IMG/VR virus record: IMGVR_UViG_3300042445_000894
Location: 1 to 48,934 of that record
Origin: a virus
DNA length: 48,934 nt
Reading direction: 5' to 3' (one strand)
In this document: positions 1 through 48,934 of the stretch, one piece after another
Position numbering within the stretch: the first letter of the stretch is position 1
Layout: every line of letters begins with the position of its first letter
Made by a program: the position numbers and the translations under genes
The notes under the pieces: generated by a model
Databases searched by the model: none
What the model saw: the letters and a program-made list of their open reading frames with translations, nothing else
Told to the model about the DNA's origin: nothing

Positions 1-751
1 ATCTTTCAAGCATATCTTTGCTATGGTAAGAACCATCAACAAGTTTTACTTCTGATAATTTACGATTTAGTGTTTGTACTGTTTTTTGTCGAATTGGAAA
101 TTGGGGATATTCAATATGATGTCCCAATGGCTCATCTGATCTAACAGTATTTTTAATAATGTCAAAATTATCTCGTAAATATTCTCGAGTCCATTGAATA
201 ACACCTGAAGGCACAGGACCAGCCATGATATTATTGTATCTTGACAAAGGTTCAAGGTTGTCTGCATGAGTTGGAACGTAAAGATCGCATATTGCCGCAA
301 GTATGCCGGATAAAGCAAACCAATGGTGATTGTCAAAGTCCCAAATTACAAAAACAGATGTAGGTGATCTTAAATAAAGTTCAATTAAAGCTGTTAGCTC
401 ATTATTTACCATCACATTATTGTTACTTAGTATAACAATAGAATTTTCAAATATCTTAGGTGCATTCTGCATGCTAAAGAAATGAATATTTGCGTCAGAT
501 GGCTTATATCTAACAGCATGAAAAATATGATCTGTCAAATAAATTTGACCTGAAAATTTTTTCTTTAAATTGTCTTTAAGGTAACGATTTTTTTGATTTT
601 TTGCACGAACCATATTGTATAATACGTCATGCTGTGATATAGCACTTGTACCTGCAATCGTCTGTGCAATTTGTCCTGCTAAACTATTTGCATCGTTTAT
701 AAAAGATGGAAAATCATTAGCCGGTGGCGGCATATTGTAAAATACAGACAT
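1..751 (-). CDS. Unknown protein, C-terminal part outside window
   Basis: An open frame of 250 codons runs from ATG at 751 to the window edge without a stop, so the C terminus is missing. The start overlaps the stop of the next gene upstream by one base (TAATG), which supports it. The middle reads like a Rossmann-type segment (a hydrophobic strand ending ENSIVILSNNN, then SVFVIWDFDNHHW and CDLYVPTHADN). I do not recognise the family. A glycosyltransferase-like enzyme is possible given the GT4 gene nearby, but this is a guess. Confidence 0.8.
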   Translation of the reverse strand, partial: MSVFYNMPPPANDFPSFINDANSLAGQIAQTIAGTSAISQHDVLYNMVRAKNQKNRYLKDNLKKKFSGQIYLTDHIFHAVRYKPSDANIHFFSMQNAPKIFENSIVILSNNNVMVNNELTALIELYLRSPTSVFVIWDFDNHHWFALSGILAAICDLYVPTHADNLEPLSRYNNIMAGPVPSGVIQWTREYLRDNFDIIKNTVRSDEPLGHHIEYPQFPIRQKTVQTLNRKLSEVKLVDGSYHSKDMLER

Positions 752-915
752 TAACGACCCCTGCCAACTTTCTTTTGAATCGCCTTATTAATCATTGGCA
801 CATTTTTTGGTCTTGCAGACTTAACCATTGTTTGCAAATCTGCTAACGGTTTTGAATGAAGTTTTGGTTTACCAGATTTGGTAGTGTTTGGATCGCGTTC
901 TTTATGATTAGCCAT
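751..915 (-). CDS. Small basic protein, 54 aa
   Basis: ATG at 915 has a strong ribosome site (AAAGGAG) seven bases upstream and a consensus sigma-70 promoter behind it. The product is rich in Lys, Arg and Pro, starts MANHKERDPNTTKSGKPK and ends KKVGRGR, with no hydrophobic segment. It shares one base with the next gene, so the two are probably translated together. Family not recognised; basic charge suggests nucleic-acid or protein binding, which is inference only. Confidence 0.75.
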   Translation of the reverse strand: MANHKERDPNTTKSGKPKLHSKPLADLQTMVKSARPKNVPMINKAIQKKVGRGR

Positions 916-940
916 ATCAACTCCTTTAAATAATAACTAA

Positions 941-969
941 ATTATAATATCTAATTCTATAAATGTCAA
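941..969 (-). promoter_or_regulatory. Sigma-70 promoter
   Basis: On the minus strand TTGACA (964-969) is followed after 17 bases by TATAAT (941-946), a perfect consensus. It lies directly after the hairpin at 973-998 and drives the genes at 915 and 751. It is the first of about 16 promoters of this kind in the window, all with 17-base spacers. Confidence 0.85.
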
Positions 970-972
970 CAG

Positions 973-998
973 AAGTGCGGGATTGCCCCGCACTTTTT
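973..998. terminator. Hairpin terminator after the holin-like gene
   Basis: A perfect 9-base stem (AAGTGCGGG / CCCGCACTT) with a 5-base loop lies just past the stop of the holin-like gene and just before the next promoter. A clean T run follows only on the plus strand; on the minus strand the tail is CTGTTGACA, so as a terminator for the minus-strand genes it is imperfect. Position argues for ending the upstream unit. Confidence 0.6.
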
Positions 999-1008
999 CA
1001 TAACTATA

Positions 1009-1422
1009 TTAACCAGCTGCGCCGGCTACTTTTTCTTTAGTACGTCCATAAGCAGCAATACCGAGTACGGCACCCATTGCTATATGATATAACCCTGCAC
1101 CTTGCAGTGTTAATGGTTGCCATTGATTTGTGACTGCACCATTACTTAGTGCTTGTAACAATGACCATAGTACTGGGAATAGTACAAAATCAGCTGTACA
1201 TGTCGCCATGTAAACCCATCCCATTGCTGGTCGCCATTTTTTGTTAATCCAATCTGAATTATCATTTTTAACTAATACATCGGCGCCTTCTTGCATAGCG
1301 CCGCCGGTGCTTTTCAACATATCAGGGTTACCTGATACATATCCTGCGGGCGGAATTGCATTAGTATTAAATGGAGTAGGGTTCTTTTTCTCCTCGTTTG
1401 CGTGTTCGTCCCATGCTGGCAT
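1009..1422 (-). CDS. Holin-like membrane protein
   Basis: 137 residues with two clear hydrophobic segments, about residues 67-92 (GWVYMATCTADFVLFPVLW) and 108-127 (AGLYHIAMGAVLGIAAYG), separated by a short polar stretch, after a soluble N-terminal third. The block KWRPAMGWVYM before the first segment resembles the 3TM holin family that releases gene-transfer agents and phages. Ribosome site AAAAGGAG precedes the ATG. The next gene upstream encodes a membrane-anchored coiled coil, fitting a lysis block. Role is inferred; a membrane virion protein is the alternative. Confidence 0.6.
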   Translation of the reverse strand: MPAWDEHANEEKKNPTPFNTNAIPPAGYVSGNPDMLKSTGGAMQEGADVLVKNDNSDWINKKWRPAMGWVYMATCTADFVLFPVLWSLLQALSNGAVTNQWQPLTLQGAGLYHIAMGAVLGIAAYGRTKEKVAGAAG

Positions 1423-1474
1423 AATTTTCTCCTTTTATTATTATCATACGCCACCACAAAATCATACTATAGAC

Positions 1475-1723
1475 TTAACTGGCTTTTTTCTTTCTTCCGC
1501 GCTTAACGGTTTCTTTAACTTCGGTCACTACTGCTTCAGCTTTCGCTTCAACTTTGGCAACTTCTTCTTTAATTTCAGTTTTTGCTGCTTCAACTTTTTC
1601 TTCTGCTTTAGCAACTATTTGATCGATCTCTTTAGAGATAACATTATTGTCTTTTTGGTTGGTCATATGTAGCATGTACGCCAAAAAAGCAACAACTGCG
1701 ATAATGATGATGATAATTTCCAT
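1475..1723 (-). CDS. Membrane-anchored coiled-coil protein
   Basis: 82 residues: an N-terminal membrane helix (MEIIIIIIAVVAFLAYML), then a long Ala/Glu/Lys/Val-rich helix predicted as coiled coil (about 30-72), then a basic end (KRGRKKKAS). The ribosome site AAAGGA precedes the start. A late-type promoter octamer lies 54 bases upstream. The shape (one anchor plus an extended helix) would suit an inner-membrane spanin or holin partner, but no family match is claimed; a better spanin pair is at 34.1-34.8 kb. Confidence 0.65.
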   Translation of the reverse strand: MEIIIIIIAVVAFLAYMLHMTNQKDNNVISKEIDQIVAKAEEKVEAAKTEIKEEVAKVEAKAEAVVTEVKETVKRGRKKKAS

Positions 1724-1776
1724 TTTGTATTTCCTTTAAATGATTAAAATTCACGGCCAGACATAGGCCATACTGT

Positions 1777-1784
1777 TATTTATA
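1777..1784 (-). promoter_or_regulatory. T4-type late promoter octamer
   Basis: The minus strand reads TATAAATA, the exact T4 late promoter consensus, overlapping the end of the Nudix gene and 54 bases before the coiled-coil and holin-like genes. In T4 this element is read by the phage sigma factor gp55; no gp55 gene is in this window. Confidence 0.55.
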
Positions 1785-2229
1785 CCCAGCCTTCTATTGC
1801 AAAATCGTTAGCGAATGTTTGCACTTTGAATCTGCTTGGCAATTCGTCAAAAAATCCAATTTCTTCAGATGTTTTATCTAATACGATGTTTGGAAGACCT
1901 TCTAGATCTCCGGCAAACACAATACTTAATGTACAATAGTCTGTATTTTTGGAAAACGAATTTTCTTTGTATCGGTCTTCGTAAAACCCCATAGGATATA
2001 GATCGCCTTTAAAATCTATACCAATTTCTTCTTTGATTTTTCGGCGTGCAGCCTCTACAGCTTTTTCGCCTTTATGGATTCGGCCACCGACTGGCCAAAA
2101 AACCCCTTTGCAGGGTTCTTCAGTTCTTTTGATTAATAGAACTTTATCATTATATCTCAAACACACGTCAACACATAAATTGACGGTGCTATTAATAATT
2201 TGTTTATATTGTTTTTCTGGTATGATCAT
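1780..2229 (-). CDS. Nudix hydrolase
   Basis: 149 residues with a Nudix box at 49-71: G49, E55, R63, E67, E68, G70 fit GX5EX7REUXEEXGU, except that the Glu after R63 is Lys. Nudix enzymes cleave nucleoside diphosphates linked to another group. The segment FWPVGGRIHKGE resembles GDP-mannose hydrolase-like members, which would fit the neighbouring glycosyltransferase; the substrate cannot be read from sequence. The changed residue is usually part of the catalytic set, but the E67/E68 metal ligands remain. No clear ribosome site. Confidence 0.85.
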   Translation of the reverse strand: MIIPEKQYKQIINSTVNLCVDVCLRYNDKVLLIKRTEEPCKGVFWPVGGRIHKGEKAVEAARRKIKEEIGIDFKGDLYPMGFYEDRYKENSFSKNTDYCTLSIVFAGDLEGLPNIVLDKTSEEIGFFDELPSRFKVQTFANDFAIEGWV

Positions 2230-2246
2230 AATCTATATTTTATGTG

Positions 2247-2546
2247 TCAAAGATTTTCTAAGTTACTGCTTGTTTTTTCTTCGCCTGCGCCTAAAACACA
2301 CGCCAATCTAGCATCATACTCAATCACAGTCCATGATCTTTTTTCTTTATTTGCTAGTAATGTAATATGTGTATTGTGTACTGTTTTGCCTACCCAAATT
2401 GGTTTTTCTTGGTGAATATCTAAGAAATAATTCATAACGGTTTGTGCGTCAGAACATTTCATTGGTTTGGTTAAATCGATAATCTCCTGGGCGTTTGCTA
2501 TAGAGCTAGTTAGGCAGAATAGGAACGCCATTGCTATTTTTCGCAT
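2247..2546 (-). CDS. Secreted small protein with signal peptide
   Basis: 99 residues starting with a classical signal peptide (MRKIAMAFLFCLTSSIANA, cleavage expected before QE). The mature part of about 80 residues has two cysteines, which could pair in the periplasm, and a charged tail. The ribosome site GGAG sits six bases before the ATG. I associate this type with conserved exported proteins of T4-like marine phages but cannot name a function. A weak late octamer (AATAAATA) lies 23 bases upstream. Confidence 0.75.
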   Translation of the reverse strand: MRKIAMAFLFCLTSSIANAQEIIDLTKPMKCSDAQTVMNYFLDIHQEKPIWVGKTVHNTHITLLANKEKRSWTVIEYDARLACVLGAGEEKTSSNLENL

Positions 2547-2571
2547 AATGGCTCCTCATTTAAATAAGTAT

Positions 2572-3579
2572 TTATTCCTTATCTACGAGGTTATTTTTAA
2601 ATATTTGCCATGCATTCTCCCAGCTCCATCTTTTACTACCTTCAACCACTTTTTTTCTATCAAGTTGTAAACATTTATCTACAGAAATTACTAATCCTTG
2701 GTCTAGCGATGACATATATCCGGTCAATCCCTCTTCTATTACATCTTTTGGGCCAGTTACAGAATAGGCAGCTACAGGAGTGCCGCATGCCATTGCCTCT
2801 ATCATAACTATTCCAAAAGTTTCCCATTGACTTGGAAATACAAACACCTCTGCATTTGCATAATATCTAGCTAAATCTATTCCCGTTTTGTATCCGGTGA
2901 AATGTACATCGGGGTATTTCTTTTTATAGGTTTCTAACATAGGACCATCGCCCACCATAACTTTAAGATATCCAGGATAGTCCAGTTCAAAAAATGCTTC
3001 TAGATTTTTTTCTTTACTAACACGACTAACACATAATATGTATTTAGAAACAGTTTCTGCTCTGTGTTCTGGTTTAAAAATAGTTCTATCTACACCTCGC
3101 GTCCAAGGAATAACTTCTGTACCAAAACCTTGCTCTTTTAATTCATTAACCATCGTGGTTGTAGTGGTCAATACCTTACCGCTATGCTTATGGAACCAAC
3201 GAACTAAAGGCCAAGTAATGGCTTCAGGTACGCCAAACAACTTTCTAATTCCTTCTGGAAACTTAGTATGATAAGCAGTGTTATAGCGATAACCGCGTTT
3301 GTCAAGATATTGTCTAGCACACAGACCCACAGGACCTTCGGTGGCGATATGGATATGATCCGGATTGATCTCCTCAAATATCTGGCCCATTTTCCAGGGA
3401 AAGGCAATCTTGACTTCGTTGTAGCCAGGGCAATCAACATAGCGGAACCTCCCGGGATCAAGATATACAACACGATAGTTGTCCCGAATCGCACACGCTT
3501 CAATATTTTTGTAAGTGGTAACAACACCATTTATTTGATTAGGTAAGTTATCTGTGACGATTAGGATTGTTTTTGACAT
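2572..3579 (-). CDS. Glycosyltransferase, GT4 family (GT-B fold)
   Basis: 335 residues, full length for the family. The N-terminal Rossmann domain has the sugar-acceptor loop (LPNQINGVVTTY); the C-terminal domain has the GT4 signature EVFVFPSQWETFGIVMIEAMACGTPV, read in pieces as F-P-S, then E-x7-E around ETFGIVMIE. These retaining enzymes move a sugar from a nucleotide sugar to lipids or glycans; closest by look are plant SQD2/bacterial mannosyl-type enzymes. In a phage it could modify host lipopolysaccharide or glycosylate a virion component. It lies between a Nudix hydrolase and an LpxH-like enzyme. Confidence 0.9.
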   Translation of the reverse strand: MSKTILIVTDNLPNQINGVVTTYKNIEACAIRDNYRVVYLDPGRFRYVDCPGYNEVKIAFPWKMGQIFEEINPDHIHIATEGPVGLCARQYLDKRGYRYNTAYHTKFPEGIRKLFGVPEAITWPLVRWFHKHSGKVLTTTTTMVNELKEQGFGTEVIPWTRGVDRTIFKPEHRAETVSKYILCVSRVSKEKNLEAFFELDYPGYLKVMVGDGPMLETYKKKYPDVHFTGYKTGIDLARYYANAEVFVFPSQWETFGIVMIEAMACGTPVAAYSVTGPKDVIEEGLTGYMSSLDQGLVISVDKCLQLDRKKVVEGSKRWSWENAWQIFKNNLVDKE

Positions 3580-3665
3580 ACACCTTCAACCTTAAAGCTT
3601 TTAAATTTTAAATCATATTTCATTGTAGATAAAACTTGTTCACATGTTTTCTGATCATTAAACAT
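3561..3665 (-). CDS. Mini-protein, 34 aa
   Basis: A 34-codon frame fills the only gap between the phosphoesterase and the glycosyltransferase. It starts 4 bases after the upstream stop, has GGGGAG ten bases before ATG, and overlaps the start of the glycosyltransferase by 19 bases. The product (MFNDQKTCEQVLSTMKY...) has two cysteines and no hydrophobic segment. Support is only packing and ribosome site. Confidence 0.45.
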   Translation of the reverse strand: MFNDQKTCEQVLSTMKYDLKFKSFKVEGVCQKQS

Positions 3666-3669
3666 TAGT

Positions 3670-4485
3670 TCAATTCTCCCCGGTTGATCTTTTGGATTCT
3701 GCGAATGTATTGCTAGTAATATCATTAGCCACATTATCCTTCTCCTTGGTCCAGGTTATTATTTCCCAATGCCCATCCCAATGTTCAACTAATGCAGTAC
3801 AAGACTCAACCCAATCGCCGTCATTCATGTATATAACACCATTGATTTCTTTAATCTCTGCGTGGTGTATGTGTCCACATATCACGCCATCGAAGCCACG
3901 CTTCTTACAGTAGTTGGCTAAATTTTCTTCAAACTTAAAAATAAAATCTACTGCTTTTTTGACCTTTCGCTTAAGAAACATGCTAAGGCTAAAGTACCCA
4001 AAACCAAAACGATGACGAATCCAATTAAATCTGCTGTTGAGGCTAAGTATGAAATCATATGCTTTATCTCCTAAAAATGATAACCATGGCGCCAATCTTG
4101 TAATGCCATCAAACAAATCACCGTGTACTACTAGATAGTGTTTACCATCTGCACCTATATGTTCTATTTGATTATGTATTTCTATTAGGCCAAAACTAAA
4201 ACCATATGGTATCATTGGTCTTAAGAATTCATCGTGATTGCCTGCAATGAATATTACTTTAGTGCCACGCTTGGCATGACCTAATACTCTGCGTACTACG
4301 TTGGTGTGCGATTGTTTCCAACGCCATTTGTTTTGTTGTATTTTCCATGCATCTATTATATCGCCGACTAGATACAATGTATCACATGAATTATGTTTTA
4401 AAAAATTATTTAGTTTATCTGCTTGACAATCTTTCGTACCTAGATGTACATCACTTATAAAGATTGATCTATATGTCTTTTGCAT
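3670..4485 (-). CDS. LpxH-like metallophosphoesterase
   Basis: About 271 residues. The calcineurin-like metal motifs are complete and in order: DVH near residue 12, GDIID, GNHDE, HGD and GHIHHA. Overall layout and the FISDVHLG start match the UDP-2,3-diacylglucosamine pyrophosphatase (LpxH) group of lipid A synthesis, though other members act on different phosphodiesters. ATG at 4485 was chosen; a TTG ten codons earlier would overlap the upstream gene. With the GT4 and Nudix genes it suggests altered host envelope chemistry during infection. Confidence 0.8.
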   Translation of the reverse strand: MQKTYRSIFISDVHLGTKDCQADKLNNFLKHNSCDTLYLVGDIIDAWKIQQNKWRWKQSHTNVVRRVLGHAKRGTKVIFIAGNHDEFLRPMIPYGFSFGLIEIHNQIEHIGADGKHYLVVHGDLFDGITRLAPWLSFLGDKAYDFILSLNSRFNWIRHRFGFGYFSLSMFLKRKVKKAVDFIFKFEENLANYCKKRGFDGVICGHIHHAEIKEINGVIYMNDGDWVESCTALVEHWDGHWEIITWTKEKDNVANDITSNTFAESKRSTGEN

Positions 4486-4496
4486 ATAGTTAATAC

Positions 4497-4721
4497 TTAT
4501 ATTTTGCCACCACAATGCGGACAGTTTTGCTTATGATCTTCTCTTCCTTGTTTGACTACCTTTTTTAGGCGTTTGGCATCGCGCAATGCACTTTTAATAG
4601 TGGTTCTACATCTTTCAGATTTAGATTTTTCCAATTCTTTTTTTAAAGTGTCTCTTAGTTTATTGAGTCTACCTTCAAAGATATCTAAGAATCCCGATAG
4701 TGTTTTCGGATTGTCGCTCAT
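4497..4721 (-). CDS. Small protein with CxxC end
   Basis: 74 residues. A charged helical body rich in Lys/Arg/Glu (LRDTLKKELEKSKSERCR) is followed by HKQNCPHCGGKI, half of a zinc ribbon at the C terminus; with only one CxxC, zinc would need C43-like residues or a dimer. ATG at 4721 has AAGGG eight bases upstream, so it is preferred to the earlier TTG. Function unknown. Confidence 0.65.
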   Translation of the reverse strand: MSDNPKTLSGFLDIFEGRLNKLRDTLKKELEKSKSERCRTTIKSALRDAKRLKKVVKQGREDHKQNCPHCGGKI

Positions 4722-4773
4722 ATTGTTAACCCTTATTTTCAATATTTATTTGGCAACAAAACTGACATCTAAA

Positions 4774-4974
4774 TTACCATGAGGATTCGTCAACCAACGT
4801 CTTTACGATTGCAACATGATCACCATTTAAATCAGCTTCAATACTACATTTAACGATCGATCCGATGCCAGATGAGTTATCTGATGTAAGTGTCAAATAA
4901 TATGAATCAGGATATTTGTCGATGAACTTTTTGATTACCTCAATGTCATCTCTGTGTAAGTGAATTGTTTGCAT
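4774..4974 (-). CDS. Hypothetical protein, 66 aa
   Basis: A compact acidic protein beginning MQTIHLHRDDIEVIKKFIDKY, with alternating strand/helix character. No membrane segment or motif was recognised. It begins one base before the stop of the tiny membrane gene upstream (4976), so the two are likely cotranslated. Confidence 0.6.
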   Translation of the reverse strand: MQTIHLHRDDIEVIKKFIDKYPDSYYLTLTSDNSSGIGSIVKCSIEADLNGDHVAIVKTLVDESSW

Positions 4975-4975
4975 A

Positions 4976-5110
4976 TTAGAAAAAATAATTTAAAACTGAA
5001 AGTAAATTAAGAACAAAACAGATACCGCCCAACAACCATCCAAAAAATGATTCGGATTCAATTACCCATTTTGCTGCCCATATAGTGAAAAGTATATTAA
5101 GAACGATCAT
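4976..5110 (-). CDS. Tiny membrane protein, 44 aa
   Basis: Two hydrophobic stretches (MIVLNILFTIWAAKWV and FGWLLGGICFVLNLLSVLNYFF) make nearly the whole protein. The ATG overlaps the stop of the upstream gene as ATGA, so translation is probably coupled. This gene is short enough to be missed by a 60-codon cut-off. Role unknown; small phage membrane proteins often act in superinfection exclusion or lysis control. Confidence 0.65.
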   Translation of the reverse strand: MIVLNILFTIWAAKWVIESESFFGWLLGGICFVLNLLSVLNYFF

Positions 5111-5370
5111 TGTTCTTCAACTCCGAAATGTTCTTTGATCGTTTTAGCACACTCTCTTTGTCCTTCACGGATTGCTTCATTTGCCTTGACACTATCTAAC
5201 CAATCACTGCATGTGTCAGCACGATGATTGATAATATCAGCACATTTAAGAACAATCAACTCGGCGAACTTTTCTGGATCATCAATGGTATACTCGGGCC
5301 AAGTGTGCTGATTGCCGCTATTATAGTGACCGCCAGCCTGCGACCAAAGTTCTTTAATTCGTTCATTCAT
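5107..5370 (-). CDS. MNERI-family phage protein, copy 1
   Basis: 87 residues starting MNERIKELWSQAG and ending CAKTIKEHFGVEEQ, with the internal block EKFAELIVLKCADII. The start, the KFAELI block and the KEHFG end recur in the gene at 20286-20504, and the start alone at 9207-9281, so this is a small in-genome family. Such proteins are common in tailed phages with no known role. GGAG lies seven bases before the ATG. A possible 18-codon frame (5363-5419) joins it to the upstream gene. Confidence 0.75.
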   Translation of the reverse strand: MNERIKELWSQAGGHYNSGNQHTWPEYTIDDPEKFAELIVLKCADIINHRADTCSDWLDSVKANEAIREGQRECAKTIKEHFGVEEQ

Positions 5371-5415
5371 AGTAGATCTCCAACATCCATTGTCTCCATT
5401 CTATAGTATTCGGTA

Positions 5416-5814
5416 TCATACAAAGTCTCCAGGTTTTTCAACGCCAGTTTTCAGCACCGAGTCCGTGTTCTTCTCCTTGAGTTTGGCCTCGTGGGCATCA
5501 AGCAAAGCAGCTGTCTTGTGGCCGTATTTCTCAAAAAGTTCGAACATTTCCTCATCCGTCAGCCCTACCCATGTGCGCTGTGGCTGGGTGTAGAGGGGTT
5601 CAAGCAAATAACTATCCCCGCTAGTGCGAATAAATTCCATTGCATCCAGCTTGTCGTGATATAGCAAAGCACCATATCGCCACGCCACAGGCTCTTGCTC
5701 TGCCGTTTGCAATCTTTCAAGCTCATCTGCCGCTTGCAAGATGACTTCTTTAGGGCAGTACTCGTGGTTCAAGCGTAAATCTTCTATCAATGCTTTTAAT
5801 TCATCTTTTGTCAT
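5416..5814 (-). CDS. Phage protein with EPVAWRY / WVGLTDEE motifs
   Basis: 132 residues. The blocks QEPVAWRYGALLYHD, LEPLYTQPQRTWVGLTDEE and the N-terminal helical part are typical of a hypothetical family in phages and prophages of Burkholderiales and relatives, which is the best host hint here. The gene is richer in G+C than the structural genes to the right. No enzyme motif. Function unknown. Confidence 0.75.
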   Translation of the reverse strand: MTKDELKALIEDLRLNHEYCPKEVILQAADELERLQTAEQEPVAWRYGALLYHDKLDAMEFIRTSGDSYLLEPLYTQPQRTWVGLTDEEMFELFEKYGHKTAALLDAHEAKLKEKNTDSVLKTGVEKPGDFV

Positions 5815-5816
5815 AG

Positions 5817-6143
5817 TTACTCCACAGTATAGGGTTGATTAACAACATCAGTCCATCCATTCATACTAAACTCATCGAATACCGCAGCTCTTGACGGGCC
5901 TCTGAGTTTGGATACGGTGATTTGTTCTCGTATCTCTTCGATATCCAGACGATTCAGATACGTACCGATAAAGAAACCCTGAATATTTGTCATCCCTCTG
6001 AGCATCCCTGGGTTAGTCACGTAACGGTATGCTCTACGATCTAGACCCTTACGACGCAGCCACGCTTCGTATTCCTGGGAGGTTCCAGCCACGATATATT
6101 TAATAACAAACGGTTGTGTCATAGTAACGAGCGGCTGTGTCAT
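5817..6143 (-). CDS. Hypothetical phage protein with duplicated start
   Basis: About 108 residues. The N terminus reads MTQPLVTMTQPFVIKYIVAG: the sequence ATGACACA occurs twice, 21 bases apart and in frame, giving two possible starts (6143 or 6122). The rest is a compact basic/aromatic domain (YEAWLRRKGLDRRAYRYV). Its C-terminal half includes LDIEEIREQITVSKLRG. Function unknown. Confidence 0.65.
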   Translation of the reverse strand: MTQPLVTMTQPFVIKYIVAGTSQEYEAWLRRKGLDRRAYRYVTNPGMLRGMTNIQGFFIGTYLNRLDIEEIREQITVSKLRGPSRAAVFDEFSMNGWTDVVNQPYTVE

Positions 6144-6343
6144 AGTTTTGTTTCTGAGTAGATTTTTCTGGAGGAAATTTTTTCAGGATGAGATGTGTAG
6201 AGAAGAACTGGATTAGACTTAGAATTTTGCTGGGAAATTTTTTTGATTGGACTTTGTGAGAATAGAATTGGATGGATAATATAAGCAGGTCGCTATAGCC
6301 TATATAGGCCTGAGGCGTTTTCTGTAGCATCATTTAGGGGGGT
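6144..6343. other. Gene-free leader region
   Basis: About 200 bases between two minus-strand genes. It holds the palindrome GCCTATATAGGC near 6299-6310 and pyrimidine-rich minus-strand sequence with repeated (C)AAAAAAATTT-like blocks. An open frame through it (6100-6333) has no ribosome site and an unnatural composition, so it is treated as a long 5' leader of the gene at 6143. Confidence 0.4.
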
Positions 6344-6523
6344 CTATTCTGTTGGTCTAGGCAATCTAGGCGGGGCTATGGGTTCCGGCATGTCTTCTGC
6401 TACACGCTTAGAGATCTTCTCTCCGGCTTGGTCCATGTAATAGTACGCTATCATAGCAGCCTCACGGCCGGTGCTCGTGAAGGCCACCCAGCCTATGAAG
6501 ATGCCCCATAAGAAGTTACTCAC
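6344..6523 (-). CDS. Small membrane-anchored protein, GTG start
   Basis: 59 residues. The GTG start overlaps the stop of the upstream gene as GTGA. The N terminus is a membrane helix (NFLWGIFIGWVAFTSTG), followed by a helical region (GEKISKRVAEDM) and a Pro-rich tail (EPIAPPRLPRPTE). It is missed by a search that ignores short GTG frames. Function unknown. Confidence 0.65.
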   Translation of the reverse strand: MSNFLWGIFIGWVAFTSTGREAAMIAYYYMDQAGEKISKRVAEDMPEPIAPPRLPRPTE

Positions 6524-6705
6524 GCTATTAGGCCTTTGAAGGGATTGCGTGCCATGTCCTCATTGTAGAGACGTTCGTCGATGTGTGCTAACACCTGCTC
6601 TACGAGCTCTATGTCGATGTCGGTCATTGCTGCAATGCTTGTTGCTGTGAAGCCTGCTTCATACAGGGGCTCTATATCGAGAATCAAATCGGTGAACTTG
6701 CTCAT
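6520..6705 (-). CDS. Small HTH-like protein
   Basis: 61 residues. YEAGFTATSIAAMTDIDIELVEQVLAHI fits a trihelical helix-turn-helix (turn around TATSIAAMT, recognition helix at IDIELVEQVL). It may be a small regulator or a sigma-region-4-like fragment. It overlaps the next gene by GTGA. HTH assignment is by eye. Confidence 0.6.
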   Translation of the reverse strand: MSKFTDLILDIEPLYEAGFTATSIAAMTDIDIELVEQVLAHIDERLYNEDMARNPFKGLIA

Positions 6706-6714
6706 GCTTTATCC

Positions 6715-6978
6715 TTATGCGAATTCGTAGAACTTAACGGTGGGGTCAATTGACATCAGTTGCTTTGCTACTGTGGTCAGTTGCTTGTGACGAGCTCGGA
6801 CTGTTGCTGCGGGCAATTCGCCGTCGCATGTCAGGTTCTCTGGGGAGAGCTCTGCATCAATCATGTTAGCAACACGCTGACGGTCACCCGCTTTCGTGAT
6901 GTCTAGATAGTTGGCGTTCTTGTTGAACAGTGAATGCCATTTGTTCTTTTGATCTACGTACGCTTTGAGTTCTTTCAT
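6715..6978 (-). CDS. Hypothetical protein, 87 aa
   Basis: A soluble, mostly helical protein (MKELKAYVDQKNKWHSLF... FYEFA) rich in Lys, Asp and Gln. It is the first gene behind the promoter at 7005-7033; the predicted transcript starts AUAGCAACAAAGGA, giving AAAGGA nine bases before the ATG. G+C is higher than in flanking T4-like genes. No function recognised. Confidence 0.65.
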   Translation of the reverse strand: MKELKAYVDQKNKWHSLFNKNANYLDITKAGDRQRVANMIDAELSPENLTCDGELPAATVRARHKQLTTVAKQLMSIDPTVKFYEFA

Positions 6979-7004
6979 GTCTTTTCCTTTGTTGCTATGT
7001 CTCG

Positions 7005-7033
7005 ATTATAACACCGTTTCTGGGCCGTGTCAA
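7005..7033 (-). promoter_or_regulatory. Sigma-70 promoter with hairpin upstream
   Basis: TTGACA (7028-7033), 17 bases, TATAAT (7005-7010). Just upstream is CCC-GAAA-GGG with the tail TTATTC running into the -35 box, the hairpin-promoter junction seen at most units here. Predicted transcript starts AUAGCAACA. Confidence 0.85.
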
Positions 7034-7059
7034 GAATAACCCTTTCGGGCCATGGGGTA

Positions 7060-7962
7060 TTATGCACCCTGTGTAATCACATACTTAGCCAAATTCTTCC
7101 ACGCGCCACCCTCTGCACGGATCTTGGTCGTTGCGATCAATGTTCGCAAGCTCAAGTTCTTGATGCTGTTCATGTTCTCACGCAAGAAGTCAATCGCATC
7201 TTGTTTGAAGCCTTTGCTATACTCTTCCAAGAACTCTGGGTCTGCAACCAAGACTTCCATGCGCTCGATCTTTTGCGCTTGGGTCATGCTTAAGTCCACG
7301 CACATTGCTCGCGAACGAACTGCTTGGTCCAAACGCTCGAGGTCTTTGTTGCTAATGAAGATGATTGTACCTGTGAACTTGAATGTGCGGGGCAGGTCTT
7401 CATCGCGCATGTCTGCGTTCCAGGAGATCCAACGATCACCATATGAGTCAAGCGCACCTTTGAGCAAGTTCAACGCTGTGGGGTCTGTCAACACACTGTC
7501 GCAGTCATCGAACACTAACACTTGGCCGTTGCCCTCGAACAGCGTGCGATACAAGCCCTTTGCTGTAGAGAAGCCTTTGATCACTTTGTAGGACTTAGGT
7601 GTGTTAATGCGAGCACCGATCTCGAACTGTGCGAGGTCTGTGGTGTCTGCCATACCATTGGTCTGCAGAGCTTTCAACACTGTGTGTGTCTTGCCCAGAC
7701 CACCCTGGCCTGTGATGATCGCTGATGCAATGGTCTTTTTAGCGACCATGCTGACCATTTGCTCTACGAACTGGAACCGCTCGTTGATGCCAAACTCTGA
7801 TGCTTTCTCGGTGACATTGTTCTCGACAGTGCCAACAACGAATCCCAGCTTAGCCAACTGATCTTTTACATATGACTCATGACGTGAACGCGAAACCATT
7901 TTGCCGTCAACAAAACCCTCGAAACGATTCTTCTGAGCATTGTGCTTGATCACTACTTCCAT
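7060..7962 (-). CDS. AAA-family ATPase
   Basis: 300 residues from ATG 7962. Walker A is GQGGLGKTHT, Walker B is VLVFDDCD, sensor 1 is IIFISNKD, and an Arg pair in QAVRSRAM could be the arginine finger, so this is a full AAA module with an N-terminal basic extension of about 70 residues. Similar stand-alone ATPases occur in many tailed phages; the partner is unknown. An in-frame ATG at 7986, exactly at the predicted +1, could give eight more residues; AAGGA before 7962 supports the shorter form. G+C is clearly higher than in the structural genes. Confidence 0.8.
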   Translation of the reverse strand: MEVVIKHNAQKNRFEGFVDGKMVSRSRHESYVKDQLAKLGFVVGTVENNVTEKASEFGINERFQFVEQMVSMVAKKTIASAIITGQGGLGKTHTVLKALQTNGMADTTDLAQFEIGARINTPKSYKVIKGFSTAKGLYRTLFEGNGQVLVFDDCDSVLTDPTALNLLKGALDSYGDRWISWNADMRDEDLPRTFKFTGTIIFISNKDLERLDQAVRSRAMCVDLSMTQAQKIERMEVLVADPEFLEEYSKGFKQDAIDFLRENMNSIKNLSLRTLIATTKIRAEGGAWKNLAKYVITQGA

Positions 7963-7992
7963 TGCTGTTTCCTTTTTGCTGTTCATGTGCTT

Positions 7993-8021
7993 ATTATAAT
8001 GCCGTTTGATCAGACCGTCAA
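7993..8021 (-). promoter_or_regulatory. Sigma-70 promoter inside preceding gene
   Basis: TTGACG (8016-8021), 17 bases, TATAAT (7993-7998). The -35 box is inside the last codons of the gene at 8010-8156. The predicted +1 is the A of an ATG (7986) in frame with the ATPase. Confidence 0.8.
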
Positions 8022-8156
8022 ATCTTTATCAAAAGACCTTTCAAATTGCTCGGGTACTATCAAAGTGCCGCCATATGCATTCTGATACATTTCAGCAACC
8101 GCGGCTAAGTAGAATGTATACACTTTACCATTTGGGGTAATTAACGTATATTCCAT
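8010..8156 (-). CDS. Small protein, 48 aa
   Basis: ATG at 8156 has GGAG seven bases upstream and its own promoter. The product (MEYTLITPNGKVYTFYLAAVAEMY...) has a two-strand start, a helix and an acidic end. No family recognised. Its last codons overlap the promoter of the ATPase gene. Confidence 0.65.
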   Translation of the reverse strand: MEYTLITPNGKVYTFYLAAVAEMYQNAYGGTLIVPEQFERSFDKDLTV

Positions 8157-8183
8157 GGTCTACTCCGCTGTTGCTATGCCTCT

Positions 8184-8212
8184 ATTATAGCATAGAGTAA
8201 GGATGAGGACAA
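8184..8212 (-). promoter_or_regulatory. Sigma-70 promoter
   Basis: TTGTCC (8207-8212), 17 bases, TATAAT (8184-8189). Predicted transcript starts AUAGCAACAGCGGAG, the shared initial sequence. An ACCCT/AGGGT hairpin lies upstream near 8219-8240. Confidence 0.75.
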
Positions 8213-8270
8213 GCAAAGACCCTGTGTTTGAGTAGGGTATGGGGATTGTGCAAGTGTGCAAACAAGGGAG

Positions 8271-8356
8271 CTAGACTAAAGCTTTCTTATTATAATAGAA
8301 AGTTATTAATCTAGCGGGCTGGGGATTAAACAGAAAGCTTTATAATAACTCTGTTT
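8271..8356. repeat. Nested and adjacent inverted repeats
   Basis: First element: CTAGA (8271) pairs with TCTAG (8310-8314), enclosing CTTTCT (8282-8287) and AGAAAG (8297-8302) around TATTATAA. Second element: AAACAGA (8328-8334) pairs with TCTGTTT (8350-8356). Both loops contain AAGCTTT and TTATTATAA-like words. Candidates are a structured leader RNA, a terminator pair or a protein/replication site. The 8213-8578 interval has no confidently called gene. Confidence 0.5.
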
Positions 8357-8458
8357 TAAGATTGCTGGGGCAATTATAATCATCTGGGATTCTGGTCGTT
8401 TCCTCATAGGCCTAACGTACTCTGGTCTTTCTCTACGATCTCTATACTTTTCAGCCAT
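8306..8458 (-). CDS. Possible small basic protein, 50 aa
   Basis: A 50-codon frame starting MAEKYRDRRERPEYVRPMRK, strongly basic at first, then IIIAPAIL. The ribosome site is weak, and the 3' half lies in the hairpins of 8271-8356, so the end may not be coding. It is listed because the N-terminal part looks protein-like and the interval is otherwise empty. Confidence 0.3.
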   Translation of the reverse strand: MAEKYRDRRERPEYVRPMRKRPESQMIIIAPAILKQSYYKAFCLIPSPLD

Positions 8459-8578
8459 AAATACACCGTCTAGTATAGGCTCGATTGCGCTTATAAAATA
8501 TTACGTTTCTTTGCTATAGCAGCATCTTATATTGCTATATCGTTACTTAGCAGTATCTAGATTACGCCAAAATCCTTT

Positions 8579-9214
8579 TTAATAATAGATAAACCAGCCT
8601 GTTGCTATCCATTTCTCTTGAGTTTGTGATATAACTCCTCTATGGGTAAATGTAAAGTCTGCTGGCCAGATCACACTTAAACCCTTTTTTGCTTCCAGTT
8701 TAACGTCTTGAAACAACCATTCTGTACCACCGTTTTCGACGTCGTTTAGATACGTCATGTATACTAATTGTCTGTCGCTGTTACCGTTGTCTCTTTCCCA
8801 ATGCCAAATTTTAAACCCGCCACCTGGTGGATAATGTTGTATGTTATTTTGCATTGCAGTTCGAAGCTTTAAATGACCTATGTTATAGCGCTCTCCATAC
8901 TCTTTATATCCTACATTTAATGCATTAAAATACTTCTTGATTGTGGGGTGGTTGGAACTGGAGAAAAACTGTACATCCTCGGAATCTTTGATAGTCTTAT
9001 CAATTCTATAATCTTTATTTGTTACTCCAAGACTCTTGTACTCAGTATTGTCTTTATGATACTGTATCATTTCATCACACAAATCCTCATCTATATGGAA
9101 TTTGTAAATGAACTGTTCCTTCAGCATTTCGCCTACTCGTTGCATTATGATGTCTCTGTTCGGAGCATTCTTATCAACAAGCTCTTCAAACTTCTGCAGA
9201 TTATTGTTAAACAT
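8579..9214 (-). CDS. 2OG-Fe(II) oxygenase, prolyl-4-hydroxylase-like
   Basis: About 211 residues. The double-stranded beta-helix core shows HWERD (iron ligands His and Asp/Glu), a conserved MTYLNDVENGGTEW, a distal His in FTHRG, and a Lys/Arg for 2-oxoglutarate in QEKWIATGWF. These enzymes hydroxylate proteins or small molecules using O2 and 2-oxoglutarate and are widespread in T4-like phages of aquatic bacteria; substrate unknown. ATG 9214 overlaps the stop of a short MNER leader frame, suggesting coupled translation; an in-frame ATG (9238) and TTG (9259) are alternatives. Confidence 0.85.
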   Translation of the reverse strand: MFNNNLQKFEELVDKNAPNRDIIMQRVGEMLKEQFIYKFHIDEDLCDEMIQYHKDNTEYKSLGVTNKDYRIDKTIKDSEDVQFFSSSNHPTIKKYFNALNVGYKEYGERYNIGHLKLRTAMQNNIQHYPPGGGFKIWHWERDNGNSDRQLVYMTYLNDVENGGTEWLFQDVKLEAKKGLSVIWPADFTFTHRGVISQTQEKWIATGWFIYY

Positions 9215-9281
9215 TATTCTTTGATTGCCTAGCAGCATATTCTTGAGCAGCCTTGTCAAGTTGTCGAATTCGTTCGTTCAT
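9207..9281 (-). pseudogene. Truncated MNERI-family leader ORF, 24 aa
   Basis: MNERIRQLDKAAQEYAARQ followed by five residues and a stop, with AAGGAAACAAA before the ATG. It repeats the N terminus of the genes at 5107-5370 and 20286-20504 but lacks the rest. Its stop overlaps the ATG (9214) of the oxygenase. Either a decayed copy or a retained leader that couples translation. Confidence 0.55.
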
Positions 9282-9290
9282 TTTGTTTCC

Positions 9291-9665
9291 TTATGCGGCT
9301 TTTGCAAAATAACGGTAGGGTAGGCCTAACAAGAAACAGAGGTACTCGTCGTCACCGTTGCTACCTTCTGCTTCGTGGAACCAACGTATGGCCGTTTCGC
9401 GAGTCTTAGCACCGGACTCGATGAAACTCTGAACCTGTGCTTCAAAGCGTGCTATGGCCTTAGCTTGTGACGCTTTCTGTTCTTTATAGTTGGCTTCGAT
9501 GGCTTCTGCTAGATACACGAATTCTTGTTCAAAATCTGCTTCTGTCCAAGATGTGGTATCTATACCTCTGGGACGCATGCCATGTGCATCTTTGTACATA
9601 TCCGAGTACTGACAATGATACTGCTCTAGTGTTGTCATCTCTTCCCAGCTCTTGAATGTTTCCAT
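9291..9665 (-). CDS. Conserved phage protein (YSDMYKDAHGMRPR family)
   Basis: 124 residues from ATG 9665. The block QYHCQYSDMYKDAHGMRPRG marks a hypothetical family found in phages of many proteobacteria. The rest is a long helix (YKEQKASQAKAIARFEAQ) and a C-terminal RWFHEAEG / LCFLLGLPYRYF part. An in-frame ATG at 9689, at the predicted +1 of the mRNA, would add MNSKKEQT; AAGGA before 9665 makes the shorter form the default. Function unknown. Confidence 0.75.
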   Translation of the reverse strand: METFKSWEEMTTLEQYHCQYSDMYKDAHGMRPRGIDTTSWTEADFEQEFVYLAEAIEANYKEQKASQAKAIARFEAQVQSFIESGAKTRETAIRWFHEAEGSNGDDEYLCFLLGLPYRYFAKAA

Positions 9666-9695
9666 TGTTTGTTCCTTTTTGCTGTTCATGCCATG

Positions 9696-9724
9696 ATTAT
9701 ATGTGCTTTTGGACAAGGTGTCAA
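9696..9724 (-). promoter_or_regulatory. Sigma-70 promoter
   Basis: TTGACA (9719-9724), 17 bases, TATAAT (9696-9701). Predicted +1 is the A of ATGAACAGCAAAAAGGA. The upstream ACCC/GGGT hairpin includes the stop codon of the preceding gene. Confidence 0.85.
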
Positions 9725-9741
9725 CCGATAACCCTTTGGGA

Positions 9742-9903
9742 TTATGGGTTACTGGGGATTGCTTCAACCTGCTCAAGAGCGCCAAAGTAGAATGCTCGCC
9801 TGTTCGAGACCATGCGTGCTGTTCTCGATGTTTTTTTGACGAACTCAACGCCATTCGATTTGAAGTGCTGGCCGTGTGCTACAGTTCTAAACGTCATCTT
9901 CAT
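9742..9903 (-). CDS. Small phage protein, 53 aa
   Basis: Starts MKMTFRTVAHGQHFKSNGVE; then FVKKTSRTARMVSNRRAFYFG. The layout (a small beta fold with a TSRTARxxSNxRxFYFG block) matches a hypothetical family common in tailed phages. Its ATG overlaps the upstream stop as ATGA, and its stop lies in the hairpin before the next promoter. Missed by a 60-codon cut-off. Confidence 0.7.
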   Translation of the reverse strand: MKMTFRTVAHGQHFKSNGVEFVKKTSRTARMVSNRRAFYFGALEQVEAIPSNP

Positions 9904-10034
9904 AGTTGTCCTGTCCTTGTGAAGTACTCTAATGCTTCTTTTGCTTCTGATCTAAATTCATACCAACCTGCTGTCTCTTCTGTGAGGACATTCATGATTG
10001 CGTACATGTCATCTATATAAACGATTTGCCACAT
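9900..10034 (-). CDS. Small protein, 44 aa
   Basis: ATG at 10034 has AAGGAG spaced six bases upstream. Product MWQIVYIDDMYAIMNVLTEE... then WYEFRSEAKEALEYF, an alpha/beta mini-protein with acidic charge. It overlaps the following gene by ATGA. Family not recognised. Confidence 0.65.
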   Translation of the reverse strand: MWQIVYIDDMYAIMNVLTEETAGWYEFRSEAKEALEYFTRTGQL

Positions 10035-10043
10035 ACTGTCTCC

Positions 10044-10316
10044 TTACACCAAATCAACTTGTACTTGCTTACCACGAATTGTTCTACCGAGACCTGAGGG
10101 GATTGGTCGTTTGTTGATTTCTGCCATCCGACGATCATAGGCCAAGTGAATCATTGCTTCCCAGCACACTGTTCGAGCATTGACCGTTGCAAATTGTTCT
10201 GTCATTTGCTTGATGCTCATGTACATACCAATGTCATTTTCGGATCCGTCACCCTTGAAGATGACTCGAAACTTCTGGGAATTCTTGAAACCTTCGATGA
10301 TTGTCTTTTGTCGCAT
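10044..10316 (-). CDS. Hypothetical protein, 90 aa
   Basis: First gene behind the promoter at 10345-10373. Basic at both ends (MRQKTIIEGFKNSQKFRVIF; RTIRGKQVQVDLV) with a helical centre (KQMTEQFATVNARTVCWEAM). G+C above the local average. No known motif. Confidence 0.65.
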   Translation of the reverse strand: MRQKTIIEGFKNSQKFRVIFKGDGSENDIGMYMSIKQMTEQFATVNARTVCWEAMIHLAYDRRMAEINKRPIPSGLGRTIRGKQVQVDLV

Positions 10317-10344
10317 TTTGATTGTTCCTTGTTACTATGCCTTA

Positions 10345-10373
10345 ATTATAAGTGCTTTTGGAAAACCTGTCAA
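10345..10373 (-). promoter_or_regulatory. Sigma-70 promoter
   Basis: TTGACA (10368-10373), 17 bases, TATAAT (10345-10350); transcript predicted to start AUAGUAACAAGGAAC, so the shared initial sequence also holds the ribosome site. Confidence 0.85.
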
Positions 10374-10384
10374 CCAAAAACCCT

Positions 10385-10621
10385 TCAGCAATCAGGGTCA
10401 TAGCTGTACCATTCCTGAGCTTCATCTGGCTGGCCGTCTCCGTCGTCTAGGAGCTCTTCGGTCTCATAGTCACTAAGGTCCTCGTCCAAGATGTCGTTGG
10501 CTCGCATCATGTCTGCCACATCGTCTTCGCTCATGTAGGCCAGGGCCATCTCTGCTACTACTTGTGGGCTAATCAAACCCTGGTCCATCATTTCAATGAG
10601 TTTGTTGGTTGCTGTTCTCAT
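10385..10621 (-). CDS. Acidic small protein, 78 aa
   Basis: Helical N-terminal half (KLIEMMDQGLISPQVVAEMALAYM), then a very acidic C-terminal half (DLSDYETEELLDDGDGQPDEAQEW). Ribosome site GGAG precedes ATG by nine bases. The acidic tail recalls DNA-mimic or host-takeover proteins, but that is speculation. Confidence 0.65.
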   Translation of the reverse strand: MRTATNKLIEMMDQGLISPQVVAEMALAYMSEDDVADMMRANDILDEDLSDYETEELLDDGDGQPDEAQEWYSYDPDC

Positions 10622-10633
10622 CGTGTTCGCTCC

Positions 10634-10771
10634 TCAGTTACGGTTATCGCAGTCTTCCATAGCATTATTCCAGCCATCGCTGTAGCCATCGTTGTATGCT
10701 TGGGCGACCTCTTGCTCCAATCGTTTTATTTCTTTACGAAGTTCTTCGATTTCATCTAAGATATTCATCAT
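10634..10771 (-). CDS. Small coiled-coil protein, 45 aa
   Basis: MMNILDEIEELRKEIKRLEQ then EVAQAYNDGYSDGWNNAMEDC: a heptad-like helix with a GYxxGWNxA end that I know from small phage proteins. The start is directly behind a strong promoter, with AAGGA in the transcript's first bases. Two adjacent ATG codons (10771, 10768). Confidence 0.65.
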   Translation of the reverse strand: MMNILDEIEELRKEIKRLEQEVAQAYNDGYSDGWNNAMEDCDNRN

Positions 10772-10792
10772 GTTCCTTGTTACTATGCCTTA

Positions 10793-10821
10793 ATTATAGC
10801 ACATTTTGAGCAGAGTGTCAA
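10793..10821 (-). promoter_or_regulatory. Sigma-70 promoter
   Basis: TTGACA (10816-10821), 17 bases, TATAAT (10793-10798); transcript predicted AUAGUAACAAGGA. Confidence 0.85.
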
Positions 10822-10840
10822 GCTGCTCAAAAGAGACCCT

Positions 10841-11089
10841 TCAGGACACTGGGTCTTTGAAAATAGTACCGCGTTGCTGCTCATAGTCATAAAAAGCAAC
10901 AAGATTATCAGTTTTATAGTAAACTGTCAAGCCACCTAGATCACTTGAGTTATCAAACTGAGTGACGTTTGCAATAGTCATCTCAGCAATCACTTCAAGC
11001 TGTTCTGAATACTCGTGTTGCTCAAAGTCAATTGTATAGTTAGTTGTACTATTAATTGCTTGCTCTTGCGATGCTGTTAAAATGCTCAT
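10841..11089 (-). CDS. Small protein, paralogue of 13152-13388
   Basis: 82 residues. The C-terminal part (VTQFDNSSDLGGLTVYYKTD, then LVAFYDYEQQRGTIF) lines up with the gene at 13152-13388 (IQFDNCSRPGEAPVYVYEL, then PVAWYDTEIMCGHI): QFDN, G, VY, VA-YD-E and G-I are shared in order. A small domain of unknown function present twice in the accessory region. Own promoter at 11111-11139. Confidence 0.65.
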   Translation of the reverse strand: MSILTASQEQAINSTTNYTIDFEQHEYSEQLEVIAEMTIANVTQFDNSSDLGGLTVYYKTDNLVAFYDYEQQRGTIFKDPVS

Positions 11090-11110
11090 ACTTGCTCCTG
11101 TAAAAATACT

Positions 11111-11139
11111 ATTATAGCACGTTTTGAACAGATGGTCAA
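11111..11139 (-). promoter_or_regulatory. Sigma-70 promoter
   Basis: TTGACC (11134-11139), 17 bases, TATAAT (11111-11116), placed directly after the T run of a strong terminator. Confidence 0.8.
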
Positions 11140-11165
11140 GAAAAAACCCTACTAAAGAGTAGGGT
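11140..11165 (-). terminator. Intrinsic terminator
   Basis: ACCCTACT / AGTAGGGT 8-base stem with a 4-base loop, followed on the minus strand by TTTTTTC. The T run abuts the -35 box of the next promoter, a clear terminator-promoter junction. Confidence 0.85.
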
Positions 11166-11192
11166 ACTGGTGTAATTATTCTGTTTTAACGA

Positions 11193-11579
11193 TTACCACC
11201 ATGAATCGTAATACACTTCGTCACCTTCGGAAATAACAATCTTTGCCATACCGATAAACTCCATGTCTTGCAATTTCGAATCTTCATCTGGAGGATTGAC
11301 ACCGAAGAAGAAACCTTGCGTTACTGGTAGTTTATTTGCCAGTATATCTGCTTCAAGTGCATTTAGATCTTCTATAGTCAATCGTACTGGGATACAATTG
11401 AATGAAGGTTTATCACCACCTTTTGCTCGATACAAGCGTTCCATCCAACCATGCAAATCATGATGCTTGCGCCAATACATGATTTCCTCATGCCGCACAC
11501 CATGTTCAAGGCCTGCGATTTCAAAATCACCCAAGGCAAAGTTCTTTGCCACGCGAAATGCGTACATATCTAATCCCAT
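11193..11579 (-). CDS. Conserved phage protein (MGLDMYAFRV family)
   Basis: 128 residues. The start MGLDMYAFRV, the block EIMYWRKHHDLHGWME and the end DEVYYDSWW are typical of a hypothetical family shared by very diverse tailed phages. Also contains LTIEDLNALEADI and GFFFG. No catalytic motif recognised. It heads a unit read before the terminator at 11140. Confidence 0.8.
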   Translation of the reverse strand: MGLDMYAFRVAKNFALGDFEIAGLEHGVRHEEIMYWRKHHDLHGWMERLYRAKGGDKPSFNCIPVRLTIEDLNALEADILANKLPVTQGFFFGVNPPDEDSKLQDMEFIGMAKIVISEGDEVYYDSWW

Positions 11580-11580
11580 T

Positions 11581-11991
11581 TCAATACTCCTCGTCTTCTT
11601 CTACTGGATTTGTTTCAATTACCACACGACCAAACTGAATCGTTCCTTGCCAGTCTGGTGTACCTCGGCCGCCACCTGTCACAAAATCTGTATCAAACTC
11701 TTGAATGGCTCCGAGATCAAGCAAATTATCATACTTGTCGGCCTTGATATCCTCTACAAGAATACAACCAATCAGACCTGCATCTACAGAATAACTGTGA
11801 CCATACTGATCGTGATATACACCGTCGCCAAATGCTGTGCTGTACGTTGCAAATCTGCGACCATCTTTAAACTGGAACTCGCCGTCTTTGACCTTTTGTC
11901 CATCGAGAGTAATGTCACAAAACTCTCTCCATTCCTCATTAGTCATTACATAGCACAAGTCGCCGATGTAATATTTTCCTGCTGGCATCAT
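11581..11991 (-). CDS. Conserved beta-rich phage protein (GKYYIGDLCYVM family)
   Basis: 136 residues starting MMPAGKYYIGDLCYVM, with a beta-rich middle (GRRFATYSTAFGDGVYHDQ) and acidic end (ETNPVEEDEEY). Members occur in phages and some cellular genomes without known role. ATG overlaps the upstream stop (ATGA). Confidence 0.75.
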   Translation of the reverse strand: MMPAGKYYIGDLCYVMTNEEWREFCDITLDGQKVKDGEFQFKDGRRFATYSTAFGDGVYHDQYGHSYSVDAGLIGCILVEDIKADKYDNLLDLGAIQEFDTDFVTGGGRGTPDWQGTIQFGRVVIETNPVEEDEEY

Positions 11992-12209
11992 ACTAGTTTC
12001 CCCAATACTACGTAAAATAACTGATCTAATTCTCGTCCGAAATCTCGACCACGTTGACGATGATTGTAAATCTGTTCAACCAATTCCTTGTAGTGTGCTC
12101 CAACGGGCAATTCTCCGCGAGACTCCAATTCATCAAGTAAATCTTCGGTGTCAAAGTCACTCATCTCGATGTCAACTTCTACCTCAGTATAGATTGTCTT
12201 ATAACCCAT
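11988..12209 (-). CDS. Hypothetical phage protein, 73 aa
   Basis: Starts with a strand (MGYKTIYTEVEVDIEM), then an acidic helix (DFDTEDLLDELESRGELP) and a basic helix (EQIYNHRQRGRDFGRELDQL). The FDTEDLL-ELE-RG block is familiar from phage hypothetical proteins. The end overlaps the next gene by ATGA. Confidence 0.7.
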   Translation of the reverse strand: MGYKTIYTEVEVDIEMSDFDTEDLLDELESRGELPVGAHYKELVEQIYNHRQRGRDFGRELDQLFYVVLGKLV

Positions 12210-12218
12210 GATTGCTCC

Positions 12219-12431
12219 TTAGATGTAAAATGGTTCGTCTGAACCGATTGTGTCATAAACGATTTCGCGAACAACTGTGTCCATTGCTTCGCCATAAAGA
12301 TCGGGATTGGACGCAGCCAAAAGGCTCAATGCTTGATATGTGTCTGCCCAGGACAGCTTTATATCTTTTGCCACTGTGGCAATGCCGTGGACCGCCATGT
12401 TACCTGCATCTGTAAACATTCCATAATACAT
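12219..12431 (-). CDS. Hypothetical protein, 70 aa
   Basis: ATG 12431 (MYYGMFTDAGNMAVHGI) has AAGGAG nine bases upstream. The protein is helical, with WADTYQALSLLAASNPDLYG and an acidic end. An in-frame ATG at 12455 lies exactly at the predicted +1 and would add MNSNKEQT, the same extension as in two other genes here. Function unknown. Confidence 0.7.
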   Translation of the reverse strand: MYYGMFTDAGNMAVHGIATVAKDIKLSWADTYQALSLLAASNPDLYGEAMDTVVREIVYDTIGSDEPFYI

Positions 12432-12461
12432 TGTCTGCTCCTTGTTACTGTTCATGCCTTA

Positions 12462-12490
12462 ATTATAATTGCTTTTGATGACCCTGTCAA
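12462..12490 (-). promoter_or_regulatory. Sigma-70 promoter
   Basis: TTGACA (12485-12490), 17 bases, TATAAT (12462-12467). Predicted transcript starts AUGAACAGUAACAAGGAG, a mixture of the two leader types found in this region. Confidence 0.85.
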
Positions 12491-12526
12491 GAAAAAACCC
12501 TATAGCACGCTAGGGTACTATAGGGT
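12491..12526 (-). terminator. Strong intrinsic terminator
   Basis: ACCCTATAG / CTATAGGGT, a perfect 9-base stem (12497-12505 with 12518-12526), then TTTTTTC on the minus strand, immediately followed by the -35 box. It ends the unit containing the tiny membrane genes. Confidence 0.85.
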
Positions 12527-12530
12527 AATA

Positions 12531-12547
12531 AAAAGGTTTTACCTTTT
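12531..12547 (-). terminator. Second hairpin terminator, duplicated at 17.7 kb
   Basis: AAAAGGT / ACCTTTT stem with a TTTTTATT tail on the minus strand, 4 bases after the last tiny membrane gene. The same 25 bases (AGGGTAATAAAAAGGTTTTA onward) occur at 17698-17722, so two hairpins in series form a movable cassette. Confidence 0.75.
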
Positions 12548-12550
12548 AGA

Positions 12551-12643
12551 TTATGCGAAAATTAACCAAATTACTGCCGAAACTGCAAACAATTCTATTA
12601 ATGCGAATATTACAACAGTTTTAATATCTATACTATAGATCAT
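12551..12643 (-). CDS. Tiny membrane protein, 30 aa
   Basis: MIYSIDIKTVVIFALIELFA then VSAVIWLIFA: a single membrane helix. The ATG overlaps the upstream stop as ATGA. Last gene of a chain of three tiny membrane proteins ended by two terminators. Function unknown. Confidence 0.55.
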   Translation of the reverse strand: MIYSIDIKTVVIFALIELFAVSAVIWLIFA

Positions 12644-12810
12644 TTTATTAAGAACGCCCAGGATTTAAATAGTACAATGACAAATGCTATTGCCATTAAT
12701 GTAATCAATACGTCTAGTGCTCGTATGTGAATAGGTACATCAAGTTTGTCTTGAATATCTTTCCATTGTACAACCTTTGCTGCACCGAGCTTTAGATCTT
12801 TATTCATCAT
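12640..12810 (-). CDS. Small membrane protein, 55-56 aa
   Basis: A soluble N-terminal part (MNKDLKLGAAKVVQWKDI) followed by a C-terminal membrane helix (LITLMAIAFVIVLFKSWAF). Start is ATG 12810 or 12807, both overlapping the end of the next tiny gene. Overlap on both sides supports a real coding chain. Confidence 0.6.
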   Translation of the reverse strand: MMNKDLKLGAAKVVQWKDIQDKLDVPIHIRALDVLITLMAIAFVIVLFKSWAFLIK

Positions 12811-12892
12811 TTAGTATATAGGAGATATACGCAACCAATCCACCTATAATAGCCATACCTAATACTAATGTAAGTAAAATTATTGTTGTCAT
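12800..12892 (-). CDS. Tiny membrane protein, 30 aa
   Basis: MTTIILLTLVLGMAIIGGLV then AYISYILNDE: one membrane helix, with ATG overlapping the upstream stop as ATGA. Length and composition match many phage micro-proteins; no family recognised. Confidence 0.55.
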   Translation of the reverse strand: MTTIILLTLVLGMAIIGGLVAYISYILNDE

Positions 12893-13155
12893 ATATTTTC
12901 TAGTTCTTTGGGTTTAGATGTATCTTTATTCAAGTCATCTGGTTTAATCTTTTTAAGCCATTTTGCCGGCACATCCATTGTGTGACCTTTAGCACCATAT
13001 TCTGATACTAATTCTGTTTGTGATCTAACAGACCAAACAGGTCCAAATTCTGAATGATTTCCTTTGATTGATATACATTGAACTATTTTGCCAACTGAAT
13101 GACCAAATACTGATTCAATGATAATCGCCAAGCAACCTGGCTCTAGATCATTCAT
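12889..13155 (-). CDS. Conserved phage protein (MDVPAKWLKKI family)
   Basis: 88 residues starting MNDLEPGCLAIIIES, then FGHSVGKIVQC, EFGPVWSVRSQ and TMDVPAKWLKKI. This is a small beta-barrel-like family seen in many phages, function unknown. ATG 13155 overlaps the upstream stop as ATGA and is preferred to the earlier GTG. Tail is charged (DDLNKDTSKPKELENI). Confidence 0.75.
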   Translation of the reverse strand: MNDLEPGCLAIIIESVFGHSVGKIVQCISIKGNHSEFGPVWSVRSQTELVSEYGAKGHTMDVPAKWLKKIKPDDLNKDTSKPKELENI

Positions 13156-13388
13156 CGCTTGATATGCCCGCACATAATTTCTGTATCATACCAAGCAACG
13201 GGTTGACCGTTTAATTCATATACATAAACCGGCGCTTCGCCTGGTCGAGAACAGTTATCAAACTGAATATTCTCTTCAAACATCTTGACATACTTATCAA
13301 AGCGTTCATTGCTGTTTATATCATCCTGAGCAACTTCAAATTGCACATTGTAAGTATTATTACTAATGAATTCTTCTAGATTATTCAT
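13152..13388 (-). CDS. Small protein, paralogue of 10841-11089
   Basis: 78 residues. IQFDNCSRPGEAPVYVYEL and PVAWYDTEIMCGHIKR match the order of conserved residues in the other copy. Located in an operon of small membrane genes rather than alone behind a promoter. Function unknown. Confidence 0.65.
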   Translation of the reverse strand: MNNLEEFISNNTYNVQFEVAQDDINSNERFDKYVKMFEENIQFDNCSRPGEAPVYVYELNGQPVAWYDTEIMCGHIKR

Positions 13389-13583
13389 TTATTCTTTCCT
13401 AGCTGTTATTGTTGTTTTACCTACACCAATCAATAAAATAATAGCAAACCATGTTTCAATGCTATATGGGATAGCTAAAGCGGGGAATAGCACATTTAAT
13501 GCCCAGATTGTAGCCAGCGGTGCTAATAGTAAGCCCAAGAAAACAAAGAACAATAGTAGTGTCACTGCATCAGATTTAATCAT
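13389..13583 (-). CDS. Small two-helix membrane protein
   Basis: 64 residues: helix 1 VTLLLFFVFLGLLLAPLATIW, then NVLFPALAIPYSIETWFAIILL as helix 2, basic end (TTITARKE). The WALN-LFPALAIPY-ETW block recurs in many unrelated tailed phages. Probably inner membrane; role unknown. Confidence 0.7.
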   Translation of the reverse strand: MIKSDAVTLLLFFVFLGLLLAPLATIWALNVLFPALAIPYSIETWFAIILLIGVGKTTITARKE

Positions 13584-13585
13584 AA

Positions 13586-13777
13586 TTAACTCTTAGAAAT
13601 AGGCAAACATTCGGTATTAGTTTTTGTCCAGTAACCATTTGATGATTTCTCATAGACAAAACCATTCATACATTCTTTAGGTATTGTGGCTACTGTATAA
13701 AAAGCAAAGGCAAACAGTATAACCATACCGGCAATCAATCCTTTGACCATAGCATCCATAATTTTTTCATTAATCAA
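13586..13777 (-). CDS. Small single-helix membrane protein, TTG start
   Basis: 63 residues with a membrane helix (GLIAGMVILFAFAFYTV) and a C-terminal part with two cysteines (KECMNGF and NTECLPI), likely periplasmic. AAGGAG lies six bases before TTG 13777. An upstream in-frame ATG at 13795 contains that ribosome site and sits at or next to the predicted +1; it would give a six-residue extension. Confidence 0.65.
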   Translation of the reverse strand: MINEKIMDAMVKGLIAGMVILFAFAFYTVATIPKECMNGFVYEKSSNGYWTKTNTECLPISKS

Positions 13778-13800
13778 GTTTTTCTCCTTAAACATACTAA

Positions 13801-13829
13801 ATTATAACATCTTTTGTATTTGATGTCAA
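13801..13829 (-). promoter_or_regulatory. Sigma-70 promoter
   Basis: TTGACA (13824-13829), 17 bases, TATAAT (13801-13806). The -35 box overlaps the stop of the MbcA/ParS-like gene. Confidence 0.85.
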
Positions 13830-14029
13830 GACCCACCCGAAGCTGAAGTATGCCAAATTAGATAATCTTTGACCACTTCATACTCAATCTCATTCGGTGT
13901 TTTCATATTAAATGCTTTGTTTGGTGAGTACCACCAAGCATCTGCTAGCTCTTCTGAGCCTGTCAAAATCACAACCATTTCGCTTAAATTGTCTTTGCTT
14001 TGAAGATTAGAAATTTGTCGTTTTCTCAT
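13826..14029 (-). CDS. MbcA/ParS/Xre antitoxin C-terminal-like protein
   Basis: 67 residues. VVILTGSEELADAWWYSPN then KAFNMKTPNEIEYEVVKDYL follows the pattern of the toxin-binding domain (DUF2384-like) of MbcA/ParS/Xre antitoxins: a helix with A-x-x-W, then PN-x-A, then TP-x-E and a final V-x-x-YL helix. The N-terminal HTH usual for the family is not in this protein but in a separate overlapping gene just upstream. No RES-type toxin follows. Family call is by eye. Confidence 0.6.
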   Translation of the reverse strand: MRKRQISNLQSKDNLSEMVVILTGSEELADAWWYSPNKAFNMKTPNEIEYEVVKDYLIWHTSASGGS

Positions 14030-14163
14030 GCCAATTTATTCCGTATAATTTGAATTGCTATTTTTACTTTTTCAGGATTTATCTTAAGCCTTGCTGCTAT
14101 TTGCCTCATACTTAAATTTCTACTAAGCAATTCTCGCACTTGTAATACAATGCCGCTTTTCAT
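14026..14163 (-). CDS. Stand-alone HTH protein, 45 aa
   Basis: VRELLSRNLSMRQIAARLKI then NPEKVKIAIQIIRNK: a clear helix-turn-helix (turn around NLSMRQIA, recognition helix NPEKVKIAI). The ATG overlaps the upstream stop and its own stop overlaps the MbcA/ParS-like start, both as ATGA. Together the two tiny genes look like the two halves of an Xre/MbcA-type antitoxin. Confidence 0.65.
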   Translation of the reverse strand: MKSGIVLQVRELLSRNLSMRQIAARLKINPEKVKIAIQIIRNKLA

Positions 14164-14354
14164 ATTTTGTTAAATTTAAAATATAATACGTTAGAATCTA
14201 TATTTGAATTTTCTGTATTTTGTATAAATTCAAAATTTTGATTGATATAAAAATTTATTGCTATATTTGCCATTTTACCTAACGCCTCAATTTTAGTATT
14301 GGCATATTGGTATTGTCCATTCACAGGATCTAATATTGCGTATGTTGTTGTCAT
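14160..14354 (-). CDS. Small protein, paralogue of next gene
   Basis: 64 residues, MTTTYAILDPVNGQYQYANTK; the MTT-Y-PV-G-Y-YA start is shared with the 100-residue protein at 14351-14653. Follows the glycine-rich fibre gene in a chain of overlapping genes. Function unknown; a fibre-associated or control role is possible. Confidence 0.6.
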   Translation of the reverse strand: MTTTYAILDPVNGQYQYANTKIEALGKMANIAINFYINQNFEFIQNTENSNIDSNVLYFKFNKI

Positions 14355-14653
14355 GCTGTTCCTTCTGATATTGCTTTATCAAAAGTATAACCGAACTTGT
14401 GAATTTCTTCTAGAATATATAAAATATATTCTTTTTTAAGAAAATCTGGATCGTTTGAATCTTCTTCGGTTTTTGCCTTTGTCCATGTAATTGTTCCATC
14501 GTCATTATTATTTAAAATAGTAATGGGAGAAAAATGAGTATGCATCATATAAAATTCTAACATACTATTTACTAGTAGTTGTATTGCAACTGATTCTTTT
14601 TCTGCATAGTTATAACCGCATACTGGATTATAGAATGTGTATTTTGTTGTCAT
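14351..14653 (-). CDS. Hypothetical protein, 100 aa
   Basis: MTTKYTFYNPVCGYNYAEKE start, acidic centre (TKAKTEEDSNDPDF) and helical end (YILYILEEIHKFGYTFDKAI). Overlaps the fibre stop by one base (TAATG). Tandem paralogue of the following gene. Could be a fibre chaperone by position, which is inference. Confidence 0.6.
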   Translation of the reverse strand: MTTKYTFYNPVCGYNYAEKESVAIQLLVNSMLEFYMMHTHFSPITILNNNDDGTITWTKAKTEEDSNDPDFLKKEYILYILEEIHKFGYTFDKAISEGTA

Positions 14654-15786
14654 TATGATATGGCCCCATACGTTGTGCCACTATTACTTATTGGCATTGC
14701 ATATCCATTTAATGATATTGCTTTACCTCCCACCCCACCGCTAAAAGACAAAAATCCGCCTGTTGGATAATAGTCATTATAGTAATATCCTGTTCCTCCA
14801 CTTGCTCCCCAGCCTCCTCCGCCACCCGAAGCACCATATGAGTATAATGTCCTGCTAGGAGGCGAAACTGGCGCTGTACCATTTCCACCTGCGCCGCCTG
14901 CGGAGCCACCAGCTCCACTTATTCTCGGTGATGTGCCTGCATTAAGTGTGCCGCCACCGCCACCTGAGCCGCCTCCTTTACCGTGAAGGTTAGTCTTAGT
15001 ACCTGGGCCGCCGCCTGCACCTGGGCCACCTACTCCCGGTAATATTCTTCCTCCGCCTCCACCTGAACCTAAAAAAGATATTCTGCCCGCAGTTACACCA
15101 TTAGCACCGGTGCCGCCTATTGTACCGCCTGCTCCTCCCGTTGCGGGGCTATAATATGGATTGATTCCCGAGGCTTGGGCAGGCCCGCCAGCGCCGCCAC
15201 CAGCGCCGCCACCCCCACCAGAACTGAGAAAGCTTCCGCCGAATGGGCTTTGATTACCCGCAGCACCTCCTCCGCCCCCACCTCCGGCAACATAACCATA
15301 ATTTGTAAAACTTATGCCGGGTGATCCTATTGACATTGCGGCGCCACCTGTTCTGCCATTTCCTACAGGTGCTCCAGGAAATACACTTGTAGTAAGAGAA
15401 CCGCCTTGACCACCTTTTCCTATAATATATCCATAATTGATTAATGTCAATCCTGCAGCAAAAGGACCGCCTGTATCCAGTGCAGCTAATGCATTATTAT
15501 CGCTCCATATGTAAACACCTGAAGCTATTACGCAAGTTAAAGGCGTTGAGCCGTTCCAGCCATCTGCTACCAACTGATTATATAAGTTTAAATTTTGTTT
15601 AGGCGAAGATATATTGTATACTCTATTCTTATTTCTTAAATCGAGTAAACTTATTTGAGATTGACCTGTTGGTCTTTGAGCTAAATCTCTAACACGGGTT
15701 TCGTTGAAAGTTAAAGTTGTAGTACCACCTGCTAATAATTCAGTGTTAACATTGTTTGCTGATATTGTACCTGAAGGTGTTGTCAT
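14653..15786 (-). CDS. Glycine-rich tail fibre / adhesin 1
   Basis: 377 residues. N-terminal anchor-like segment (SGTISANNVNTELLAGG ... RVRDLAQ ... ISLLDLRNK) shared in pattern with the protein at 44085-45167. A middle domain (YNQLVADGWNGSTPLTCVI, then ASGVYIWSDNN) precedes about 230 residues of Gly-rich runs (GGGGGGAAG, GGSGGGGG) ending ISNSGTTYGAIS. Such regions pack as polyglycine helices in gp38-type receptor-binding tips of T-even phages. Likely host recognition. A late-type octamer lies 35 bases upstream. Confidence 0.8.
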   Translation of the reverse strand: MTTPSGTISANNVNTELLAGGTTTLTFNETRVRDLAQRPTGQSQISLLDLRNKNRVYNISSPKQNLNLYNQLVADGWNGSTPLTCVIASGVYIWSDNNALAALDTGGPFAAGLTLINYGYIIGKGGQGGSLTTSVFPGAPVGNGRTGGAAMSIGSPGISFTNYGYVAGGGGGGGAAGNQSPFGGSFLSSGGGGGAGGGAGGPAQASGINPYYSPATGGAGGTIGGTGANGVTAGRISFLGSGGGGGRILPGVGGPGAGGGPGTKTNLHGKGGGSGGGGGTLNAGTSPRISGAGGSAGGAGGNGTAPVSPPSRTLYSYGASGGGGGWGASGGTGYYYNDYYPTGGFLSFSGGVGGKAISLNGYAMPISNSGTTYGAIS

Positions 15787-15820
15787 TTTTCTATTTCTAA
15801 TAAGTTTGTTGATACACTAT

Positions 15821-15828
15821 TATTTATT
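15821..15828 (-). promoter_or_regulatory. Late-type promoter octamer (AATAAATA)
   Basis: Minus strand AATAAATA, one base off the T4 late consensus, 35 bases before the fibre start. The same variant lies before several structural genes. Confidence 0.4.
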
Positions 15829-15870
15829 GCTACACGTAAACGTCTACGTGTTTGCCAATTTTTCGACTCT

Positions 15871-16023
15871 TTATTTTTTGATCTCTGTTTGATTAGTCAC
15901 AGTTTGCTCAATATGGCGAAGCTCATCCCTTTTTCGAATGATCTTTGCCCTTTGTTTTTGATAAACAAGCCGTTCCAAGTGTAGGTTATTCGGGCTTGTT
16001 CTGTTTTCGTAACTTATCTTCAT
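15871..16023 (-). CDS. Small basic helical protein, 50 aa
   Basis: MKISYENRTSPNNLHLERLV, then KQRAKIIRKRDELRHIEQTV: a long charged helix. Starts 9 bases after the RNA ligase stop; the ribosome site is weak. Fills part of the 245-base gap between ligase and fibre. Confidence 0.5.
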   Translation of the reverse strand: MKISYENRTSPNNLHLERLVYQKQRAKIIRKRDELRHIEQTVTNQTEIKK

Positions 16024-16031
16024 ACTAGTAT

Positions 16032-17045
16032 TTATTGTCCTAGTAAATACTTGTTAGAGATTGCTTTAAAAGTCATGCCACCGTTAATCTGCTTAAAGAC
16101 CATACCCTCACGTTCTTGCTTTTCATTAAGAACAGATTTACCTTCAGCCCAAAGCAACAGCTCATCTACTGTACCAACACCTAAGTCTTTATCATTAGTA
16201 ATTACTGGCACGTGATTTAGTCTAAGAACTTTGATAAGCGCTTGACGTTCAAAAGGATTCATGTAGGCACCTTTTTCGATATCGTAAATATCAAACACGT
16301 AGAATGCAGGCTTATCCAATTTATAGATATTTCCCTGGATACCTGGGCCTATAATCTCACCTTGAATAGCATGATTTTGAAGACCAGAAATATGCATCTT
16401 GAATTTGATATCGTCCTCGATAGCAATTTTCCACAGTGCATTGTTCTCATCTTGCTTCAAGTCTAGATTGCGCGAGCATACACCAAATTCTTGATCAATC
16501 AAATAGCAAGTCATTGAAGAGCCTTCAAGCTTTTCAGTCAATTCAAATAGCAAATTGCTTTCAAATGCTGCCTTGATTTCTTTAGTAAGATTCTGTGCTC
16601 GCTCTTGATCTGTCTTTGGAATAGCTGTAGGAAAATTACCTTTAACCTGGCCTGCAAGCTGAGCATTGATTGGCATTTCCCATTTTATGATGTTCAATGG
16701 AAAGGAAACATCTAAGCCTTCGAATAGCTCGGATTCGATATTCGCACAGGTTGGTTCTAAAGGCAATAGCAAACCCTGTGACAACTGACCACGCAATTTG
16801 ACAGTGCGAAGACGTTCACCTTTGATGCCTTCGAACACTCGAGGTTCTTTGCCTTTAGATAAAAAAGGTGCAAGTTCAGTAGGAATCCAAGAATCAATCT
16901 CGCAATAGACACCGAGGTCACCTATGTTGAATTCATTTTTCTTTACTACTATTTTCCAACCTCCAATGACAGCGCATTCAATTGCATCCGCACCTTCGAT
17001 TGGCACAATATCGTCAATACGACGAATGGATGCCATTTTTCTCAT
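16032..17045 (-). CDS. RNA ligase (DRB0094/Rnl-type)
   Basis: 337 residues. An N-terminal OB-like domain (VIGGWKIVVKKNEFNIGD, WIPTELAPFLSKGKE) precedes the nucleotidyltransferase domain with KLEG (Lys about 172) as the adenylated lysine, then CSRNLDL, the downstream GEIIGPGIQGN block and EGMVFK (motif IV). The layout is that of the DRB0094-like ATP-dependent RNA ligases found in T4-like phages. It would seal broken RNA; no polynucleotide kinase is in this window. Start ATG 17045 is next to the upstream stop. Confidence 0.85.
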   Translation of the reverse strand: MRKMASIRRIDDIVPIEGADAIECAVIGGWKIVVKKNEFNIGDLGVYCEIDSWIPTELAPFLSKGKEPRVFEGIKGERLRTVKLRGQLSQGLLLPLEPTCANIESELFEGLDVSFPLNIIKWEMPINAQLAGQVKGNFPTAIPKTDQERAQNLTKEIKAAFESNLLFELTEKLEGSSMTCYLIDQEFGVCSRNLDLKQDENNALWKIAIEDDIKFKMHISGLQNHAIQGEIIGPGIQGNIYKLDKPAFYVFDIYDIEKGAYMNPFERQALIKVLRLNHVPVITNDKDLGVGTVDELLLWAEGKSVLNEKQEREGMVFKQINGGMTFKAISNKYLLGQ

Positions 17046-17046
17046 A

Positions 17047-17253
17047 TTAGTCTTTCTTAGGGAATCGTGCAGTAGGATCGCTCATGATCTTACCGCCACC
17101 TTTGTTCTTGCCATTAGCTGTTTGCAGCTTAGGATTTTTGCGGCCTTTTAGTTGCTCAACACTACCACCTTGAGCCATAAACCGAGCCATTGCTTCTTCT
17201 GATAACTTGCGCGCTTCGTCTTTGGATACTACTGGGAGTTCTTTGTCAATCAT
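17047..17253 (-). CDS. Small basic protein, 68 aa
   Basis: A helical start (SKDEARKLSEEAMARFMAQG) and a basic, Gly/Lys-rich tail (LKGRKNPKLQTANGKNKGGG). First gene of the unit with the RNA ligase. The basic tail suggests nucleic-acid binding; no family recognised. Confidence 0.65.
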   Translation of the reverse strand: MIDKELPVVSKDEARKLSEEAMARFMAQGGSVEQLKGRKNPKLQTANGKNKGGGKIMSDPTARFPKKD

Positions 17254-17283
17254 TTTATTTACCTTTCTTTGTTACTATGTCTT

Positions 17284-17312
17284 ATTATAACACCGTTTGG
17301 AAAATTTCTCAA
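17284..17312 (-). promoter_or_regulatory. Sigma-70 promoter
   Basis: TTGAGA (17307-17312), 17 bases, TATAAT (17284-17289). Transcript predicted AUAGUAACAAAGAAAGG. Confidence 0.75.
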
Positions 17313-17321
17313 CCAATGACC

Positions 17322-17347
17322 ATACACAGTGATGGGTTACTGTGTAT
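17322..17347. terminator. Perfect 9-base hairpin at GIY-YIG stop
   Basis: ATACACAGT / ACTGTGTAT with an 8-base loop overlapping the stop of the nuclease gene. T run is poor on the minus strand, so termination may be weak; its place between a stop and the next promoter matches other junctions. Confidence 0.5.
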
Positions 17348-17642
17348 TTAATGTTGGTAAGTACTCACCTATCAATTGACGCTCTAGGGCATGAGCATTT
17401 GTCTTGCCCCTAACGACCTCAACTATTTGTGGGATAAACACTTCGGCCCCGTAGGACCTGATAGCGCAGCATAAAGCCCAGGACTTACCCTCGGTCAATG
17501 CTCTGCGTATGTGCTTTTGTGTGCGAACCTTGAGGTCCTTTTGGCGAAAACCTTGCGTAATGCCAATGTAGAAATCACCAGTAACAGCATTTGTGATACT
17601 GTATACTATGTGTCTACGATCTGATCTCTTTTTTCTGTTCAT
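17337..17642 (-). CDS. GIY-YIG nuclease
   Basis: 101 residues. VYSITNAVTGDFYIGIT gives the two signature strands (GIY read as VYS, and YIG), followed by a Lys/Arg-rich helix (KVRTQKHIRRAL) with the catalytic Arg, and a C-terminal Glu/Asn region (ALERQLIGEYLPTLN). It has no DNA-binding arm, so it is a minimal GIY-YIG domain. The only ATG coincides with the predicted transcript start and there is no ribosome site, so the mRNA may be leaderless. Confidence 0.75.
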   Translation of the reverse strand: MNRKKRSDRRHIVYSITNAVTGDFYIGITQGFRQKDLKVRTQKHIRRALTEGKSWALCCAIRSYGAEVFIPQIVEVVRGKTNAHALERQLIGEYLPTLNTQ

Positions 17643-17648
17643 GTCATA

Positions 17649-17677
17649 ATTATAACACCGTTTGAACAGAATGTCAA
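17649..17677 (-). promoter_or_regulatory. Sigma-70 promoter, leaderless unit
   Basis: TTGACA (17672-17677), 17 bases, TATAAT (17649-17654); the seventh base after TATAAT is the A of the GIY-YIG start codon. Confidence 0.85.
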
Positions 17678-17706
17678 GAATAACCCTTCAGACTGCTAGG
17701 GTAATA

Positions 17707-17722
17707 AAAAGGTTTTACCTTT
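17707..17722 (-). terminator. Hairpin terminator, copy of 12.5 kb element
   Basis: AAAGGT / ACCTTT stem with TTTTTATT tail; contains the stop codon of the gene at 17715. Followed by an ACCCT/AGGGT hairpin and a promoter, repeating the arrangement at 12.5 kb. Confidence 0.75.
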
Positions 17723-17945
17723 CGATTTCTAAACCGTTTTCATTGGTTTCAGTGGCCCAATGTATCACAACCCAATCACCTATGCACATCTCTTCCGCCA
17801 CGCGGCCTTCGGGTGGAATATCTTTACCACCCTTTGCCATCATGCCATACCAATATTCAAAGTAATTATCTAGTATTTCTTTTTCGGACATAGTGACAAT
17901 AAAATCTGCCTCGTCTGTAGGTTCAACATAGGTCCAGTATTTCAT
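17715..17945 (-). CDS. Conserved phage protein (MKYWTYVEPTDEADF family)
   Basis: 76 residues: MKYWTYVEPTDEADFIVTMS, then EKEILDNYFEYWYGMM and CIGDWVVIHWATETNENG. This is a recognisable hypothetical family in many tailed phages, typically ending DWV-VHWA-E-NENG. Its start is coupled to a 14-residue upstream frame. Confidence 0.75.
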   Translation of the reverse strand: MKYWTYVEPTDEADFIVTMSEKEILDNYFEYWYGMMAKGGKDIPPEGRVAEEMCIGDWVVIHWATETNENGLEIER

Positions 17946-17986
17946 AAATTATACATTTCTCTTTTAGCTACGTTATCTTCGTTCAT
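17942..17986 (-). CDS. Possible 14-residue leader peptide
   Basis: MNEDNVAKREMYNL. ATG has AAGGA six bases upstream, which the following gene lacks, and its stop overlaps that gene's ATG as ATGA. It may serve only to bring ribosomes to the gene at 17945. Confidence 0.4.
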   Translation of the reverse strand: MNEDNVAKREMYNL

Positions 17987-17987
17987 C

Positions 17988-18290
17988 TTATGTCCTTGTG
18001 AAGTGTGGGATAGGCGACATATCATTATAAACGGCCCATGGATTGTCGTCAATCCACACGTCTATATGTATACGCATATTATCTAAATATGGTTTCTTTG
18101 CTAATCTGCCTGTGAAAATAATCCTATCTACATTTTCTTGTAGATATTTAACTACATCGTCACCTTCTTCTTTGTATCGCATAGTGACAACATATACAGT
18201 ATGTCCGTTGAATTTAGCATTGGATATAAATTTATCCCACAGTAAAGGATCTCTAGTATACGTATCATCAAAATCTAAAGATATATTCAT
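17988..18290 (-). CDS. HAD-like phosphatase
   Basis: 100 residues. DFDDT near residues 6-10 is the HAD motif I (nucleophile and acid/base Asp), VVTMR fits motif II, a Lys in RLAKKPYLD motif III and WIDDNP motif IV. It is very short and capless, like phage 5'-deoxyribonucleotidase-type or 5'(3')-nucleotidase domains. Substrate unknown; nucleotides are likely in this context. Confidence 0.8.
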   Translation of the reverse strand: MNISLDFDDTYTRDPLLWDKFISNAKFNGHTVYVVTMRYKEEGDDVVKYLQENVDRIIFTGRLAKKPYLDNMRIHIDVWIDDNPWAVYNDMSPIPHFTRT

Positions 18291-18604
18291 TTGGCAGATA
18301 ATCTTAACAGTTTAACTTGGCTATCGGGTGCAACATATACGTGCGCTCGATACAAAGTGTTATCTTTGTTAGGATCTAATTGTTTTGTAAATTCTATTAG
18401 ATTATTTTCCATCATATACCTAACTAATTCTTCGGCAAGTCTTTCTTTAACCATATTTTCATAATCTGGTTGCCATGCAATCTTATCAATATAGGTACCT
18501 ATATAGGTTGCTGTTACTAACTTACCACCTATAGCATATTCTTTTTGATTTACATCAACATTAAATTCTTCTAGATAATTTGATATTTTTGGTATTATCG
18601 ACAT
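18287..18604 (-). CDS. Hypothetical protein, 105 aa
   Basis: Starts MSIIPKISNYLEEFNVDV; contains a long helix (ENMVKERLAEELVRYMMENN) and a beta-rich end (YRAHVYVAPDSQVKLLRL). Overlaps the phosphatase by ATGA. Not recognised. Confidence 0.6.
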   Translation of the reverse strand: MSIIPKISNYLEEFNVDVNQKEYAIGGKLVTATYIGTYIDKIAWQPDYENMVKERLAEELVRYMMENNLIEFTKQLDPNKDNTLYRAHVYVAPDSQVKLLRLSAK

Positions 18605-18610
18605 CGGTAA

Positions 18611-18898
18611 TTAATCTTCTTTAGGTAACAACCCATTACTATGTCTATCGCGCGTTTGCTCCACATCTTGAAACAATCGTTTTTCCTGTGTTGTCAATGT
18701 ATCTTTATGTGTTTTTCTAGGATTGCCGCATAAAGGACATTCTGGGTTACCACAATCCATAGCATGATGCTTGGCAAACTTATGTGGCTCAATATTGGTA
18801 ACACCTGCAGCTTTTGCAATTTTTACTTGCTTTTTAATTGCAACTTCTTCTTGATGCAATCGTTTGCTATGCTTGATTTTATCTTCTTCGGTACTCAT
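18611..18898 (-). CDS. Conserved phage protein with Cys cluster
   Basis: 95 residues. KFAKHHAMDCGNPECPLCGN, then PRKTHKDTLTTQEKR is a known phage pattern (HHAMDCG-C-CGNPRK). Four cysteines plus two His could hold one zinc. The N-terminal half is a basic helix. Function unknown. Confidence 0.75.
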   Translation of the reverse strand: MSTEEDKIKHSKRLHQEEVAIKKQVKIAKAAGVTNIEPHKFAKHHAMDCGNPECPLCGNPRKTHKDTLTTQEKRLFQDVEQTRDRHSNGLLPKED

Positions 18899-18900
18899 GA

Positions 18901-19131
18901 TTAAGTTTTTGGTTTTTCTTCGGAAAATGAAGGTTCAACAGTTTTGTCGACAATTTCTCTTTTATCTTGTTCAAAATATACAGGATGATATTCGTACTTA
19001 AATAGTTTTACAGGTTTCCAATATTTTTCTATTAAGTTATTTACTATAATTACACCAATTACTATAACTAGAAACCCCAAAGTTACTAGAATACTCGCCG
19101 ACATAAAAATAGCTGCAGATTCCATACTCAT
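18901..19131 (-). CDS. Small membrane protein, 76 aa
   Basis: One long hydrophobic segment (FMSASILVTLGFLVIVIGVI) near the N terminus, then a basic/aromatic region and an acidic tail (VEPSFSEEKPKT). Probably inner membrane with the tail inside. ATGA overlap with the neighbour. Confidence 0.65.
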   Translation of the reverse strand: MSMESAAIFMSASILVTLGFLVIVIGVIIVNNLIEKYWKPVKLFKYEYHPVYFEQDKREIVDKTVEPSFSEEKPKT

Positions 19132-19388
19132 TTACGTGTCCTCTTTTTTATTGTTGTTTTTTCTTCTACCCAAGTAGAGTTAATCATCTTATCATATTCT
19201 TTTTCAGTTATTTCCTTGTAGGAATGTTCTGCTACTGAATCTAATGACTTCTCGAAGTCAAGTAGTGATTTTAGGTTAAAGCCTCGAGCAGGTACTTTGA
19301 AACGAAAACCATCGACCAGCTTTACGCTGATCTGATAGTATGCGTCTCGTTGCACCTTTTCAGTTTGTTTGATTTTCGTCGATTGCAT
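19128..19388 (-). CDS. Hypothetical basic protein, 86 aa
   Basis: Beta-strand start (YYQISVKLVDGFRFKVPARG), then a helical acidic centre and a very basic tail (TTIKKRTRK). The start overlaps the upstream gene by 29 bases; an internal GTG (at VQRDAYY) is an alternative. Family unknown. Confidence 0.55.
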   Translation of the reverse strand: MQSTKIKQTEKVQRDAYYQISVKLVDGFRFKVPARGFNLKSLLDFEKSLDSVAEHSYKEITEKEYDKMINSTWVEEKTTIKKRTRK

Positions 19389-19566
19389 CTTTATGCTGCT
19401 CTAAAAAATTATCATATGCACGTGGTTCCATATAATAACTAAGTACTTCAAGCAATGCTTTTCTTAAAGTTAAATTACTATCCCCACGACTAATTTCAAA
19501 TGCTTCTTGCAATTCGTCGATAAGGATTGTATCAACTTGTTCATAAGTAAGTTCAAAAGTTTTCAT
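19360..19566 (-). CDS. Hypothetical protein, 68 aa
   Basis: MKTFELTYEQVDTILIDELQ, then TLRKALLEVLSYYMEPRAYD: helical. ATG 19566 has GGAG seven bases upstream and overlaps the upstream stop. Similar small proteins are frequent in T4-like phages; no function assigned. Confidence 0.6.
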   Translation of the reverse strand: MKTFELTYEQVDTILIDELQEAFEISRGDSNLTLRKALLEVLSYYMEPRAYDNFLEQHKDAIDENQTN

Positions 19567-19724
19567 TGTTTCTCCACACAAAATAAATGAGCATCTAGAC
19601 CACGATCTTTTAAAGTTTTAGATAAGTCTCGGCATTCTTGATATGTTTTAAACTGAGCCAAATTTATGAATTTAATTTCACTCGGTGTAGTGTTAAACAT
19701 TAAAGCGATGACTAATGACCACAT
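19563..19724 (-). CDS. Small protein, 53 aa, signal-like start
   Basis: MWSLVIALMFNTTPSEIKFI, then TYQECRDLSKTLKDRG and HLFCVEKQ. A short hydrophobic start could be a signal peptide; two cysteines would then form a disulphide in the periplasm. ATG 19724 with GGAAAG upstream is preferred to the earlier TTG. Confidence 0.5.
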   Translation of the reverse strand: MWSLVIALMFNTTPSEIKFINLAQFKTYQECRDLSKTLKDRGLDAHLFCVEKQ

Positions 19725-19725
19725 A

Positions 19726-19785
19726 TTACTTTCCAAAATAACAAATACCAAATGCAATAAAAAATGCCAATATAATTTTAATCAC
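19726..19785 (-). CDS. Possible 19-residue membrane peptide
   Basis: GTG 19785 with AAAGGA upstream; product MIKIILAFFIAFGICYFGK, a single hydrophobic helix. Fills the gap between two genes and overlaps the upstream stop. Very short, so tentative. Confidence 0.35.
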   Translation of the reverse strand: MIKIILAFFIAFGICYFGK

Positions 19786-20071
19786 AGTGTAATTCCTTTG
19801 TCCAATGTATAACAAAACTATCTCGGTCTTTAGTGTGTCTAAACCAAAATGCAGTGGGATCGACATAGTATCGTAGACCGGGTTCTGCAATCTTTACGGT
19901 TTGTCCCACAATGCTTTTGACTCTGTGACCCGCTGGTCCAAATGTCTGTTCAGCCCAGACCATCATGTCTGCACCATGTTGCATTCTTATTGGCAACAAT
20001 GGTCTCACAGTGTGATATGGTTCGTTGTACAAGGACCTTGTTTGGCATAGTAAATTGTAATCTGGTGTCAT
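19778..20071 (-). CDS. Hypothetical protein, 97 aa
   Basis: MTPDYNLLCQTRSLYNEPYH, then VRPLLPIRMQHGADMMVWAE and FWFRHTKDRDSFVIHWTKEL. Beta-rich with many aromatics. ATG 20071 overlaps the upstream stop as ATGA, so the frame extending further upstream is not used. Not recognised. Confidence 0.6.
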   Translation of the reverse strand: MTPDYNLLCQTRSLYNEPYHTVRPLLPIRMQHGADMMVWAEQTFGPAGHRVKSIVGQTVKIAEPGLRYYVDPTAFWFRHTKDRDSFVIHWTKELHCD

Positions 20072-20289
20072 TGATAACTCCATATCATTGTGGCATTGTC
20101 TTGGATGAATTTTTTTGACCATGCAACATACCCGCCATTGCTGTTGCTCCAAGGGCAATACTGTTGCCATAGTGCCTGGGCTTCTGCAGGATCTGGGTGA
20201 CTCTTCATCAATTGGTCCACTTGAGGTCTTGTGCGCCAACCATCTAAGCTCCAGTCATGTGCTTGCAGTGCAATTTCTAATTCAGTCAT
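20068..20289 (-). CDS. Hypothetical protein, 73 aa
   Basis: MTELEIALQAHDWSLDGWRT, then RPQVDQLMKSHPDPAEAQAL and a Trp-rich end. DPAEA--LW fits a helical phage protein. Overlaps both neighbours by ATGA. Function unknown. Confidence 0.6.
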   Translation of the reverse strand: MTELEIALQAHDWSLDGWRTRPQVDQLMKSHPDPAEAQALWQQYCPWSNSNGGYVAWSKKFIQDNATMIWSYQ

Positions 20290-20504
20290 TCTTCAATTCC
20301 AAAATGTTCTTTAATCTTCTTTGCACATTTAAGTTCAATTGTATCTCTAGGATCTGCTATGTCAGCAACACATGCATGGATACATTCTTTAATAATCAAC
20401 TCGGCGAATTTTTTTGTATCGAAATGTAGATTGCCATCCACCAGCGCACCTTCGACTCGATGGGACCAACATTGTTTTTCCAATTCTTTAATTCGTTCGT
20501 TCAT
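20286..20504 (-). CDS. MNERI-family phage protein, copy 2
   Basis: 72 residues, MNERIKELEKQCWSHRVEGA ... KKFAELIIKECIHACV ... KIKEHFGIEE. Same start, FAELI block and KEHFG end as the gene at 5107-5370. The two copies are about 15 kb apart, each in an operon of small genes. Confidence 0.75.
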   Translation of the reverse strand: MNERIKELEKQCWSHRVEGALVDGNLHFDTKKFAELIIKECIHACVADIADPRDTIELKCAKKIKEHFGIEE

Positions 20505-20741
20505 TTAGTTTAATCGGAATTTTGCCAAAGCGCTCTTTGCTTCGGAATAATTATTTTCCTGTTCCATTGCAGTGTCTAAAGATTCCATCAAGATAAGACG
20601 TTGCAAAAGATCGCACTGGTGCATTTCTTTACTGGATAATGATTCATACCATCCGAGAAACTCTTCTTCTGTATCATGAGACCACATCATATCGAGCATC
20701 TCAACCTGTTCAAGCGTCAAGCCATTAATCGTCAAATTCAT
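20505..20741 (-). CDS. Hypothetical phage protein, 78 aa
   Basis: MNLTINGLTLEQVEMLDMMW, then EEFLGWYESLSSKEMHQCDL: helical, with an LTLEQVEMLD--W pattern familiar from phage hypotheticals. ATG 20741 has AAGGA nine bases upstream and its own promoter. Confidence 0.7.
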   Translation of the reverse strand: MNLTINGLTLEQVEMLDMMWSHDTEEEFLGWYESLSSKEMHQCDLLQRLILMESLDTAMEQENNYSEAKSALAKFRLN

Positions 20742-20771
20742 TACAATGTCCTTTAAGATTGCTATGTCTAT

Positions 20772-20800
20772 ATTATAACACCTTGCGGATAGTATGTCAA
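20772..20800 (-). promoter_or_regulatory. Sigma-70 promoter
   Basis: TTGACA (20795-20800), 17 bases, TATAAT (20772-20777). Upstream TACCC/GGGTA hairpin follows the S11 peptidase stop. Confidence 0.85.
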
Positions 20801-20828
20801 GCAATACCCTTTCCATTTGTATGGGTAC

Positions 20829-21635
20829 TCACATTCCAAAATTGAACTCTATAGGTTCATGTACTGTTTCTTTTGGTTTTTCTAATGGATCCGCCGTTAT
20901 CAAATCATTTGCAATTCTAGATCTGGCTTTTACGTTCTTTTGTCCCAAAACAATCACAGCATTATATGTACCATTCTTTTCAACTAACATCACAACACAT
21001 CTACCTGCAGGACTAGTAAAACCTGTTTTAGATATTAATATATTATCAAAAACAAAAATGCTTGGATTTGTATTGCGCAGATGAATCTTTAATGTTCTTT
21101 TACCTTTAGGTATAGATATAACTTTATTTGGTTCATTTGAAATTTCCCTAATTGTAGGATTGTTTTTGATAATCCAAAGAAACCTTGCTAAATCCTTTGC
21201 TGTACTTACATTGCCTGCAAGTAATCCTGAGCTATCTACAATTTTAGTATTAATCAACCCCATACCATTTACATAGATATTTGTGTCTATGATAAATTGA
21301 TTGAATCCGCCAGGATATGTATTTGCTAATGTCTGTGCCGCGAGGTTGTCTGAGCTAATAAGCATGGCTCGCATCAAGTTCATTCTTGTAACTTGCGAAC
21401 CTCGAGGGAATTTGCCTCTGCTCTTACCCTGAACTTTTACTTTCTCTTCCATCTCTACACCGCTTCTTAGTATGACAATAGCAGTGAACAGTTTCGTTAT
21501 ACTAGCAATTGGTCTAACTTGATCTATATTATATGCAACTTGTGAGGTGTCTAATTCATAATCATATAATAAGTATGAGCCTTTGGCAAATACAGAATTA
21601 GTCACAAAGATTAGGAGTGCTAATAGAAATTTCAT
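20829..21635 (-). CDS. D-alanyl-D-alanine peptidase, S11 (PBP-type), exported
   Basis: 268 residues from ATG 21635. A signal peptide (MKFLLALLIFVTNSVFA) is followed by the three active-site motifs in order and at normal spacing: SITK (S45, K48), SDN (95-97) and KTG (203-205). This is the D,D-carboxypeptidase/endopeptidase family of low-mass penicillin-binding proteins (PbpG/PBP7-like by length), acting on peptidoglycan cross-links in the periplasm. The C-terminal tail is short, without a membrane anchor. It may loosen the wall for lysis or change it during infection. Start overlaps the upstream stop (ATGA). Confidence 0.9.
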   Translation of the reverse strand: MKFLLALLIFVTNSVFAKGSYLLYDYELDTSQVAYNIDQVRPIASITKLFTAIVILRSGVEMEEKVKVQGKSRGKFPRGSQVTRMNLMRAMLISSDNLAAQTLANTYPGGFNQFIIDTNIYVNGMGLINTKIVDSSGLLAGNVSTAKDLARFLWIIKNNPTIREISNEPNKVISIPKGKRTLKIHLRNTNPSIFVFDNILISKTGFTSPAGRCVVMLVEKNGTYNAVIVLGQKNVKARSRIANDLITADPLEKPKETVHEPIEFNFGM

Positions 21636-21847
21636 TTCGTATGTTGCGGAATGTTCCAAAGAGTAAACTTAGGAGCATCTGGCATTGTTATATTGTATTT
21701 AATTAAATCTTTATCTACATCAAAAAATTGTTTATTCATATTAGGATCTATTTCAAATATTCTAGACGTGTTCCAATGTGTTTCCGGTACATAATCTGTT
21801 AGAGAAAACTTATATAGTAAGTCTGTTCTATCCTTAGGTGTCCTCAT
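21632..21847 (-). CDS. Hypothetical protein, 71 aa
   Basis: MRTPKDRTDLLYKFSLTDYV, then FFDVDKDLIKYNITMPDAPK. Aromatic and acidic, no membrane segment. Couples to the S11 peptidase by ATGA and overlaps the next upstream gene by 14 bases. Confidence 0.55.
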   Translation of the reverse strand: MRTPKDRTDLLYKFSLTDYVPETHWNTSRIFEIDPNMNKQFFDVDKDLIKYNITMPDAPKFTLWNIPQHTK

Positions 21848-22049
21848 CTAGGCTCCTTATGTAGTCCCATACCTTACATTCCGCTTCTGCATATGTTTCG
21901 GCAAGAACCGAGAATGTTGCCATGTCTCCCACAATTTTAGTGTTAAAAGGTACAGTGCCATTAAACCTTAGTGGCTCATGTAGTTCAATAGTTACTTCAT
22001 GGTAAGTAAGACCTTTGATTCGCTCAAACATTTCTTTAAGGGTTATCAT
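21834..22049 (-). CDS. Hypothetical protein, 71 aa
   Basis: MITLKEMFERIKGLTYHEVT ... LAETYAEAECKVWDYIRSLD: a small alpha/beta protein. Overlaps the upstream gene as ATGA. No motif recognised. Confidence 0.6.
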   Translation of the reverse strand: MITLKEMFERIKGLTYHEVTIELHEPLRFNGTVPFNTKIVGDMATFSVLAETYAEAECKVWDYIRSLDEDT

Positions 22050-22192
22050 AATTGCACTGTCCTATTTCTATAATAGAGAAATAATTTCAAATAGTATTTG
22101 AATTCAATAGGTTGATGTTCGGGATTAGGTAGTTTATCCCCATACCGTTCAACCATTTCATTATATATTTGAATCATTTCTTCGTCTGTCAT
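22046..22192 (-). CDS. Small phage protein, 48 aa
   Basis: MTDEEMIQIYNEMVERYGDK, then LPNPEHQPIEFKYYLKLFLY. The LPNPEHQPI-F-YY-KL block is common in small proteins of T4-like phages. ATGA overlap on both sides makes it a secure gene though below 60 codons. Confidence 0.75.
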   Translation of the reverse strand: MTDEEMIQIYNEMVERYGDKLPNPEHQPIEFKYYLKLFLYYRNRTVQL

Positions 22193-23070
22193 ACTTCAAA
22201 CACGTGTGGTAAATAAGGTTGTTTTTCATCAGTGTCTCTTTCATAAAGTACATATCCTCGTGGATTGCATATTACTCTAGTACTGCCAATATTATAATCA
22301 AACAGTTCATGTGTATGACCATGTGTCCATGCTTTGATCTGTGGTCTATCTAAAATGAAATCTGTTAGATCAGATGAATATCCGCCGTTCATGATAGTTT
22401 CATCTTTGTAACGAGGATGCGTGCTTTGTCTACTAGGTGCATGATGCCCAACCACAACAAACTTTTGATCGTATTTTTCAGATACAATTTCTTTGATGTA
22501 GGCAAGCATATCCTTATGTTCTTTCACTGCATCTTCTGGAGAGAAACGTGCCGCGCGTTCCCTGAAGGTAGGAATATTTTTATTTGCATCGTCAAAGGCC
22601 CTGTAGTTAACAACACGATTGCTGTTATCCACACATCGGAAATCATTCATCATACGAGTCATGGAATGTAGGGTGATAGGATCTTCTTTGTTCATATCAG
22701 TCCAAAGAGTACCACCGATGAATGTTACATCATCAATCTTTACGATTTCTTTTTCTAAGATGTGTAGGTTCTTCAAATACCCTAATTTGTCTTTTAGTGT
22801 TTTATGAGACTTAGCAAAATCACTATGGTAATGCTCATGGTTGCCCATTACATAGATAACATTCTTATATGTTTCGCAACAATTAGAAAAGAATCTATGG
22901 TACATAGCACTGCGAGTATTCTCACCCATTAAATTATTTACATCTCTATCTGCTAAATCTCTAACAACACAGATGTCGCCAGATAAGATTAAGACGTCGG
23001 CATTCTCTGGATTAACTGGAACCCATTCTCCAAACTCAAGATGAATGTCTGATGTAAGTGCAATTTTCAT
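22189..23070 (-). CDS. Calcineurin-like metallophosphoesterase
   Basis: 293 residues. Metal motifs in order: SDIHLEF (D8, H10), LSGDICV, MGNHEHYHSD, VGHHAPS and HGHTHE. This is a phosphoesterase type frequent in T4-like phages and distinct from the LpxH-like gene at 3670. Substrate unknown. The canonical start MKIALTSDIH leaves no alternative, and its ATG is exactly the predicted transcript start, so translation appears leaderless. Confidence 0.88.
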   Translation of the reverse strand: MKIALTSDIHLEFGEWVPVNPENADVLILSGDICVVRDLADRDVNNLMGENTRSAMYHRFFSNCCETYKNVIYVMGNHEHYHSDFAKSHKTLKDKLGYLKNLHILEKEIVKIDDVTFIGGTLWTDMNKEDPITLHSMTRMMNDFRCVDNSNRVVNYRAFDDANKNIPTFRERAARFSPEDAVKEHKDMLAYIKEIVSEKYDQKFVVVGHHAPSRQSTHPRYKDETIMNGGYSSDLTDFILDRPQIKAWTHGHTHELFDYNIGSTRVICNPRGYVLYERDTDEKQPYLPHVFEV

Positions 23071-23076
23071 GTCTTA

Positions 23077-23105
23077 ATTTTAACACCTTTTTGGTCAGGT
23101 GTCAA
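23077..23105 (-). promoter_or_regulatory. Sigma-70 promoter, leaderless unit
   Basis: TTGACA (23100-23105), 17 bases, TAAAAT (23077-23082). Six bases separate TAAAAT from the ATG at 23070. Confidence 0.8.
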
Positions 23106-23329
23106 CCTCGTTTGAATGTGCCAGTCTTAAACTCTTTATCTACATAATATTGAATTAAACTGCGTTGAATCATAGTAACCAAATCACCGTGATCATTATC
23201 TATCACAAATCTAACAGGGCAATGACCCCATGATAATGACTTATTAAATTCAGCAAACCATTTTCGATGATCTTTGTTTGTTGCATCGAATACTACGTAA
23301 TTTCTTCCGTACAATTCTAGTTTGCTCAT
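23102..23329 (-). CDS. Conserved phage protein (LYGRNYVVFDATNKDHRKWF family)
   Basis: 75 residues. LYGRNYVVFDATNKDHRKWF, then SWGHCPVRFVIDNDHGDLVT and MIQRSLIQYY form a highly conserved hypothetical family of T4-like and other phages. Its stop lies in the -35 box of the next promoter. Function unknown. Confidence 0.8.
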   Translation of the reverse strand: MSKLELYGRNYVVFDATNKDHRKWFAEFNKSLSWGHCPVRFVIDNDHGDLVTMIQRSLIQYYVDKEFKTGTFKRG

Positions 23330-23333
23330 GATA

Positions 23334-23630
23334 TTATTTAAAAAGAATAAGTGCCATTAGAGTGGCTTGAATAATAAATCCAATGCCGATTGTGATTATG
23401 TTCAATGCATCTTTTAATACTACCGCTCTTGCAAACAATAATACTAAGCCTCCCCACATGAACATAATAATATCTAAACCCGGAGTTCTATCGCTTAAAC
23501 CTGTTAGCAAAGCTATAAGACTGGGAATGGTTGCACAATGAATTACTATTGCTGCTAACCAACCTAATGTATCTGCGGAAATTTTATGCAGATGTTCATG
23601 TAGAAAGTTTCTTACTGCGTTTATATTCAC
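23334..23630 (-). CDS. Conserved phage membrane protein
   Basis: 98 residues with three hydrophobic segments (WLAAIVIHCATIPSLIALL, LDIIMFMWGGLVLLFARAVV, TIGIGFIIQATLMALILF) and the start NFLHEHLHKISADTLG. A widely shared T4-like membrane protein of unknown role, here coupled to the endolysin gene by ATGA; a lysis link is possible. Confidence 0.75.
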   Translation of the reverse strand: MNINAVRNFLHEHLHKISADTLGWLAAIVIHCATIPSLIALLTGLSDRTPGLDIIMFMWGGLVLLFARAVVLKDALNIITIGIGFIIQATLMALILFK

Positions 23631-24205
23631 GATTTGTCTCCATAAAAAATATGTCTGCCTATTTTATCAATTTTTGGTTTATTCCAATTTGGATTAATAT
23701 AATCTGCATGGAAATAAAGAGCATTTTTGAGTGAGGGTAACCTAAAATCTTCTAACAAAACTTTCTTAGCTACTTCTTCACTTTCTTTCCATAAAGGTTT
23801 ACTAATAGGTCTTAATTGTCCGGGGGTTTCGCAATACCAACTAAATTGACAAATAACCTTTTCATAAACTACATTTTTCTGATATACGACACCGCAAACT
23901 GAATCTGCGAAACGTCCATCATTTAGTCTATTCATTGTTACTTGCGCTACACCTACTTTACCTTCAAACGGTTCGGATCCCGCTTCCCAATATATGTTAC
24001 GAGTTAAACAATCTAATTGTTTTAAAACATCTTTTGCTGGTACATAATTTGCAGCTAAAGTAGAATTTTCCAATTTCAAATTATCTATTTTTGCGTTGCA
24101 TGCCTGCACAACTACAAACATAACAACAATGAATCCAAATATTCGTAAGAATTTTGATGTAAAACTAACAAGAAAATCATTGCTAATTTTTGCACTAATA
24201 TTCAT
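23627..24205 (-). CDS. SleB-type cell wall hydrolase (endolysin)
   Basis: 192 residues. A membrane/signal-anchor helix (FLRIFGFIVVMFVVVQACN) precedes the Hydrolase_2 domain: DCLTRNIYWEAGSEPFEGKV, then GVAQVTMNRLNDGRF, VCGVVYQ, QFSWYC and LYFHADYINPNW. The Glu in YWEA is the expected catalytic residue of SleB/CwlJ peptidoglycan glycosidases. The N-terminal anchor suggests a SAR-type exported lysin. AGGAG precedes the ATG. Confidence 0.88.
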   Translation of the reverse strand: MNISAKISNDFLVSFTSKFLRIFGFIVVMFVVVQACNAKIDNLKLENSTLAANYVPAKDVLKQLDCLTRNIYWEAGSEPFEGKVGVAQVTMNRLNDGRFADSVCGVVYQKNVVYEKVICQFSWYCETPGQLRPISKPLWKESEEVAKKVLLEDFRLPSLKNALYFHADYINPNWNKPKIDKIGRHIFYGDKS

Positions 24206-24293
24206 ATTTTCTCCTATGGTTGATCTCCCAAAATAACTGAGACAAAGACTGCTTCAGTCAGGATTTTCTGGGGGATTTATTAATCACAGACAA

Positions 24294-24322
24294 ATTATAT
24301 AATAGTTGACAGTAGATGTCAA
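24294..24322 (-). promoter_or_regulatory. Sigma-70 promoter with long leader
   Basis: TTGACA (24317-24322), 17 bases, TATAAT (24294-24299). An 80-base leader before the endolysin start contains GACTG-AAGC-AGTC and other repeats, which could regulate translation. Confidence 0.75.
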
Positions 24323-24326
24323 CCGA

Positions 24327-24343
24327 CCCGGCAAGGTGCCGGG
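24327..24343. terminator. GC-rich hairpin
   Basis: CCCGGCA / TGCCGGG, a 7-base stem with a 3-base loop just before the endolysin promoter and after the gene at 24361. T tail is poor on both strands. Confidence 0.5.
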
Positions 24344-24360
24344 CCCCTAATTTAACCAAA

Positions 24361-24756
24361 TTAGGCTGGTGTTCCTAATGCTGGAACTGTTTCAGCTTTC
24401 CAATTTACAATGGATTCATCCCATGTATAGAATGTACCTGCTTCCGTTTCGGTTGGAGGTATACTCTCTGGTTGTGCGATTGGTGCATTCCAATAGCATG
24501 TTGCCTCATCTAAAACCCAGCTTGGATATGGTTGAGGTGCATAGAATGCATCTCTACCTGCATCATATACAAAGCCGATACCTGCATAATTTTTTCTTAG
24601 TGGTGTTCCACCATTACGATGTACTCCACCTTGTGTGTTATAGCTTGTTTGAACCCAGTCTGCTGGGCTTCCAACTGCGCCTGAATCAATGAAATCTTGT
24701 TCTGCAACAATTACTTGTGCTACGATTCCGTTTACTACTTGAGCATAATGTGCCAT
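24361..24756 (-). CDS. Conserved T4-like virion-type protein
   Basis: 131 residues. MAHYAQVVNGIVAQVIVAEQ, then WVQTSYNTQGGVHRNGG, PLRKNYAGIGFVYDAGRDAF, PSWVLDEATCYWNAP. This is a recognisable family next to fibre genes in T4-like phages of cyanobacteria and pelagic bacteria, thought structural. A late-type octamer precedes it. Confidence 0.8.
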   Translation of the reverse strand: MAHYAQVVNGIVAQVIVAEQDFIDSGAVGSPADWVQTSYNTQGGVHRNGGTPLRKNYAGIGFVYDAGRDAFYAPQPYPSWVLDEATCYWNAPIAQPESIPPTETEAGTFYTWDESIVNWKAETVPALGTPA

Positions 24757-24803
24757 TTTTCTTTCTCCTATTTAAATTTGCTTAATAAGCAACTATGTTA
24801 ATT

Positions 24804-24811
24804 TATTTATT
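24804..24811 (-). promoter_or_regulatory. Late-type promoter octamer (AATAAATA)
   Basis: Minus strand AATAAATA, 48 bases before the gene at 24756, overlapping the stop of the 25-residue frame. Confidence 0.4.
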
Positions 24812-24887
24812 AAAATGTTATTGAACCAGATTGCGTTGCTACGCCAGGTGGAACTGATAATTGTGATACTAATACTTTTGTTGTCAT
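24810..24887 (-). CDS. 25-residue fibre-end remnant
   Basis: MTTKVLVSQLSVPPGVATQS then GSITF and stop. The SGSITF end is the same as in the glycine-rich fibres at 24894 and 47679, and MTTKV starts the protein at 37732. It looks like a fibre gene that lost its middle, or a micro-ORF made of two ends. Confidence 0.5.
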   Translation of the reverse strand: MTTKVLVSQLSVPPGVATQSGSITF

Positions 24888-24893
24888 ATACTT

Positions 24894-25841
24894 TTAGAAT
24901 GTTATTGTACCGGATGATGTGAACGTATAATAGCGATATCCTTCAGATACTGTATAAGTGTTTGCGCCAGTTGTAGATAACGCACGAGTAAATACTGCAG
25001 GATATCTTAATACTACTACACCACTTCCTCCACTACCAGCAAATTGACTAACGGGCGAATATCCATTAGCGCCACCGCCACCACCTCCGGTACTTGCATC
25101 TCCAGGAGCGCCAGCTATACCAAAAGTAGAACCAGCACCACCGCCACCTAAACCTCCTGGTGCAATAGGTTCCGCAGGAGCAGAACCGTCATATGCTGCG
25201 CCACCGCCACCGCCTCCGTAATAGGTACTATTAAACCAAACAATACCGTTACCACCTCGGCCACCTACAGTTGAAGTGCCATTAAAGCCTACTTGTACGG
25301 CTCCACCCCCGCCACCGCCACCGTAGCTACCACCCGTTCCACCTCTGTTTCCTTGCCCCGGCGTGCCGTTGCCATATGTAGCAGCTGTAGTATAACCACT
25401 ATTACCTCCACCTGATCCTCCAGGGTTGCCGCCCGGGCTGCCGGAGCCACCACCTCCGCCACCACCTCCACTTGCGGTGACCGTAGAAAATCCTGGAGCA
25501 GCTATAGAAGTGTTTACCCCAGTACCTCCCTTTGTGTCAGCGGTTCCAGCTGCGCCTCCAGCGCCTATTGTAAGTGTGAATGTAACCTGACCTACAGAAA
25601 CATTATTTGCGAATAGAACTCCTCCTGCGCCGCCGCCGCCTGCGTTATAATATCCACCACCACCAGCGCCACCTGCAACAACAATATAATCTATAACAGT
25701 TGCACGATTTCTAGGTACCGGCCATAGACCTGCAGATAAACCTTGAGCGGCATCAGATGTATTGAAAACCCCACTGGCAGAAAATTCCCCGGTAGAAACT
25801 TTAGTGCTCGATATCAATCCACCTGCGTAGCGTTTTACCAT
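24894..25841 (-). CDS. Glycine-rich tail fibre / adhesin 2
   Basis: 315 residues. A 50-residue N-terminal part ends VIDYIVVAGGAGGGGYY, followed by Gly-rich repeats (GGGGGGGSGSPGG, GGGGGGGAVQVG) and an end module VVVLRYPAVFTRALSTTGAN ... YYTFTSSGTITF. The same order (YLVVAGGGGG, Gly core, VVIIAYPSSF, YTFYSSGSITF) is seen at 47679-48539. Likely a receptor-binding fibre; the DNA is unusually GC-rich through GGN codons. Confidence 0.8.
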   Translation of the reverse strand: MVKRYAGGLISSTKVSTGEFSASGVFNTSDAAQGLSAGLWPVPRNRATVIDYIVVAGGAGGGGYYNAGGGGAGGVLFANNVSVGQVTFTLTIGAGGAAGTADTKGGTGVNTSIAAPGFSTVTASGGGGGGGGSGSPGGNPGGSGGGNSGYTTAATYGNGTPGQGNRGGTGGSYGGGGGGGAVQVGFNGTSTVGGRGGNGIVWFNSTYYGGGGGGAAYDGSAPAEPIAPGGLGGGGAGSTFGIAGAPGDASTGGGGGGANGYSPVSQFAGSGGSGVVVLRYPAVFTRALSTTGANTYTVSEGYRYYTFTSSGTITF

Positions 25842-26213
25842 TTAGCTTATTTCCTCATAACTAACAGTAACCACAATATTTCCTGCGCTGCCTGCTTTCG
25901 CTCCTATGCTTGTGTTCTCATCTAAATAATATTGACTGGTTTTATCTATAATATTCATAGTAGATGAAGGTGGAACTGAAACATTACCGGTAATGGCAAA
26001 ACTGCTACCACCTAACCCAGTTGCATTATGAAAATTAACAGTAACAGCTGTTGCGGAACTTCCGTAGTTAGCTAAATTTAACGTATTAATTTTTAAACAT
26101 TTACCGGAACTTGTAGGATTTTCCAATACACTTATTTCGTTAGTATTGGAAAGTAATATACCAGAAGTTTTTCCTATAATTAAATTTGCGCTAATTAAAT
26201 TTGGTGATGCCAT
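25842..26213 (-). CDS. Small virion/fibre-associated protein
   Basis: 123 residues, beta-rich, start MASPNLISANLIIGKTSG, Ser/Thr/Asn-rich with VNFHNATGLGGSSFAITG and a strand end IVVTVSYEEIS. It sits before a glycine-rich fibre as the similar-sized gene 48539-48868 does, and both look like small beta-sandwiches, perhaps distant relatives. Confidence 0.7.
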   Translation of the reverse strand: MASPNLISANLIIGKTSGILLSNTNEISVLENPTSSGKCLKINTLNLANYGSSATAVTVNFHNATGLGGSSFAITGNVSVPPSSTMNIIDKTSQYYLDENTSIGAKAGSAGNIVVTVSYEEIS

Positions 26214-26219
26214 TTGTTA

Positions 26220-26399
26220 TTATCCTCCGAATACTAGACTGTATCCTGTTGTTCTTGCATTATTGCCGCCACCGCCGCTAGATGAAATAACTACCTGTGT
26301 AGCACTATTAGCAGTAACTGTTATACCAGTACCAGCAACGATAGATTGATATACAACATTTGCTGTTAGTCCAGATGTTTTAATTCTTGTTAATGGCAT
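26220..26399 (-). CDS. Small fibre-like protein, 59 aa
   Basis: MPLTRIKTSGLTANVVYQSI, then VAGTGITVTANSATQVVISS and a GGGG end. The repeat-like VAGTGITVT pattern is typical of phage fibre tips. Ribosome site CGGAG and an exact late octamer upstream. Missed by a 60-codon cut-off. Confidence 0.7.
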   Translation of the reverse strand: MPLTRIKTSGLTANVVYQSIVAGTGITVTANSATQVVISSSGGGGNNARTTGYSLVFGG

Positions 26400-26418
26400 A
26401 ATTTCTCCGATTTCTATA

Positions 26419-26426
26419 TATTTATA
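26419..26426 (-). promoter_or_regulatory. T4-type late promoter octamer
   Basis: Exact TATAAATA on the minus strand, 20 bases before the fibre-like gene start and just after the membrane protein gene at 26427. Confidence 0.6.
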
Positions 26427-27182
26427 TCAGCTTAAGTCTTTATTTTTGATGTTAAAAACGTCACTTTTATCAATTTCTATCGAATATTTTGACATTTTTG
26501 GCCTGTTTTTTCGCTTTTCTGCCTTTAATAGCATATTGGCTGCAACAACTAATAAAATAGCCAACGGATCGAATACAAACATCAATGATATAATTATTAA
26601 ACGAACCGCCCTATCAATCGTACCCATATCATTTTTCTGATAAACCAATTCCGAAATATAACGTATAGGGCCTATCTCGGAGTTCTGTTTGTTCTTATCC
26701 TTTTGGACAACACCCATTTCTTTCGTCAGCTCAGATATTTTATTCTGAGATTCTTTAATATCTAGTTCTATTCGTTTATTCGGTAGATCTCGTTTTGCTT
26801 GTTGCTGCATTAGATTATCTAATCTCTTCTTTTCAATTTCTATTAGACTTTGTGTGGTACTTAATTTAGTCTCACTATCATATATTGCAGCAGAATCAGA
26901 TGTGTAGGATTTTGATAAGTATCCAAATATACCAAGTGATGTGATAATTGATAATATAACTACACTGGAGACAAAGTACGTCTTCATTATAAAATTAATC
27001 TTATCCCATTGTCTATATACAAATGAAGCTGTTACCAATTTGCCTATTTCAAGAAAACAACCCATTACTATAATAGGCATAGGATTAGCTGAGAATATAT
27101 GTGCCAATCCTATGATTGAAAAATATCCTGCTATACCTGAAATTGCTAAAGCTGTTAATAATAAAATTATTGCAAAGATCAT
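26427..27182 (-). CDS. T4-like membrane protein with coiled coil
   Basis: 251 residues. Two or three N-terminal membrane helices (FAIILLLTALAISGIAGYFS, PIIVMGCFLEIGKLVTASF, VVILSIITSLGIFGYL), a coiled coil (about 105-165), another helix pair (LIIISLMFVFDPLAILLVVA) and a basic tail. GIAGYFSIIGLAHIF is a conserved signature in T4-like aquatic phages. Function unknown. Confidence 0.75.
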   Translation of the reverse strand: MIFAIILLLTALAISGIAGYFSIIGLAHIFSANPMPIIVMGCFLEIGKLVTASFVYRQWDKINFIMKTYFVSSVVILSIITSLGIFGYLSKSYTSDSAAIYDSETKLSTTQSLIEIEKKRLDNLMQQQAKRDLPNKRIELDIKESQNKISELTKEMGVVQKDKNKQNSEIGPIRYISELVYQKNDMGTIDRAVRLIIISLMFVFDPLAILLVVAANMLLKAEKRKNRPKMSKYSIEIDKSDVFNIKNKDLS

Positions 27183-27907
27183 ACTACTTCAAATTTAACT
27201 GCAGATAATAAAATGTTACTTGTTAATTTGGTAAAGTTTGTGGTGTTGCCCCCAAATAAATTAGGTATTCCTCTAATTGGTCCAGTGGGCCAATTGCCAG
27301 AATATACTTCATTTAAAACGGTAAATATCGGCATTCCGCCATTAACTGCGGTATAATTATTTGCAGTTCTTCTATAATTTTTAAAGAAAGGTCCGCTTGA
27401 AAAACCTAACATAAAAAATCTATTTTCCGGAACAATAAATTGTGTTGTTATATTACCTGGATATAATGCTGCAGCATTTGCCAGAGGATAAACTAAATAA
27501 TTGGCAGTAGCTATAACAGTATCGGTGTTGGATTTAAAATTTGTTTTATTTGCGCCTTCGCCGCCTATTGCTCCATATAAAGTTATTTCATTAGCGCCAT
27601 CGTTCCTTGTAATAGTGCTCCATCTTGCGCCGCCGCCACCTACGTAATCTACGTTGCCTTGACTGACCGGCAATTTGATAGATTTGTGAGCATAAAACAA
27701 TTGCCAAACTATATTATTTGTATCTGTTGTATAATCTTGAGCAGCTACATTTGATTGTCCTTCTGCAAGATACAGCCAAGTATTAGATGACCATTCTACT
27801 GTTGTGCCAATACTAACATTGGCATCACCGCTTAATAATGATAAAATTACAACGGGGTTTATTATTGTTGTTCCTCCCACTATCGATAATCCACCAGTTA
27901 TTTGCAT
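27179..27907 (-). CDS. Probable tail fibre/virion protein
   Basis: 242 residues. MQITGGLSIVGGTTIINPVV is a typical start for minor virion proteins. The rest is beta-rich with many Asn/Thr/Gly (EWSSNTWLYLAEGQSNVAAQ, GGNTTNFTKL). No enzyme motif. Placed among fibre genes; adhesin or tail decoration role inferred. Confidence 0.65.
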   Translation of the reverse strand: MQITGGLSIVGGTTIINPVVILSLLSGDANVSIGTTVEWSSNTWLYLAEGQSNVAAQDYTTDTNNIVWQLFYAHKSIKLPVSQGNVDYVGGGGARWSTITRNDGANEITLYGAIGGEGANKTNFKSNTDTVIATANYLVYPLANAAALYPGNITTQFIVPENRFFMLGFSSGPFFKNYRRTANNYTAVNGGMPIFTVLNEVYSGNWPTGPIRGIPNLFGGNTTNFTKLTSNILLSAVKFEVV

Positions 27908-27924
27908 ATATATCCTTGTAAACT

Positions 27925-28323
27925 TTATTTTAAATTCTTTATATGAGTTTTATGAACTCGACATTGAACTTGACCGTTGTAGTAATCATCAGTTTCTAGA
28001 ACCCGTCGATCCATTTGTTCTCTGGCTTCTAAATAATTACATAAACCTTTATTGGGGCAAATATGAAGTATTTCTCTTATAAATTTATCAGCACCGTTTG
28101 CTTCAACATCTGCCTTAACTTCGTCTGACGATGACCAATAGTTTTGCCAATCAGATTCTATCTTTAGTCTTTTTTTCTTGCCCTTGACTACTTTAGTTCG
28201 TTTGAACCAGAATAACTTTTTACCTATATACTTACGACCGGTAACAGTGTTAGTTATCAAATAAACATAACCGTAAGCATCTTCTGGAACAATCTCGAAT
28301 GGAGAATCTTTATATAACCACAT
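27925..28323 (-). CDS. SegE-like GIY-YIG endonuclease
   Basis: 132 residues. YGYVYLITNTVTGRKYIGKK gives the GIY (YVY) and YIG motifs; SDWQNYWSSSDEVKADVEAN, KFIREILHIC and the QM-RRVL region follow the SegE GIY-YIG pattern of T4-like phages. Likely a homing-type or defensive nuclease; no DNA-binding tail is evident. Confidence 0.82.
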   Translation of the reverse strand: MWLYKDSPFEIVPEDAYGYVYLITNTVTGRKYIGKKLFWFKRTKVVKGKKKRLKIESDWQNYWSSSDEVKADVEANGADKFIREILHICPNKGLCNYLEAREQMDRRVLETDDYYNGQVQCRVHKTHIKNLK

Positions 28324-28345
28324 CTAAATACCAATTCTAAATTAG

Positions 28346-28353
28346 TATTTATA
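28346..28353 (-). promoter_or_regulatory. T4-type late promoter octamer
   Basis: Exact TATAAATA on the minus strand, 23 bases before the SegE-like gene. Confidence 0.5.
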
Positions 28354-28719
28354 TTACATAATCTCCCATACATCTCCGCCTTCTACGAACTTATCTCCAT
28401 CATCTCGGGGCGGGACAAGGAAATAATCTTCGGGATCTGTCATTACATCTTCAGCTCGTTCTGTTGCTAGGCCGTTGCCCATAGCACCAGTTTTGTGAAG
28501 CATTGTTGTTTGTATAGATTTCTTATATCTGTGATATTCTGACTCGTCGCGAGCCATATATTCTTTTTGCTTTTCTGAGAACACTTGTTTATGTTCTTCT
28601 GTCCATTGCCTTGAATTGGCACAAGCCCGAGAGCAAAACTTCCCGGGCTTCTTATGTTCTGTCTCACATTTAGGACAGGTCTTCGTCTTCGTTGTCGAGG
28701 TCTTCGTATTGTTGGTCAT
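28354..28719 (-). CDS. Zinc-finger protein
   Basis: 121 residues from ATG 28719. CPKCETEHKKPGKFCSRACA is a four-Cys finger as seen in homing-nuclease-associated proteins; then basic helices (RYKKSIQTTMLHKTG) and an acidic end (DDGDKFVEGGDVWEIM). No in-frame start exists between the upstream stop and the first Cys, so a 50-base out-of-frame overlap with the previous gene is required. Function unknown. Confidence 0.65.
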   Translation of the reverse strand: MTNNTKTSTTKTKTCPKCETEHKKPGKFCSRACANSRQWTEEHKQVFSEKQKEYMARDESEYHRYKKSIQTTMLHKTGAMGNGLATERAEDVMTDPEDYFLVPPRDDGDKFVEGGDVWEIM

Positions 28720-28849
28720 GCTGATCTTCATCCATACCAGCACCGCAGAATGGACAGAATTCTACTTTGTAATACTTATCATCTAAGTCGTAATTTATCT
28801 TGAAGACGGCATCACACTCGACACATTCGTAATGTTGTTTCCTTGCCAT
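28670..28849 (-). CDS. Zinc-ribbon mini-protein, 59 aa
   Basis: MARKQHYECVECDAVFKINY ... VEFCPFCGAGMDEDQHDQQY and an acidic tail. Two CxxC pairs make a zinc ribbon; small ribbons with CPFCGA-MDE are common in T4-like phages. AAAAGGGG before ATG. It overlaps both neighbours (about 55 and 50 bases). Missed by a 60-codon cut-off. Confidence 0.75.
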   Translation of the reverse strand: MARKQHYECVECDAVFKINYDLDDKYYKVEFCPFCGAGMDEDQHDQQYEDLDNEDEDLS

Positions 28850-29295
28850 GTAATTCCCCTTTTCTTAGCTTCTGCATCATATACTCTAGTTCTTAAATCC
28901 GATGAACTAAAGAAATGATCTCTTTTATTAAAATACAACTCGATTCCTCGTTTCATACAAATCTCTTTACCTGTAAATTCTGTATCTCTATATTCTTCAC
29001 CAAGAATACGAACATCAATAGGCAAAGCCATTAGAATATCTTCTAACTCTTTTTCTGTTGTGTAAACGATAATTTCATCTACGTGCTTGCAAGCTGATAC
29101 TTGAATCTGTCTTTCGATAATAGACTGAACAGGTTTATTTTTTGTTTCCCTATCAATCGTTGGATCAGATTGTATTGCTGCAATTAAGTAATCACACTGT
29201 CGTTTTGCTTCTTCAAGCATGACCACATGGCCTGCGTGGAAAAGATCAAACGAACTGCAAGTTATTCCAATTCTTTTAGCATTTAATTTACTCAT
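28795..29295 (-). CDS. Cytidylyltransferase-like nucleotidyltransferase
   Basis: 166 residues. FDLFHAGHVVMLEEAKRQCD carries HxGH, RQIQVSACKHVDEII the conserved helix and SSSDLR the ISSTxxR-type motif. This is the TagD/RfaE-like fold that joins CTP or ATP to a phospho-sugar or phospho-alcohol. It may feed lipid or sugar modification, or cofactor synthesis. The last 18 codons overlap the zinc-ribbon gene out of frame. Confidence 0.85.
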   Translation of the reverse strand: MSKLNAKRIGITCSSFDLFHAGHVVMLEEAKRQCDYLIAAIQSDPTIDRETKNKPVQSIIERQIQVSACKHVDEIIVYTTEKELEDILMALPIDVRILGEEYRDTEFTGKEICMKRGIELYFNKRDHFFSSSDLRTRVYDAEAKKRGITWQGNNITNVSSVMPSSR

Positions 29296-29759
29296 ATTAA
29301 CTCCACTTCAATATTACATTTATTTAAAAAGTCTATGCCATCTGTGTTTCTATACTGATTGCGATAGAATACTTTATTTATGCCCGCCACATGAATTAAT
29401 TTAGCACAATCAAAACAAGGGGCATGGGTAATATACATCGTTGCACCTTCACCTGATTCAGATGAACGAGCTAATTTACCTATAGCATTTGATTCGGCGT
29501 GTATAACTTCAGCTTTAGTCTTTAAACTAATGTTAGCGCCTTCATATTGTTCACCGCCATAATCAATAACGTATGTGAATTTTTCTTCTATTTCATCTTC
29601 ACAATTATTGTCCCAACCTGCAGGTGTGCCGTTATATCCTATTGATATAACTCTATCATCTTTAGTTATAATAGCACCAACTTGCAATCTGCGAGCATGA
29701 GATAGTTTAGCATACCCCTCCGCCGCATTCATATGTGCATGATCAATTTTCTTCGGCAT
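29292..29759 (-). CDS. cd: dCMP deaminase
   Basis: 155 residues. The zinc site is complete: HAESNAI (His and catalytic Glu) and PCFDCAKLI (two Cys). RRLQVGAIITKDDRVISIGYNG is the usual N-terminal region of dCMP deaminases. It converts dCMP to dUMP, the substrate of ThyX encoded at 38132. Part of the nrd operon, ATGA-coupled to the next gene. Confidence 0.92.
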   Translation of the reverse strand: MPKKIDHAHMNAAEGYAKLSHARRLQVGAIITKDDRVISIGYNGTPAGWDNNCEDEIEEKFTYVIDYGGEQYEGANISLKTKAEVIHAESNAIGKLARSSESGEGATMYITHAPCFDCAKLIHVAGINKVFYRNQYRNTDGIDFLNKCNIEVELI

Positions 29760-29922
29760 TCCATTTACCTTTAGGACATGATTGAAACTTAATCAGAGTC
29801 TTACCCCAAATAGCACAACCACATTCCTCACAAAATTTCGCACCGATTATAATTTTCTTATGTTCGCATTTGTCGCAAATTTCTCTGCGCTTATCCACAT
29901 ATGATATAGTTTCTTCTGTCAT
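29743..29922 (-). CDS. Zinc-binding small protein, 59 aa
   Basis: MTEETISYVDKRREICDKCE, then FCEECGCAIWGKTLIKFQSC: two Cys pairs and another Cys near the end (CPKGKW). ATG 29922 has GGGGAAG upstream and overlaps the NrdB stop as ATGA. Such C-x2-C proteins ending CPKGKW occur in phages; role unknown. Confidence 0.7.
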   Translation of the reverse strand: MTEETISYVDKRREICDKCEHKKIIIGAKFCEECGCAIWGKTLIKFQSCPKGKWNAEEN

Positions 29923-30911
29923 GTAGCACTTCCCCAAACATCATGCCAATCACCTGATAATGCACCTTTGGCATAATCTGTTGCTCTGTTCTCAAAGAAA
30001 TTAGTATGCGTTGGAGCATTAATCATTTCTTCGACCCACGGCAAAGGATTCTTTTTACGTTTAAAGATTCCTTTTAATCCAAGACTAATTAGACGTCTAT
30101 CAGCAATGTAACGAATATATTCCTTTACATCGTTTTCTGTTAGGCCCTGTATCGCGCCAGTTCGGAAAGACAGTTCAATAAACTTATCTTCCAAATCAAC
30201 CATTTTCTCCGCAATCGTGTAGATCTTCCCTTTGAGCTCATCATTCCATATCTCCTTGTTTTCTTCTACGTATGTTCGGAATAATTTAATCATAGATTCT
30301 GCATGCTGTGTTTCGTCAACGATAGACCAGGTTACAATCTGGCCCATACCTTTCATTTTACCCATTCTAGGAAAGTTAAGCAACATAATAAAAGAACTAA
30401 AAAGTTGCATACCTTCTGTAAAAGCTGAGAAGACTGCGATGTGTGTTGCAGTAGAACTAGTGTCACCATTCCGAGAACTAATGTCAAGTACGTAATCATG
30501 TTTATCTTTCATCTCCTGATATTCCATAAACTGATTGTATGTAGTATCGGGCAACCCTAATGTTTCAATTAGATGACTATATGCTGCAATATGTAAAGCT
30601 TCTCTTGCAGCAAATCCCATCAACATCATACGTACTTCAGGTTGCGGAAAATAAGGCAAATAATTTTTAACATAGCCGCCAGCAACGTCAATATCACCTT
30701 GGGTGAAGAATCTAAAGATGTGAGTTAAAAATTCTTTCTCTTCTTTATTTAATTTCTTTTTCCAATCCTTAACATCTTCAAGCATTGGTACTTCGGTGTG
30801 TAACCAATGACTTTGTTCATGTTTAAGCCAAGCATCATATGCCCATGGATAATTAAAAGGCTTAAAAGAATTTCTATTATCTGTTAATCTGCTTTTAGGT
30901 TTAGTTACCAT
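29919..30911 (-). CDS. nrdB: Ribonucleotide reductase small subunit
   Basis: 330 residues. The di-iron/radical helices are intact: AAREALHIAAYSHLIETLG (Glu, His and radical Tyr in E-x2-H-x3-Y) and VDETQHAESMIKLF (Glu, His). It generates the tyrosyl radical for class I ribonucleotide reductase, partner of NrdA at 32291. Length normal for the family. Overlaps the thioredoxin gene by 11 bases. Confidence 0.93.
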   Translation of the reverse strand: MVTKPKSRLTDNRNSFKPFNYPWAYDAWLKHEQSHWLHTEVPMLEDVKDWKKKLNKEEKEFLTHIFRFFTQGDIDVAGGYVKNYLPYFPQPEVRMMLMGFAAREALHIAAYSHLIETLGLPDTTYNQFMEYQEMKDKHDYVLDISSRNGDTSSTATHIAVFSAFTEGMQLFSSFIMLLNFPRMGKMKGMGQIVTWSIVDETQHAESMIKLFRTYVEENKEIWNDELKGKIYTIAEKMVDLEDKFIELSFRTGAIQGLTENDVKEYIRYIADRRLISLGLKGIFKRKKNPLPWVEEMINAPTHTNFFENRATDYAKGALSGDWHDVWGSAT

Positions 30912-31152
30912 CGCCTACCCACTCTTTTAGTTCTTCTACAGTTTTGTTACCTGACATTCTTTTAACCTCAATATTTTCGTCAATCATAATTAGAGTTGGA
31001 ACACCTCGAATGCCATATTCTGCGGCCAAAGCATTATTCTCATCCACATCAATTACTTCAATAGGAGTTTTAATGTCTGCTTTTTCTAGGTTTGTTGCCA
31101 ATGCTTTACAAGGACCACACCATGATGCCGTAAATCTTAAAATCTTTTTCAT
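30901..31152 (-). CDS. Thioredoxin
   Basis: 83 residues with WCGPC (Cys12, Cys15), the cis-Pro in GIRGVPTLIMID, and a C-terminal helix (VEELKEWVG). A short thioredoxin/glutaredoxin form, probably the electron donor for the phage reductase. Overlaps the Cys-rich gene stop by one base. Confidence 0.9.
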   Translation of the reverse strand: MKKILRFTASWCGPCKALATNLEKADIKTPIEVIDVDENNALAAEYGIRGVPTLIMIDENIEVKRMSGNKTVEELKEWVGDGN

Positions 31153-31316
31153 TAGTTGTATCCTTTTTCAATATTCTTATCAGTGTCGGAACATTGTTTA
31201 CATTCACATTCTGTACAGTTGCAACCTTCAGTAGAGCAACTGTGCCCACAATGTTGTTCGCATCCGCATTTACATTTATATCTGATATATCTTTCGTGTA
31301 AAAATTGTTCTGGCAT
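31152..31316 (-). CDS. Cysteine-rich mini-protein (10 Cys in 54 aa)
   Basis: MPEQFLHERYIRYKCKCGCE, then QHCGHSCSTEGCNCTECECK and QCSDTDKN. Ten cysteines at 15, 17, 19, 23, 27, 32, 34, 37, 39 and 42 form many CxC and CxxC pairs, as in metallothioneins or multi-zinc/Fe-S scaffolds. AAAAGGAA precedes ATG. It lies between NrdA/Fe-S carrier and thioredoxin/NrdB, so metal handling for the reductase or zinc storage is a plausible inference. Confidence 0.7.
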   Translation of the reverse strand: MPEQFLHERYIRYKCKCGCEQHCGHSCSTEGCNCTECECKQCSDTDKNIEKGYN

Positions 31317-31318
31317 TT

Positions 31319-31960
31319 TTATTCCTTTTCGTACATTACTGTGTTACTGTCTCCCAAAAACCATTTTGGGTTTGTTTCTACAACATATTTCTTTGTGCAT
31401 ACTCTAAAATCTGGGAATTTTAATTCTTTTGGATTGCTAGCTGCGTCTAAAAATAGACAACGATTGTTTGGCTGTGCTGCATATTGACCGTTGTCCAATT
31501 GTATAAAGTTAAAACTTTTGTGATCTTCAGGCCATTCAGCATAACTTGTATCTAAGATATTCATATCAGGAGAGGAATGATCTACAGTAAATAAATAGTC
31601 TCCGCTGTAAAAATTTTTATCCTTAGCATAGAACTTACAACTTAAATTTCTCATAAATGACTTTTGGATTACTGTAAAATCGTAACTAAAGCAATCCCAA
31701 ATTTGAAGTGCGTCTAAATCTAAAAATTTACTTGTGTCTAAATTTTCTGTTCTAGATACAAAAGCATGTAGTGGTAATTTATCATACAAAGCACCATAAT
31801 TAGGTAAATACGCCTCAATACGAAATGCTTGACCCCTGATACTTTTTAAGGTTATCCATATACAAGGTTCATATTCACCATGACCTTTTTCAAAATCATA
31901 GAGAAATTCTCTTCTTATCCAACCGTGAATTGGTGGTAAATTTGCTACTAGGTGTGCCAT
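31319..31960 (-). CDS. Conserved T4-like protein
   Basis: 213 residues. YEPCIWITLKSIRGQAFRIE and AYLPNYGALYDKLPLHAFV are strongly conserved in T4-like aquatic phages; also LQIWDCFSYDFTVIQK and TKKYVVETNPKWFLGD. No known motif. Position in the nrd operon suggests an early or middle gene. Function unknown. Confidence 0.8.
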   Translation of the reverse strand: MAHLVANLPPIHGWIRREFLYDFEKGHGEYEPCIWITLKSIRGQAFRIEAYLPNYGALYDKLPLHAFVSRTENLDTSKFLDLDALQIWDCFSYDFTVIQKSFMRNLSCKFYAKDKNFYSGDYLFTVDHSSPDMNILDTSYAEWPEDHKSFNFIQLDNGQYAAQPNNRCLFLDAASNPKELKFPDFRVCTKKYVVETNPKWFLGDSNTVMYEKE

Positions 31961-31966
31961 ATTCTT

Positions 31967-32290
31967 TTATACAGTAAAACTACTACCACAACCACAGGTG
32001 TGTTTTGCGTTTGGATTAGTAATTACAAATTGCTTAGACATAAGTTCTTCCTTATAATCTATTGTTGCTCCGTTCAAATATTGCATACTGATACTGTCGA
32101 CAAATATTTTGAAACGGTCTACCTCGTATTCATAATCGTCTTCATTTTTAACACTATCCAACGTGAACCCATAAGTAAAACCAGAACACCCACCACCTTG
32201 GACAAAAGTTCTCAAAGATAATGATGGATCATTTTCATCTATCATTATATCAATAATTTTCTCTTTTGCTGATTCGGTTATTGTTATCAT
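31967..32290 (-). CDS. A-type Fe-S cluster carrier (IscA/ErpA-like)
   Basis: 107 residues with C35 (GGGCSGFTYGF) and C99/C101 (HTCGCGSSF), the three cluster ligands of the HesB/IscA family, plus the typical start TITESAKEKI. It delivers Fe-S clusters to target proteins. Starts directly after NrdA. Phages of marine cyanobacteria and pelagic bacteria carry similar genes. Confidence 0.92.
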   Translation of the reverse strand: MITITESAKEKIIDIMIDENDPSLSLRTFVQGGGCSGFTYGFTLDSVKNEDDYEYEVDRFKIFVDSISMQYLNGATIDYKEELMSKQFVITNPNAKHTCGCGSSFTV

Positions 32291-34090
32291 TTATCCCTCA
32301 CACGCAATACAAATATCACCGTCGACCATGGCCTTCATATCAAGTTCTTTGATGACTTCTCGTTCGATCTTTTTAGATACTTTATCCGCTTTACCGATCT
32401 TTTCAGAACGGCAATAGTAAAGTGTTTTCAACCCCATTTTCCATGCCATAAAATGCACAGCGTGCAAGTATTTAATATTAGAGTCTGGTCTAAAGAATAG
32501 ATTAACAGACTGCGCTTGATCTATATATTGTTGACGATCTGCGGCATGTTGAATAACCCATCGTTGATCTATTTCCATAGATGTTTTAAACACATCTCTT
32601 TCCCAATCACTTAACCATTCTATGTGTTGAACTGAACCATCATTCGCAATGATGCTTGACCAAACCTCGTCTGCCCAACCTTCGGGATGAATCTCAGCAT
32701 GTTTCTGTATAATTCTATCTAGCCATTTATTTTTGTTGAGCATTGACCCCGATAACGTATCTTGTCTATAAGCATTAGCACGCAAAGGTTCAATACTGGG
32801 ACTAGTATTACCCATGATAATACTTGAACTTGCATTAGGTGCAATAGCAAGCATATGGCTAAAACGACGCCCAGTGCCAACGGCATCCGGAGCTTCCCCT
32901 CTTTCTTTACCCAATTCAATATTTGCATGATCTAAACCTTGTCTAATATGTTTAAAGATTTGATTGTTTCTGCCTACAGCTAATGCAGATTCCCATGGTA
33001 TATTATTTTTCTGCAAATAAGCATGCCACCCTAAAGCACCAATGCCAATAGAACGCTCACGAATAGCAGAGTATATTGCCCTAGAAATTGCCTTGGGTGC
33101 ATTATTAATGAAATATTCCAGGACATTGTCTAGCATTTCAGCAACATCTCTTAGGAATAACTTATTGTTTTTCCATTCATCATAATATTCTAAGTTTAAA
33201 GATGATAGGCAACATACTGCAGTACGTTCTTTGTCTGTAGGTAAAATAATTTCAGAGCATAGATTAGACTGTTTAATACTTAGACCAAGCTTCTTCTGAA
33301 ATTCCGGCATTGCTCTGTTACTTGTATCAATAAAATGTAGATATGGTTCGCCTGTCTGCATTCTCATTTCAATAATACGTTGCCATAATTCTCTGGCAGA
33401 GATAGTATCACGAACTTCACCTGAATGAGGGTCTTTTAATTCCCATATATCATCTGCATCTTTATCTATCATACATTTTTCAACCAACGCCATAAAGTCG
33501 TCAGTGATATTAATGCCGTGATGCAAATTAAGCGTCCTCATATTAGGATCGCCTGTTGGTTTTCTCATCTCTAAAAAGATGAGGATATCAGGATGACTAA
33601 TGTCCAAATAAGCAGCATATGAGCCACGACGTGTCCTACCTTGTCTATAAGCAAGCGATGACGCGTCATAGGTGCGAAGATGAGGCATAACACCAACAGA
33701 CTTATCATCAGAAGAACGAATACCAATGCCAATTCCAACTCCTCCTCCCAGCATGCTGAGCCAATTTACTTCTGATAATGTACTAACAAGGCCTTCTGCG
33801 CTGTCATCAAGATACGGTAGAAAGCAAGAGATAGGTAAGCCGCGCTTGCTACGACCGTAGCTAAGAATAGGAGTACTGTAGCTGAGCCAATGATTACTGG
33901 CGTAATCGTAAAGGCGCTGAGAATGTTTTTTATTACTTCCAAAAGCGGCTGATACATATGCAAATCTTTCTTGAGGAGATACTTCCTCATCCTTCATATA
34001 GCTTTCTTTTAATCTTTTAATACCTAATTCATCGAACAGATTATCTTTAGAATAATCGACATTAATCCCATGGACTACATCTTTAGTCAT
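32291..34090 (-). CDS. nrdA: Ribonucleotide reductase large subunit
   Basis: 599 residues. Catalytic parts: PISCFLPYL (first redox Cys), NLCSEI (Asn, thiyl Cys, Glu), AVCCLSSLNL (second redox Cys), KTLYYCR (Tyr-Tyr radical relay) and a C-terminal CIAC pair for reduction by thioredoxin. No N-terminal ATP-cone is seen and the protein is about 150 residues shorter than E. coli NrdA, so the usual activity on/off control by dATP is probably absent. Works with NrdB. Confidence 0.92.
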   Translation of the reverse strand: MTKDVVHGINVDYSKDNLFDELGIKRLKESYMKDEEVSPQERFAYVSAAFGSNKKHSQRLYDYASNHWLSYSTPILSYGRSKRGLPISCFLPYLDDSAEGLVSTLSEVNWLSMLGGGVGIGIGIRSSDDKSVGVMPHLRTYDASSLAYRQGRTRRGSYAAYLDISHPDILIFLEMRKPTGDPNMRTLNLHHGINITDDFMALVEKCMIDKDADDIWELKDPHSGEVRDTISARELWQRIIEMRMQTGEPYLHFIDTSNRAMPEFQKKLGLSIKQSNLCSEIILPTDKERTAVCCLSSLNLEYYDEWKNNKLFLRDVAEMLDNVLEYFINNAPKAISRAIYSAIRERSIGIGALGWHAYLQKNNIPWESALAVGRNNQIFKHIRQGLDHANIELGKERGEAPDAVGTGRRFSHMLAIAPNASSSIIMGNTSPSIEPLRANAYRQDTLSGSMLNKNKWLDRIIQKHAEIHPEGWADEVWSSIIANDGSVQHIEWLSDWERDVFKTSMEIDQRWVIQHAADRQQYIDQAQSVNLFFRPDSNIKYLHAVHFMAWKMGLKTLYYCRSEKIGKADKVSKKIEREVIKELDMKAMVDGDICIACEG

Positions 34091-34111
34091 CTTCTCTCCA
34101 GTTTTTATTTT

Positions 34112-34375
34112 TTATTTTACAGATTCAAAAATATTCTTTTGAATATTATACCACTCTATCCAGCCATCATTCTTGACTGCACATTCATAATATGTTGAAT
34201 AATTAATTGTGATTGTTTTTGATATGTCGCTTAACTTTGCGTCGTTTTCTAATTTTTCTAATTGAGGGCATGTTTTCATTAACCTTTCTGGTACTTCTGG
34301 AAACTTTGCAGTTACAGGCACAGTAGTTGAACAGCCTATCAATAGTGTTAAAAGTGCAATGCTAATATATTTCAT
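34112..34375 (-). CDS. Lipoprotein, candidate outer-membrane spanin
   Basis: 87 residues. MKYISIALLTLLIGCSTTVP has a lipobox (LIGC), so the mature protein would be lipid-anchored at Cys15. The short mature domain has two more Cys. Overlap by ATGA with an inner-membrane coiled-coil gene is the usual arrangement of Rz/Rz1-type pairs. Confidence 0.7.
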   Translation of the reverse strand: MKYISIALLTLLIGCSTTVPVTAKFPEVPERLMKTCPQLEKLENDAKLSDISKTITINYSTYYECAVKNDGWIEWYNIQKNIFESVK

Positions 34376-34818
34376 TTTGGTGCCTCAGCTGCATCGTTAT
34401 GTGCTTTAATAAATTCTTTAGGAATCTCACAAACTCCGCCAGGTGCAAATTTAGTATCGTATTTTACTATCTCTCTGTCTACGTATTTAACAATGTCTTT
34501 TCCTCTAGTTCTAATAACCTGAGTCTTTGTTATAACTTTAGTTTCTATTTTAACATTTTCTTCTTTAGATTGCTGTTCCGCGATAGCCAATTTTGCCTCA
34601 ACTTCTTTCACTCTTGCTTGCCATACTTTTTCGTTATTAAGACCACCTTCTAAAAAGATTCCAAGTGCAAGTGCAATATATCCAATTACCTTTATGGGTA
34701 ATGAGTAGTTATTTATTATTGGTATTGATTTGAGAAATGTCCCGACGATTACTGCTACTAGACCAGCAATTACAATCGCATGAAAAATCCAATCAGGAAG
34801 AAAACTTAGAATCCACAT
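34372..34818 (-). CDS. Membrane coiled-coil protein, candidate inner spanin
   Basis: 148 residues: two membrane helices (IFHAIVIAGLVAVIVGTFL, KVIGYIALALGIFLEGGL), then a coiled-coil region (ARVKEVEAKLAIAEQQSKEE) and a strand/helix tail (TRGKDIVKYVDREIVKYDTK). Classic i-spanins have one helix, so two is unusual. Position next to the lipoprotein supports the role. Confidence 0.65.
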   Translation of the reverse strand: MWILSFLPDWIFHAIVIAGLVAVIVGTFLKSIPIINNYSLPIKVIGYIALALGIFLEGGLNNEKVWQARVKEVEAKLAIAEQQSKEENVKIETKVITKTQVIRTRGKDIVKYVDREIVKYDTKFAPGGVCEIPKEFIKAHNDAAEAPK

Positions 34819-34825
34819 ATTATTA

Positions 34826-37729
34826 TCAAGTTATAGCAGTAGGGGGAGTAACGTTAGCTGTATATCGTGCATATCCCTTAGTGATTCTTAAATCGTCTAT
34901 GTAGGCATTTATATGTCGTCCTCCACCACTTGAATAGAAATTAGCACCAATGTAGAATCCATCCATACTTGCCGCAGTGCCACCGTCTAATGCCACGCTT
35001 GACGTAGTAGTAGCTTGTATAGTACCATTGACAAACATTCTCCATGTACTACCTGAACGTGTTATTGCTATATGTGCCCAAGCACCGTTCGTTATATTAG
35101 ATGTGCTAACTAATATTGCTGAACCAGCTGCATAATTATTCACCCAAAAACTATACTTACTAGCATAACTAGCATGTGGAGCGTGAAATGCCCATTTGTT
35201 ACTTGTCCATGTTGCGTTATAATTTCCCATAATAGTAGGGTCAGTGTTGGTATGTGTAACAGGATAGTACCAAAATTCTATTGTAAAGTTACCAGAACCC
35301 ATAGCATAATTTAAGTTTGGAGGTGAATATAAGTAATCCCCAGTTCCATCAAAATATATACTAGCGTTGTTATACTTTTTAACCGCGGTACTTAATTGTG
35401 CGCCGCCAAGAGTTTCTAAATTATTTTTACCGGTTTGGTCAATAATACCTGCATTAGTAAAATTTGTCAATAAACTTGTATTTGCAATTGCTGTTAGTGG
35501 ACTTGTGGGTGGTATAAAGTTACCGGTATATATACAAGTACCAACCACAAGTCGTAAATCTGAAAGATAACCATTTGTATAGTTTGAAGCTAAATTACTA
35601 GAAACTCCAATAAACATATTACCCGAACTAGAGGTCAATGCTTGGGAATCTGTTCTAGTTGATCCGGTTGCTTCAACTCCGTTCGTAAAGATTCTACAAA
35701 CATTATTGGCATCTCTTGTCCAAGCATAATGATTCCATTGTCCAAGTATTCCTGCTGTACCAGGATTCATCATAACATAAGTAGCAGAACCTGCACCCGC
35801 GATACTCCAATTTGGAGTAGTTCCACTAGCTAAATAAAACGCATAAGTTGGCCCGGTACCACCGTAGTTCCAATTTCTATTTACAAAATGAAACTCTGAG
35901 GTAGCTGTAGTGTACGCCCAACCTTCAAGAGTGAATGGTGTGCTTGCAGGTATATTATAATTAGAATTATATAACGCCGTTAAATAGTCACCCGTACCAT
36001 CAAAGTATGCACTACCACCATTAACGCTAGGAGTATAATTTGTTGCAGATTGTAAAAATGGATGGAAGGCTTGAACTGATACATCACCGTTTCTAGTTAA
36101 TGTAAAATTGTTAGTACTTTTATCAATTAACCTATTTGATTGACATGTCAATAAACTTGTGTTTGCTATTGCTGTTAGTGGTGAAGTAGGTGGGGTGAAT
36201 GCTGAGGTATAGACTGCTGTACCATTAACTACTCGTAGGTTGCTAATATATCCAGTAAAGTACCCAGTTAAATCTGCACTAACACCTATTCTAAAATCCT
36301 TATTAGCGCCATTATAATAATAAAGAGTTTGACCAGTAACATCCCTGCTTCCACTTGCATCTAGTACACCATTAATATACATAGATAAGCTGTTTCCGTT
36401 TCTTACAACAGCTACGTGAGTCCAAACAGTAGCACTAATTTGAGTAGTGCCTATATAGTCTACTGTACCAAGACCTGAAGCCGCATTATTGTATCCAAAT
36501 CTCATAACGTTGCCGGAAGTAATATCAAGATAAAATTCACCGCCTGATTGCCAGTTATTACAAACACCTCTTAACACACCGGCTGTTGTTGGATATATAA
36601 ATGCTTCTATTGTAAAATTATTTGCACTGAACAACATTGTTGCTGAATAGGGAGTATTTAAATAATCCCCAGTACCATCAAAGTAGTTACTCCAATTACT
36701 ACCATACGGACTAAAAGTACCTTGACTTGTATTACCATTTCTTTGTATATTAAAGTTATTGGTGCTACTATCTATGAATACATTGTTGTTGGCCCCATTA
36801 GTTGATGCGGTACCTTCGCCGTTCAATAATAAAGTAGTATATGGTGAGTATGGTTCCCCCTGCGTAATAGATATTGAAAATGTTCTGGTGTTAGATAGAT
36901 TTGCAGTATCAGTTGCAACTATAGCAAATGAATATGTATTAGCAGAAGAAACGGAACCAGATAACAAACCGTTTGCTGCAAGTGTGAGGTTTGCAGGTAG
37001 AGAAGATCCTACTGCAACAGAATATGTTATACTGGATAGGTCTGTTGCAACAAGAGTATTTGAATAATTCTCGTTTACAAGTGCTGATCCTAGATTAGCA
37101 GCAGTTGTCCAAGCAGGTTCGACATTTCGTGTAATTGGCAATGTAAAATTTCTAGATGTATCTTGATTCTCTGCGTCTTTAGCATTTACTGTAAAGTTAT
37201 AATTGGTTGTGGTATTTGCCGCAACTGTGCCTGCAATTAATCCGTTTGCATATAATGATAATGAAGAAGGCAAGGTGTTTGCCGCAGCCAAAGTATACAC
37301 TGTTGCAGAAGGTGCACTTAATTGTATAGATATTGGCACCAACGCTTCACTTGATGTTAATGTACTACCCGTACTCCAAGCAGGGAAAGCTGAGTACGTA
37401 AGCCCGTTAACAAGTAATGCTAAAGATCCATCCGGATTAATTACATATACAGATTTGCTTGCACCTTCCGTAGAAGCGGGAATTTCTGCTCGTATTTGCG
37501 TATTGGATACCCAGGTAATAGTTGTTGCAGGTGTTTGATCTATTAGAACTTGAGCGGCGCTATTAAAACTTTGACCATTAATAATAATGTAACCCCCTCC
37601 CACATTAGCAGCAGTATCGTCAAGTGTGTTGTATTGACTGTCTACTATTTGTACATTACTAATGCGAGGACCAGATATTGCTGCTAGAGTTTCTGGAGTT
37701 AAATTATTTACCGTTAGTTTTGTTGTCAT
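34826..37729 (-). CDS. Giant tail fibre with TIG, Ig-like and three LamG domains
   Basis: 967 residues. N-terminal TIG-like domain (about 1-115), then two putative-Ig (He_PIG-like) repeats (LPSSLSLYANGLIAGTV; LPANLTLAANGLLSGSV), then three LamG/concanavalin-like modules, each with YFDGTGDYL, a F-T-E-x-W/F strand, a W-H-A-V-R/T-R strand and ending LR-V-GTAVYT-F-PPTSPLTAI. LamG-like domains bind sugars, so this is a strong candidate for the receptor-binding long fibre. No signal peptide. Confidence 0.85.
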   Translation of the reverse strand: MTTKLTVNNLTPETLAAISGPRISNVQIVDSQYNTLDDTAANVGGGYIIINGQSFNSAAQVLIDQTPATTITWVSNTQIRAEIPASTEGASKSVYVINPDGSLALLVNGLTYSAFPAWSTGSTLTSSEALVPISIQLSAPSATVYTLAAANTLPSSLSLYANGLIAGTVAANTTTNYNFTVNAKDAENQDTSRNFTLPITRNVEPAWTTAANLGSALVNENYSNTLVATDLSSITYSVAVGSSLPANLTLAANGLLSGSVSSANTYSFAIVATDTANLSNTRTFSISITQGEPYSPYTTLLLNGEGTASTNGANNNVFIDSSTNNFNIQRNGNTSQGTFSPYGSNWSNYFDGTGDYLNTPYSATMLFSANNFTIEAFIYPTTAGVLRGVCNNWQSGGEFYLDITSGNVMRFGYNNAASGLGTVDYIGTTQISATVWTHVAVVRNGNSLSMYINGVLDASGSRDVTGQTLYYYNGANKDFRIGVSADLTGYFTGYISNLRVVNGTAVYTSAFTPPTSPLTAIANTSLLTCQSNRLIDKSTNNFTLTRNGDVSVQAFHPFLQSATNYTPSVNGGSAYFDGTGDYLTALYNSNYNIPASTPFTLEGWAYTTATSEFHFVNRNWNYGGTGPTYAFYLASGTTPNWSIAGAGSATYVMMNPGTAGILGQWNHYAWTRDANNVCRIFTNGVEATGSTRTDSQALTSSSGNMFIGVSSNLASNYTNGYLSDLRLVVGTCIYTGNFIPPTSPLTAIANTSLLTNFTNAGIIDQTGKNNLETLGGAQLSTAVKKYNNASIYFDGTGDYLYSPPNLNYAMGSGNFTIEFWYYPVTHTNTDPTIMGNYNATWTSNKWAFHAPHASYASKYSFWVNNYAAGSAILVSTSNITNGAWAHIAITRSGSTWRMFVNGTIQATTTSSVALDGGTAASMDGFYIGANFYSSGGGRHINAYIDDLRITKGYARYTANVTPPTAIT

Positions 37730-37731
37730 TT

Positions 37732-38088
37732 TTATACGTAAGTTATACTTGTTACCGCAGATGCGCCGGTTGGGTTGGTCACAAATAATAAATTAATACC
37801 TACATTCGATGATGGCATAGATGCTCTAATTTCCGTAGAGTCAACACGTGTGACAGTTGTTGCTGTTTTTAAAGCGCCTCGTCTTACTGAGACTTGACAC
37901 CCTATTTCAAAATTTGTTCCTAATATCTTTAAATATCCACCAGTAACATTAGATAATGAACCTCCAGATGAAACATAACTAGAATCCGTTACTATTACGT
38001 TGGCAATTGTTGGGCCGTCTAAAATTTGGCCTTGTGTTAATGCTATAAGCCTACTATCAAAATTTGCTAAAGTTACTTTGGTTGTCAT
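37732..38088 (-). CDS. TIG-domain protein, paralogue of fibre N terminus
   Basis: 118 residues. MTTKVTLANFDSRLIALTQG, IANVIVTDSSYVSSGG, GGYLKILGTNFEIG and VTNPTGASAV line up with the first 115 residues of the 967-residue fibre (MTTKLTVNNLTPETLAAISG, ISNVQIVDSQYN, GGYIIINGQSFN, VINPDGS). Probably a small virion protein or the anchor module acting alone. Stop 2 bases before the fibre start. Confidence 0.75.
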   Translation of the reverse strand: MTTKVTLANFDSRLIALTQGQILDGPTIANVIVTDSSYVSSGGSLSNVTGGYLKILGTNFEIGCQVSVRRGALKTATTVTRVDSTEIRASMPSSNVGINLLFVTNPTGASAVTSITYV

Positions 38089-38111
38089 GTGGTAATACTA
38101 TTTTGTTCTTT

Positions 38112-38119
38112 TATTTATT
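38112..38119 (-). promoter_or_regulatory. Late-type promoter octamer (AATAAATA)
   Basis: Minus strand AATAAATA, 24 bases before the TIG-domain gene, in the gap between ThyX and the late fibre genes. Confidence 0.45.
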
Positions 38120-38131
38120 AGTATTGCAATT

Positions 38132-38797
38132 TTACAATTCTGCAGACATAGGGAACACCTCAGCAATCACCTTAGCGCATGCTTTGGCAACTTCAATGTG
38201 TTCTTTTTGTGTGCCATTTTCCGAACGAAGTTGAATATAGTGAATCCAACTACGAAGAGTCCCGGCCATATAAAGCTTAGAAACTGTTAAACCTTCAGGA
38301 AGAACTGCTCGAGCTTGTTCTTTTGCAATTCCCATATCAGTTGCTTGTTTATAAACTTCTCTTGTCAGTTTAATAATTTCTCGTTGTTTTTCTTCCCACC
38401 AATTATTTAATTCTCTATGTTCTAGATTATTTAGTACGTCTAGCTCAATAGAGTTTTGTCTATTTTTAGTATCCTGCAATCTTGCTTCGCGAGTTACGAA
38501 ATCTAAATCTTGCGTAGGGTCAGCATAACGCTGACTAAACTCTTGAAATGAGAATGAACGATGGCGAAGCATTTGTCTTGCAATGTCTCGTGTTGTTTCA
38601 ATCTCAAGTGTCAATGATACCATCTCCAAAGGAGACCAATGTTTGTTGGCAATCAAATATTTAATTAATTTTTCAGATGTGCCTTTATTGTTTTGATTAG
38701 ATGGATTAGAAACTCGAGCACAAAATGCTACAAGTTCCGTCATATTTTCTGCAAAGTATTGTGCTGGCTGTGAATAGGAAATAATTTCCACTTTCAT
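38132..38797 (-). CDS. thyX: Flavin-dependent thymidylate synthase
   Basis: 221 residues. The ThyX motif RHRSFSFQEFSQR (78-90) is complete, and the C-terminal region EQARAVLPEGLTVSKLY and RSWIHYIQLRSENGTQKEH match. It makes dTMP from dUMP with FAD and methylenetetrahydrofolate. With dCMP deaminase and the reductase this completes a phage route to dTMP. ATG 38797 overlaps the upstream stop; the earlier ATG is less likely. Confidence 0.95.
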   Translation of the reverse strand: MKVEIISYSQPAQYFAENMTELVAFCARVSNPSNQNNKGTSEKLIKYLIANKHWSPLEMVSLTLEIETTRDIARQMLRHRSFSFQEFSQRYADPTQDLDFVTREARLQDTKNRQNSIELDVLNNLEHRELNNWWEEKQREIIKLTREVYKQATDMGIAKEQARAVLPEGLTVSKLYMAGTLRSWIHYIQLRSENGTQKEHIEVAKACAKVIAEVFPMSAEL

Positions 38798-38961
38798 ATA
38801 ATGCCGTCCCATCTATATTTTCTTATTGGTTTATTTTGTTCATATTCTATTGCAGCTTGCCATGCTTGCCACAATAGATCTCTAATATTGTTATCGGGTA
38901 ATTCTCTTAATTTAAAAGTATCAAACAACCAAGTATCAAATGCTTGTATATCTTCATTCAT
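38794..38961 (-). CDS. Small protein, 55 aa
   Basis: MNEDIQAFDTWLFDTFKLRE, then LLWQAWQAAIEYEQNKPIRK: helical, Trp-rich, with the W-A-W-Q-A-A pattern of many phage small proteins. ATG 38961 has GGGATTGAT upstream. Confidence 0.6.
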   Translation of the reverse strand: MNEDIQAFDTWLFDTFKLRELPDNNIRDLLWQAWQAAIEYEQNKPIRKYRWDGII

Positions 38962-38962
38962 A

Positions 38963-39688
38963 TCAATCCCACAGTCCTTGGTAGTATTTTCCAAACAGTC
39001 GAAAGCCGTTTTGGATGCGTGTTTCTACCACTTTCATGCCTTCATAATCGCACTTGTAAGTGTCGTTGGGGCCGTGACCCATTTGCCAGTACTTGTGGTC
39101 ACCTTTGGCAACTTCATTACCATCTTTATCCACTGGCACCCACAGTATATCATGTTCACCTTCGCGGAAAGCATCTTGCCATGAGTCATCCACTTTGCAC
39201 TCAAATGCAAAGATCATTTCATCCATGACCCAGTCCCAACGTGCAAAATGGTTGGCATCTGTGTCATATTCGTTTTCTTTGGCCGGTGCAGAGGTTGACT
39301 TCAATTCTTCGGGCACATCTTCATCATCCACAAACGGTGCGCCATGCTTTTTTTCTTTCAATTGCTTGAGCATGGGCAGGATGATTGGTGCCAAGGTCGA
39401 ATCCATGCTCCAGGTGTCATAACGGTCAATCTTTACATAGTTGATCGCTGGATGCACACGATCTAGCACCCACATGATACCTCGGCTGATGGGTGTAAGA
39501 CGGTCTACCCACTTTTCGCACCAGTCTGGACGTTCCACATACAGAGATTTTTCTCGACGTTCATCTTCTAGTGTTTGTTCAAGTTTCCAACGAGAACACT
39601 TTGACCAGTCAGTCCAGAAGAACATGTAGTCTAACATGGTGTAAGGTGAGATCCAATGATCTCGATATCCGCTTATATAAACTTTCAT
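38963..39688 (-). CDS. Conserved T4-like protein (MKVYISGYRDHWISPYT family)
   Basis: 241 residues. YISGYRDHWISPYTMLDYMF, SRGIMWVLDRVHPAINYVKI, DRYDTWSMDSTLAPIILPML are highly conserved in T4-like aquatic phages; a middle acidic segment is variable. Function unknown but it is one of the more conserved genes there. ATG 39688 overlaps the upstream stop (ATGA). Confidence 0.82.
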   Translation of the reverse strand: MKVYISGYRDHWISPYTMLDYMFFWTDWSKCSRWKLEQTLEDERREKSLYVERPDWCEKWVDRLTPISRGIMWVLDRVHPAINYVKIDRYDTWSMDSTLAPIILPMLKQLKEKKHGAPFVDDEDVPEELKSTSAPAKENEYDTDANHFARWDWVMDEMIFAFECKVDDSWQDAFREGEHDILWVPVDKDGNEVAKGDHKYWQMGHGPNDTYKCDYEGMKVVETRIQNGFRLFGKYYQGLWD

Positions 39689-40125
39689 TCTTCTTTCCAA
39701 GGTGTTACGAAAGTATTAAATTTGTGTTCATCATTCCACGCTTTAGCATAGTCATTGTCTTTATCACATAAAGCCAATACTTCATCTTTCGAAACAACAC
39801 GGTGACTAATGATTTGCTCACCAATATGTTCTTGGCTAAATTCCATGGCCTCATTCAGTGTTACTGTATCAAGGGCCCATTCGGATTTACCTTTTGGAAC
39901 TTCAACCATATACCGTTGACGGAATGTAGAAACACATTCAACAAGTACAAATTCAGTTTCAGTGTTATCTTTCTTTTTAATAGACCAGCTTCCATCTTTA
40001 CCATCGAGCCATTCCAAAGTATCACCAATTTTCCAACCTAGCTCAGCTAGCATCTCATCGGTAAGAGGCAATATCAATTCGTTAGTATCGGGGTCTTCTT
40101 GTAAGGTCACAATTTGTCTCAACAT
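39685..40125 (-). CDS. Phage protein with AbrB-like N-terminal domain
   Basis: 146 residues. LILPLTDEMLAELGWKIGDT then LEW resembles a SpoVT/AbrB swapped-hairpin DNA-binding domain; the second half (FRQRYMVEVPKGKSEWALDT, EQIISHRVVSKDEVLAL) is a separate phage domain. A regulator or DNA-associated protein is possible. ATG 40125 has GGAG eight bases upstream. Confidence 0.7.
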   Translation of the reverse strand: MLRQIVTLQEDPDTNELILPLTDEMLAELGWKIGDTLEWLDGKDGSWSIKKKDNTETEFVLVECVSTFRQRYMVEVPKGKSEWALDTVTLNEAMEFSQEHIGEQIISHRVVSKDEVLALCDKDNDYAKAWNDEHKFNTFVTPWKEE

Positions 40126-41141
40126 CTTTTCCACTCCGTAAATTTAAGTTTAGCTTGTAAGCCAGAGAACATATTTTTAGAGATAACTTTGACAGGATCA
40201 ATATTATTGAGCACCATGTCATTGATATCTTTTTCTTCAATGTTCTGAGGCCAGATAACCACATTATAATTGCTCGCAATGATTTTGTCAAGCACACGGG
40301 CAACATCTTTATTGCGAGGCTGATTATCAACAATCATAACCAATTTATCTTTTGGCAAACCAACCATTTCCATCTTACCAAAAGATGTACCACCAACTGC
40401 GATTGCGTTTGGTAAAAACAAACTATCAAGAGGACCTTCAACCACATGGATAGGTTTTGTCTTATCTACTTCGTTCATACCAAATACCAGTACATCATCT
40501 TCTTTAATTTTGATTAGAACATAGCGCAATGATTCGCCTCGCAATGCTCTACAAGTTACACCTGATAATTGACCGATACTATTGTAGAAGGGGATAACCA
40601 ATCTTGGTTCTTCGGTTGTGATCTTATCTTTGTATTTATCACTTAATTGTCCAATATCCTTCATATTTTTAATGAAGTATAATCGTTTGAATTTTTCTTT
40701 CGGAATTTTTCTTTTCAAACAGAACTGCACAGCCTCATGATCTTCTGGTAAAGTATCAAGTCTGTCCAATAATTTATCTAACAGAGTTTCATCTGTTTTC
40801 TCAAATACTGGTTGTTCCATTTTAAATTTATCTTCAATCTTTTGATGCGGCTTCTTTGAGGGCAAGCCTTCATTATATCGTTCCATTACATATTGATTAT
40901 ATTGCATGCTATCCAATTGCTTCAAGAATGAACCAAAATGCATAGCTGCGCTACAGTTGTGGCACTTGTAGTATAAATCATTTTTAGATGGATAGAAAAA
41001 TCCGCGTGCTTTGTTCTTTTTCTTTGTAGAATCGCCGCAAAGAACACACCTACAATTCCATAGGCGTTCGCTCTTTTGAGTAAAAAGCGGAAGACGATTA
41101 CTTATCAGTTTTAAGTATTTTAGATCAGTGAATAATGACAA
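40119..41141 (-). CDS. 61: DNA primase, T4 gp61-type
   Basis: 340 residues from TTG 41141, preceded by AAAGGAG. N-terminal zinc ribbon (CRCVLCGDSTKKKNKARGFF, then YKCHNCSA) and a Toprim domain (VVEGPLDSLFLPNAIAVGG; LVMIVDNQPRNKDV) match T4 gp61. It makes RNA primers for lagging-strand synthesis with the gp41 helicase, which is not in the window. Nearby ThyX and nucleotide genes fit a replication region. Confidence 0.93.
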   Translation of the reverse strand: MSLFTDLKYLKLISNRLPLFTQKSERLWNCRCVLCGDSTKKKNKARGFFYPSKNDLYYKCHNCSAAMHFGSFLKQLDSMQYNQYVMERYNEGLPSKKPHQKIEDKFKMEQPVFEKTDETLLDKLLDRLDTLPEDHEAVQFCLKRKIPKEKFKRLYFIKNMKDIGQLSDKYKDKITTEEPRLVIPFYNSIGQLSGVTCRALRGESLRYVLIKIKEDDVLVFGMNEVDKTKPIHVVEGPLDSLFLPNAIAVGGTSFGKMEMVGLPKDKLVMIVDNQPRNKDVARVLDKIIASNYNVVIWPQNIEEKDINDMVLNNIDPVKVISKNMFSGLQAKLKFTEWKRC

Positions 41142-41167
41142 AATTGAGACTCCTTTAAGAGTCACTC

Positions 41168-41196
41168 ATTATAATATAATTTTAGGCAGGAGTCAA
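41168..41196 (-). promoter_or_regulatory. Sigma-70 promoter for primase
   Basis: TTGACT (41191-41196), 17 bases, TATAAT (41168-41173), 26 bases before the TTG start. Confidence 0.8.
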
Positions 41197-41200
41197 GCAG

Positions 41201-41557
41201 TTAGAACAGCTTTTCCAATTTTAAGTGAGCCAAAACATAACCAATAACTATAGCACCGCCCATTATCATCCAGCGCCATTTTTCAACAGCGTGTAATTTT
41301 TCGGCTATTTGTTTATGTTGTTCTGTACTTGCTTTTGTTTGAAAATCTAATTTTTCCATGAGTTTATCATGTTTAGATTCAATGTCTTTATGTAAATCAT
41401 CTCTCATATCGCTAATTCTGTGATGCAGTGTCGCATAATTTGTGTCTATCTTTTCTTCCAATTTTTCCATGGAACTTGAAATGGAGGTGACTTGTGTTTC
41501 TAAAACTGAAACACGCACATCGGTGTCAAGGCTTCGTATGTTATTTGTCTCAGGCAT
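41201..41557 (-). CDS. Coiled-coil protein with C-terminal membrane helix
   Basis: 118 residues. Heptad-rich region from about 18 to 90 (EKLEEKIDTNYATLHHRISD) followed by a single helix (RWMIMGGAIVIGYVLAHL). A common T4-like tail-anchored architecture. Could be a spanin-like, antiholin or virion-tether protein; unassigned. Confidence 0.7.
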   Translation of the reverse strand: MPETNNIRSLDTDVRVSVLETQVTSISSSMEKLEEKIDTNYATLHHRISDMRDDLHKDIESKHDKLMEKLDFQTKASTEQHKQIAEKLHAVEKWRWMIMGGAIVIGYVLAHLKLEKLF

Positions 41558-42107
41558 TTGGTTTACCTCTTCGGAACATTTGATTTGAAGAAGTCCATTT
41601 TTTCTGAGCCTTCTTACTTACTGGAACATCTTTATCTAGACCGGCTACGCCGCCTGTTGCTGCAGCATTATTAGCCGGTGCAACTGCTCCCATTTCTTCG
41701 GAAAATTGTCTAAATGATAGGATTTTATTTTTATCCATTGCTTCATTTAGTTCGTTAATTTCATCTGTTAAATCTTCATCTAATTTCTTTAAGAATTTTT
41801 CTTCAAGATTAATTGACTCTTTACCTTTGGCAAGATCTTCTTTAACCAAAGCATACGCCGCAGCAAGAGAGGCAATTTTTTTATTTTCGATAGGTACTTT
41901 GTTTATAATTCTTTTTAGTCTAAACACTAATCGGTGCAGTAATGTATAAGCATCACGCTTTTCTACCGTGTTGAGATTTCGCATTGGAATTAATTCTTTG
42001 CCTGTTTTATCAATGATGCCCATTTTAAATGCAGGTGTGTCTTCAAAATTTTGAACCAGCATGTGCAAAATTCTAAATGCTATGATTGAGTCTACAAATT
42101 TACCCAT
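41550..42107 (-). CDS. Conserved T4-like protein, 185 aa
   Basis: NTVEKRDAYTLLHRLVFRLK, RIINKVPIENKKIASLAAAY, then a disordered, Ala/Gly/Lys-rich C-terminal part (GAVAPANNAAATGGVAG). This family follows the same neighbour (42107-42496) in T4-like aquatic phages. Function unknown; a virion-related role is possible. Confidence 0.75.
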   Translation of the reverse strand: MGKFVDSIIAFRILHMLVQNFEDTPAFKMGIIDKTGKELIPMRNLNTVEKRDAYTLLHRLVFRLKRIINKVPIENKKIASLAAAYALVKEDLAKGKESINLEEKFLKKLDEDLTDEINELNEAMDKNKILSFRQFSEEMGAVAPANNAAATGGVAGLDKDVPVSKKAQKKWTSSNQMFRRGKPNA

Positions 42108-42496
42108 TACAGTCTCTTTAAATTTTCTAAGATTGTTTCGTCTATAGAAATATCTTTATCTAATATTTCTATACCCGGTGATACTATTACTTTTAATGGC
42201 ATATAGTTTAAAAATACCAAGAATGTTTTTACCTGAGGCCAGAACTTTTCTTCCAGCTTATAAAATAGCATCTTGGTTGTTGCCTCTATACCAAATAGAT
42301 TACCTAATACAATTATATGGTTGAGTATTAATCTCTCTTTAAGCTCTTTACCCACATTATGTTTTCTTAATAGTCTTTTTATATACTTAAATCTTTTAAG
42401 ATCATTTAAGAATTCATCCATTCCCTTACAAGAGGGATTGTCATAATGCTTAATAGCATACATTGTAAAGTTATCTTCAGTCAATTCAATTATCAT
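42107..42496 (-). CDS. Conserved T4-like protein, 129 aa
   Basis: MDEFLNDLKRFKYIKRLLRK, ELKERLILNHIIVLGNLFGI and KLEEKFWPQVKTFLVFLNYM. The F-x-DLKRFKYIKRLL--ELKERLILNHIIV block is strongly conserved in T4-like phages next to the previous gene. Function unknown. Stop overlaps the next start by one base. Confidence 0.78.
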   Translation of the reverse strand: MIIELTEDNFTMYAIKHYDNPSCKGMDEFLNDLKRFKYIKRLLRKHNVGKELKERLILNHIIVLGNLFGIEATTKMLFYKLEEKFWPQVKTFLVFLNYMPLKVIVSPGIEILDKDISIDETILENLKRL

Positions 42497-42502
42497 TTTT
42501 GT

Positions 42503-44092
42503 TTATCTTATTAGATTAAATGCTCCGTTTATTATAGATATACTGCCAGACAAAACAACATCTTTTTCTATATTAAAAACGTTATGTAAAAATATTCCAG
42601 TACCACCCATCAAAGATCTTGTATTCGTATAGTCATTATTAAGATTTGAAGTATAAATTGTAGTATTACTAACTGCAGATTTAATTAACCAATTTTTTAA
42701 TGATGCTGGACTTATACTAGGATTAAGTTGTAAATACAATGCCGACACACCACATACTTGAGGGGAAGCCATTGATGTTCCAGATAAATTAATCTGTTTA
42801 AATCCCGAATCTTTAAAATAAGAAACAGCACTAAAATTATTAGTATTACTACAACAACTAACAACATTCGCACCCGGTGCCCAAATATCTATTCCAGGAC
42901 CAGTTTCACTTGAATGTGCTTTTTGATCTTCATATTCAGAAAATGCTGTACTATCTATACTACCAACCTTTATTGCATCTTGGTCCAATGGACTAGATCC
43001 TCTGTGGTATGTATAATCTACCCCACCTGTTCTAAAACTATTATTATAATCTATACCATCTATTTTATCTATTTTGTGATAATTATTTCCTCCAGCGATT
43101 ACAACATGTACGCCTTCGTCTAATAATTCCTGTATATCTACATCCACAGCACCAGATCTAAAATTAGTAATAAAGTTTCCACCACTTGTTATATTTACCA
43201 ATCCGTAATTGGTCCAACGATAAGCGGCATTCGATGTTGTGGTCGCATCAGTATATATATTGCCTCTATGTAATACTCTAGTAACCGAAGAATATGATAA
43301 TGTATATCCCCAACTCATATTAACTATTGTTGGTCGTTTAAATCCAGTGGCAGGATCAATTGGTTTATTTCTGTGCCATAATTTAATAACATCAAAACAA
43401 TCACCTATAGAAATGCCTGTACCTGAATCTCCTGCACCTTCTAAACCAGAAACTTTTAGAGAATAAATTCTTGAATTTTTTGCCCAACCAAAAGTTTTTC
43501 CTGCAACTATGCCGGCAACGTGTGTTCCATGTCCATCAAAATCTCTATAATGATTGGCAGATTGTGTTCCCGCCAATCCAGATTCTGTGTACCAATTTAT
43601 TTGTTGTACTCTTGTATTTCCGTTATCATCTGTAAATTCTGGATGATATACTTCAATACCACTATCTTGAATTACTACGTCTACGCCTGATCCATCTAAA
43701 ACATAATTGTATGCATTATCGGAAGTAAGACCTAAACCATAATTGTTGGTTGGATTGTTTACTCTATTCAATCCCCAATTTACAAAATCACCTGAGGATG
43801 ATGAAGTTTTTGTAAAATTAGATATTTGCTGGCCTCGCAAACCAATTATTACATCATCTCTTTGCCAAGGAGGTATTTCTACAGAATATATTCTAGGATC
43901 TTGTCTTAATGTTTCTGCTTCTTCATCTGTTAATGAATAGTGGCAATTGCGAGTACTTCCGTCTCTGTTATTAACTATTTCAACACGTCTAGACGGAACG
44001 AATGAATCTGAATCGTTTTCATTTTCAATTTCATTCCAAAAGATGTCATAGTCTACATCTTTTTTTAAACTAACAATATATTCTTTAAGCAT
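42503..44092 (-). CDS. Subtilisin-like serine protease (S8)
   Basis: 529 residues. Catalytic triad intact: D143 (IQDSGIEVYHPEF), H191 (DGHGTHVAGIVAG), S440 (SGTSMASPQVCGVSA), with the oxyanion Asn in IAGGNN. The first 130 residues have no signal peptide. A final beta domain of about 40 residues (VLSGSISIINGAFNLI) could attach it to the virion. It lies between conserved virion-type genes and fibres, so processing of fibres or attack on surface proteins is plausible. Similar proteases occur in aquatic T4-like phages. Confidence 0.88.
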   Translation of the reverse strand: MLKEYIVSLKKDVDYDIFWNEIENENDSDSFVPSRRVEIVNNRDGSTRNCHYSLTDEEAETLRQDPRIYSVEIPPWQRDDVIIGLRGQQISNFTKTSSSSGDFVNWGLNRVNNPTNNYGLGLTSDNAYNYVLDGSGVDVVIQDSGIEVYHPEFTDDNGNTRVQQINWYTESGLAGTQSANHYRDFDGHGTHVAGIVAGKTFGWAKNSRIYSLKVSGLEGAGDSGTGISIGDCFDVIKLWHRNKPIDPATGFKRPTIVNMSWGYTLSYSSVTRVLHRGNIYTDATTTSNAAYRWTNYGLVNITSGGNFITNFRSGAVDVDIQELLDEGVHVVIAGGNNYHKIDKIDGIDYNNSFRTGGVDYTYHRGSSPLDQDAIKVGSIDSTAFSEYEDQKAHSSETGPGIDIWAPGANVVSCCSNTNNFSAVSYFKDSGFKQINLSGTSMASPQVCGVSALYLQLNPSISPASLKNWLIKSAVSNTTIYTSNLNNDYTNTRSLMGGTGIFLHNVFNIEKDVVLSGSISIINGAFNLIR

Positions 44093-45166
44093 CTAAGGTC
44101 CCAGAAAAAGGAAATCTACGTATTTGACCAGGCCAAATAATTCGTACTGCGCCAGGTTGACCATATTCGCCACTACGATTATTTGTTCCTGTTCCTCCCC
44201 CACCACCTGCGCCAAAATTTGCACTGCTGCCATAGTCTGCAGATCCGTCGCCGCCTTGAGTAGAGTTTACAGAAATACTACCACCTACGCCGCCGGCCCC
44301 TGTGGAACCTTTACCATACAATCCGACACCGCCGCCTCTAGAGCCTGTAGAAATTCTAATAACATCGCTTGAATATCCTGCGCCGCCACCGCCACCGCCG
44401 CCACTATCATTGGCTGCACTATCTCCGCTATAACTTTCAGAAGTAGCAGGAGATCCTGCTTCTCGTTGTCCTCTGGCACCATATCCACCTGTGCCAGAAT
44501 ATCCGCCTGCGCCGCCACCTCCTGGAGGTCTAAAACCAATTTCAGAAGTATCTATAGTACCGCCAAAACCTCCGGCGCCGCCACCATCATATATGCCAGA
44601 TATAGAACCGCCTTGAGCATTAAAGGAACCAATACTAACTTGAACGTTTCCTCTAGATCCTTGTGCACCACCGCCCGCTACACAGGAAAAGGCATTAGAT
44701 GCCTCGCCGCTTGTACTTACTTGAACTGTTGCACCGTCTATAGTAATTTGTGCATTTCCTCTATTGCCAACAACTATAGTATAATATACTCCAGAGATAA
44801 CGCTAACATTGTTTCTATAAGCTAAGGCGCCCCCACCGCCACCTCCGCCTACTCCTAATAAATCTGAACCTGCATCGCCGCCGCCACCGCCGCCTACTAC
44901 AACTACAGATATTGCAGATACATTACTTGGACACAACCATTGATATGTTCCAGGAGTTGTATATTCTTCTTGGCCATAATTCAAATATCGTTCTTTTCCC
45001 TGAAAATCGCCTAAAGAAATAGAGCCAGATTCAATCTGTGCAAGTTGGCGCACATTTGCATCATTAATTTCTATAGTTTGGAAGGGAGGACGGCCAAGTT
45101 CAAGGTTAATAGATTCGCCAACTACATCGCCACCTAAACTTATATTACCTGAAGTATTAAGTGACA

Positions 45167-45167
<1 letters not shown>
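44085..45167 (-). CDS. Glycine-rich tail fibre / adhesin 3
   Basis: 360 residues. N-terminal anchor (GNISLGGDVVGESINLELGR, INDANVRQLAQIESGSISLG, DFQGKERYLNYG) is a well-known T4-like fibre base. The Gly-rich middle (GGGGGGDAG, GGGAQGSRG) ends AVRIIWPGQIRRFPFSGTLD then A. Its start differs from the other two glycine-rich fibres, which lack the GxISLGD anchor. Overlaps the S8 protease by 8 bases. Confidence 0.82.
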
Positions 45168-46819
<1,652 letters not shown>

Positions 46820-46824
46820 TTTTA

Positions 46825-47664
46825 TTATGCGCCTCGTAGCATACAGCCATTGAACCAAGTAATAGCTGGGTTATTAACTGTTGTGACAGTTAAATCTGAT
46901 CCAAGCCCCTGTTGAACATATATTTCAAAATAATCACCTGTACCATTTGCATAAACCAGAGAACTTATTTGCATTGCCCAGAAGTTTGCAGCAATATTGC
47001 TGCCTTGTTGATTTGTTCCACGTTTGTACTCTGCTCCATTTTTCAAAATAACGATCATCATTTCGCCGGTGCCACTTGCGCCATCCAGTCGAACTTCTGC
47101 GTTTAATTGATAATATCCCGCAACAGTTGGAGTAAATCTTGAACTGCTATAATTGTTATTAGTATCAAATTCTTCTACTTGAAACAAAACTTTTTGTTGT
47201 GAACCACTAGTAATTGTTTGTAGGGTAGCGTTTGCGTAAGCACTAAACGCAGGACCAGCAACCACTGCTGTTGACCAAGTGTTTCCGTTATAATATTCAG
47301 GTGAATTAACAGTAGAATTATAAATTGTGTCGCCGGTAGAAGCAACGATATTTCCACGATTTGCTGTACTATATGATCTTAGTCTTAATGGTGAGTTTGT
47401 AACTACGACTGCACCACCGTTAGTACCATTTGCAGATAAATTAACATTAGTTGCAGATGATATTGTAGGTACACCAACTCCTGTTGATACATAAGAATTT
47501 GCTGTTACTGAACCAGTAAACCTAATGTTACCCTCAACATTACTATTGGGCGCAATACCGCCGTCCGAAGATATACGACCATTGGCTTCAATGGTAATAA
47601 ATTTTCCTGCTATAAGCAAATTGCCTATATCGTTAATTTGTGTTTTGTATATTGCTCTTGCCAT
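46825..47664 (-). CDS. Tail fibre with C1q/TNF-like C-terminal domain
   Basis: 279 residues. N-terminal [20 protein letters not shown] and [18 protein letters not shown] look like a fibre base; the last 130 residues ([65 protein letters not shown]) have the jelly-roll pattern of C1q-like trimers. Likely a short fibre whose tip binds the host. No chaperone motif. Confidence 0.78.
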
Positions 47665-47678
47665 TTGCTTTATATTTA

Positions 47679-48539
47679 TTAGAATGTTATTGAACCAGAG
47701 CTATAGAATGTATATGTTTGGAATCCACCACCATTGACATATAATACATTTGATCCTGTTGTACTGTTTGCTGGATTAAAAGATGAAGGATATGCAATAA
47801 TTACAACACCCGAACCGCCTGAGCCACCTGCGGAAGGCGAGTTACCTGCGCCGCCCCCGCCACCGCCAGTATTTACAGTTCCTGCACCTGTACCTGTACC
47901 AGAGGTGCCGCCGTTACCGCCACCGCCTGCTCCGCCAGAAGCAGCTAATACTGTGTCAAAACCGCCTCCGCCTCCGCCACCACCGTAAGTTGCTGATATA
48001 AATACGGCGCCTTGGCCGCCATTTCCGCCTTTTGTAGAAATACCGTTTCCGCCCACAGCGCCGGCACCACCACCACCACCACCCATAAACGGACCAGAGG
48101 CAGCAAAACCTGCGCCACCAATATAACCTTGCCCAGCAGTGTTCGCACCGCCCGCGCCGGCATTAAACCCGCCACCGCCGCCAGATCCACCCGAAGTTCC
48201 TGCGCCAGCATTTCCTACACCGCCACGACCTCCACCGATAGATGTGACGGTAGTAAATCCAGAACCACTAATAGAACTATTTGCCCCTATAGTACCGGTA
48301 GTTCCACCTGAGCCTCCAGCACCTACTGTTATTATAATGTTAGATCCTACAATAACAGGAATATCTGAAGTTAAAAACCCCCCACCGCCACCTGCACCAT
48401 AATTTGATCCGCCGCCGCCACCCGCTACTACCAAATAAGTAACTACCGGAGGTAAAAATGCTGAAAGTATATAAGGAATGTTTCCTGAATTCATCTTTTT
48501 AGATGAGGTCGTCCTTAAACTATAACGAGAAGTTGACAT
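47679..48539 (-). CDS. Glycine-rich tail fibre / adhesin 4
   Basis: 286 residues. After 35 N-terminal residues, VVTYLVVAGGGGGSNYGAGG starts the Gly core; it ends GSGVVIIAYPSSFNPANSTT ... YTFYSSGSITF. Organisation matches the fibre at 24894-25841, so the two are probable duplicates with different cores. The ATG overlaps the upstream stop by one base. Confidence 0.78.
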   Translation of the reverse strand: MSTSRYSLRTTSSKKMNSGNIPYILSAFLPPVVTYLVVAGGGGGSNYGAGGGGGFLTSDIPVIVGSNIIITVGAGGSGGTTGTIGANSSISGSGFTTVTSIGGGRGGVGNAGAGTSGGSGGGGGFNAGAGGANTAGQGYIGGAGFAASGPFMGGGGGGAGAVGGNGISTKGGNGGQGAVFISATYGGGGGGGGFDTVLAASGGAGGGGNGGTSGTGTGAGTVNTGGGGGGAGNSPSAGGSGGSGVVIIAYPSSFNPANSTTGSNVLYVNGGGFQTYTFYSSGSITF

Positions 48540-48868
48540 TAATAAATCTCAGTTCCAAATAGATTAAATGAAACATTACCTTGCCATGAGAATACTGTAA
48601 CAACATCTGTTGCATCCAATGACATACCCATAGTAAGAGCAATAGCATCTTGTGCAGGCAATGGAACATCAAAGGCAACATAGTGTTTACCGACCAATGT
48701 TTCATTTGCAGGTCTAACGGCAATCCTAAATGTAACATTAGATGTAGATTGATTGCATACATTCAATGTAGAAACAACCGCACTATTTCCTGCAGGTACA
48801 GTATATAAAGTAGTAAAAGTATTTGAAACAGGTAAAGATTGACCTAGAACTTTGTATTTTATCGCCAT
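48539..48868 (-). CDS. Conserved small virion-type protein
   Basis: 109 residues. MAIKYKVLGQSLPVSNTFTT, LYTVPAGNSAVVSTLNVCNQ, FRIAVRPANETLVGKHYVAF are a recurring small protein of T4-like aquatic phages found next to fibre/tail genes. Immunoglobulin-like beta fold likely. Function: virion component, inferred from context. Confidence 0.78.
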   Translation of the reverse strand: MAIKYKVLGQSLPVSNTFTTLYTVPAGNSAVVSTLNVCNQSTSNVTFRIAVRPANETLVGKHYVAFDVPLPAQDAIALTMGMSLDATDVVTVFSWQGNVSFNLFGTEIY

Positions 48869-48876
48869 ATTTTTCC

Positions 48877-48934
48877 TTAAGCGCCCATCAACAAGAATGG
48901 ACTAATATTGTCTGTACCAGAAGAAGCTCCTACT
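48877..48934 (-). CDS. C-terminal end of a fibre-type protein (partial)
   Basis: The last 18 codons of a gene entering from the right edge: GASSGTDNISPFLLMGA and TAA. The SPFLLMGA end is typical of phage fibre or baseplate proteins. The N terminus lies outside the window. Confidence 0.6.
   Translation of the reverse strand, partial: VGASSGTDNISPFLLMGA

Follow-up and report, generated by a model that had tools for sequence, protein, structure and literature searches.

RES-Xre modules are widespread in bacteria, and the papers found treat them in connection with persistence, the response to stress and the stability of plasmids. Their antitoxins belong to the Xre/MbcA/ParS group, which includes Xre (6GW6), MbcA (6FKG), VPA0769 (8GUG), ParS (6D0H) and NatR, and in the NatR-NatT structure the C-terminal helix of the toxin-binding domain projects into the active site of the RES toxin (PMC11535050). 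Antitoxin mimicry by phages is an established strategy, exemplified by T4 Dmd and AdfB (ICP1 Gp145), small phage proteins that directly bind and neutralise a toxin of a host TA system (PMC11481870). We propose the same logic for a family of phage proteins represented here by one of 67 residues. Dmd and AdfB have been described with little or no similarity to host antitoxins, whereas the 67-aa family shares ancestry with the antitoxins of the host, its neutralising activity being a prediction.

The window, that is, the whole stretch of DNA analysed, is a 48.9-kb virus record (IMGVR_UViG_3300042445_000894) and probably a fragment. Its features are collected in Table 1. The two overlapping ORFs of 45 and 67 residues described in the earlier note were recovered on the minus strand, together with their ATGA junction. 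In a simple ORF-based gene set of the window, ATGA accounts for 14 of the 97 junctions between neighbouring minus-strand genes and is the commonest type; the overlap is therefore real but not special, and taken alone it does not point to a gene that was split. The search for close relatives of the window gave one sibling contig (IMGVR_UViG_3300002835_003043), in which both genes and the ATGA overlap are kept and the 67-aa protein is 100% identical, as is its gene. A sequencing or assembly error as the origin of the split was rejected, since both reading frames and their overlap recur in this second contig.

Table 1 Positions of the features discussed, numbered along the window.
Feature	Position	Strand	Remarks
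67-aa ORF	13826-14029	minus	PF09722-like stand-alone toxin-binding domain; proposed antitoxin mimic
45-aa ORF	14026-14163	minus	Predicted tri-helical HTH, LuxR/GerE/sigma-4-like; probably a separate neighbour gene
ATGA stop/start overlap of the 45-aa and 67-aa genes	14026-14029	minus	Commonest junction type in the phage
Sigma-70-type consensus promoter, TTGACA-17-TATAAT	13801-13829	minus	First hexamer shares bases with the 67-aa stop codon; would serve the next gene downstream
Three-ORF cassette (1.67 kb)	14165-15833	minus	Present in the window, absent from the sibling; ends at the HTH start codon
RNA ligase	16032-17045		Closely similar to the RNA ligase of Naegleria gruberi (E 2.7e-84)
Nearest upstream perfect consensus promoter	17649-17677	minus	Could serve a unit ending with the 67-aa gene
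D-Ala-D-Ala carboxypeptidase (Peptidase_S11) and cell wall hydrolase	20829-21659 and 23627-24205		

Searched alone, the 67-aa protein matched PF09722 (Xre_MbcA_ParS_C) below threshold (E 0.037, 14.5 bits against a cut-off of 24.5). A search of PDB sequences with this single sequence returned chance polybromo matches only, and no assignment was obtained from PHROGs and NCBIfam. PF09722 was matched by nine of ten family members, the best with an E-value of 1.8e-8, and because the relatives bring this strong match the domain assignment is firm. Alignment of the family profile with 78 bacterial RES antitoxin domains using hhalign gave an E-value of 1.6e-12; an earlier ten-member profile had given 9.9e-12 against the bacterial domains, with 20 column shuffles all at 0.1 or above. 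The sole match of the family profile among PDB sequences was the P. putida Xre antitoxin 6GW6 (E 2.6e-4). The AlphaFold2 model of the 67-aa protein is helical with a pLDDT of 82.5, and all nine of its Foldseek matches in the PDB were Xre, MbcA, VPA0769 or ParS antitoxins or their complexes, with no other fold represented. The top four entries scored Z 6.0-6.7 across 65-67 residues, single E-values being weak for so short a chain. The ORF contains no HTH domain. Membership of the 67-aa protein in the Xre/MbcA/ParS family, as a stand-alone version of the toxin-binding domain, is well supported, in agreement with the earlier reading of this gene; the similarity to DUF2384 expected of it in a profile search is borne out through the family, the single protein falling below threshold.

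Relatives were collected stepwise from viral contigs by a motif scan (seven besides the sibling), followed by a profile scan (a few more), and finally by a looser motif scan combined with a local HMM search of IMG/VR, yielding at least 101 distinct phage members, nearly all of them stand-alone proteins of 55-80 aa. WW, PN, A and T were imposed by the search pattern and were set aside as evidence of conservation. Among the members listed, the common residues that were not forced are G (97%), F (96%), P (98%), V (94%) and Y (97%), all of which occur in the window protein, with V and Y marking a conserved last helix. The phage family resembles the Xre/MbcA/ParS antitoxins in its profile, in its helical model and in this last helix, and the two share the motif W-x-x-x-P-N-x-A-[LF]-x-x-x-T-P, although the phage proteins usually have WW where bacterial members have WL. 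Unlike RES-Xre antitoxins, they have no HTH in the protein and no adjoining RES gene, and are mostly confined to the short length given above.

When 50,697 phage genomes were searched directly by tblastn with the 67-aa protein and with five of its relatives, nothing convincing emerged; a plasmid search gave chance matches only (E 3-4), and an AWW-PN-AF profile found no relative in 84,980 genomes of bacteria and archaea. BFVD contains comparable small phage proteins that are uncharacterised, and one that already bears this domain name. Among these, A0A6J5PX87 (57 aa) has the stand-alone size and the fold of the 67-aa protein (E 3.2e-3, 41% identity) and probably belongs to the same family. A literature search found no description of the phage family, and no function or family description for the small BFVD proteins. 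The domain and single annotated members were already known, and the phage family itself is the larger finding.

Bacterial members with a comparable motif often have an N-terminal HTH region and directly precede a RES gene, RES making up seven of the nine tested genes that adjoin them. Neither the cognate adjacent RES gene nor an HTH in the same protein was found in the phage members, the flanks of which contain no conserved partner gene. PF08808 (RES) had no match in 44 virus records, the window among them; these records are mostly fragments, in which the immediate neighbours were covered. The earlier note likewise saw no toxin candidate beside the two genes.

We favour the explanation that the 67-aa protein mimics an antitoxin and plugs a RES-family toxin of the host, because the NatR helix reaches the RES active site and phage mimics are established; with target and mechanism inferred, we give this an even chance of being correct. 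The protein would be expressed early, from a region dense in consensus promoters, and would bind a RES-family toxin, an enzyme of the host that consumes NAD. Its C-terminal helix would then occlude the active site, and a toxin so blocked could not halt the infected cell. The proposal in the earlier note, that a phage carrying an antitoxin without a toxin could neutralise a host RES- or MbcT-type toxin, is plausible, and it is sensible because a relative of the toxin-binding domain lies in a record without a detected RES gene. Applied to the whole tailed-phage family, the same explanation would make its members, at least 101 in number, a widespread class of antitoxin mimics homologous to RES antitoxins, implying that NAD-depleting RES toxins are a common anti-phage defence. 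We advance this wider claim tentatively, as one that falls somewhat short of an even chance. A large phage family of toxin-binding parts alone would mark RES toxins as a defence in need of disarming by phages, and it offers a compact set of ~60-residue proteins for a direct test of the RES-as-defence idea.

The solo domain may instead bind a partner other than RES, either a different toxin of the host or one of its regulators, and serve as a host-takeover or regulatory adaptor. In a phylogenetic tree the window protein falls within a clade made up of phage proteins without an HTH (100/99, from few columns and with a long branch), and the phage group clusters with Verrucomicrobiota 'PN-AF' proteins that have an HTH together with a PF09722-type domain and for the most part no RES gene next to them. 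This is the main doubt about a RES partner. The missing conserved partner gene in the phage flanks points the same way. However, the placement with Verrucomicrobiota derives from 70 columns, long branches and motif-selected sequences, and is kept as a caveat, and the structurally known partners of the domain are RES toxins. We consider a non-RES partner possible, though doubtful. The Verrucomicrobiota proteins concerned (L049, L050, L064, L092, L101, L103 and others) combine an HTH-like N-terminus with the PN-AF domain, mostly with no RES gene found downstream, and it is possible that those without RES are antitoxin relatives with another partner.

The earlier note took the two genes to be halves of one antitoxin, in which case the 45-aa HTH and the 67-aa protein would associate as an Xre/MbcA-type antitoxin or repressor. 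The gene order, HTH followed by toxin-binding domain, is indeed that of the normal protein read from N to C terminus, the combined 112 aa are close to the 111 residues of the MbcA chain, the ATGA junction suggests coupled translation, and both genes are retained in the sibling phage. However, such a junction is routine in this genome, the relatives are stand-alone proteins lacking an HTH, and the 45-aa protein appears structurally to be of another type. It is confidently predicted to form a tri-helical HTH (pLDDT 89.6) with structural neighbours among LuxR/GerE regulators, sigma factors (region 4) and phage terminase small subunits, and its alignment with canonical antitoxin N-termini by hhalign was unconvincing, with a probability of 7% and an E-value of 0.005, slightly better than shuffles. 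A profile of the HTH found no relative in viral contigs besides the sibling, and among 181 genes flanking the at least 101 family members an HTH match was found only in the sibling copy, with none beside the other 100. Conservation of the HTH ORF in relatives thus holds for one sibling phage and fails for every other relative. We regard the split antitoxin as quite unlikely, and the claim of two halves is not supported. The simplest reading is a solo domain with an HTH neighbour in one phage only, because the clade is HTH-less and the HTH was not found elsewhere in viral contigs.

On this simplest reading, the 45-aa HTH is probably a separate small protein, encoded ahead of the 67-aa gene in the window phage and its sibling only, and it probably binds DNA. 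Between the two phages 17 of its 135 nt differ, with NG86 estimates of 0.058 for dN and 0.547 for dS, and the resulting dN/dS of about 0.11 identifies it as a real gene under purifying selection. An antitoxin or addiction module that lost its toxin and left a functionless remnant would fit the failure to find a RES toxin in the record, but is highly improbable given a stand-alone family of at least 101 distinct proteins in which positions are strongly conserved, the identical 67-aa protein in the sibling and the low dN/dS of the HTH gene.

The sibling lacks the 1.67-kb cassette that abuts the HTH start codon, and this spot is therefore a recombination boundary. One of the three ORFs in the cassette encodes a 377-aa Gly-rich protein. 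On the minus strand of the window, TTGAC-N18-TATAAT promoters occur 15 times (941-41196) against 0.06 expected, 11 of them within 7005-20800, and this array suggests an early region, as judged from promoter sequence. Dispersed repeats about 50-90 bp long enclose many of these sites. From the position of the nearest upstream perfect promoter, the 67-aa gene would end a transcription unit that includes the RNA ligase. The ligase has five phage relatives at ~52% identity. The carboxypeptidase and cell wall hydrolase genes lie further along the window.

Elsewhere in the family, an Acb1 anti-CBASS gene (L020:1941-2474, on the same contig as L015; E 1.4e-19) overlaps the start of one member and an Acb3 gene flanks another; as two cases without a background rate, these adjacencies are only suggestive and are not treated as enrichment. 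Immediately following two family members is a gene for a small CopG/RHH-like protein (L024:1363-1581 and its L025 counterpart; sub-threshold, E 0.034).
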